35,905 nucleotides of DNA, from assembly GCA_021805245.1 (NCBI GenBank), contig JAJZFS010000109.1, positions 1 to 35,905 on the forward strand. Reading direction: 5' to 3'. Made by a program: the position numbers and the translations under genes. The stretch comes from Pseudomonadota bacterium. Lineage in GTDB: Bacteria; Pseudomonadota; Alphaproteobacteria; Micavibrionales; UBA2020. The notes below the pieces were generated by a model. That model had not been told where the DNA came from. It made no database searches and was given only the letters and a program-made list of their open reading frames with translations. Shown piece by piece: positions 1-35,905 of the stretch; position 1 is the stretch's first letter; each line of letters begins with the position of its first letter.

Positions 1-507
1 CAGCGCGCCCCAGTTGAAGGTCAGTCCCAGAAAAAGCTGCGGCACCCATGTCACGCGTTTCATGCCGGGGTAGGCCGCGACCAGCAAAAGCGAGAGCACG
101 CCGAGCAGTATGCCCGCGTAGGGCAGCATGATGAGAATGAGAAAGCTCAAAGCCAGCAGTCCGGCGAGGACTTGCAGCGCGCGCATGACGCTGATCTCTC
201 CTGAGGCAAGTGGGCGCATTTGCGTTCGCTCGACGGCGGCGTCGAGTTTTATGTCCCATAAATCGTTAACGATGCAGCCCGCCGTGCGCATGAGAACGGC
301 CCCAACGGTGAAAAGAAACAGTAGCTTGACTGTATGGAGCGAAAGGTGGGCAAAGCCGCCGCTTGCCAGAAGGATACTCCACAGGCAGGGCATGAGCAGC
401 AGCCATATGCCGATGGGCCGGTCGATGCGGGTCAGCTTGATGTAGGGGTGCCATGTGTCCGGCGTTTTTCTGAAAACAATGCGCGCGAGATTGATGTCCG
501 AGAACAT
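1..507 (-). CDS. ubiA: 4-hydroxybenzoate polyprenyltransferase (UbiA), 3' part cut off by window edge
   Basis: UbiA-family membrane prenyltransferases attach the polyprenyl tail to 4-hydroxybenzoate in ubiquinone synthesis. Reading the minus strand from the ATG at 507 gives 169 residues without a stop up to the window edge. The first aspartate-rich motif is intact (NDLWDIKLD, about residues 72-80) and is preceded by the conserved TRIDRPIGIWLLLMPCLWS segment and hydrophobic helices. The start is supported by a GGAGAA Shine-Dalgarno (SD) sequence about 6 nt upstream. The gene lies divergently 32-65 bp from rsmE. The C-terminal half with the second aspartate motif lies outside the window, so completeness cannot be judged. 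Family assignment is firm; 4-hydroxybenzoate as substrate follows from the motif context rather than from direct proof. Confidence 0.92.
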   Translation of the reverse strand, partial: MFSDINLARIVFRKTPDTWHPYIKLTRIDRPIGIWLLLMPCLWSILLASGGFAHLSLHTVKLLFLFTVGAVLMRTAGCIVNDLWDIKLDAAVERTQMRPLASGEISVMRALQVLAGLLALSFLILIMLPYAGILLGVLSLLLVAAYPGMKRVTWVPQLFLGLTFNWGAL

Positions 508-572
508 GGTTTATTTTCTCCAGCCCTCATAATAGGCTTATGATAGAAACGTGCAAGGCAAGTGATCGTAAC

Positions 573-1301
573 ATGAACGACTACAAAAATCTGGTACGCC
601 TCTTCGTTCCCGATGCGGACTATATCGCCGGAGAACTCTGTGCATTATCAGAGGGGCAGGCGCATTACTTAAGAAATGTGATGAGGCAATCCGCAGGCGA
701 TGCGCTGCGTGTGTTCAACGGGCGCGACGGCGACTGGCTGGCAACGCTCTCTGAAGTAAAGAAAAACAAAGCGCTAATAAAATTAGATCATCTTATATCT
801 GAACAAAAACCAAGCCCAGATATCCGTGTGGTGGCATCTCCCGTAAAGAAGGATGCGTTCGATTTGATGATCGAAAAGTCATGCGAGTTGGGGGCAGCGA
901 AGTTTATTCCCGTCGTTTGTGCGCACACGGTCGTACACAAAATCAATCAGTCGCGGCTGGAAGCGATCGCCATCGAGGCGGCGGAGCAGTGCGAGCGCAG
1001 CGACGTGATGGCGGTCCAGCCTCTGGTTGATTTGAAAAAATATTTTGAATCAATTGATTCAGATAGAAATATCATCTTTTGCATTGAGAGAAAAGAGGCG
1101 CCGTTGCTGGTCGATGTGCTGCGTCCTCGGCCAAAAAAACCGCTCGATATCCTGATCGGTCCAGAGGGCGGATTCACGGAAGAAGAAATTAATTCAATTA
1201 TGGGAATAAAAAACGTGCATGCCGCCTCGTTGGGTCCACGTATTCTGCGCGCGGAAACGGCTTTGATCGCTGCTCTATCCGTCGCGCAGCTCTTTTCTTG
1301 A
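573..1301 (+). CDS. rsmE: 16S rRNA (uracil(1498)-N(3))-methyltransferase RsmE
   Basis: RsmE is a SPOUT-class methyltransferase that uses SAM to methylate U1498 of 16S rRNA. The N-terminal PUA-like part begins with the family's VRLFVP segment. The C-terminal SPOUT knot shows LIGPEGGFTEEEI and LGPRILRAETA, the two SAM-binding loops. Length (242 aa from this start) is normal. An in-frame ATG at 540 would add 11 residues (MIETCKASDRN) with no family counterpart; I chose 573 because RsmE proteins normally begin a few residues before RLFVP. Neither start has a strong SD sequence, so the choice is provisional. It stands alone on the plus strand, divergent from ubiA and followed by a 170-bp spacer before gshA. 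Confidence 0.93.
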   Translation: MNDYKNLVRLFVPDADYIAGELCALSEGQAHYLRNVMRQSAGDALRVFNGRDGDWLATLSEVKKNKALIKLDHLISEQKPSPDIRVVASPVKKDAFDLMIEKSCELGAAKFIPVVCAHTVVHKINQSRLEAIAIEAAEQCERSDVMAVQPLVDLKKYFESIDSDRNIIFCIERKEAPLLVDVLRPRPKKPLDILIGPEGGFTEEEINSIMGIKNVHAASLGPRILRAETALIAALSVAQLFS

Positions 1302-1471
1302 AAAAATATTTCAAAAATGGCGCAAAGTCTCTTGCGCAGTGCAGCAATTCGGAACATAATATTTAGTTGTTTTTTAGGCTGTTGCTCGATATTTCTTACA
1401 TTCTCTGATATTTTTTTACCGTAAGAAGTTACAGCCTGTTTTTGAAAAATCGCGCTAGGAGAACGTAAGAC
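1302..1471. promoter_or_regulatory. rsmE-gshA spacer with an inverted repeat upstream of gshA
   Basis: No gene is visible in this 170-bp AT-rich spacer. A short GCGCAA/TTGCGC inverted repeat (1320-1337) sits just after rsmE but is not followed by a T run, so it is a weak terminator candidate at best. Closer to gshA lies a perfect 7-bp inverted repeat, TTCTTAC at 1393-1399 and GTAAGAA at 1421-1427, separated by 21 bp. This places it where an operator for gshA could be. I cannot assign a regulator or define -35/-10 boxes with confidence. Confidence 0.35.
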
Positions 1472-3061
1472 ATGTCAAGGCAGAGCCACGACATAAGCAA
1501 GGAGATTCAGGGCAAGGAAGATCTTATCGAATGGTTCCGGCAACATTGCAAGCCAGCTGACCAGCAGCTTGTGGGCGTGGAACATGAAAAGCCGCCGTTC
1601 TACCGCCAAAAAGGACATGCGCCCGTGCCTTACAAAGGCGTGGATGGAAAGCCCGGCCTCTACGATTTTCTCGAAAAGATGGTCAAGGAGCGCGGCTGGA
1701 TCCCGAATTACGAGAAGGAAACGCTGGTCGAACTGCAAAAGGACGACGTCAGCTGGTCGCTGGAACCCGGCGGACAGATGGAAACCAGCGGCGCGCCGCT
1801 GAAAAACGTCCACCAGACGGCCAAGGAAACCGATGCGAACATCGCCGAAGCGATCGAGGTCTCGAAGTCTCTCGGCATCGGCATGGTGGCGCTGGGCTAT
1901 CATCCGACGAACAACGGCGACCATATGCCCGAGGTGCCGAAGTCGCGCTACACCGCGTGGCGCGAATTTCTAGAGGAAAAGTATGCCGAGCATGCGACGG
2001 ACGGCGTGAACTGCACGTCGGCGCTGCAGGTCAATCTCGGCTACGAGTCCGAGGAAGATATGGTTAAGATGCTGCGCGTGGCTTTGTCGCTGCAGCCGGT
2101 GGCGATGGCGCTGTTCGCCAATTCTCCCTTCAGCGAAGGCAAGCCAAGCGGTTATCAGAGCACCCGCAGCGAAGTGCTGCACGGCAATATGGGCGGGCGT
2201 CAGGGCTTCATGCTGCCCGTCGCCTTCGAGAAAGACTTCGGCTTCGAGAAGTTCGTCGATTATGCCATGAAGATGCCGCTGCTGGGCGTTTACAAAGACG
2301 ATGTTTTCGTCGACGTCAAGGGCGCGACCTTCGCCGACTTCATGGAAGGCAAGGTAGAATCCCTGAAAGACCACAAGCCGACGCTCGCCGACTGGGAAAA
2401 CCACCTCAACACCATCTGGCCGGAAGTGCGCGTGCGCGGCTATCTCGAAATGCGCGGCGCGGACAACGGTCCCGCCGAAATGATCAAGGCGCTGCCGGCC
2501 TTCTGGGTTGGTCTGCTCTACGATAAAAAGTCGCTCGACGCCGCCTATGAAATGGTGCGCGACTGGACGGACGAAGACCGCGAATATCTGCGCCGTCAGA
2601 CGCCGCGCACCGGTTTGCAAACGCCGTTCATGGGCACCACGGTGCAGGAGCTGGCGAAAAACTGCCTCGCGCTGTCCGAAGCCGGCCTGAAACACCGCGC
2701 CATCAAGGACGACAAGGGCAACGACGAGAGCGTCTATCTCGCGCCGCTGCGCGAGATTGCCGAGAGCGGCAAAAACTGGGCGCTGCGCCTGCTCGAGCGT
2801 TATTACGACGCGTGGAAGGGCGACATCGACAAGGTGTTCGAAGAGCAGGATTACGCGCGCAACCCCTCCGTGCTCAAGACCCCGGCGCCTGCGGACGCGC
2901 CGAAAGCCGACGCGGAAAAAAGCGAAGTGCTGCGCCAGTTCGATAAAAACCGGTTAAAAGAAAGTCAGCCCAAGCCGGATCAAGCCAAGCCGGACGAGTT
3001 CAAGCAAAGCCAGCTCAACTCCGGGCAGTTCAGCCAGAACCGCTTCAGGCAGACAGGCTGA
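1472..3061 (+). CDS. gshA: glutamate-cysteine ligase (plant/alphaproteobacterial type) with C-terminal tail
   Basis: This enzyme makes gamma-glutamylcysteine from glutamate, cysteine and ATP, the first step of glutathione synthesis. The 529-aa product matches the GCS2-type ligase of alphaproteobacteria and plants. Visible features are VGVEHEKPPF near residue 35 (the metal/ATP-binding strand), SLEPGGQMETSGAPL at about 96-110, the ALGYHP segment at about 140-145, and RGYLEMRGADNGP at about 322-334. The usual family C-terminus (WKGDIDKVFEE) falls near residue 458, after which about 68 extra residues rich in K, P, Q and D follow; this tail looks disordered and is unusual. The start is fixed by AGGAGA about 7 nt upstream of ATG 1472. 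The gene is convergent with greA, with 3 bp between the stop codons and no room for a separate terminator. Confidence 0.93.
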   Translation: MSRQSHDISKEIQGKEDLIEWFRQHCKPADQQLVGVEHEKPPFYRQKGHAPVPYKGVDGKPGLYDFLEKMVKERGWIPNYEKETLVELQKDDVSWSLEPGGQMETSGAPLKNVHQTAKETDANIAEAIEVSKSLGIGMVALGYHPTNNGDHMPEVPKSRYTAWREFLEEKYAEHATDGVNCTSALQVNLGYESEEDMVKMLRVALSLQPVAMALFANSPFSEGKPSGYQSTRSEVLHGNMGGRQGFMLPVAFEKDFGFEKFVDYAMKMPLLGVYKDDVFVDVKGATFADFMEGKVESLKDHKPTLADWENHLNTIWPEVRVRGYLEMRGADNGPAEMIKALPAFWVGLLYDKKSLDAAYEMVRDWTDEDREYLRRQTPRTGLQTPFMGTTVQELAKNCLALSEAGLKHRAIKDDKGNDESVYLAPLREIAESGKNWALRLLERYYDAWKGDIDKVFEEQDYARNPSVLKTPAPADAPKADAEKSEVLRQFDKNRLKESQPKPDQAKPDEFKQSQLNSGQFSQNRFRQTG

Positions 3062-3064
3062 TTT

Positions 3065-3541
3065 TTATATATAAACCACGTTGAGGATTTCGTAGGACTT
3101 TTCGCCCTTCGGTGTTTTGACCTCGACCGCGTCGCCGACGGTCTTGCCGATCAGCGCGCGCGCTATCGGCGCGGTGAAGGCGAGCTTGCCTTCTTCGTAG
3201 TTTGACTCGTATTCGCCGACAATCTGGTAGGTGTGTTCCGTCTCAGTGTCTTCGTCCACCACATGCACGGTTGCGCCGAACTTGACGGTTTCCCCGTCCA
3301 TTTTGGCGGGGTCGATGACGTCGACGCGCGACATTTTATCTTCCAGCTCGCTAATGCGGCCTTCGATAAAGCTCTGGCGTTCCCGCGCGGCGTGATATTC
3401 GGCGTTCTCCTTGAGGTCGCCGTGTTCGCGCGCCGTCGCGATCGCCTGGATGATCGCCGGACGCTCTACGGTTTTGAGATTTTTTATCTCGTCCTGAAGC
3501 CGGGCGAACCCGGCCAGGGTAATGGGAACTTTCGTTGTCAT
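3065..3541 (-). CDS. greA: transcription elongation factor GreA
   Basis: GreA binds the secondary channel of RNA polymerase and stimulates cleavage of backtracked transcripts. The 158-aa product has the full two-domain layout. The N-terminal antiparallel coiled coil carries AREHGDLKENAEY (about residues 37-49), whose acidic residues lie at the coiled-coil tip. The C-terminal FKBP-like domain ends with LIGKTVGDAVEVKTPKGE. The SD sequence AAGGG lies 9 nt before the ATG at 3541 and is part of an inverted repeat described separately. greA is divergent from the YqeY-domain gene and convergent with gshA. Confidence 0.97.
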   Translation of the reverse strand: MTTKVPITLAGFARLQDEIKNLKTVERPAIIQAIATAREHGDLKENAEYHAARERQSFIEGRISELEDKMSRVDVIDPAKMDGETVKFGATVHVVDEDTETEHTYQIVGEYESNYEEGKLAFTAPIARALIGKTVGDAVEVKTPKGEKSYEILNVVYI

Positions 3542-3585
3542 CTAGAATAACCCTTAACCAATGCCAAAATAGCGGGTAAGGGGTT

Positions 3586-3614
3586 ATTTTATGCAGGAAG
3601 GGCCAGGGATGCAA
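3586..3614 (-). promoter_or_regulatory. probable sigma-70 promoter of greA
   Basis: Read on the minus strand, TTGCAT (3614-3609) and TAAAAT (3591-3586) are separated by exactly 17 bp, a good match to -35 and -10 elements. Transcription would start near 3579, leaving a short leader before the greA ATG at 3541. The -10 element overlaps the distal arm of an AATAACCCTTA/TAAGGGGTTATT inverted repeat (3546-3588), so that repeat is more likely to act as DNA than as an mRNA hairpin. Confidence 0.5.
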
Positions 3615-3621
3615 GCCCCTG

Positions 3622-3650
3622 TTGCTTGTAATTATATTTCAGGCTGTTAT
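3622..3650 (+). promoter_or_regulatory. possible promoter of the YqeY-domain operon
   Basis: TTGCTT (3622-3627) and TGTTAT (3645-3650) are 17 bp apart, and transcription would start just upstream of the SD sequence AAGGAG at 3665-3670. The match to consensus is only partial (3/6 and 4/6), so this is a tentative call based mainly on spacing and position. Confidence 0.3.
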
Positions 3651-3677
3651 CATGTTTCAAACATCAAGGAGATAGCT

Positions 3678-4136
3678 ATGCTGAGAGAAAAATTCACTGC
3701 CGACCTCAAGGCCGCGATGGTCGCCAAAGACGAGGCCGCCGTCGGCACCATCCGCCTGATCATCGCCGCTATGAAAGACAAAGACATTGCCGCGCGCACC
3801 GCCGAAAGCCGCGAGGGCATCGGCGACGAGCAGATTTTGTCCCTGCTGCAATCCATGGTCAAACAGCGCAACGAGTCGATCGAGATGTATAAGAAGGGCA
3901 ACCGGCAAGACCTCGCCGATAAGGAAGCCGCGGAAATCAAAATCATCGAAAACTATCTGCCCAAGCAGATGAGCGAAGATGAAATCAAAGCCGCCGTCGA
4001 CGCTGCCATCGCTGCCGCTGGCGCATCCAGCATCAAAGACATGGGCAAGGTCATGGGCACCCTCAAATCCCGATACACAGGGCAGATGGACTTCTCCAAA
4101 GCCGGCGGGATCGTGAAGGAAAAATTGGCTGGGTGA
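3678..4136 (+). CDS. GatB/YqeY domain-containing protein
   Basis: The 152-aa product is a stand-alone YqeY-type protein, related to the C-terminal tRNA-binding domain of the GatB amidotransferase subunit; the precise role of free-standing YqeY proteins is not settled. Typical family features are the N-terminal LREKFTADLKAAMVAKD, the central EMYKKGNRQDLADKEAAEI (about residues 73-91), NYLPKQMSEDEI and the terminal KVMGTLKSRYTGQMDFSKA. I chose ATG 3678 rather than the longer frame opening at 3591 because AAGGAG lies 7 nt upstream and family members begin at this point. It is the first gene of a probable three-gene unit: its stop overlaps the possible GTG start of the next gene. Confidence 0.93.
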   Translation: MLREKFTADLKAAMVAKDEAAVGTIRLIIAAMKDKDIAARTAESREGIGDEQILSLLQSMVKQRNESIEMYKKGNRQDLADKEAAEIKIIENYLPKQMSEDEIKAAVDAAIAAAGASSIKDMGKVMGTLKSRYTGQMDFSKAGGIVKEKLAG

Positions 4137-5935
4137 GCGGCATGAAAAGAAACAAGGTTTCGGCTAAAAAAAATCTCAGGATAGACGCGCTGCAGGACAT
4201 GGCGCGGAAAGCTATCCATGCGCGCCAGTATGATGATGCCGGACAATATCTGGATGAGGCGCTTGAGATCAACCCGCGCGACGCCCAGACGCTGGCGTTG
4301 AGAGGGATGACGCTGTTCTGGCAGAACGATCTGCAACAGGCCATCGGTTACAGCATGCTCGCCGTCCAGTACGCGCCGCAGGAATTCCGCTACAAGCAAG
4401 GGTTTATCGCGTTGGCAAGTCCTGTCAAGCTTGGGCAGGCCAACCCGCATTTTGAAAAGGCCTTGATCGCCTGCTGTGATGATCCGCGCGTGGATTGCAC
4501 GACAGCGTGGTCGCTATGGGGTTCGATGTTGATGACGCAACCGGGTTTCAAGGAGATTTTCAAGGTTTCGGAGGTAGGGGATATTCGCTCTTTCGATAAA
4601 GAAGTTTTTAATTCGGATGTGGATTTTTCGCCGTTGCTCTCGCCGCTGTTTCTGAAAGGGCTGCGCCGGATTGTCGTTTATGGCCGCCTGTTTGAAGATT
4701 TTCTAACCGCGCTGCGCGCTGCGCTGATCGCCGATCTCGACCGCGCCGAAAAAATCTTTTTGCCTGAAGCGCATGCCGCGCTTTCCGTCGCGCTGTCTTT
4801 TTATTGCTTCAACACGGAATATATCTTCGACGTAACGGAAGAGGAAAAATCCGCTGCGGAAAAACTGCGCCGACAAGTGGAGACGGATGAGAACGTTTCC
4901 GCAGACGCATCGCGCGTTGCATTGTGCGCCTGCTACTCTCCGCTCTATGCGCTGGCGAACGCGCAGGACATCGCCCGCCGCCACGCGCATTCCGCGGCGC
5001 GGGACGTTGTGCAGACGCAGATTTCCGCATGGGACAGGATTAAGAAAGCCGCCAGTGAGGTTGCCGCGCTGACGGAGATCAGCGACGACGTTTCAATGCG
5101 CGTGCGCGTGCAGTACGAGGAATCTCCCTATCCGCAGGTTATTTCCTTCGTGCGCGAGATTATCAACGAGGACGTTCCCGAGGCTTCCTTTGCCGGACAG
5201 GCCGCGCAGGTGCTCGTCGCCGGATGCGGCACGGGACGGGAAGCCTTTGAGCTGGCCTCGATTATTCCCGACGCGAAGGTGCTTGCCGTCGATCTCAGCC
5301 GCACGAGTCTCGCCTATGCGACGCTCAAGGCTGAAGAGTTCGGCCTTGGCAATGTCACGTTCCGTCAGGCGGACATCCTCAAGCTCGCCGCGCTGGAGCA
5401 AAGGTTCGATTTCATCAGTTGCGGCGGCGTGTTGCATCACATGAAAGATCCCGTGGCGGGATGGAAGGTTTTGAAAGACCTGCTTAAAGCCGATGGCCTG
5501 ATGCGCATCGGCCTTTACAGCGAGCTCGGCCGCGCCGCCGTTGTCAAAGCGCGCGAGATCATCGCGCGCGGCGGGTACGATTCAACCCCCGAAGGCATGC
5601 GCCGCTTCCGGCGCGATTGCCGCGGATTGCTTGATCCGGAAAGCTACGGCACGATTACGGCGTGCTGGGATTTTTATCACATGTCGCGACTGCGCGATTA
5701 CCTTTTTCACGCGCAGGAGCACAGGTTCGGCCTGCCGCAGATCAAGCATATCCTGCAGGACCTCGGCCTTGAACTGACGGGATTCAATATTTCCGAAGAG
5801 GTCAGGGAACGCTACCGCAAGGAAAATCCGGATGACACCGCATGTCTTGACCTTGACCGCTGGTACGCCTTCGAGCAGAAATATCCGGATACTTTCGGGT
5901 CGATGTACCAGTTCTTCTGCAGGGCTGCCGCTTAA
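4133..5935 (+). CDS. TPR-containing class I SAM-dependent methyltransferase
   Basis: The 600-aa protein combines an N-terminal tetratricopeptide-like region (about residues 20-115, with AIHARQYDDAGQYLDEALEI and a following helix pair) with a C-terminal Rossmann methyltransferase. SAM-binding motif I is VLVAGCGTGRE (about 360-370), followed by VLAVDLS (383-389), the QADIL segment (412-416) and FDFISCGGVLHHMKDP (425-440). The segment VQYEESPYP before the fold is typical of TPR-methyltransferases of unknown substrate. Translation may begin at the GTG at 4133, which overlaps the preceding stop, or at ATG 4142, which has GGTGAG about 7 nt upstream. Coupling to the YqeY gene is likely either way. 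The target could be a protein, glycan or small molecule; nothing in the sequence decides this. Confidence 0.85.
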   Translation: MSGMKRNKVSAKKNLRIDALQDMARKAIHARQYDDAGQYLDEALEINPRDAQTLALRGMTLFWQNDLQQAIGYSMLAVQYAPQEFRYKQGFIALASPVKLGQANPHFEKALIACCDDPRVDCTTAWSLWGSMLMTQPGFKEIFKVSEVGDIRSFDKEVFNSDVDFSPLLSPLFLKGLRRIVVYGRLFEDFLTALRAALIADLDRAEKIFLPEAHAALSVALSFYCFNTEYIFDVTEEEKSAAEKLRRQVETDENVSADASRVALCACYSPLYALANAQDIARRHAHSAARDVVQTQISAWDRIKKAASEVAALTEISDDVSMRVRVQYEESPYPQVISFVREIINEDVPEASFAGQAAQVLVAGCGTGREAFELASIIPDAKVLAVDLSRTSLAYATLKAEEFGLGNVTFRQADILKLAALEQRFDFISCGGVLHHMKDPVAGWKVLKDLLKADGLMRIGLYSELGRAAVVKAREIIARGGYDSTPEGMRRFRRDCRGLLDPESYGTITACWDFYHMSRLRDYLFHAQEHRFGLPQIKHILQDLGLELTGFNISEEVRERYRKENPDDTACLDLDRWYAFEQKYPDTFGSMYQFFCRAAA

Positions 5936-5949
5936 AGGGGGCGAGTGAC

Positions 5950-6498
5950 ATGACACATGAAGTTTGCTTCTGGAAGGACCCCGCATGGATTGGTGCAGTT
6001 GCAGGTTTACTGGCTGCGATTGCGGCTATCATTAGCCTTCTGTACCAAAAGCTTCAAATTAGAGTTGCGATTAAAGAAAAATGGGTTAATGACTTTAGGC
6101 ATGATTTAGCTGAAGTTCTTGAATGTGCAATGCAGGTGCTTCTTCTTAGTCAAAAAGCGTCACGGCTTGTCGATAAAATGAGAAAGAAGACAGCAACGGA
6201 TAATGACTATAAAACGGAGAGAGAGCTTTATCAAAAATTTCGTGATTATGATGATAGGGAACTTGCATTACGATACAGACTTCTCCTCTTTTTGGATGTA
6301 AGGAAAAAACTGCATAATGATCTATCGGATAAGTTGCAAAGCTGGGTTGACCACGCACAAAAGTGGAGAGAGACGGTATTTGACGGGCATAAAAATGAGA
6401 AAGAAGTCGAAAGAATGATGGAGCGCGGAAAAGAGATACAAAGAGAAATTATTGAGGTAGGCCGTGCTATTATAGATGATGAATTAGGGATAGAATAG
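5950..6498 (+). CDS. hypothetical membrane-anchored helical protein, AT-rich
   Basis: I do not recognise this 182-aa protein. It has a single N-terminal transmembrane helix (about residues 12-32, WIGAVAGLLAAIAAIISLLY). The rest is a highly charged, almost entirely helical and probably coiled-coil cytoplasmic part, with basic and acidic residues throughout and few prolines or glycines. ATG 5950 has the strong SD sequence AAGGGGG and starts 14 bp after the methyltransferase, so the two are probably co-transcribed. Its codon choice is clearly more AT-rich than that of every neighbour, which suggests recent acquisition. The stop lies 3 bp from the end of the convergent GIY-YIG gene. Confidence 0.7.
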   Translation: MTHEVCFWKDPAWIGAVAGLLAAIAAIISLLYQKLQIRVAIKEKWVNDFRHDLAEVLECAMQVLLLSQKASRLVDKMRKKTATDNDYKTERELYQKFRDYDDRELALRYRLLLFLDVRKKLHNDLSDKLQSWVDHAQKWRETVFDGHKNEKEVERMMERGKEIQREIIEVGRAIIDDELGIE

Positions 6499-6501
6499 GT
6501 C

Positions 6502-6882
6502 TCACCCCCACCAGACCGCATAGCCTTCCGCGCGCAGGCTTTCCGCCAGCTCGGCTTCCATGGCGAGGGCGGCTTCGTAGGGCATCGGGTTGTAGACCGC
6601 GAACAGGTCGGGGCGCAGGTGCAGGCCGTATCTTTTGGCGAAGCAGTTTGATTTGTGGCCGTCCTTGTGGTTGAGGAACCGCTCGTAAGGCGAAAGGCCG
6701 GTCGAGCCGACGTAGAGGCAGGCCTTGGCGGGATCGTGATGGGGATTGGCGGCGCGGAACTTGCGGTTTTTGAGCACGCGCGGGTTCAGCTCAATCACAT
6801 AAACGTTGTGATGATAAGCGGGCGCTTGCCTCTTGCGCTGCTTTTTTTCCTTGGCGGCGAAAAACTGTTCGGCGGTGAACAT
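6502..6882 (-). CDS. GIY-YIG nuclease-family protein
   Basis: The 126-aa product has the core of the GIY-YIG fold: a first strand HNVYVIEL (GIY position, about residues 25-32), a second strand CLYVGSTGLSPYERF (YIG position followed by the conserved arginine) and a downstream LNHKDGHKSN. The preceding 24 residues are basic (KEKKQRKRQ). Small single-domain members occur widely in bacteria; most have no proven role, although nuclease activity on DNA is the usual expectation. I chose ATG 6882 over the overlapping GTG at 6885 because GGGAGG sits 5 nt before the ATG but only 2 nt before the GTG. I did not verify the distal catalytic glutamate; E93-E95 in MEAELAESLRAEG is a candidate. Confidence 0.78.
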   Translation of the reverse strand: MFTAEQFFAAKEKKQRKRQAPAYHHNVYVIELNPRVLKNRKFRAANPHHDPAKACLYVGSTGLSPYERFLNHKDGHKSNCFAKRYGLHLRPDLFAVYNPMPYEAALAMEAELAESLRAEGYAVWWG

Positions 6883-6969
6883 CACATCCTCCCGTCAAGA
6901 AGCATAACAGCAAGTGGTTAAAAAGGATTTAAACCCGCTGTTTCAAAGTCTTATGGCGGAAAATAAGGG

Positions 6970-7006
6970 CTTTGGCTTAAAGGCCAAAAGGGGTTAGTAT
7001 GACCCC
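6970..7006 (+). promoter_or_regulatory. two small hairpins upstream of the response regulator
   Basis: TTTGGC (6971-6976) and GCCAAA (6983-6988) form one 6-bp inverted repeat. Immediately after it, GGGGT (6990-6994) and ACCCC (7002-7006) form another, enclosing an alternative ATG at 6999. These may be leader hairpins or an operator for the two-component operon. I see no convincing -35/-10 pair. Confidence 0.3.
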
Positions 7007-7037
7007 AAAACACGCCCAACAACAGAGGACAGGCCTC

Positions 7038-7694
7038 ATGCGGATTCTTCTGGTGGAAGATGACAGGATGCTCGGCAAGGCGACGGCAGACGGCTTGAAA
7101 ACCGCCTACGCCGTCGACTGGTGCCAGACGGCGGAGGACGCCGCCGAGGCCTTGCACACGACGGATTACGACCTCGCCATTTTCGACATCAATCTTCCCG
7201 TCAAATCCGGCCTTGATTTGCTGAAAGAGATGCGCGGGGGCAAGGACGACCGTCCGGTGCTTTTTCTGACGGCGCGCGACGCGCTGCGCCACAAGATAGA
7301 AGGGCTGAATGCGGGCGCGGACGATTATCTCACCAAGCCGTTCGACCTTGACGAACTTCTGGCACGCGTGGGCGCGCTGATCCGCCGCAGCCAGCGGCAG
7401 ATGACGCCGCAGTCGCTGCAGGGCGGCATCGTGTTCGACAAGGCGGCGCACATTGCCTATAAGGACGGCAAGGCCGTTCCGCTCTCGGCGCGCGAGCTGG
7501 CCGTGCTGGAGGTGCTGGCGGGCAACGTCGGGCGCGTCGTCAGCAAGGCGCGCATCGAAGAGCATGTCTACGACTGGTCGGACGAGGATATAGAAAGCAA
7601 CACCATCGAAGTCCATATCTCCGCGCTGCGCCGCAAGCTCGGCAAGACGTTCATCAAGACGATACGCGGACTCGGCTACATGATCCCGTCATGA
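7038..7694 (+). CDS. OmpR/PhoB-family response regulator (QseB/TctD-like)
   Basis: This is the DNA-binding output protein of a two-component system. The N-terminal receiver domain begins with RILLVEDD (acidic pocket D8/D9), has the phosphoacceptor at D50 in LAIFDINLP, T78 in LFLTARD and K100 in DDYLTKPF. The C-terminal winged-helix domain shows LSARELAVLEVLAGN, SNTIEVHISALRRKL and TIRGLGYMI. ATG 7038 is preferred because AGAGGA lies 8 nt upstream and the family starts at this position; an in-frame ATG at 6999 would add 13 residues. The stop overlaps the kinase start by 4 bp (ATGA), so kinase and regulator are translationally coupled. The target genes are not indicated by the sequence. Confidence 0.95.
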   Translation: MRILLVEDDRMLGKATADGLKTAYAVDWCQTAEDAAEALHTTDYDLAIFDINLPVKSGLDLLKEMRGGKDDRPVLFLTARDALRHKIEGLNAGADDYLTKPFDLDELLARVGALIRRSQRQMTPQSLQGGIVFDKAAHIAYKDGKAVPLSARELAVLEVLAGNVGRVVSKARIEEHVYDWSDEDIESNTIEVHISALRRKLGKTFIKTIRGLGYMIPS

Positions 7695-9040
7695 ACAAGA
7701 AGTCCTATTCCCTGCGCCTGCGCCTTTTGTCGCTGATCGGCATTCCGGTCGTCATGGCGGGCATGGTAATGGGCGGACTGGCGCTGCTCTCCACCTATCA
7801 CGAGATCGACGAGGTTTACGACGCGCAACTGGCGCAGAACGCCAAGCTGCTCCTGCGCATGACGCAGCACGAGATATCCGACCATAAACGGCACGGACTC
7901 GACCTCGATGCCGAGGCGTTCGACTTTTCCCATTTTTACGAGCGGAAGATATGGTACCGCATCTGGCATCAGGGGCGGCTGGTGACGCAATCGCGCGCGG
8001 CGGACGCCTTCAAAGACATTGAGCCGGAGCCGACGGGCTATTCGCGGCACGACATCGGCGGCGCCCACTGGCGGTTTTTCGTCTATGTGGACCATAAAAC
8101 CGCCATCACCGTCGAGATCGCCGAGAACAGCGAGGTGCGCATGGAGCTGATCATGCAGATCCTCGGCAGCCTCGTGATGCCCGGACTGATTTTTCTGCCG
8201 CTCATTCTGCTGATCGTCTGGGCGGGGACGACGGAGAGTCTGCGCCCGATCAGTTCCATCGCTGACGAGCTGAATTTGCGCAGCGCGCAGGATTTGTCGC
8301 CTCTGGCCGAGCAGAAGCTGCCGCGCGAGATCATGCCCTTCGTCGTGTCTCTCAACCGCTTGTTTCTGCGCGTCGCGGAAACGTTCCGGCGCGAGCGCGA
8401 ATTCACCGACAATGCCGCGCATGAACTGCGCACGCCGCTTGCCGCCATGAAAACCCAGACGCAAGTGCTGGCGAAAAAGACCGGTGATATTCCCGATTGC
8501 AAAGAGGGGCTTGAAAACCTGCAAGACTCCATCAACCGCGCGAGCCAACTGGTCGAGCAACTGCTTTCTTTCGCACGGCTGCAAAACCAGAGCGCATTGC
8601 CGGAGGAGGTACATCTGTCGTTTCTGGCCGAAGAGGTTTTGCGCGAGATACACCTTTACGCCGACCAGCGCGGGCAATCGCTGGAGGCTGAGATCGAACA
8701 GGGCGTCTATCTGCAAGGCCATGCCGACGCGCTCGGCGTGCTGCTGCGCAACCTTGTCGACAACGCCATCAAATATACGCCGGAGGGCGGAACAATCACC
8801 GTTTCTCTTGCCAGGGCCGCGGAGGGCATTGTTTTGACCGTGACGGACAGCGGCTCCGGCATCGCCGCGGAAAACAAGAACAAGGTTTTCGAGCGCTTTT
8901 TCCGCGTCAACAAAAACGCGGGCGTAGGCAGCGGCCTCGGCCTGTCCATCGTCCGCTGGGTCGCTGACATGCACCATGCGACGGTGACGCTGGAAGACGC
9001 CGCGCCGCACGGGCTTGTGGTGCGGGTCGTGTTCGCTTAA
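7691..9040 (+). CDS. sensor histidine kinase (QseC-like)
   Basis: The 449-aa inner-membrane kinase pairs with the response regulator in front of it. Transmembrane helices are at about residues 13-35 and 157-179, flanking a periplasmic sensor of roughly 120 residues (2CSK_N-like). The dimerisation/phosphoacceptor motif is [19 protein letters not shown] with H244. The catalytic domain shows the N box [14 protein letters not shown], the G1 box VTDSGSGI, the F box KVFERFFRV and the G2 box GSGLGLSIV. All residues expected for autophosphorylation are present. The ligand is unknown. The 3' end overlaps the end of the convergent trmFO by 4 bp. Confidence 0.95.
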
Positions 9041-10377
9041 GCCGCCTGTTTCAAGCTTTTCAGCCAGCCGTCGAAATCCTCCAGCGCCCGCGCCGTGTAG
9101 GCTTTCTTGCGGTCGCGGCCTTTGATTTTTGCGTCGATCGGCGGGAAGAGGCCGAAGTTGACGTTCATCGGCTGGAAGGTTTCGGCGTTCGCGCCGCCGG
9201 TGATGTGGTTGAGCAGCGCGCCCATCGCGGTCGTTACCGGCGGAACGATGGTCTCCCCCGCGGCGAAGCGTCCGACCATCAGGCCGACTGCCGCGCTCTC
9301 GACGTAGCCTTCGCAGCCGGTCACTTGCCCTGCAAATCTTAAACGCGGTTGGGCTTTAAGACGCAGCGTTTCATCCAGCAGTTTCGGGCTGTTGATGAAG
9401 GTGTTGCGGTGAATGCCGCCGAGCCTTGCGAATTCGGCGTTTTCAAGGCCGGGGATCATGCGGAAGATGCGCGTCTGCTCGCCGTATTTGAGCTTGGTCT
9501 GAAAGCCGACGATGTTGTAAAGCGTACCGAGCACGTTGTCCTGGCGCAGTTGCACCACCGCCCACGGGCGCGGGAATTGCGCCCTGTTCGGGTGGCCTTC
9601 GGGATAGTCGAGGCCGATGGCTTTCATCGGCCCCCAGCGCAACGTTTCCGCTCCGCGCTCCGCCATCACTTCGATCGGCAGGCAGCCTTCGAAGTAGGGC
9701 GTGTCTTTTTCCCATTCCTTGAATTCGGTTTTTTCGCCCTGCATCAGCGCGTCGATAAAGGCGTAGTATTCGTCCTTTTCCATCGGGCAGTTGATGTAAT
9801 CTTTGCCTTCGCCCTTATCGTAGCGCGACTGGAACCACGCCTTTGACATGTCGATGCTGTCGGTATGGACGATCGGCGCAATGGCGTCGAAGAACGCGAG
9901 GCTGTCTTCGTTGCTGAGTTTGCGCACGGCCTCCGCCAGCGCAGGGGAGGTGAGCGGGCCGGTGGCGATGATGACGTTCTCCCACTCTTCCGGAGGAAGA
10001 CCGGCGATCTCGCCGCGTTCGATGGTGATGTTGGGATGTTCGTTGAGGGCTTTGGTCACGGCATCGGAAAAAGCTTCGCGGTCGACGGCCAGTGCGGCAC
10101 CGGCGGGCACTTTCGCCGCATCGCCGCATCGCATGATCAGCGAGCCTGCGCGGCGCATTTCTTCGTGCAGCAACCCCACGGCATTATATTCGGCATCGTC
10201 CGAGCGGAAGGAATTGGAGCAAACCAACTCGGCGCATTTGTCGGTCTGGTGTGCCTCCGTTTTGCGCACGGGGCGCATTTCATGGAGCACGACCTCTGCG
10301 CCCGCCCCGGCCGCCTGCCATGCGGCTTCCGATCCGGCGAGCCCGGCGCCGATAATATGTATGATTCGAGATGCCAT
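9037..10377 (-). CDS. trmFO: methylenetetrahydrofolate-tRNA-(uracil(54)-C(5))-methyltransferase TrmFO
   Basis: TrmFO uses FAD and methylene-tetrahydrofolate to methylate U54 in the T-loop of tRNA. The 446-aa product has the FAD-binding motif [12 protein letters not shown] at residues 10-21, the diagnostic [14 protein letters not shown] (about 47-60), and the C-terminal [18 protein letters not shown] (second dinucleotide-binding segment) followed by [13 protein letters not shown]. Length is normal. The ATG at 10377 lacks a recognisable SD sequence (CATAACCC precedes it), which is unusual but the N-terminus fits the family exactly. The gene is monocistronic, with an AT-rich divergent promoter region on its 5' side. 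Confidence 0.96.
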
Positions 10378-10476
10378 GGGTTATGTTTATTGGTATTGGT
10401 GCTATTTTTCAATACATTTTAAGTATTTGATATATAATATTTTTTATTGTTTTAGTAATATTAGGGAAAATTAAAT

Positions 10477-10504
10477 TTGACATATTATTTTTTATAGGAA
10501 TAAT
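10477..10504 (+). promoter_or_regulatory. probable sigma-70 promoter of the small exported-protein gene
   Basis: A perfect -35 element TTGACA (10477-10482) and AATAAT (10499-10504; 5 of 6 matches) are 16 bp apart within the AT-rich trmFO-10556 spacer. Transcription would begin near 10511, about 45 nt before the ATG at 10556. Confidence 0.6.
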
Positions 10505-10555
10505 CGCAGTGGAATACTTCATTTGGGCAAAAACAAATATTCAGAGGAGATGAAA

Positions 10556-10963
10556 ATGAATTTAACAAGAGCATTCACAGCGGCTGTTGCAGGGGCTGTT
10601 TTTCTGGGCGTAGCTGGCATAGCTGGTGTAGGAGGCTATCAAGCCGTTACCGGAACTGGTTATTATCAGGAAAGCGCCGTGACGGCGACTGTCAATGACA
10701 AAGCCATTCAGATACAGGGCAGCGGAAAGAACAGCCAAAGCGTATACATGATTTATACGACCAAAGGTGTCTTTACGGATTCAGACAGCCTTGTAAAAGG
10801 CAAATTCAATTCATCCGACGTGTATAACGCGCTCGAGAAGGGCTGCACCTACACGTTCAACGTTCACGGCTGGAGAAACCACTTTTTCAGCATGTACAAG
10901 AACATCGACAGCCAGACCTTCGTTCCGACGAAGGCCTGCCCGGTGGCGCCGAAAATCGGCTGA
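10556..10963 (+). CDS. small exported/membrane-anchored protein of unknown function
   Basis: The 135-aa product begins with a basic residue and a long small-residue hydrophobic stretch (about residues 8-30), which could be an uncleaved anchor or a signal peptide. The soluble part has the pattern SVYMIYTTKGVFTDSDSL, KFNSSDVYNALEKGCTYTF and HGWRNHFFSMYKNI. This recalls a family of short phage and bacterial membrane-anchored proteins (possibly DUF1523-like), but I am not sure of that name. ATG 10556 is chosen because AGAGGAG lies 6-12 nt upstream; a TTG at 10523 would add 11 hydrophilic residues ahead of the hydrophobic segment. Two cysteines (in KGCTY and KACPV) could form a disulphide. A clear promoter and terminator bracket it as a single-gene unit. 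Confidence 0.75.
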   Translation: MNLTRAFTAAVAGAVFLGVAGIAGVGGYQAVTGTGYYQESAVTATVNDKAIQIQGSGKNSQSVYMIYTTKGVFTDSDSLVKGKFNSSDVYNALEKGCTYTFNVHGWRNHFFSMYKNIDSQTFVPTKACPVAPKIG

Positions 10964-10985
10964 TGCCAAACAAACAGTCTCAAAC

Positions 10986-11014
10986 GCGCGGGAGCATCCC
11001 GCGCCTATTTGTTT
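10986..11014 (+). terminator. rho-independent terminator after the small exported-protein gene
   Basis: GCGCGGGA (10986-10993), a three-base loop and TCCCGCGC (10997-11004) form a GC-rich 8-bp stem. It is followed by CTATTTGTTTG. Outside the stem, CAAACAAAC (10967-10975) and TTTGTTTG can extend the pairing. It sits between two convergent genes and could serve both. Confidence 0.7.
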
Positions 11015-11030
11015 GTGGACAAAAAGGTGA

Positions 11031-11954
11031 CTAGAGCTTCGGCGCGGCGGCTTTTTGCGCAGGCGCGCCCGAGGTGATCTCGGCGTTGATTTGGTTCTGG
11101 TTCTTGTGGCCCTTTTCGGCGACAGACGAGATGTGGTCGGCGAACGATCGCGGCAGGACCCCGGCGTCGCCCAGCGCTTTCGCCACGGTGTCGATCGGCG
11201 CGGCGGCGCTCAGCGTACGGTTGTTGCCGTTTTCCTTGAACGTGATATTGGCGGCTTGCAGCGCGTCGCGGACGCCTTGCGGATTCATGTCGTTTAAATG
11301 CAGCCGCGTTTTCACGAACAGCGCGTTTGTGACGAATTGGCTGGCTGAGGGCGTACCGTCTTCCTGCATGGATGTTACGGGCGAGAGCGGATAGGCGCCG
11401 AGGTTGGCGTCGGTGTAGGCGAAGGGCTCTTTCATTCCGAGAAGCTGCAGGCGTTCGGGCGAAAGCGCGTCCGTTTTGACTTCCAGCAGTCCGGCTTCGG
11501 TGGGCGAAAGATCGAGACGTTTTAATTCGGATTGCACGATTTCACCGGCGACGGCTTTGTCGAGCAGGGCATAGTGCGTGTTGTGGGTGCCGTCCGGCAG
11601 GTCGGTCGCCAGCGCCGTCGCGGCTTTCAGGAAGTCTTTCTCCGTCACGCCTTTCAAAGAAACGCGGAAATCGCCCTCGTTGTGTGTGCTTTCAAAATGC
11701 ACGTCCTTAAATCCGGCGTGGGCGAGAAGTTCCCGCGCCGTTGTCTTGACGTAATCTCCGGAGCGTCCGTTGGCTTTCAGTTCGATATTGATTTCACCGC
11801 CGGAAGGATTGTTGGCTTTCGGCGATTGCAGGGTGATGCTTTCGACGTTTTTTCCGAGCGCGCCGCCGTCCGCGCCGGCATAAGAGTGCTGGTCGAGGTC
11901 CCACTTATTGTCGCTGGGAAAAAAATCGTATTCCGTCTTCGGTTTTTGCGCCAT
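11031..11954 (-). CDS. hypothetical protein, 307 aa
   Basis: I do not recognise this protein. It has no signal peptide or membrane segment and looks like a soluble, moderately acidic cytoplasmic protein. Its ends look flexible: the first 40 residues are hydrophilic, and the C-terminus is alanine/lysine-rich (APAQKAAAPKL). Two regions share a similar layout, a hydrophilic strand followed by a 'helix of alanines' and a 'VSLKGVTEKDFLKAATAL' or 'LSAAAPIDTVAKALGDAG' segment (about residues 108-122 and 247-262), hinting at a repeated alpha/beta module. ATG 11954 has GAGGGCAAG directly upstream. It faces the preceding small gene across a shared terminator and is followed at 83 bp by the end of the next minus-strand gene. 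Confidence 0.65.
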   Translation of the reverse strand: MAQKPKTEYDFFPSDNKWDLDQHSYAGADGGALGKNVESITLQSPKANNPSGGEINIELKANGRSGDYVKTTARELLAHAGFKDVHFESTHNEGDFRVSLKGVTEKDFLKAATALATDLPDGTHNTHYALLDKAVAGEIVQSELKRLDLSPTEAGLLEVKTDALSPERLQLLGMKEPFAYTDANLGAYPLSPVTSMQEDGTPSASQFVTNALFVKTRLHLNDMNPQGVRDALQAANITFKENGNNRTLSAAAPIDTVAKALGDAGVLPRSFADHISSVAEKGHKNQNQINAEITSGAPAQKAAAPKL

Positions 11955-12037
11955 CTTGCCCTCTTGGTCTGTGCAATCAGTATTATTCTAGCGGCGCAAG
12001 GTAAATATATTATGAATAAAAGCGCGAAAGAGTTTTT

Positions 12038-12634
12038 TTACCAATATTTCAGTGCCTTAGGCTGCAACACGCGCCGCCGCCAGAGTAGGAAAAGCGCCAT
12101 GCCCGCGTTGGAGCAGGTCAGCACCGCGGGGTAAAGCCATGTGGAGAGCGAATAATGCTCGATGGCGAGAAGGGATAGAAAAGCGCTACAACTGGAGATG
12201 AAATAGCTGCGCGAGGTTTCCTGATGCGGCCGCTCCCACGATTTGCGCACGCTCGGGAAGTATCCGGCCGTGTCGATCGCGCAGACGATGATCACCGACC
12301 AGACCGGCGTTTTTGTGGCGATCCACAAGGGGATGGTGGCGAGCGCGATGATCAGCGTGATCCAGTCGCTCCGTTTGATGTCGCGCGTGCCAGCCACCAG
12401 CGCGACGATCACCACGACAAAATTGGTGGCGGAGGCAAGCGTGCGCGCCCATGCGCCCGGACCCGCGCCTTTGGCGATTTGTGCCGCCGCGCCGACGCTG
12501 GAAATGACGCCCCAGATGAACCACGAAAACGCATGCGGCCTAGTTTTGCCCTGGAAAATGGAATGAAAGTAATTCGCGCGCGAAAGCAGCGTCAGCAGAG
12601 CGGAGAGGGCGCCAAGGATTTCTACATGAGACAT
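12038..12634 (-). CDS. multispanning membrane protein with PQ-loop/SemiSWEET-like repeats
   Basis: The 198-aa protein is almost entirely transmembrane, with six or seven helices. Two related segments, SRANYFHSIFQGKTRPHAFS followed by WFIWG (about residues 18-42) and DTAGYFPSVRKSWERPHQET followed by SRSYFISS (about 126-152), each combine 'Y-F/P' with a proline and serine/tryptophan at a helix-loop junction. This is the layout of a duplicated PQ-loop (SemiSWEET-type) unit. Transport of a small solute is therefore possible, but no substrate can be named. The start is the ATG at 12634, which lies in the 3' arm of an inverted repeat and has only a weak SD sequence. It lies 170 bp from the end of the EPS operon and is probably not part of it. 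Confidence 0.7.
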   Translation of the reverse strand: MSHVEILGALSALLTLLSRANYFHSIFQGKTRPHAFSWFIWGVISSVGAAAQIAKGAGPGAWARTLASATNFVVVIVALVAGTRDIKRSDWITLIIALATIPLWIATKTPVWSVIIVCAIDTAGYFPSVRKSWERPHQETSRSYFISSCSAFLSLLAIEHYSLSTWLYPAVLTCSNAGMALFLLWRRRVLQPKALKYW

Positions 12635-12804
12635 AACTTTAGTGATAAGGCAGTTATGCGCCTTGCACCATCAAAATGTTGGCGCGTCCGTTCTTTTCCT
12701 GAAGCCTTTGCCCCGGCGGGCGCACCGCATTTAAGGTCCGGGCTATATAAAAATCATTAAATATCAAATATTTTTATGTTAAAATATTGAATATGCGCCG
12801 GGAT
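12635..12804. other. intergenic spacer between EPS operon end and PQ-loop-like gene
   Basis: No gene is seen. The side near the EPS operon contains an AT-only inverted repeat around 12761-12790 (AAATATTTTTATGTTAAAATATT-like), which could weakly terminate the minus-strand operon but lacks a GC stem. The opposite side carries CATAACT (12632-12638) and AGTTATG (12652-12658), a 7-bp inverted repeat that includes the start codon of the PQ-loop-like gene. Confidence 0.4.
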
Positions 12805-14283
12805 TCAGGCCGCATCAGCGGCTTCCACCGTATCGAATGTAACGATCTCGTTAAAGAGCGTGCGATATTGCGTCAATGCACCGGCCGTAATGCCTAAAAC
12901 GGCTATTCCCCCCCCCAGCAGCACGCGGATCCAGTTATCGGGGGCCAGAGACTGGGTCGTGTTGATGTATAACATGATGCAAACCATCGTGACGATGACC
13001 GGAACGGCCAGCGTGCGCAGGTAATCCGAGAGCGGGCACTCGAGACGGGGTAAAGTCAGCATCAGAATGCGCGGGAAATAGAAAAAGACCGCAAGGGTAT
13101 AAGCCACAACGGCCCAGGCGATGCCGAACCGCGTAAAAACAAGCAAAGCGGCCGCGAAAAAAATGCAGAATTCGGTATTCAGGCGCAACTGAATGTCCGT
13201 GCGTCCGAGCGCCATCATGAAGGCGCCGGAAAAGGCCGTCATCGCCTGCAGCGCCGCCGCGGGTGCCGCAATCATGTACAAGGAGCCGGAGGGCAGCCAT
13301 TTTTTCGACAAGAACAATTCAAACAGCGGATGATGCGCCGTCGCCACCATGCCGATGGCGGGAAAAATAAGTATCGCCTGAATGCGGGTGAGCAACAGAA
13401 AGATCCGGCGAATGAGCGCTTTATTGTCGCCGAGCGGCGCAATATGCGCATAAAGGACATATTCCAACGGCCCTGTAATAAGGCGCAGAGGCAGGCGCAC
13501 GAACAGAAAGGCCATTGTATAAAAGCCCAGAAACCATGATCCGAGCATTTTGCCGATGATCAGATTGTCCTGGGATTGCGTCAGCGTCATCATGAAACTC
13601 GCCCCCAGAACATTACGCCCGAAAATAAGATGCTCTTTCAGGTCGCGCAGTTTAAGGACCATGCGGGGCCTAAAGCCGGCACGCCAGAAGGTCAGACAAA
13701 ACCTCATGATATAGAGGGCGAGCTGCTGCGCAATCAGGGCCCAGGCGCCGCCCCCCTCGAAAGCGGCAATGATTGCGGCTATCAGACCGCAGGCGATTGC
13801 GACCGCTTCCGTCCAGGCGATGGTGCCAAACTTGTGGTTTTGACGGAGGTATGTCTCGGGTACCGTCGCCGCGGCTTGCGGGATAATGACGAGGGCAAGG
13901 GTCGTCACAAGAGGCCACAATAACGGTTCTTTGAAAAAGAAGGCGGCGAGCGGCGCGACCAGCATGACCAGCAGCGAAAAGCAGGTGCCGATAATGATCG
14001 TCAGCCAGAAACAGGAAGACCAGACATCCTTGTTTCCCGGCTTGTTTTCCGACCCGCTTTCCTGCCCGCTTTCAGGCGTGTCGCGCAACAGCGACTGCCC
14101 CACGCCGGCATCCGTGAACATCATGGTAAAGAGGACAAAAGGCATGGCCATCGCGACAACGCCGTAGTCGGCCGGCGACAAAAGGCGCGACAGAACGGGA
14201 ATGACGAGAAGCTGCGCCATCATGCGGAATACCGTCACCGAGGACATCAGTGCTGTGCCGAAGGCGATTTTGCGGAAGGCCAT
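12805..14283 (-). CDS. Wzx-type polysaccharide flippase (MOP superfamily)
   Basis: This 492-aa membrane protein should translocate undecaprenyl-linked EPS repeat units from the cytoplasmic to the periplasmic face. The N-terminus MAFRKIAFGTALMSS and the adjoining LSRLLSPADYGVVAMAM (residues about 25-45) are characteristic of polysaccharide-transporter family members. At least twelve hydrophobic helices follow, with basic inter-helix loops. A hydrophilic insert (SGQESGSENKPGNKD) after the second helix is atypical. ATG 14283 is preferred over the longer frame beginning at 14367 because GGAGGGG is 5-11 nt upstream, the upstream 28 residues are unlike the family, and the alternative would overlap the preceding gene. 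It is the last gene of the minus-strand EPS run, 14 bp after the cysteine-rich protein gene. Confidence 0.88.
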   Translation of the reverse strand: MAFRKIAFGTALMSSVTVFRMMAQLLVIPVLSRLLSPADYGVVAMAMPFVLFTMMFTDAGVGQSLLRDTPESGQESGSENKPGNKDVWSSCFWLTIIIGTCFSLLVMLVAPLAAFFFKEPLLWPLVTTLALVIIPQAAATVPETYLRQNHKFGTIAWTEAVAIACGLIAAIIAAFEGGGAWALIAQQLALYIMRFCLTFWRAGFRPRMVLKLRDLKEHLIFGRNVLGASFMMTLTQSQDNLIIGKMLGSWFLGFYTMAFLFVRLPLRLITGPLEYVLYAHIAPLGDNKALIRRIFLLLTRIQAILIFPAIGMVATAHHPLFELFLSKKWLPSGSLYMIAAPAAALQAMTAFSGAFMMALGRTDIQLRLNTEFCIFFAAALLVFTRFGIAWAVVAYTLAVFFYFPRILMLTLPRLECPLSDYLRTLAVPVIVTMVCIMLYINTTQSLAPDNWIRVLLGGGIAVLGITAGALTQYRTLFNEIVTFDTVEAADAA

Positions 14284-14297
14284 GAGTCCCCTCCCAT

Positions 14298-14672
14298 CTA
14301 TTGGTTGATGCGCTGATCGTAGCGGTACGGACTGATATTGTCGGGATGCTGTGCGCGGTCCATGCAAACGACCCTGTCACGGAAGGAGCCGCGGTAGGAG
14401 TCGCTGTAACATTCCTCAAGGCTGCCGTATATGCATTGTGCGATGCCGACCGAATGGACGGCGCAAATACGCGAGCTGCCGTAATAGTAAAGGCGCGCGT
14501 CCTGATTGACGGCGCAAAAGCTATTGGGCGGCTGTGCGGCGTTCATGCACGACTGTACGTCGTTGTACAAGCATTGCGGCGGTATCCCCATGCCGACGAC
14601 GCAAAAGTTCGCGGCCTCCGTCGTGCCGGAGGCGAGAGCAAGGAAGACTGTCACGAGTAAAAATTTGCGCAT
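14298..14672 (-). CDS. small secreted eight-cysteine protein, internally duplicated (DUF3551-like)
   Basis: The 124-aa product has a clear signal peptide (MRKFLLVTVFLALASGTTEA, cleavage probably after residue 20). The mature part contains two copies of one module. The first has four cysteines spaced C-x9-C-x7-C-x10-C (FCVVGMGIPPQCLYNDVQSC, then SFC); the second has C-x9-C-x7-C-x14-C (ICAVHSVGIAQCIYGSLEEC, then VVC). Each module probably forms two disulphides in the periplasm. The module resembles DUF3551 proteins of Rhizobiales, usually present as one copy and without a known role. Its place between the Wza-type and Wzx-type genes, 39 and 14 bp away, implies co-expression with EPS export. The minus-strand ATG is at 14672. 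Confidence 0.75.
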   Translation of the reverse strand: MRKFLLVTVFLALASGTTEAANFCVVGMGIPPQCLYNDVQSCMNAAQPPNSFCAVNQDARLYYYGSSRICAVHSVGIAQCIYGSLEECYSDSYRGSFRDRVVCMDRAQHPDNISPYRYDQRINQ

Positions 14673-14711
14673 CTGATTAAGCTCTCTCTCCGCACGACGG
14701 CGGCTGGCACG

Positions 14712-15473
14712 TTAGTGAATAGTCGCTCCGGCGCCTATGCCGACTGCAGGGTTGATATATTGCTGGAAGTTCTGCTGATAAGCCTGATACCGCAGGGCGG
14801 CGCCGGTCTTGGGAACGAAAACGACGTCATCGGGCGCGAGACGCGCGTCTTTGGTCGGATCGGCGCCCTGCGTCGCGGCATAGTAATTGGCGACATAAAC
14901 CTTTTCATTTTCGCCGGCGCCGCGGCGAAAGATCAGGACATCCTTCCGCAGGCCTGTCGGCTTGATGCCGCCGGCGCGGGCAATGGCCTGGTCAAGCGTG
15001 AGGGCCTGCCCCACGACGAGAAACTCGCCCGGGTTTGCAACTTCGCCGCTGACATATATCCGGATCGGCGCGAAGGAGCGGACGACCGTTGTAATGGAGG
15101 GGTTTTTGAGTATGCGTTTATAGGCTTTTTTGAGCATGTTGGTGATTTGCCCTGTAGTTTTGTTATAGACGTATAGATTTTCGGCGATTTTGGTGGAAAT
15201 CATCCCGTCTGGATTGACCGTAACGGTTTCGCTCAGCTCGGGGTTCAGGTACAAATCGATGTCGAGAACGTCGCCGATTTGCACTCTATACGCGGGCAGC
15301 CTTTGCGCCGTCGGTGCTTGGGGTGCAACTGCTGTGGGCAGTGGCGGGACATTCGAGTAATTAGGGTCGGCTGCGCACGCGGAGAGCAGCAAAAGAGACG
15401 CAATGATAAAAATCGCGCCGGAGGCGGAGCGCAGTCCGTATTTTCTCGTTTGTTCTGTCATTTTTTTTCCCAT
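14712..15473 (-). CDS. outer-membrane polysaccharide export lipoprotein (Wza/GumB/ExoF type)
   Basis: The protein should form the outer-membrane/periplasmic export channel for the polymer. It has a lipoprotein signal with lipobox LLSAC (cysteine at residue 33). A Poly_export domain follows, starting YRVQIGDVLDIDLYLNPEL and NPDGMIS (about residues 58-90), and then an SLBB-type domain beginning IRIYVSGEVANPGEF (about 130-145) with LTLDQAIARAGG. The 253-aa length indicates a short GumB-like member with few SLBB domains. ATG 15473 is used here; ATG 15461 is equally possible, and neither has a strong SD sequence. It lies 28 bp after the WbaP-type gene in the operon. Confidence 0.92.
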   Translation of the reverse strand: MGKKMTEQTRKYGLRSASGAIFIIASLLLLSACAADPNYSNVPPLPTAVAPQAPTAQRLPAYRVQIGDVLDIDLYLNPELSETVTVNPDGMISTKIAENLYVYNKTTGQITNMLKKAYKRILKNPSITTVVRSFAPIRIYVSGEVANPGEFLVVGQALTLDQAIARAGGIKPTGLRKDVLIFRRGAGENEKVYVANYYAATQGADPTKDARLAPDDVVFVPKTGAALRYQAYQQNFQQYINPAVGIGAGATIH

Positions 15474-15501
15474 TGTCAATTACTCGGTCAGTGTCAATTC
15501 T

Positions 15502-16899
15502 CTAGTAGGCTCCTTTGCGCTTCAAAACGACCAGGATCGTCTTGAAGAAAATGATCAGATCATTCCAAAGAGACCAGTTTCTCACATACCAGCTGTCGAG
15601 ATAGACGCGCTGGCCATAGCCCGTGTCGCTGCGGCCGCTCACCTGCCATAGGCCCGTCATGCCCGGCCGCACCGAAAGGTATTCGTTTATTTTTTCAGCA
15701 TAGTATTTTTTTTCATCTTCGACGATCGGGCGCGGACCCATGAGGCTCATATGCCCCTGCAGGACGTTGAAAAGTTGCGGCAGTTCGTCAAGGCTCGTTT
15801 TGCGCAGGAACTTTCCGATTTTCGTCACGCGCGGGTCGTTCTTGAGTTTATAAGTCTCCTCGTATTCCTTGCGCATATCGGGGTTGTTTTCCAGCAGATC
15901 GTGCAGCATTTCATGGGCATTGGTGACCATGCTGCGGAATTTCAGGCAGTTAAAGGGCTTGCCGTTTTTGCCGATCCGCGTGTGTCCGTACATCGCCGGT
16001 CCGCCGTCTTTTCTGATCGCCCGGGCGATCATGAGGAAAACGGGTGACAACAGCACAATCGCAATTGCCGCGCCGACCCTGTCCAGAACATCTTTCAAGA
16101 ACAGGCCCAGCCCGGGAAGGAAGGATTCTCCCGATTCCAAAGCGATAATGCCATAGCCGAAAAATCTTTTCGGCGCCGTGTTGTAAAGGAAATATCCTTC
16201 CGCCGGCGGTACGTAAGCGAAGCGCGCGCGGCTTTTTTCAAGTTGCGAGAGAATTTCCGCATGCGCCGCGGTTCCGCCATCGGGGCAGAAGAAGATATAG
16301 CGGCCCGCGCGGATAATTGGCTCGAGCGTCGAACAAATGTGCGCTTTGGGATAAAGCTTTTCAAACTCCCTGATTTGCGCTTCCGTGGCGTCGAGCAAGT
16401 GCGCCTGTTGTACATCATATATTAGATAGCCTTCCGCTTTCAGCGCGGGGGCAAGCTTGAGGACAGCTTCGTAGTTTCCCACCAGACCGGTCGGAACGGC
16501 CCAAAGTCCGCGCTTCATCAAAACAGCGCGGGTCAGCCAGCGCGCGAGCATCAGGCAGGGCGGCATGAAAAGCCACAGCAACAGATTCGGCGCCAGCGGG
16601 ACTGGCATTTGCAAGATGTAAATGATCAGCGACGACAACGTGAAAGCCGCAAAACTTGCAAGCAATATATGTTCGACCTGCAGCCACCACGATGCCCGCA
16701 GGGTATAATGCCCCTTTGCCGCGAAATAACACATGCAGGCCAGAAAGAACGGAACAGACAGGAAAAATAGCCCGGAAGCCGGCCAGAGGGGAAATATGAC
16801 CGAAGCGCAAAGCGCGGCAAGTCCGAAAGCGAGCAGGCTTGCGGCGCCGTCAGCCAGAAGGAGGCCGGTAGCTGTGTGTTTTGAAGCCTGCGACATCAT
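15502..16899 (-). CDS. undecaprenyl-phosphate hexose-1-phosphate transferase (WbaP-type initiating glycosyltransferase)
   Basis: This enzyme starts the repeat unit by moving hexose-1-phosphate (galactose or glucose) from its UDP form to undecaprenyl phosphate. The 465-aa protein has four N-terminal transmembrane helices (about residues 10-125), a central Rossmann-like soluble region, a further membrane segment near 275-295 (reentrant helix) and the bacterial sugar-transferase core. The core shows [41 protein letters not shown] and [15 protein letters not shown]. Substrate: GalE directly upstream favours galactose, but the sequence cannot decide. ATG 16899 overlaps the galE stop (ATGA), indicating translational coupling. 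Confidence 0.93.
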
Positions 16900-17918
16900 A
16901 TTGCTCTCGCGTATCTTATGGCTTCGCTTGTGGCATCAAGGCCCGTTTTCTTCTTCTGCCATTGCCAGGCCGAGGAAACGATCGTCTGCAGGTCGGAGTA
17001 GAGGGGCTTCCAGTCGAGCAGTTTGCGAGCTTGTGCGGCGTCGGCCACCAGCCTGTGCGGATCTCCGCTGCGGCGCGGGCCGGAGCGCGTGGGGATGGGC
17101 CGTTTCGTGATGCGCCGTGCCATGTCGACAACATCCTGCACGCTATGTCCTGAACTGGTTCCGATATTGAGCGTCAGCCGCGCATTCCGTTTGCCGATAT
17201 GGCGCAGGGCGAGAATATGCGCTTCGGCGAGATCCTGTACGTGAATGTAATCCCGAATGGCGGTGCCGTCCGGCGACGGATAATCCGTGCCGAAGATGCC
17301 GATTTCCTTCATGTCGCCGGAAGCGACGCGCATCAGCAGGGGGATGATGTGCGTATCCACTTTATAGGCGGTGCCGATTTCTCCGCTCATGTCCGCGCCG
17401 GCGGCATTGAAGTATCTCAGAATGGCGTAATCGAGATTATAGGCCGCCGCATAGTCGCGGATCATATTCTCCATGGCGAGTTTCGTATGGCCGTAAGGAT
17501 TGACCGGACGCAACGGATGGTCTTCAGCAATGATGTCGGCTTCGGGCGTGCCGTAAACCGCAGCGGAACTTGAAAACACCATTTTGCGGATATCATTTTT
17601 CCGCGCAACATTCAGCAGACAGAACGTGCCGAAGACGTTGTTATCGTAATATTCGGATGGTTTGATGACGGATTCGCCGACCCGGATGAGGGAGGCGAAA
17701 TGCATAATGGCTTCTGGCCGGTACAACTTTATGACTTGGGTCAATCTTGTCTGGTTGCGGATATCGCCGATTTCCAGCGGTCCCCAGCGGACATGATCTT
17801 TATTGCCTGAACATAAGTTATCATAGCTGACAGGGTTATAACCATTGGCGGCAAGCGCTTTGCACGCATGGGAGCCGATGTAGCCGGCACCACCGGTGAC
17901 GAGAACGGTGTTGTTCAT
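16896..17918 (-). CDS. galE: UDP-glucose 4-epimerase GalE
   Basis: GalE interconverts UDP-glucose and UDP-galactose. The 340-aa short-chain dehydrogenase-type protein shows the NAD-binding motif VTGGAGYIGSHACKAL (residues 6-21), the catalytic serine region FSSSAAVYGTP, the Y-x3-K motif in NPYGHTKLAME, the YFNAAGAD segment and DGTAIRDYIHVQDLA. ATG 17918 is preferred because GGAGAA lies about 3-8 nt upstream and the family starts here; a TTG at 17933 would add five residues. Position between the polymerase and the initiating transferase suggests that it provides UDP-galactose to the EPS repeat unit. Confidence 0.96.
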   Translation of the reverse strand: MNNTVLVTGGAGYIGSHACKALAANGYNPVSYDNLCSGNKDHVRWGPLEIGDIRNQTRLTQVIKLYRPEAIMHFASLIRVGESVIKPSEYYDNNVFGTFCLLNVARKNDIRKMVFSSSAAVYGTPEADIIAEDHPLRPVNPYGHTKLAMENMIRDYAAAYNLDYAILRYFNAAGADMSGEIGTAYKVDTHIIPLLMRVASGDMKEIGIFGTDYPSPDGTAIRDYIHVQDLAEAHILALRHIGKRNARLTLNIGTSSGHSVQDVVDMARRITKRPIPTRSGPRRSGDPHRLVADAAQARKLLDWKPLYSDLQTIVSSAWQWQKKKTGLDATSEAIRYARAI

Positions 17919-17959
17919 TTCTCCATTCCTCAAAAAATGGCTGTTTTCCTAAGAGCTGA

Positions 17960-19294
17960 TTAAACGTTTCCGCGGAACCTTGGTTCCGGTTTTTGCGTCG
18001 CGCTTCTGTCATTCTTTTGGCGTACATCCTCGGTATTACTTTTTGATTTGCAGAACGAGACGAGCCAGAAGAATAGCAGCGGTCCCATGCCGTATGGCCC
18101 CAGCGTGTCGACCTCGAAGGGCGAGCGGAACAAAAACAGGAAAGCCAGGCCGAAAGCGAGCCCCGCCCCCAGGGTCATGCCCTGGCGCCATACCCGCGCA
18201 AAGCTCCCGAAGCAACTCGTCACCAGCATCCATGCCATGAGCAGGGCTCCGGCCATGCCGAGGTCGACGAAGGTCTGGATGAAAAGATTGTGAAAGTGAA
18301 AGCCGGTTGCGTTGGTGATAAAAAATTCTCGCCAATACCATTCGGCCGCGGGCCTCCCGGGTATCCAGAAAGCGGTATAGCCGTAGCCCAGAACCGGATG
18401 TATCAGCCCGTTTTTTATCCCCTCGGTCCAAAGGTATGTGCGGCCCGTCAGCGTCGAGTCCTTGCCAAAGGTGCCGAGAACCATGCTGATGACGTCGAAA
18501 CGGGTCGCGATGATGATGAGACCGCATACGAGCAGGCTCATAATAGCCCCCGTCAGCGCAAGCCCCCGCAACTGGCGCGGAAGGCGCATGAGCAGGGTGA
18601 CGCCGGCCCCCAGACTTAGCACCAGCGCCAGCGAAGCGATCGATGTCGCGGACTTGCTGAGCACAAGACAGACGGCGCAAAGCCCTAAAGGCAGGAGAAC
18701 GAACATGAGTTTTTCAAAAAACGTCGTGCGGGCGGTAAGCATAAGAAGAGATAGATAAATGCCGATTTCCGCGAAGAAGCCCACTTCGTTTTTGGAGCCG
18801 AAATATCCCATCAGCGCATCGGCTTTGGTCAGATAATCCTGAGCGTAAATGCCGCTCGCCAGCGTGATGCCCATAACGATGGCGATGCCGAGGATAAGCC
18901 CTTTGATAAAAGGTTTTACCCGCACAATCCGTGTCATGATGACGGCGCTGACGGCCAGCGTCAGCAGTTCCGCTCCGTGGTAGATGCTTGTCGACGGATA
19001 ATCGGACCAGAAGGCGGAATAGCAGGCCAAGAGAGGAAAAATCAGGGCCGCGAACAAGGCGGATGACGGACGCAGAATATAAGCGCCCTTGTAAAAAATA
19101 TGCCTGAACCACAGCAGAAGAAAAACCAGGATCGGAAAAACCGTGAACAGGGAGGAAAAGGCCATGATGACCGTCGACAGGGCGACATAGAGCATGGCGG
19201 CAAAGTCGGGAATGCAAGGATAGGCGCCTGTCTGCGCGCGCCGGCGCGGCAGGACTGTTCCGGACAGGGGATTTTGCGCGATTTCGGTTACCAT
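17960..19294 (-). CDS. O-antigen ligase/polymerase-like EPS polymerase (Wzy/ExoQ type)
   Basis: The 444-aa protein has about 11-12 transmembrane helices and the long periplasmic loop typical of Wzy_C/O-antigen ligase family members. The loop carries GTFGKDSTLTGRTYLW (about residues 273-288), GYGYTAFW and HNLFIQTFVDLG (about 342-353), including the conserved TGR and H-N residues. In the EPS context it should polymerise undecaprenyl-linked repeat units in the periplasm, as ExoQ does for succinoglycan; a ligase role cannot be excluded from sequence alone. Its ATG at 19294 overlaps the end of the PP-loop gene by 7 bp. A basic tail follows the last helix. Confidence 0.9.
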   Translation of the reverse strand: MVTEIAQNPLSGTVLPRRRAQTGAYPCIPDFAAMLYVALSTVIMAFSSLFTVFPILVFLLLWFRHIFYKGAYILRPSSALFAALIFPLLACYSAFWSDYPSTSIYHGAELLTLAVSAVIMTRIVRVKPFIKGLILGIAIVMGITLASGIYAQDYLTKADALMGYFGSKNEVGFFAEIGIYLSLLMLTARTTFFEKLMFVLLPLGLCAVCLVLSKSATSIASLALVLSLGAGVTLLMRLPRQLRGLALTGAIMSLLVCGLIIIATRFDVISMVLGTFGKDSTLTGRTYLWTEGIKNGLIHPVLGYGYTAFWIPGRPAAEWYWREFFITNATGFHFHNLFIQTFVDLGMAGALLMAWMLVTSCFGSFARVWRQGMTLGAGLAFGLAFLFLFRSPFEVDTLGPYGMGPLLFFWLVSFCKSKSNTEDVRQKNDRSATQKPEPRFRGNV

Positions 19295-20625
19295 GCGAGA
19301 CTCCTGTTGATAAAGCGGGCGACGGATCTATGTCGCAGCAGGGCCGGAATGATCCGCATCGAGAACTGTTGCGCCGCGGCCGCCGGCAAAAGAGTGCCGA
19401 TCAGTCTCACGAAACGCGGGACGGGGAAATTCTTTTCTGCGATAAGCTGCCTGATTTCCTTCACGTACGGCGATTTTCCGCCCATGACCTCTATAAGGTA
19501 GAGATTTTCAAACGTCGCAAAGGACTTGAGGTCGAAAACTTTGTTGTATTCCTCGAGCTTGCCGAATATCTTCAGCGTCGTGGCCGTGCGGATGCACTTC
19601 CAGCAAACGCCGCAATTCGCAATGCCGCCCGGCGCATTGTGTGGCGACACGCAGACATCGAGATAATGGCGGCTTTCCTCGATCTCGGTCACGCGGCGCG
19701 TCTTTTCAACGCGGCTGTGCTGCCCGCCGCTTCCCATGCACTCGAGGCGCTCCGTGCCGAGCAGGGGAAGTATGACGGGTTCGAGATGCGACATGTTGGA
19801 ATCCGGCCCCAATTTGGTCTCCGACAGCGGATAGCCGGAGGAGTAGAGGAACTTGCCGAATGCCGCCTGCATCAGCAGCGCGACGGCGGTGTTGCGCAGC
19901 GTATGCGTCAGCTCGAATTTCTGGCCCATGAACTCGTCCAGATTGGAATCAACGGCGACCGCCGGTTTGCCCAGTTTTTCCGCGCAGTCCCGCAGGCGGG
20001 AAAAACGCCTGAGAAACAGGGCACGGTCGGCGTCCGGCGCCTTTTGCCCGTGGGCGCCGACATTGTTAAAAATGAAGTGCGTCAGGCTGAAGTCGTCCGG
20101 CACGCGGCCGTGCGAATGATCGTAATAGTTGCAAAAAGAATCCACGCCGCCTGAAAATCCGGCTGCAACGCCAGCGCCGCCTGTTGTCGCGGACGTAAAC
20201 GTGTCGGGAAAAATGTTTGTGACGCGGGGCTTTTCAAGATATTCGGAAAGGATCGGGATGAGCGAATAGGAAAGATTATAAAATAATTTTCCCGACATGG
20301 GGCCTTTCAGCCGGATGTTTTCTCCCCGCAGGATGGCGGGGATAAGGCTTGCGACGACAAAGGCATCAAGCGTATCTGCAGCCAGATAATCCTTGTAAGT
20401 ATCCTCAATCTCGAACCACAGAGTCTTAACGTCTTCCCCGATCCGGATGCCGGACGCAATCCGCGCTCTCCCGTTGCCTGTCGAAACGACGGGCGGGTTG
20501 ATGATGATTTCCTCCGAAACTGTTTTCGCGTTCGTGTTCGCGGGAACGGTTTTGAGGACGGCGGATGCGGACTCCTCCATATATGAATTTGCGTCACGTG
20601 CTAAAATACTATTCACCGTTGCCAT
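19288..20625 (-). CDS. QueC-like PP-loop ATPase within the EPS operon
   Basis: The 445-aa protein has the PP-loop pyrophosphatase motif FSGGVDSFC (S158-GGVDS163). A second feature typical of QueC/ExsB-type proteins is a four-cysteine set: C325 in LDVCVSPHN, then C338, C341 and C344 in ANCGVCWKCIRT, which probably binds zinc. An N-terminal domain of about 145 residues (with YLAADTLDAFVVASLIPAIL and LKGPMSGKLFYNLSYS) precedes the PP-loop and is not part of QueC. PP-loop enzymes adenylate a carboxylate or similar group to allow amide, thiol or nitrile formation. No other queuosine genes are nearby, so I infer an EPS-related substrate. ATG 20625 follows GGAAAGGAAAA and overlaps the preceding GT2 gene by 13 bp. 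Function is not established. Confidence 0.8.
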   Translation of the reverse strand: MATVNSILARDANSYMEESASAVLKTVPANTNAKTVSEEIIINPPVVSTGNGRARIASGIRIGEDVKTLWFEIEDTYKDYLAADTLDAFVVASLIPAILRGENIRLKGPMSGKLFYNLSYSLIPILSEYLEKPRVTNIFPDTFTSATTGGAGVAAGFSGGVDSFCNYYDHSHGRVPDDFSLTHFIFNNVGAHGQKAPDADRALFLRRFSRLRDCAEKLGKPAVAVDSNLDEFMGQKFELTHTLRNTAVALLMQAAFGKFLYSSGYPLSETKLGPDSNMSHLEPVILPLLGTERLECMGSGGQHSRVEKTRRVTEIEESRHYLDVCVSPHNAPGGIANCGVCWKCIRTATTLKIFGKLEEYNKVFDLKSFATFENLYLIEVMGGKSPYVKEIRQLIAEKNFPVPRFVRLIGTLLPAAAAQQFSMRIIPALLRHRSVARFINRSLAW

Positions 20626-21575
20626 ATTGGTTTTCCTTTCCGGTTGAGAAGAAACGGGATGATTTTCCGCGCACGCACCCATACGGGCCGCCATAAATGA
20701 CGGATGGCGCGGGGGGACGCCGCCGCCGCCCGCAGCGCGGACGGAAGATTGCGGCTCTTGATCGCGTCTACAAGGTATGCGTAGGCATAAGCCTCTTTCA
20801 AATTGATTTGCCGCTTTCTTTGCGCCTTCGCGGCGGCGAGGGGGAGCTTGTGCAGTGAAAGAAGCCGCGTGTCGTTTGCGATGATTTTCAGGATATCCGC
20901 GCCAGTCAGGCGGTGCGAGGCGGATCCGGCGCGGGCGGTGTATAGGTAGCCCTCTGTTGGATCGATGATGCAGCGCGCGCCCGCGACGAGTGCCTGCGCC
21001 AGCAAAAAATAATCCTCGCCAATGCGCAGGTCTTCCTGATAACGAAGCTTGTTACCGTGCAGAAATTCCGCAGAGATGAGCGGTTTCATATAACCCAATG
21101 CATAACCTCCCGTAAACGACTGGTTGCCGGCAATAAAGTCGGCCAGCCCAAGCAGGGGAAGACGTGCCAGACGCGCGGGCGTGAACATCGGGAATATTAC
21201 GCCGTCGCTTTCACGGTAGACCGAAAGATTGTCCACAACGATATCCGCCTTTTGCGCGGCGGCCAGCTTCATGAGACGCGCCAGCCGGCCCGGCAGGAAA
21301 GTGTCATCGCCGTCGAGAATGGCGATCCAGCGGCCGGAGGCACGCGCGATGCAGGCATTTCGGGCGGCGCCGGGGCCGCTGTTGCTGCAGAGCCGGATGC
21401 ATTGCAGGCGGGGATCGTTTATCCGCGAAAGGGCTTCCCATGTTTTGTCCGTCGAGCCGTCATCGGCCGCGATGACTTCTATTGCAGCGGCCTGCGCAAG
21501 AGCGCTGTTCACGGCTCTTTCAATGTAACGTTCCACGTTATAGGCGGCAATGATAATGGAAATATCAGGGCGCAT
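20613..21575 (-). CDS. GT2-family glycosyltransferase
   Basis: This cytoplasmic inverting GT-A enzyme should add one sugar to the lipid-linked repeat unit. The 320-aa protein starts with the donor-binding DISIIIAAYNVERYIERAVN, followed by AADDGSTD and the DxD-like metal motif WIAILDGDDTF (about residues 86-96). The putative acceptor-side acid is in IGEDYFLL. The opening resembles succinoglycan ExoO/ExoW-type enzymes. AAGGAGACATC precedes the ATG at 21575. It starts 9 bp after the preceding GT2 gene ends and overlaps the PP-loop gene. Donor and linkage cannot be read from the sequence. Confidence 0.9.
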   Translation of the reverse strand: MRPDISIIIAAYNVERYIERAVNSALAQAAAIEVIAADDGSTDKTWEALSRINDPRLQCIRLCSNSGPGAARNACIARASGRWIAILDGDDTFLPGRLARLMKLAAAQKADIVVDNLSVYRESDGVIFPMFTPARLARLPLLGLADFIAGNQSFTGGYALGYMKPLISAEFLHGNKLRYQEDLRIGEDYFLLAQALVAGARCIIDPTEGYLYTARAGSASHRLTGADILKIIANDTRLLSLHKLPLAAAKAQRKRQINLKEAYAYAYLVDAIKSRNLPSALRAAAASPRAIRHLWRPVWVRARKIIPFLLNRKGKPIWQR

Positions 21576-21584
21576 GATGTCTCC

Positions 21585-22502
21585 TTATCTATACTGTTCT
21601 ATTTTATCATTGCCCATCAGCCGATATGCGACGCCGGCGTGCAATGCGCCGCGCAGGCTCCAGAACCGCATCGGCCTGGTGCGCAGGAGATTAAGCAGCG
21701 CCATGAGCAGGCACAGCGCGGCTTTGCCGGCGGCGACCACTGTTTTTTCCGCGCGTTTCAAAAAGCCGGGCGTGGTTTCCAGCAGCAAAAGACCGTGGGT
21801 CTGGCCGAACCTGAAGCGCCGTTTCAGCAGCCAGAGAAAACTCTCGCGCTCTTGAGGCACTTTTTCCGTTACAATGGCGTCTCTTGCATAGGCGATGCAG
21901 CTGCCGTCTTGAACGAGCGTATGGAAGTAGGCGGTATCCTCTCCGCCGCACCGCCCGAGATCTTCGCGAAAACGCAACGTTTGCGCCGTAATGCGTTTTA
22001 GAAGAACGTTGCCCGCGCCGCCGCTGACGATTTTTCTGTTTTTCCACACCGGCAGCGAGGAGTGAAAGTCTCCGGTTTTCATCCATGCGGGACATTCGGC
22101 ACGGTAGACGGCCCGCACGGGTCCCAGCACGACGTCGGCTCCGGTTTTTTCAAGCGTGTCGGTCAGGGCGGCCAGCCACTGCGGGCTCGCCACTTCGTCG
22201 TCGTCGATAAAGGCAATCAGCGGCGCTGTCGCCAGTGCGAGACAGGCGTTGCGCGCAACTGAAATGTTGCGGGCGGGAGCATGCACATAGGCGCATTGCA
22301 GGGAATGATGCCGTGCAACGGCCATGACAGCCGCCCGCGCCGTCGGGGCATCGTCATTGTCGGCGACGATAACGCGGATTTTTCGGGCAGGGCCGATGCT
22401 TTGCTGCGCGATAGAGGCGAGCGTTGCGGCGATTTGGGGGCGGCGGAAGGTGCAAACGCAAACATCGATGTCGGCTTGCGCCAGGGGAGGATTTTCCGTC
22501 AT
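21585..22502 (-). CDS. GT2-family glycosyltransferase (ExoM-like)
   Basis: The 305-aa protein has the GT-A layout: IDVCVCTFRRPQIAATLASI at the N-terminus (CTFRRP is typical of ExoM-like enzymes), VIVADND, ARNISVARNACLA, the metal motif IAFIDDDEVASPQW (about residues 91-105) and GGEDTAYFH near the acceptor site. The frame is open upstream to 22874, but ATG 22502 overlaps the preceding gene's stop as ATGA and begins at the family start, so I take the short form. It should add a sugar to the growing repeat unit; donor unknown. A short hydrophobic stretch near the C-terminus (AALCLLMALLNLL) may anchor it to the membrane. Confidence 0.9.
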   Translation of the reverse strand: MTENPPLAQADIDVCVCTFRRPQIAATLASIAQQSIGPARKIRVIVADNDDAPTARAAVMAVARHHSLQCAYVHAPARNISVARNACLALATAPLIAFIDDDEVASPQWLAALTDTLEKTGADVVLGPVRAVYRAECPAWMKTGDFHSSLPVWKNRKIVSGGAGNVLLKRITAQTLRFREDLGRCGGEDTAYFHTLVQDGSCIAYARDAIVTEKVPQERESFLWLLKRRFRFGQTHGLLLLETTPGFLKRAEKTVVAAGKAALCLLMALLNLLRTRPMRFWSLRGALHAGVAYRLMGNDKIEQYR

Positions 22503-23509
22503 GTTGCTCTCCGTAACGCCGCGAAAAAACCGCTCATAAACCCCGACGACCAGCCGAGATGCATCAGCATGGCGGCGGGACCGGCCAGAACAATCTCCGC
22601 CCGCCGCGCGCGGATGCCTAAAACGAGGCCGTAAGCAAGGCAGATGGACATCCATAAAGCCGCAGGCAGGGCCGCAATCCACGAAATCAGGGCGGCCGGT
22701 GCCAGCAGGAGCGCGGGTGCGACAGCCAGAGGGAGCATTTGACGCAAACGGGGAACAATCCGGTGTTTGACGACGGTGCGCGCACGGCCCTGCCCGAAAT
22801 GGAAGTACTGGCGAAAGAGAAGGTGCGGCTGTGCGCGCGGATAATAGGTGAGCGCCGTTTTTCCGGTCAGCCATATTTTATATTCCGCGCGGTGCAGGCG
22901 GATGTCCAGCTCTGCATCCTCGTTGTGGGAGAAATTTTCATCATAGCCGCCCACAACGCGGAAGGCTTCAAGGCAGACGAGCGCATGATGCCCGTGATCG
23001 ACCCATTTTCCGGTGCCGGTTACGCGCCGGTGCGCGGCGCCGCCGTTGCCGAGAAGGGAGTTCTGCGCGGCGGCTGCGGCGCGCTGAAAGCCCGTTTCCC
23101 CGACGGTGTTCATAGAAACGACCACGGCGGCAGCGCCGGTGGCTTCCTGCTCCGCGACAAGTGTCTGGCAGTAATCCTTCGGATAATCCGCGTGGGCATC
23201 CAGCCTGAGAAGCCAGCGCGCCTTACGGCCATAAGTTGCGGCCGCCAGATTGACGGCTGCGCTTTGCAGGCGTTTCGGGTTGTGCAAATACCGCACGTTG
23301 GGAAACTGCGCCGCCAGTTTTTGCGCGATGAGCGGCGTCTGGTCCGAACTTCCGCCGTCGGCGATAACAAGAAGAAACGACGCCGGAGAAAAATTGTCGA
23401 TGATATTGCGGACGACGCCCTCGAGATGACGCTCCTCGTTCAGGCAGGGGATGACGGCCAGGAGTTCTGGTTCGTCGTCGCGATGTTTGGCTGGTTCACG
23501 CATAGGCAT
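22499..23509 (-). CDS. GT2-family glycosyltransferase (ExoA-like) with C-terminal membrane segments
   Basis: The 336-aa protein resembles succinoglycan ExoA, a membrane-associated glucosyltransferase. It shows LLAVIPCLNEERHLEGVV, VIADGGSSDQT, LLRLDAHADYP (metal motif), the conserved VDHGHHALVCLEAFRVVGGY and NEDAELDIRLHR (catalytic acid region), then FHFGQGRART. Two to four hydrophobic helices follow (about residues 252-325). Translation may start at ATG 23509 or 23503; both overlap the upstream gene's end at 23496, and the following gene overlaps by 4 bp. Donor sugar is unproven; glucose is inferred only from ExoA similarity. Confidence 0.9.
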   Translation of the reverse strand: MPMREPAKHRDDEPELLAVIPCLNEERHLEGVVRNIIDNFSPASFLLVIADGGSSDQTPLIAQKLAAQFPNVRYLHNPKRLQSAAVNLAAATYGRKARWLLRLDAHADYPKDYCQTLVAEQEATGAAAVVVSMNTVGETGFQRAAAAAQNSLLGNGGAAHRRVTGTGKWVDHGHHALVCLEAFRVVGGYDENFSHNEDAELDIRLHRAEYKIWLTGKTALTYYPRAQPHLLFRQYFHFGQGRARTVVKHRIVPRLRQMLPLAVAPALLLAPAALISWIAALPAALWMSICLAYGLVLGIRARRAEIVLAGPAAMLMHLGWSSGFMSGFFAALRRAT

Positions 23510-24650
23510 GCTCTTTTGCCGGCAGTTGCAGGGATGTCAGGTAGCTGACAAGGGACTGACAATCTTGTTTGTCATGACGCCACTGCGCGCGCGGCGTTTG
23601 CGCGACGCGTTCTTCGAGCGCGCGATAATGATCTGCCGTGAGCGTGTCTAAGAAGCGGGGCAGCGATATGTGCAACGGCTCCTCCAGCGTCACGCCGATT
23701 TTAAGCCGCTCCAGAAAACGGCCCGTGAACACGGTTTTCAAAGCGATCGGAACGGCATTGAACAGGCCGCCTTCATAAAGCCTGTTGGGCAGGAGCAAGG
23801 CTGAATTGCCCCCTTCTTCATAAAAGTCCACAGCCCAGATAAAATGAACGTCGCGGTATATTGCGGGCAGATCATCCGGCGATTTATATGCGCCGGCATA
23901 ATATATTCCGGGCGTGCGGGAAACGACCTCGTGAAAATCTGCGAACTGATCGAGAGCGGGACGCCCGCGGATAACGATCTCCACCGCGCCATTGCTCCGG
24001 CAGGCAAGGTCGGCGAGAATCTGCAAGCTTTTGCGGCAACGGATAACGCCGAACCACCCGATCTTCCACGGCGGTCCTGCCGGTCTGGCCGGCCATGTAT
24101 TTTTTACGGCAATTTTTCCTTGCGGATCATAAACTTTATTTTCTACAAGCCGCACGGGCGTGGCATAGCGGGAAAAGTACGCCTCTATAAATCCCGGCGA
24201 ACTGGTAATGAGCGCAGCTGTCTTTGTAGAAAGCCAGGATTCGATGCGCCGGAGCAAACGTCCGGCCACGCCTTTGTCCAGAAGCAGGCGGTGAATATCG
24301 AGGCTTTCATAGACAAGGACTGGCTTGGGGCTGGCGGCGGCATAACGCGCGCCGATCGCAAGCATTTCAAGATTGCGGGCGATGATCACGTCCGTCTGCG
24401 TGAAAGCGGCATTGCGGATCGGGGATAATATATGACGCAAAACCGCCATGATTCTCTGTGCGAACCTGCCGTCATAGGTTCTTCCGAAATCGATCGGCAC
24501 ATGCCCGGCGACATCGTGCACGGGCCGCGGCGCGCGGCTAAAGCCCGCCACGGTGAGAGTGGCGCCGCCGTCGCGCAACATTGCGACGCGCTTGTGGACG
24601 GCCGCATCGGCCAGATCGTGCGCGAGATAAAGAATTTTCCGTTCCGTCAT
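23496..24650 (-). CDS. GT4-type (GT-B fold) glycosyltransferase
   Basis: The 384-aa protein has the two-Rossmann GT-B layout. The N-terminal half begins with KILYLAHDLADAAVHKRVAM and contains DVIIARNLEMLAIG and VYESLDIHRLLLD. The C-terminal half has WKIGWFGVIRCRKSLQILAD, VEIVIRGRP, YAGAYKSPDDLPAIYRDV and the donor-binding region LLPNRLYEGGLFNAVPIA. The latter takes the place of the usual E-x7-E motif. The overall plan is close to ExoL-like enzymes of EPS clusters. ATG 24650 is fixed by AAGGAG and by a 4-bp overlap with the GH16 gene stop; the longer open frame reaching 24758 lies inside that gene. It should act at the cytoplasmic membrane face. Confidence 0.88.
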   Translation of the reverse strand: MTERKILYLAHDLADAAVHKRVAMLRDGGATLTVAGFSRAPRPVHDVAGHVPIDFGRTYDGRFAQRIMAVLRHILSPIRNAAFTQTDVIIARNLEMLAIGARYAAASPKPVLVYESLDIHRLLLDKGVAGRLLRRIESWLSTKTAALITSSPGFIEAYFSRYATPVRLVENKVYDPQGKIAVKNTWPARPAGPPWKIGWFGVIRCRKSLQILADLACRSNGAVEIVIRGRPALDQFADFHEVVSRTPGIYYAGAYKSPDDLPAIYRDVHFIWAVDFYEEGGNSALLLPNRLYEGGLFNAVPIALKTVFTGRFLERLKIGVTLEEPLHISLPRFLDTLTADHYRALEERVAQTPRAQWRHDKQDCQSLVSYLTSLQLPAKEHAYA

Positions 24651-25393
24651 GGCTTCTCCTTGAGAGGCGTGTACTTCACCCATGCGACTTCCGCCGTCAC
24701 GGGCTTTTGATAGACAAAATGCCCCATCCATGAATCTTCGACGGTTGAGCCGGACCATAGACTAAAATAAATGCGCGCCGCTTGTTCGGGTATGGGGGCT
24801 TTGGCGGGCGTTTCATGCACCAGACGATCGTCGACGTACCAGCGGATGGCTGTCGGGGTCCATTCAAAGGCGTAATCGTGGAAGGCTGACGAGGCGTCGT
24901 ACTTGAGGGGGATGATGACGTGATCATATTTCTTCCCGTACTTCCAATAGGTGATTTCAACGGCATGCGTGTTCTTACCGAGGAATTCAAAATCGATCTC
25001 CTCATGCGATGGAACGCCCACGGGCGGACCGATATAAGTGAAGAAAGCGGTGTTCAGGCCGCTGCCGGCGGCCGCGCGCAGGCGGGCTGCATAGCGTCCA
25101 TACTTTGTGCGGGTGACGCTGTGAATTTCGGAGCAGCCGTAGGGCCGCAATTTTCCGCCCTTATCCGAAAGGCGTAATTGTAAATTGCCATTTACGCCCG
25201 ACAGGTCGTCCGCTCTCCATTCGCAAGATTGCCAGTCGCCGTTGGCCCAGCCGTTGGACGGATGCCAGCGCACAAGATCCAGATGCGGATAGGGTGAGAA
25301 AAAAGGCAACTGCTGAGCCGCGGGCGCGTCCCACCCCGCCACCACAAATATAAATAGCAAGGCGACGCCCAGATAGAAGATAAACGTTCTCAT
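24647..25393 (-). CDS. secreted GH16 glycanase (ExoK-like)
   Basis: The 248-aa enzyme has a hydrophobic signal sequence (about residues 1-27, ending DAPAAQ) and a single GH16 domain. The catalytic strand is HEEIDFEFLG, with E132 as nucleophile, D134 and E136 as acid/base (the E-x-D-x-E form). Around it are SGVNGNLQLRLSD, GRYAARLRAAAGSGLNTAFF and YAFEWTPTAIRWYVDDRLV, all typical. In rhizobia, ExoK cleaves nascent succinoglycan; here a similar trimming of the cluster's own polymer is the natural inference. It is the first gene of the long minus-strand operon, and its stop overlaps the GT4 start. Confidence 0.93.
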   Translation of the reverse strand: MRTFIFYLGVALLFIFVVAGWDAPAAQQLPFFSPYPHLDLVRWHPSNGWANGDWQSCEWRADDLSGVNGNLQLRLSDKGGKLRPYGCSEIHSVTRTKYGRYAARLRAAAGSGLNTAFFTYIGPPVGVPSHEEIDFEFLGKNTHAVEITYWKYGKKYDHVIIPLKYDASSAFHDYAFEWTPTAIRWYVDDRLVHETPAKAPIPEQAARIYFSLWSGSTVEDSWMGHFVYQKPVTAEVAWVKYTPLKEKP

Positions 25394-25451
25394 GATATTC
25401 CTGCCGCTTTTCGCATGTTTTTTTTCGGGCCTTCGACTGGATATAACGCTG

Positions 25452-25510
25452 TGCGCGGCTTACGGTTCCGCGCAGATAAAAAAATATTTCATTTGATAAT
25501 GCGCTGATAA
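25452..25510. promoter_or_regulatory. divergent EPS control region: inverted repeat plus tandem TGATAA sites
   Basis: Between the GH16-led operon and the Wzz-type gene lies a 7-bp inverted repeat, TGCGCGG (25452-25458) and CCGCGCA (25468-25474), with a 9-bp loop. After it two identical TGATAA hexamers occur at 25494-25499 and 25505-25510, exactly 11 bp apart, about one helical turn. Tandem sites with this period are the usual layout for OmpR/PhoB-type regulators. I cannot define the -10/-35 boxes with confidence. Confidence 0.4.
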
Positions 25511-25556
25511 GTTTGTAGCGTTTCCATCGCTCAATCATAAAACAGTGAGGCACCGA

Positions 25557-26795
25557 ATGTATTTTGAATTTGGTCTACGCGGACTGCTAACGGCGTTTTT
25601 CAGGAAGAAAAAAATCTTTCTCCTGATCTTTTCTTTTGCATTTCTTGTCGGCGGTTCTTATCTGCTGCACAAGCCTTCGATGTATGAATCGAAGGGCTCT
25701 TTTCTTATCAGGTTCGATCAGGGTGCATTGCCGACCACCGGCAGCGCGGATGACGGGCGTGCTATGGCGTTCTCCAGCGACGGACGCGAGGAGATGCTCC
25801 AGTCGAATGTTACGCTGCTCGAGAGCGACGATTTGCTGAAAGCGGTCGTCCGATCCGTCGGCGCCGAAAAAATATATCCCGGCATCGGCGCGGGGACGAA
25901 AGGCGCGGAAATGGCCGATCTGGCCGCAGTCGCCAGACTGCGCGCACAGGGTCTTAAGGTCGTGAGCGATCCGCGGAGCGAGGTCATCAGGATCAGCGTC
26001 TTCAATCGCGATCCTGTCGTCGCGCAAGAAGTCGCCGCGCGCATCATAAAAATATTCACGGCCCGCCAGTCCGTCATCTTTGGCACGCCGCACACGGCGT
26101 TTCTGCAGCAGCAGGCCGACGACATGCGCAAAAAAATGGAGCAGTCCGAGCAGGACCTGCGCGATTTCAAACAGAATAAAGGAATCACGCTGCTCGATGA
26201 GGAGGTCACCCAGCTTCTGGCGGAAAAGAAGGATTTATCGGTGCGCGCGTTTCAGGCCGTAGGCGATTCGCAAGCCGTGATCGCCAATCTTTTGAAGGAC
26301 AAGGCCACGATGGAAGCGACCTATCGTCCTGACAGTCCCGTCATACAGCGCATTGACGAGAGCCTCGCCGCCGCCCGTGCGGAGGCGCAGGGGCAGGATG
26401 CCGGCAACGGCGCCTTTGCCACGCGAATTGCGGATGTCAACAAGCGGCTGGCTTTGCTCGAGGCGAACCGTAAGCGCTACCACGATCTGGAGCAGCGCGT
26501 CGCTCTGGACACGGCTAACTACAAGTTCTACCAGCTGCACAACGACGAGGCACGCGTGAACGAGCGGTTGAATCAGGCAAACATCACGCGCATCTCCGTC
26601 ATTGACAGGCCGGTGGTTCCCCTGAAGCCGGTGAACGGGCACAAATCGCTCTTGCTGTTGGCGATTCTGATGACGGCGTCGTTGCTCGGTTTGGGAACCG
26701 TGCTGTTTTTGGAACTTATGGACGATACAGTCGTTTTTAACGAGCAGGTCTTTACAACAACCGGGTTGCCGGTTCTCGCAAGCTTTGGAAGGTAA
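25557..26795 (+). CDS. Wzz/GumC-type polysaccharide co-polymerase (chain-length determinant)
   Basis: The 412-aa inner-membrane protein has transmembrane helices at about residues 20-40 and 370-392 flanking a long periplasmic region with coiled-coil stretches (FLQQQADDMRKKMEQSEQDL and the following residues, about 182-225). The proline-rich PCP motif DRPVVPLKPVNGHKS lies just before the second helix. It should control polymer length with the Wzy-type protein and dock to the Wza-type channel. Unlike ExoP or CpsD-fused proteins it has no kinase domain; a separate degenerate P-loop protein follows 6 bp downstream. ATG 25557 is chosen because TGAGG lies 7 nt upstream; a GTG at 25545 would add four residues. 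Confidence 0.9.
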   Translation: MYFEFGLRGLLTAFFRKKKIFLLIFSFAFLVGGSYLLHKPSMYESKGSFLIRFDQGALPTTGSADDGRAMAFSSDGREEMLQSNVTLLESDDLLKAVVRSVGAEKIYPGIGAGTKGAEMADLAAVARLRAQGLKVVSDPRSEVIRISVFNRDPVVAQEVAARIIKIFTARQSVIFGTPHTAFLQQQADDMRKKMEQSEQDLRDFKQNKGITLLDEEVTQLLAEKKDLSVRAFQAVGDSQAVIANLLKDKATMEATYRPDSPVIQRIDESLAAARAEAQGQDAGNGAFATRIADVNKRLALLEANRKRYHDLEQRVALDTANYKFYQLHNDEARVNERLNQANITRISVIDRPVVPLKPVNGHKSLLLLAILMTASLLGLGTVLFLELMDDTVVFNEQVFTTTGLPVLASFGR

Positions 26796-26801
26796 AAACA
26801 G

Positions 26802-27560
26802 ATGAAAAATGTAGCAGCTATGACATCATCGGAAAAGGTCTATGAAACGCCACGCGAGCAGGATCCGCCAGTGCTCAGGATGCCGGAAAACCATCCCGGG
26901 CAGGTTGTTCCCGCAACGATAAGCCACGCGCTTTCGCCGGCAAAACTTGTTTCGCTCCTCCATGCCGTGGAAAAAAATATGCAGACGGCGGGAACGCCCG
27001 TGATTCTTTTTATGGGCGCGCACGAAGGCGTCGGCGCCGATAATGTGGCCTTCGAGACGGCCTATGCCGGTGCGCGGACGGGCAAGCGCGTACTTTTTAT
27101 CGATACGAACGGAAGCGCATCCGGCGTGATAAGGCAACTCAGAAGCAAGGTGCCCATGCCGCTGAATATAGCCTCCGGTGGCGAGGTTGAAAGCATTGCG
27201 CCATTCGTGAATGTAGAGGGGACGTCGTTGTTCTTCGCAACTTTTGACGAATACAAGGAGCGTCATAGTTTCTTTCCTGACAGACGGGCGCATATAAAAA
27301 TCATTGACGAATTGAGGCCTGTCTTCGATCTTATCGTCGTGTATTCGGAATCGGGGCTGTCGAATCCGCTTGCCACAATTCTCAGTGGCCTTGCGGACGC
27401 GAGTGTTCTTGTCGTGCAGGAGGGGCGCACCAGAATCCCCGTCATCAGGGATCTGCGCCGTCTGGTTGACATGCACGGTGGCCGCGTTGTCGGCGTTGTG
27501 ATGAACAAATGCCGTTCCTATATTCCGCCTTCGGTATACAAGGCCCTCTTCAGCTTTTGA
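26802..27560 (+). CDS. BY-kinase/ParA-like P-loop protein with degenerate nucleotide-binding motifs
   Basis: The 252-aa protein lies where EPS clusters encode the CpsD/Wze tyrosine autokinase. It keeps the fold's order of segments: VILFMGAHEGVGADN (Walker A place, residues 67-81), GKRVLFIDTNGS (Walker A' place), VFDLIVVYSESG (Walker B place) and ADASVLVVQEG. However, the Walker A lysine and Ser/Thr are replaced by A79 and D80, and the Walker B aspartate-proline pair of BY-kinases by YSES. There is also no C-terminal tyrosine cluster; the tail ends SYIPPSVYKALFSF. It is therefore probably a non-kinase structural partner of the co-polymerase. ATG 26802 follows the Wzz-type stop by 6 bp and probably shares its transcript. 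Confidence 0.82.
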   Translation: MKNVAAMTSSEKVYETPREQDPPVLRMPENHPGQVVPATISHALSPAKLVSLLHAVEKNMQTAGTPVILFMGAHEGVGADNVAFETAYAGARTGKRVLFIDTNGSASGVIRQLRSKVPMPLNIASGGEVESIAPFVNVEGTSLFFATFDEYKERHSFFPDRRAHIKIIDELRPVFDLIVVYSESGLSNPLATILSGLADASVLVVQEGRTRIPVIRDLRRLVDMHGGRVVGVVMNKCRSYIPPSVYKALFSF

Positions 27561-27570
27561 AGCGGCACCC

Positions 27571-28437
27571 CTAACGGAAATTTTTTTGCAATAAAGCGAC
27601 TTTACCCAGCATAGCGTCGGTCACGCGATTCATCTCGTGGTCGGCGCTAAGCTGCGGTGCGACGCTTGCGAGGCGTGCCAGCCTGTGCGCGGCCGCGTAT
27701 GTCAGGCTTTTTTCCAGCACGCCCGCAAAGGGCGATCCGGTAACGGCCTTGCGCAGGACGGACAGCCGCGCTTCCTTGAGGCTGGATGGCCAGAGGCGGT
27801 GCCAGCGCAGTTTTATTTTCAGCGAGTCGGCCCAGTCCAGCCATTTTCCGCGGTGCACGTGGTTCAACGGCAGGAGAGGAACCCAGGGAATGCGCAGGGC
27901 GTCGGCGGTAATGGCGCCGTGCATGGCTTCCGCGATGACCATTTTCGAGTTTTGCATTTCATGCAGGACCCTTTCCACAGAGTTACGCGGGTCGATGAGA
28001 TGAATGTTCGCCAGCCGGCATGCTTCCGTCCAGTTGCCGCGGTGCATGCTTTCCCAGTGCGGCATGAATGAGATTGTCTGAGAGGACGCATGCGGCTGGG
28101 GCTCCTGAAGGGTGCGCAAGAGAATGGCCGGATCTCCCAATCCCAGATCGTTGGAGATATCGAGCATTTTTGCCGTGCGCGGGCCTCTGACGAAATAGAC
28201 GTCCCAGTCCGGCCCGGTGATGCGCGGCCGGCTGTGATATTCCGGCACGAATCCGGCACCGAATACGATCTTTTTGACATCGTCCTTAAAAGTCTTTTGG
28301 CCGAGAATGGAGCCGATGCCGATAAAGACGGTTTTTTCGTCGTCATCGAAAAAATCGGGGATCAGCTTCGGCCAAAGCCACGGGTTGAGTTCGTCGCCGA
28401 AGTTCGGCTCTTTGCCTTTAAAGTAGGTGATTTTCAT
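27571..28437 (-). CDS. polysaccharide pyruvyl transferase family protein (ExoV-like)
   Basis: This enzyme should transfer pyruvate from phosphoenolpyruvate to a sugar of the EPS, giving an acidic ketal. The 288-aa product starts with MKITYFKGKEPNFGDELNPW, a typical family N-terminus. Further on are VFIGIGSILG, VFGAGF, VYFVRGPRTAKML and IAEAMHGAITADALRIPWV (about residues 170-188), the conserved histidine-containing loop. Succinoglycan ExoV has the same plan. ATG 28437 is used although the frame is open to 28548; that upstream part overlaps the divergent galU leader and is unlike the family. GGAG lies about 13 nt and AAAGG immediately upstream. Acceptor sugar and linkage are unknown. Confidence 0.9.
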   Translation of the reverse strand: MKITYFKGKEPNFGDELNPWLWPKLIPDFFDDDEKTVFIGIGSILGQKTFKDDVKKIVFGAGFVPEYHSRPRITGPDWDVYFVRGPRTAKMLDISNDLGLGDPAILLRTLQEPQPHASSQTISFMPHWESMHRGNWTEACRLANIHLIDPRNSVERVLHEMQNSKMVIAEAMHGAITADALRIPWVPLLPLNHVHRGKWLDWADSLKIKLRWHRLWPSSLKEARLSVLRKAVTGSPFAGVLEKSLTYAAAHRLARLASVAPQLSADHEMNRVTDAMLGKVALLQKNFR

Positions 28438-28464
28438 CCTTTGTTGTCTCCTCTGGGGGTAGCG

Positions 28465-28526
28465 CCATTCATCCGAATGGGTGAGTGTCAATCTTTCTAA
28501 ACGCTTCTGCACAAGGAACGTTCCTT
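28465..28526. promoter_or_regulatory. divergent pyruvyl transferase-galU control region with 14-bp perfect palindrome
   Basis: This 155-bp divergent spacer (28438-28592) holds AAGGAACGTTCCTT at 28513-28526, a perfect 14-bp palindrome, and CCATTC/GAATGG (28465-28480), a 6-bp inverted repeat. On the minus strand a consensus TTGACA lies at 28490-28485, but no good -10 follows at 16-18 bp. The palindrome is about 67 bp from the galU ATG and 76 bp from the pyruvyl transferase ATG. Confidence 0.45.
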
Positions 28527-28592
28527 CTCTGCGGGCGTTTGTGTGCAAGACAAGCCGAAGAGAGGCCGGGGATATCCATTATGGAGGGCGCT

Positions 28593-29507
28593 ATGGGCCA
28601 TGTTCCGCTGAAAGTAAAAAAGGCCGTTTTTCCGGTCGCCGGACTGGGAACGCGTTTTCTGCCGGCGACGAAGGTGTTGCCCAAGGAAATGCTGATATTG
28701 GGCAGCAAGCCGCTCATTCAGCATGCCTATGAAGAGGCGCGTGCCGCAGGCATCGAGGAATTTGTTTTCGTCAGCAGCAGGGATAAATCCCTCATCGAAA
28801 GTCATTTCCGGCCACACAGCGCCTTGCACCAGACGCTAACCGAGCGTCATAAAACCGCCGAACTGGCGAGTCTGCAAGACAGCACCGCTGACGAGGGCAG
28901 GATTTCGGTTGTATATCAGGACGAGCCGCTGGGCCTGGGGCATGCGGTGTGGTGCGCAAGGGAGGCGATCGGCAACGAGCCTTTCGCCGTCATTCTGCCT
29001 GATGATGTTGTTATCGGCAGTCCCTGCCTCGCGCAAATGATCAAGGCTTATGAAGAAGTCGGCGGCAATCTGGTCGCCGTCGAAAATGTTCCGCGCGCGG
29101 AAACCTGCAAGTATGGCGTACTGGATATAGAGCATGACGGCGGGCGGCTTATATCGGTCAGGGGGCTGGTGGAAAAACCGGAACCTGCGCAGGCGCCCTC
29201 GACGCTTACGATCATCGGCCGCTATATATTGCAGCCGGAAGTCTTTGACCATCTTTCCAGCGCCGTCAAAGGCGTCGGCGGGGAGATCCAGCTTACGGAT
29301 TCGCTTGCCAAACTTATCGGCGTGCAGCCTTTTCACGGGTTCCGCTTCGAGGGCAAACGCTACGATTGCGGCAACAGCATCGGTTTGCTCAAGGCCAATG
29401 TCGCTTACGCCATGAATGACAACGCGGCGGTCGGTCCACTTGCGGAATTTTTGCGCGACGCGCTCAATTCCAATACGGCAAGTCAGCAGTACAGTCGCGC
29501 TCTATAA
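28593..29507 (+). CDS. galU: UTP-glucose-1-phosphate uridylyltransferase
   Basis: GalU makes UDP-glucose from UTP and glucose-1-phosphate, supplying the EPS pathway and, via GalE, UDP-galactose. The 304-aa product shows the nucleotide-binding GLGTRFLPATKVLPKEML (about residues 16-33), DEPLGLGHAVWCAR, FAVILPDDVV (metal site), LVEKPEPAQAPS and the C-terminal FEGKRYDCGNSIG. GGAGGG ends about 4 nt before ATG 28593; an ATG at 28581 would add four residues, and the frame is open further back to 28485 without family similarity. The gene ends 2 bp before the convergent giant gene. Confidence 0.96.
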   Translation: MGHVPLKVKKAVFPVAGLGTRFLPATKVLPKEMLILGSKPLIQHAYEEARAAGIEEFVFVSSRDKSLIESHFRPHSALHQTLTERHKTAELASLQDSTADEGRISVVYQDEPLGLGHAVWCAREAIGNEPFAVILPDDVVIGSPCLAQMIKAYEEVGGNLVAVENVPRAETCKYGVLDIEHDGGRLISVRGLVEKPEPAQAPSTLTIIGRYILQPEVFDHLSSAVKGVGGEIQLTDSLAKLIGVQPFHGFRFEGKRYDCGNSIGLLKANVAYAMNDNAAVGPLAEFLRDALNSNTASQQYSRAL

Positions 29508-29509
29508 GC

Positions 29510-32500
29510 TTACACGACCAGATTGCCGTGGCTGATGAGCGTTTGCGCGTCCAGGTTCGGTTCGCTGAAAATCGTAGCAACTTGAGCCCAGCCCGAAGCG
29601 CCTGCATGTCCGGACAGGTCGACTTCCACGATGCTGTTGTGGCCGCTGGTCACGACATTGACGAAATTCGACACTGCCGTGCTTGCCGCCGGATTGTAAT
29701 GTCCGGACAGGACGTCGGAAATGTCGATCTTGTCGCCGTTCGCCGTGGAGAAACCCCTGATGGTGTCGGTGCCGGTGCCAAGGTTGGCAGCCTTGAAGAC
29801 AAACGTGTCGTGTCCGCCCGAGGCTCCATAGAGCATGCTGCTTCCGTACCCGAAGGTAATGGTCTCTCCCGTCGTGGGGGACGACCCTACGGTGACATCC
29901 ACCGTGCCGGTCGACGTATGCCCTGCGCTGTCGTTCAACGTGTAGTTGAAGCTGTCGGTGCCGATGAAGCCCGTCGCCGGTATGTAGGTAAACGTGCCGT
30001 CGCTGGCTTCGGTGACAGTTGCGCCATGCGCCGTCGTCAGAGTGGCGGGTGTGACGCTTAAGGCGAGGCCGTTCGGATCCGTATCGGGGCCGAGGCCGTT
30101 ATTCGTCAGCACGTTGCCGAACATCGGAGAATTTTCCATGCCGGTCCAGAGGTCTGTTTGGGCGACCGGATTGGCAGGCGGCGCGTCGATGGTGAGCGTC
30201 GCCGTTCCGGTTGCCGAAAGTCCGGCGGTGTCGTGCAGCGTGTAGTTGAAGCTGTCCGTGCCGGTGAAGTTCGCCGCGGGCGTATAGGTAAACGTGCCGT
30301 CGGCGTTTGTCATGACAGTGCCGCCGTGCGCCGTCGTCAGGGTGGCGGCGGTGACGCTCAGGGCGAGCCCGTTCGGGTCGGTGTCGTTGGTCATCACGTT
30401 GCCGGTGACGACGTGATTCTCCGTGCCGGTGAAACTGTCCGGTGCGGCGACAGGCGGTCCGTCGATGGCGAGCGTTGCCGTTCCGGTTGCCGAGAGTCCT
30501 GCGCTGTCGTTTAGCGTATAGGTGAACGTGTCAGCTCCGGCGAAGTTTGCCGCCGGCGTATAAGTAAACGTGCCGTCGGCGTTCATGACGACGCTGCCGC
30601 CGTGCGCGGTGGCAAAGGTGCCGGTGGTGACGCTCAAGGCGAGCCCGTTCGGGTCGGTGTCGTTGGTCATCACGTTGCCGGTGACGACGTGGTTCTCAGT
30701 GCCGGTGAAGCTGTCGGGGTTTGCCACGGGCGGGCTTTGCGGCGCGTTGACAGTCAGCGTCACCAAGCCGCTGGACTTAAGACCGGCGCTGTCGGCGAGC
30801 GTATAGTAAACCTTATCCGTCCCTGTAAAGCCGGTTGCCGGCGTGTATGTGAAACTGCCGTCAGAGCTTATCTGAAGAATGCCGCCGTGCGTGGTTGCGA
30901 ACGTCCCCGGATCAACGCTCAAAGATAAACCATTCGGGTCGGTGTCGTTGGTCATCACGTTGCCGGTGATGACATGGTTCTCCGTGCCGGTGAAGCTGTC
31001 AGGCGTGGCGACGGGCGGGCTGCTGACCGGCACGTTGATGGTCAGCGTCGCCGTACCGGTTGACGAAAGACCTGCAGTATCGCTCAACGTATAGGTAAAA
31101 GTATCGGATCCGGCAAAGTTTGCCGCCGGCGTATAGGTAAACGTGCCGTTGGCATTCATGACGACGCTGCCGCCGTGCGCGGTGGCGAAGGTGCCTGCCG
31201 TGACGCTTAAAGCCAGTCCGTTCGGGTCGGTGTCATTCGTCATCACGTTGCCGGTGACGACGTGATTCTCCGTGCCGGTGAAGCTGTCAGGCGTGGCGAC
31301 GGGCGGGCTGCTGACCGGCACGTTGATGGTCAGCGTCGCCGTACCGGTTGACGAAAGGCCGGCGGTATCGTTCAGCGTATAGGTGAAGCTGTCGGTTCCG
31401 GCAAAGTTCGTTGCCGGTGTGTAGGTAAAGGTGCCGTTGGCATTCATGACGATGCTGCCGCCGTGCGCTGTGGCGAAGGTGCCTGCCGTGACGCTTAAGG
31501 CCAGCCCGTTCGGGTCGGCGTCATTTGCCATCACGTTGCCGGTGATGACATGGTTCTCCGTGCCTGTGAAGCTGTCGGCCGCGGCTACGGGCGGGCTGAG
31601 CGTCGCCGTCGGAGGCGGGGTCGTTGTCGCTGTTGTCTGCACGCCGACGTGATTGTAATCCGCGATGGTGTTCGGCGAGGCATAGACCTGTACAGAGCTG
31701 ACCTGCATCTGGGCGGGGAACACGGTCGAACTGTTCGGCGCGCCTGGCCAGCTGCCGGTGCCGCCGACCGCGAGATTCATCAGCAGATACATCGGCTGGT
31801 TCATGTCGGCGGGCGTGGCCATCTGGCCAACCTGCTTTCCGTCAATGTAGAACGTCATGGTCTTCGGCTCCCAGTCGACGGCATAGGTATGAAACCCCGT
31901 CGTCATCGCAACCTGACTGGTGATTCCGGTGGTGCCGTTGGTTTTGGAGTGGAGCGTCATGTAGTCGGTGGTCGGCTGGTTGCCGATCTCCTCGAGAAGA
32001 TCGATTTCCGGCGGCCAGGCCTGGCTCGCCGGCAACAGCCACAGCGCGGGCCACAGACCTTGCCCCGCGGGCATTTTGGCCGTGATTTCATAAAGGCCGT
32101 AAGTCTGGGCGAAACTCTTGTACGTGGTTAAAAGACCGGACGTATAGGGCAGCGTCGCCCCGCCGTTTGCCGCAGCTTCGGTTGCCAGCATTTGGGATGT
32201 GGCATTGGCCGCCGTGATCGTCAACACGCCGTTGCTGACCGAGAACGGATTAACGCCGACGGTCGGATCGGAATAAAACTCCGCCTCGTGGTTGGAGGAC
32301 AGCGTGCGGCCGCTGAAGCTGGCGGAGCCGGGGGTCGCGTAGGGAAAGGTCGTCTCCCATGTGCCGCCGGGGTTTGAAGAAGATTGCAAGCTGAGCGTTG
32401 AAAAGCTCGGCTGGAAAACTAGCGAATACCCCGACGCCTGCGTTATGCTGATATTCTCCGTGCCTACTGTCGAGAGTCCCGCGCTGTCCTTGAGCGTATA

Positions 32501-33751
32501 CGTAAAGGAATCCGTGCCGATATAGCCTGCTGCGGGCGTGTAGGTAAAGGTACCGTTGGCGTTCTCGACGACTGTGCCGTGCGCGGTCGTCAGCGTGGCG
32601 GGCGTGACGCTTAAGGCGAGCCCGTTCGGGTCCGAATCGTTCGTCAGCACGTTGCCGGTAATAGGCTGGTTTTGCGCGCCGGTGAAGGTTTCGGTTACGG
32701 CAACGGGAGGCTGGTAGGGAGACGTGCCGATGGTGACATTCACATCACCGGTCGCGGTGAGTCCGGAGCCGTCTTTCAGTGTGTAAGTGAAGCTGTCCGT
32801 GCCGTTGAAGCCGGCCGTCGGCGTGTAGGCAAAGGTGCCGTCGGCGTTGACCGTGACGGAACCGTGCGCGGTCGTTTGCGTTTGCGGTGTGGCGCTCAAG
32901 GTCAGGCCGGCAGGGCCAGTATCGTTCGCCAGTACGTTGCCGGTGATGACATGGTCTGCCGCGCCGGTAAAGGAATCCGCCCCTGCGACCGGGGCCTGAA
33001 TCCCGCCCAGACCGTCGCCTGCGACATGGCTCATATCGAGGCCGTAGAACGTCGCCTGTCCCGTGCCTGTCGCCTGCGGGAGGGTGCTGCCGGCCACGCC
33101 GCTGTCTCCGTCAAAAGCTCCTGCCTTGAAATAGAGCGGCAGCGAACTCCAGCTCGAATCGATCGGTGTCACCGAAGTATAGGTATCACCGCCGATGACG
33201 ATTTTTGCCGTCAGCGTGCTGCCGTGCGCGTCAATGACATAGGAGAATTTCTGGTCAAGTCCGATGGTTGGCGTATGTCCCGCCGCGTCGTGGAACTGGT
33301 ATGTATCCTGACGCCCGTTGTAAAGGGTGTTTCTGAAGTAAATGTTTCCGGCGTCGTAGTAAATCTGGATCAGCGCCTCGTTCGAGTTCTGAACCATCAC
33401 CTGTCCGACAATGACGCTGCCTTCCGCGCCGGTTGTGAGGGTGGGAACGCTGTTGACGGCAAGCGTTGCCGACATCGTGCCGCCGCCTGTGGCCAGAGTC
33501 CAGCCTGCGGAACCCTGTTCGTTCAGGCCGGAACCCGCGCCGAAAGTGCTGGCTGTCGTCGTTGCGCCGGTCACCGGCGCGGAGAACGTCATCGAGCCGT
33601 CCGCATTGCTGTAGAAATACGGTGACGTATAGTTGACAAGAGAATAGACGGTGTTCGCCGTGCCGGTCGTGCCGCCTGTGCTGTCCACGGGCAGGATCAA
33701 GTCCCAGTCTGTAAGATTGAAGTTATCCGCATTGAAAGTGCTGCTTGGCAT
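29510..33751 (-). CDS. giant type I-secreted protein: PL7-like module, GH16 glycanase, eight cadherin-like repeats
   Basis: The 1413-aa protein has no Sec signal and ends with a type I secretion-like domain (GTGTDTIRGFSTANGDKIDI at about 1325-1344, terminal LVV). Domain order: PL7 alginate lyase-like module (10-245), two cadherin/VCBS-like repeats (253-342, 348-438), GH16 (443-695), six further repeats (720-811, 816-907, 912-1003, 1007-1098, 1099-1190, 1194-1288). The GH16 active strand is PEIDLLEEIG with E582, D584 and E587 (E-x-D-x-x-E), unlike the other GH16 here. The PL7 module keeps YFKAGAF and GQV but lacks the usual arginine and histidine. Rhizobial ExsH is a comparable secreted GH16 enzyme. 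No type I exporter is in the window. GGGGGA precedes ATG 33751 by 4 nt. Confidence 0.88.
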   Translation of the reverse strand: MPSSTFNADNFNLTDWDLILPVDSTGGTTGTANTVYSLVNYTSPYFYSNADGSMTFSAPVTGATTTASTFGAGSGLNEQGSAGWTLATGGGTMSATLAVNSVPTLTTGAEGSVIVGQVMVQNSNEALIQIYYDAGNIYFRNTLYNGRQDTYQFHDAAGHTPTIGLDQKFSYVIDAHGSTLTAKIVIGGDTYTSVTPIDSSWSSLPLYFKAGAFDGDSGVAGSTLPQATGTGQATFYGLDMSHVAGDGLGGIQAPVAGADSFTGAADHVITGNVLANDTGPAGLTLSATPQTQTTAHGSVTVNADGTFAYTPTAGFNGTDSFTYTLKDGSGLTATGDVNVTIGTSPYQPPVAVTETFTGAQNQPITGNVLTNDSDPNGLALSVTPATLTTAHGTVVENANGTFTYTPAAGYIGTDSFTYTLKDSAGLSTVGTENISITQASGYSLVFQPSFSTLSLQSSSNPGGTWETTFPYATPGSASFSGRTLSSNHEAEFYSDPTVGVNPFSVSNGVLTITAANATSQMLATEAAANGGATLPYTSGLLTTYKSFAQTYGLYEITAKMPAGQGLWPALWLLPASQAWPPEIDLLEEIGNQPTTDYMTLHSKTNGTTGITSQVAMTTGFHTYAVDWEPKTMTFYIDGKQVGQMATPADMNQPMYLLMNLAVGGTGSWPGAPNSSTVFPAQMQVSSVQVYASPNTIADYNHVGVQTTATTTPPPTATLSPPVAAADSFTGTENHVITGNVMANDADPNGLALSVTAGTFATAHGGSIVMNANGTFTYTPATNFAGTDSFTYTLNDTAGLSSTGTATLTINVPVSSPPVATPDSFTGTENHVVTGNVMTNDTDPNGLALSVTAGTFATAHGGSVVMNANGTFTYTPAANFAGSDTFTYTLSDTAGLSSTGTATLTINVPVSSPPVATPDSFTGTENHVITGNVMTNDTDPNGLSLSVDPGTFATTHGGILQISSDGSFTYTPATGFTGTDKVYYTLADSAGLKSSGLVTLTVNAPQSPPVANPDSFTGTENHVVTGNVMTNDTDPNGLALSVTTGTFATAHGGSVVMNADGTFTYTPAANFAGADTFTYTLNDSAGLSATGTATLAIDGPPVAAPDSFTGTENHVVTGNVMTNDTDPNGLALSVTAATLTTAHGGTVMTNADGTFTYTPAANFTGTDSFNYTLHDTAGLSATGTATLTIDAPPANPVAQTDLWTGMENSPMFGNVLTNNGLGPDTDPNGLALSVTPATLTTAHGATVTEASDGTFTYIPATGFIGTDSFNYTLNDSAGHTSTGTVDVTVGSSPTTGETITFGYGSSMLYGASGGHDTFVFKAANLGTGTDTIRGFSTANGDKIDISDVLSGHYNPAASTAVSNFVNVVTSGHNSIVEVDLSGHAGASGWAQVATIFSEPNLDAQTLISHGNLVV
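29888..31594 (-). repeat. six tandem coding repeats (R3-R8), about 275-288 bp each
   Basis: These encode the cadherin/VCBS-like modules after the GH16 domain, each beginning PPVA-DSFTGTENHV and containing NDTDPNGLALSVT and DGTFTYTPA. R3 and R4 are nearly identical over long stretches (compare 31021-31069 with 31311-31359), implying recent duplication or gene conversion; R5 and R8 are more divergent. The copy number is probably prone to change by recombination. Confidence 0.85.
32438..32995 (-). repeat. two tandem coding repeats (R1-R2) between PL7-like and GH16 modules
   Basis: The same kind of cadherin/VCBS-like module, here separating the two carbohydrate-active domains. R1 has NDTGPAGLTLSAT where the other copies have ND-DPNGLALSV; R2 keeps DPNGLALSVT. 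They are less similar to one another at the base level than R3 is to R4, so they are probably older. Confidence 0.8.
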
Positions 33752-34206
33752 TCATTCCCCCATACGCCTTTTGATCGGACGCAGCAATGCACCGCGCATG
33801 CATGCGTTTGAATTACAGGTCGTTTCTTTAAAGTTTTTCCAAAAAATAGGCAGAAAGAGTTGTCAGTTACTCATTTCGTGCCCGAAGCGCTTTTTTGCGC
33901 GCACAAGATCAAAGGTATACTTTAATCCTTAATAGTACCCTAACACGGGAACTTATTCAGCCAAGCTTCCCATTTCAATAGGCTACTACTAAATGATAAT
34001 TTGGGATAGAACTTTTTTTCTTTTGGCACAAAAAAATATCAGTCAATAATTTTCGTTATATTTACGCACAATTTATGATTATTGCGATGCATCGTTTTTC
34101 CGCGTGTGGCCGCCTGGCCGGAACTTTATTCGCCTGCGTGCGTTGTTTGTGTACAAGCCGTGATATCACTACGGCAGTTTTTGCTTAAGAGAAAAACAGG
34201 AAAAAA
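33752..34206. promoter_or_regulatory. divergent intergenic region with two ATGCAT-centred palindromes
   Basis: No convincing gene lies in this 455-bp AT-rich spacer between the giant secreted-protein gene (-) and the phosphohexomutase gene (+). CGCATGCATGCG (33795-33806) is a perfect 12-bp palindrome, 43 bp upstream of the giant gene, and CGATGCATCG (34085-34094) is a perfect 10-bp palindrome, about 112 bp upstream of the mutase gene. Both have the same ATGCAT centre and a downstream CGTTT. They are candidate operators. TTGGCA at 34024 could be a -35 element, but no good -10 follows at the right distance. GATA pairs about 10 bp apart also occur near 33995-34008. Confidence 0.4.
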
Positions 34207-35718
34207 ATGGCAGCGCAGACGGCAATCCGCCCGAATACGGAGGCATTCGAACGCGACGCATTGATCGCAGAAAGCGGCTTTCGCGAATATGACGCACGCT
34301 GGGTTTATCAGGAACAGCTTAACCTGCGCGGCGCGCAGCGTCTGGGCGAGGGACTCGGTACGCTGCTGCACGATCTTTCCAGATCCGCGGCTCCCCCTGC
34401 GATTGTTGTCGGACATGACTACCGCGCCTACAGCGCCGCCATTAAACATGCCCTTACGATAGGACTGATGTCCGCAGGCTGTCAGGTCAGGGATATCGGC
34501 CTTGCCCTTACTCCCGTTGCCTATTATGCGCAATTCGCGCTTGATTGTCCGGCGGTGGCAATGGTGACGGCCAGTCATAATGAAAACGGCTGGACAGGCG
34601 TTAAAATGGGCGCTTCCCGCCCGCTGACGTTCGGGCCTGAATTGATGACGCGGCTCAAAAAGATCGTTCTGAACGGACACATCAGGCGGCGCGCCGGCGG
34701 GTCATACATATATATTGACGATTTGAAGGGGAGCTATATCGCGGATCTCGCCAAGGGCGGAAAACTGAAACGCAGGCTGAAAGTGGTTGCCGCTTGCGGC
34801 AACGGCACGGCAGGCGCTTATGCGCCGGAAGCGCTGGAGGCAATCGGATGCGACGTCATCGCGATGGATTGCACGCTGGACTATACGTTTCCGCGTCACA
34901 ATCCGAATCCCGAGGATCTGGAAATGCTCCACGCCTTGAGCAAAAGGGTAAAAGAGACTGGGGCGGATATCGGCTTTGCTTTCGACGGAGACGGCGACCG
35001 TTGCGGTATCGTTGACAATACCGGAATGGAAATCTTCGCCGACAAAGTCGGCGTGATGCTGGCGCGCGATCTAGCAACGATGCGCAAGGATCCGGTTTTT
35101 GTTGTCGATGTCAAATCGACGGGGCTTTATGGTACGGACCCTGTTCTGAAGGCGCGCGGCGCGACGACGGATTACTGGAAGACAGGTCATTCCTATATCA
35201 AGCGCCGCGTTCACGCCCTGGGCGCTCTGGCGGGTTTTGAAAAGAGCGGGCATTTCTTCTTCAACGCGCCGCTCGGGCGCGGGTACGACGACGGTCTTCT
35301 CTCCGCCATCATGGTGTGCCGCATGATGGACTATCGCGCCGATAGAACATTGGCGCAGTTGCGCGAGGAACTGCCGCTGACGTGGAGCTCGCCCACAATG
35401 TCGCCGGTGTGTGACGACGATAAAAAATACGCAGTAGTGGACGCGGTCACGCAGCACTATCTGGCAAAGAAAAAACAAGGCGCTATGGTGATGGGCAGGA
35501 AAATCGCCGGTCTCAACGCCGTCAATGGTGTCAGGATTACGCTGGAGGACGGCACGTGGGGGCTTGTGCGGGCGTCCTCGAACAAGCCGGGGCTTGTCGT
35601 GGTCGTCGAAAGCCCAACGTCAAAAGCGAATATGCACGGCATGTTCGCGGAAATAGACGCCGTTCTTTCCGGCTTTCCCGAGATTGGAAGTTATGATCAG
35701 AAGTTGAAGGCGGCATAA
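34207..35718 (+). CDS. phosphomannomutase/phosphoglucomutase
   Basis: This alpha-D-phosphohexomutase interconverts hexose-6-phosphate and hexose-1-phosphate, feeding GDP-mannose and/or UDP-glucose synthesis. The 503-aa product has the four-domain layout: FREYDAR near residue 25, the active serine S123 in TASHNENGWTG, the metal loop DGDGDR (D260, D262, D264), the sugar-binding FEKSGHFFF, and the phosphate-binding VRASSNKPG in the C-terminal domain. It is longer than many bacterial homologues. AGGA lies 7-10 nt before ATG 34207. The neighbouring dehydrogenase fragment 31 bp downstream suggests a two-gene precursor unit. Whether mannose or glucose is preferred cannot be decided here. Confidence 0.93.
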   Translation: MAAQTAIRPNTEAFERDALIAESGFREYDARWVYQEQLNLRGAQRLGEGLGTLLHDLSRSAAPPAIVVGHDYRAYSAAIKHALTIGLMSAGCQVRDIGLALTPVAYYAQFALDCPAVAMVTASHNENGWTGVKMGASRPLTFGPELMTRLKKIVLNGHIRRRAGGSYIYIDDLKGSYIADLAKGGKLKRRLKVVAACGNGTAGAYAPEALEAIGCDVIAMDCTLDYTFPRHNPNPEDLEMLHALSKRVKETGADIGFAFDGDGDRCGIVDNTGMEIFADKVGVMLARDLATMRKDPVFVVDVKSTGLYGTDPVLKARGATTDYWKTGHSYIKRRVHALGALAGFEKSGHFFFNAPLGRGYDDGLLSAIMVCRMMDYRADRTLAQLREELPLTWSSPTMSPVCDDDKKYAVVDAVTQHYLAKKKQGAMVMGRKIAGLNAVNGVRITLEDGTWGLVRASSNKPGLVVVVESPTSKANMHGMFAEIDAVLSGFPEIGSYDQKLKAA

Positions 35719-35749
35719 AATCATTTGTGCATAGCAAGGAGAACAGAAG

Positions 35750-35860
35750 ATGCGGGTCAGTATTTTCGGAGCGGGTTATGTCGGCGCGGTCACGGGCGCC
35801 TGTCTGGCGGATTCCGGACACGATGTCGTTGTCGTCGATCCCGTCTCTAACATTAACTAG
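35750..35860 (+). pseudogene. nucleotide-sugar 6-dehydrogenase (UDP-glucose or GDP-mannose), interrupted after 36 codons
   Basis: From ATG 35750, with AAGGAGA 9-15 nt upstream, the frame encodes the NAD-binding N-terminus [19 protein letters not shown] followed by [17 protein letters not shown] and a TAG at 35858. The [14 protein letters not shown] segment is diagnostic for UDP-glucose/GDP-mannose dehydrogenases, which are normally over 400 aa; YVGAV is slightly closer to AlgD-type GDP-mannose dehydrogenases. After the stop no frame in the remaining 45 bases restores family sequence, so a simple frameshift does not explain the break. A mobile-element junction, a rearrangement or a contig-end artefact are all possible. 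If the gene is intact in the organism it would make uronic acid for the EPS. Confidence 0.7.
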
Positions 35861-35905
35861 ACCTAGCTTGTCGGTTTCCTGCGTTTTTGAATGATCTGAA
35901 AAATT
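35861..35905. other. unidentified tail after interrupted dehydrogenase
   Basis: These 45 bases do not continue the dehydrogenase in any frame, and no gene is visible. CTAG occurs twice around the junction (35857-35860 and 35863-35866), and the tail is more AT-rich than the gene before it. It may be the beginning of an inserted element or an assembly end; the stretch is too short to tell. Confidence 0.4.

Follow-up and report, generated by a model that had tools for sequence, protein, structure and literature searches.

What reaction does a QueC-like PP-loop ATPase perform when its gene lies within an exopolysaccharide (EPS) operon? The question is raised by a gene on the minus strand (positions 19288-20625) of the stretch of DNA analysed here, a contig of 35,905 nucleotides from an alphaproteobacterial assembly, hereafter called the window. 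QueC-type enzymes have a known role in preQ0 synthesis, and since 2025-2026 others have been known in defence, where they modify a partner protein. The original prediction for this gene was an enzyme that activates a carboxylate of the polymer, or of a precursor, to an amide, nitrile or thio form.

The Gene and the EPS Operon

The open reading frame encodes a product of 445 amino acids, which its translation, an AlphaFold2 (AF2) model and the VIA Z score identify as a PP-loop ATPase of the QueC superfamily with a QatC-like architecture. Its 5′ end overlaps by 13 bases a GT2 glycosyltransferase gene (20613-21575, minus strand, PF00535 match), and its 3′ end overlaps by 7 bases the gene of a Wzy-like polymerase or protein of the O-antigen ligase type (17960-19294, minus strand), which was assigned from sequence and position and is syntenic in two other genomes of the genus (L002 and L003). 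An alternative in-frame start at 20694 would give a protein of 468 amino acids, while the homologues favour the start at 20625. In three other genomes of the genus (L002-L004) the PP-loop homologues are 76-87% identical and have the same start, and the gene order around them is the same up to the contig limits, which makes four genomes in all. It follows that the frame, the start and the operon position are not due to chance. The gene is a genuine, well-formed member of the EPS operon, and the integral membership claimed for it at the outset is borne out both by the two overlaps and by the order kept in the genus. The gene is missing from the genus genomes G001, G003, G004 and G006.

The operon further contains, on the minus strand, the genes of a Wzx-like flippase (12805-14367, sequence reading), a Wza-like polysaccharide export protein (14712-15479, PF02563, 61 bits), a priming sugar-phosphate transferase (15502-16899, PF02397, 222 bits), a UDP-glucose 4-epimerase of the GalE/ExoB type (16896-17933, sequence reading), a second GT2 glycosyltransferase (22499-23509, PF00535, 69 bits), a GT4-like glycosyltransferase (23496-24758, PF13579, below the cut-off) and an ExoK-like GH16 glycanase (24647-25393, PF00722, 122 bits), the number of glycosyltransferases being three or four. 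A split Wzc-like chain-length protein with a kinase-like partner (25545-27560; GNVR below the cut-off, otherwise sequence reading) and the UTP-glucose-1-phosphate uridylyltransferase GalU (28485-29507, sequence reading) are encoded on the plus strand. Located 7 kb from the PP-loop gene is that of an ExoV-like polysaccharide pyruvyl transferase (27571-28548, minus strand), which matches PF04230 with 40.1 bits (E 5e-10), membership of this family being no proof of pyruvyl transfer. From established knowledge of the succinoglycan genes, we take the operon to specify a succinoglycan-like, pyruvylated EPS.

Two further genes of the window can be mentioned here. Adjoining the EPS operon, positions 29510-33751 (minus strand) encode a secreted-looking protein of 1413 residues that contains numerous near-identical repeats and, internally, a GH16-like stretch. 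Between the Wza and flippase genes, positions 14298-14672 (minus strand) encode a small, cysteine-containing secreted protein, which is resembled by the product of 11969-12520 in another EPS locus (L033), where the gene adjoins a flippase gene and the PP-loop gene.

Family and Fold

The SGGVDS pyrophosphate-binding loop (residues 158-163; 20137-20154, minus strand) and the cysteines of the segment C325...N337-C338-G-V-C341-W-K343-C344 (19594-19653, minus strand), a predicted metal site, are found exactly at the residues originally assigned to them. The protein consists of an N-terminal domain (residues ~38-145), a core (~150-355) that carries the C4 site, and a helical C-terminal extension (~366-445).

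Homologues were collected from GTDB genomes, plasmids and IMG/VR; the plasmid loci were picked up by similarity search, and the sampling is therefore neither uniform nor random. Fifty of them, from bacteria, haloarchaea and phage-like contigs, were aligned. Gly160, Asp162, Arg305, Cys325, Asn337, Cys338, Cys341 and Cys344 are invariant in 50/50 sequences, and Lys308, Lys343 and Phe157 nearly so, giving the signature R-x2-K...VC...NCGxCxKCxRT; the only conserved cysteines are the four of the QueC pattern. In the maximum-likelihood tree the window protein belongs to a well-supported clade with L058, L005, L006, L011, L052 and L053. No family match was found in phage GenBank records. In the plasmid records examined, members are annotated as "hypothetical protein", and the family is not described in the 2026 survey of PF06508 (PMC13329287).

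A Pfam search and a structure prediction had been suggested as checks on the original prediction. The direct search of the window protein returned no match in Pfam, NCBIfam or PADLOC models or in PDB sequences, and none of ten diverse family members exceeded the Pfam or NCBIfam cut-offs, QueC and DUF6395 appearing only below threshold. For PF06508 (gathering score 22 bits) the best relative reaches 16.6 bits, and for DUF6395 (PF19932, gathering score 25 bits), whose likeness lies around NCGxCxKC, every member scanned is below the threshold, the best (L027) having 19.7 bits. The structure prediction yields a PP-loop ATPase fold. The single sequence gave a pLDDT of 37, while the usable AF2 model, obtained from an 11-sequence alignment, has a pLDDT of 84.7 and a pTM of 0.82. 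Its top match among the solved chains re-aligned by VIA-align is QatC (Z 14.5, rmsd 4.7, 298 residues), followed by QueC (Z 11.9), Cap9 (Z 11.4) and other PP-loop enzymes (~9). In hhalign, the family aligns to QueC with E 3.5e-7 over 184 columns, with the cysteine motif in register, and to QatC with E 8e-6 along a 272-column path that runs from the N-terminal domain through the cysteine motif. Since no Foldseek match in PDB or BFVD had an E value below 0.001, the structural claim rests on the VIA Z scores and on hhalign to QueC and QatC. The predicted relationship to QueC thus holds, and the homologues can be placed solidly, in fold and in family, as an unnamed family within the QueC superfamily.

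The N-terminal domain had been described as unrelated, which proved incorrect: all family members have it, and it lies inside the stretch that aligns to QatC. The VIA alignment, which spans model residues 36-396 and QatC residues 2-451 (these are range ends and not a residue map), and the hhalign path to QatC indicate that the domain is probably an extension of the QatC type. Its weak Foldseek matches to RNase H have E values of about 0.02-0.4, and no relationship is claimed.

QueC is defined by the motifs YxQxHxxE, VPxRN, YPDC and C(x)8CxxCxxC (PMC13329287; PMC13279940). The window protein shares with QueC (PDB 3bl5) the SGGxDS phosphate-binding loop, which it carries at residues 158-163, the Rossmann-like core and, towards the C-terminal end of this core, a C4 site, but it is twice as long and is not accompanied by preQ0 genes. 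The cysteine motif has the spacing C(x)12CxxCxxC instead of C(x)8CxxCxxC; across the family the first spacer varies from 6 to 12 and is exactly 8 in 9/50 sequences. YxQxHxxE, VPxRN and YPDC are absent from the alignments, with RN alone kept in 8/50, and the family is devoid of the motifs by which QueC recognizes 7-deazaguanine.

Two other groups of PP-loop enzymes can be compared by their cysteines. The WbpG/PseA sugar amidotransferases (PF06508 cluster 5, PMC13329287) are likewise PP-loop enzymes of surface-glycan loci, but they have 300-400 amino acids and a CxxC(x)6CxC motif that is absent from the window protein, which also has no NCBIfam match; the prediction that it is not of this type agrees with its cysteine layout. 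LarE and the PP-loop sulfurtransferases use a three-cysteine [4Fe-4S] site or a sacrificial cysteine; the cysteines conserved in the present family are the four of the QueC pattern.

Neighbourhoods and Proposed Reaction

A PF04230 gene lies within 3 kb of the PP-loop gene in 7/36 loci (random expectation 0.34) and within 10 kb in 9/36 (random expectation 1.05). For comparison, 149 priming-transferase EPS loci in 120 Pseudomonadota genomes were considered, of which 1/149 has PF04230 within 3 kb and 4/149 within 10 kb. The excess at the PP-loop loci is significant at both distances (p=4e-5 and 6e-5, respectively), also when the comparison is made in Pseudomonadota alone (p=3e-4 and 2e-4). The two genes are directly adjacent in Azospirillum (as a two-gene pair), Gloeothece, Priestia, Gemmobacter and G784, which come from different parts of the tree. 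In Azospirillum brasilense Sp7 the pair consists of AMK58_RS27450 (PP-loop) and AMK58_RS27455 (pyruvyl transferase). In an independent EPS locus of the window's clade (L058), the PP-loop gene stands beside a pyruvyl transferase gene whose product is 40% identical over 212 amino acids to that of the window. The PF04230 proteins of L034, L041, L012 and L038 are homologous to one another; that of the window resembles those of L058 and L037. Sugar-transfer ATP-grasp and FemAB-like GNAT proteins, both associated with amide chemistry, also recur among the neighbours, as do AsnB-like proteins. We have also considered GNAT PF13480 as the main partner; its association (4/36 within 10 kb) is weaker than that of PF04230.

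On the basis of these recurrent neighbourhoods and of the fold, motifs and operon position shown above, we tentatively propose that the PP-loop enzyme adenylates an EPS carboxylate, most likely that of a pyruvate ketal, and links the activated group to ammonia or to a small amine. It would be an ATP-pyrophosphatase whose family, an unnamed one within the QueC superfamily, was recruited into polysaccharide biosynthesis. The PP-loop would bind ATP, and an acyl-adenylate would form on a carboxylate of the EPS repeat unit or of a precursor, as in QueC and Cap9. Attack of ammonia or a small amine on the adenylate would then give an amide, corresponding to the first half-reaction of QueC or to the ligation of Cap9. 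The carboxylate would come from the pyruvate ketal installed by the PF04230 transferase (27571-28548). The ketal is the most likely source because no other recognised step of the operon would introduce a carboxylate, and the PF04230 enrichment leads in the same direction as the operon content. The four cysteines, arranged in the structural-zinc pattern of QueC, would hold a metal (Zn), while the glycan acceptor may be bound by the N- and C-terminal extensions. We tentatively infer the substrate, together with the nucleophile, the product and the roles of the extensions.

The carboxylate chemistry of the original prediction is hence retained in part. Its pyruvyl variant agrees with the PF04230 enrichment, but the alignments lend no support to nitrile or thio products, because the YPDC nucleobase-recognition motif is gone and no cysteine is conserved beyond the C4 site, which likewise disfavours sulfur transfer. 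Our searches of open-access papers brought up neither an amidated pyruvate ketal nor a description of such a polymer decoration.

A somewhat unlikely alternative is that the same class of amide-forming enzyme acts on a glycan or precursor, but that its carboxylate belongs to a uronic acid, an amino-acid substituent or an acyl donor, depending on the locus. It speaks against the pyruvate ketal that PF04230 is absent within 10 kb at 27/36 loci, among them the glycan loci L036a, L049, L051, L054 and L056, and is missing altogether from some genomes that carry the family. The neighbours vary, including ATP-grasp, GNAT, AsnB-like, Mur-ligase and formyltransferase proteins, and several loci have UDP-sugar dehydrogenases. 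In the window operon, however, no UDP-sugar dehydrogenase was recognised and the only predicted precursor genes are those of GalE and GalU, which favours the pyruvate ketal there.

That the gene serves EPS modification, as originally predicted, agrees with the blastp reading of the neighbours, according to which about half of the loci have at least two glycan genes within 8 kb, but the family is wider than EPS. Roughly the other half, for example L006 (in the window's clade), L025-L028, L048, L055 and L059, lack glycan genes within 8 kb, which weakens the proposal, and the nearest relative outside the genus (L005) has one glycan gene in this range. With many members outside glycan loci, the family may have several substrates. 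A broader reading, possible but doubtful, is that a large family of QatC-shaped QueC paralogues amidates or otherwise condenses carboxylates of surface glycans, pyruvate ketals being one of the main substrates, and that the phage copies remodel the host surface. Polysaccharide modification would thereby gain a new class. If glycan carboxylates are indeed the substrates, an enzyme class would be added to surface-polysaccharide chemistry, with masking of EPS charge as a consequence, and QatC would gain a sister family whose substrate can be guessed.

Relation to QatC, Cap9 and Queuosine Synthesis

Both QatC and Cap9 function in defence (PMC13329287). The motifs of QatC include HP, P(x)4TK and C(x)19CGxCxxRR, and its defence activity depends on the N- and C-terminal extensions, parts of which bind QatB (PMC13279940; PMC13329287). 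The window protein resembles QatC (qatABCD; PDB 9y01/9y02; NF041925) in length, PP-loop core and four-cysteine site, and its predicted model has the QatC architecture of N-extension, QueC core and helical C-extension (Z 14.5). The invariant TRTTHP of QatC is, however, replaced by G-S/T-x-P in the family (S-H-L-E-P in the window protein), C(x)19CGxCxxRR by C(x)12CxxCxxC followed by RT, and against the curated NF041925 cut-off of 280 bits the window protein gives no match and the best relative 12.4 bits. Asp87 was considered as the equivalent of the QatC Asp63, catalytic according to PMC13329287, and was rejected, being kept in only 30/50 homologues. Cap9 (type IV CBASS, PDB 9nto) shares the QueC-type core and the activation of a carboxylate with joining to an amine, but it is a minimal protein of ~185 amino acids that keeps the CDG-recognition residues and adjoins a CD-NTase, none of which applies to the window protein. 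Beside the window gene there is no CD-NTase partner and no qatA, qatB or qatD, the neighbours being EPS genes.

The family also occurs on prophage-like contigs of IMG/VR (L062:1591-2703, L063:7614-8834, L064:7626-8759 and L065:1059-2231), in each case a few kb from tail-fibre, tail-spike or tail genes. Such placement is frequent for lysogenic-conversion cargo. PHROG 1550 (QueC-like, moron) is a distant relative of the family.

That the enzyme modifies, in the manner of QatC and Cap9, a partner protein such as a surface protein or a component of EPS assembly is unlikely. No solved structure matches better than that of QatC, which has both extensions as well, and phage-borne members lie near tail genes, but N-termini of the MG[GT]S type occur in 2/564 ORFs near the 36 loci, without recurrence, and the T-R-T-T-H-P motif of QatC is missing. 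Furthermore, since canonical QueC is absent from four genus members, the window genome among them, and PTPS/QueD from eight genus genomes including that of the window, these genomes would not be expected to provide the CDG that Cap9 uses. Even less likely is an anti-phage or superinfection-exclusion gene that occurs by chance in surface-glycan loci and prophages. The defence functions of QatC and Cap9 (PMC13329287), the IMG/VR members near tail-fibre genes and the scattered, multi-copy genes would suit it; against it stand the lack of any PADLOC match and of adjoining qatA/B/D or CD-NTase genes, and the translational coupling within the EPS operon, kept across the genus. A housekeeping role as a QueC replacement or other nucleobase enzyme, for which the genus without canonical QueC would leave room, is very improbable, because PTPS/QueD is missing as well, other genomes hold a true queC in addition to a family member, and YPDC and YxQxHxxE are absent. 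The gene is thus not part of a queuosine pathway, as had been predicted, and no queD/queE partners are present in the window.

Finally, some features of individual genomes and loci were noted. One genome with the PP-loop family (G589) also carries a stop-interrupted QatC gene (C4:6354-7495). In an exosortase-type EPS locus (L049:10162-14552), the PP-loop gene is followed by a dioxygenase-like gene and by that of an AMP-binding protein of 1136 amino acids with four carrier domains. Tandem duplicates of the PP-loop gene occur at L026:7784-10388, L006:259-2806, L041:7707-10311, L056:8574-11005 and L059:8841-11233, and a single genome can hold up to four copies (G203).
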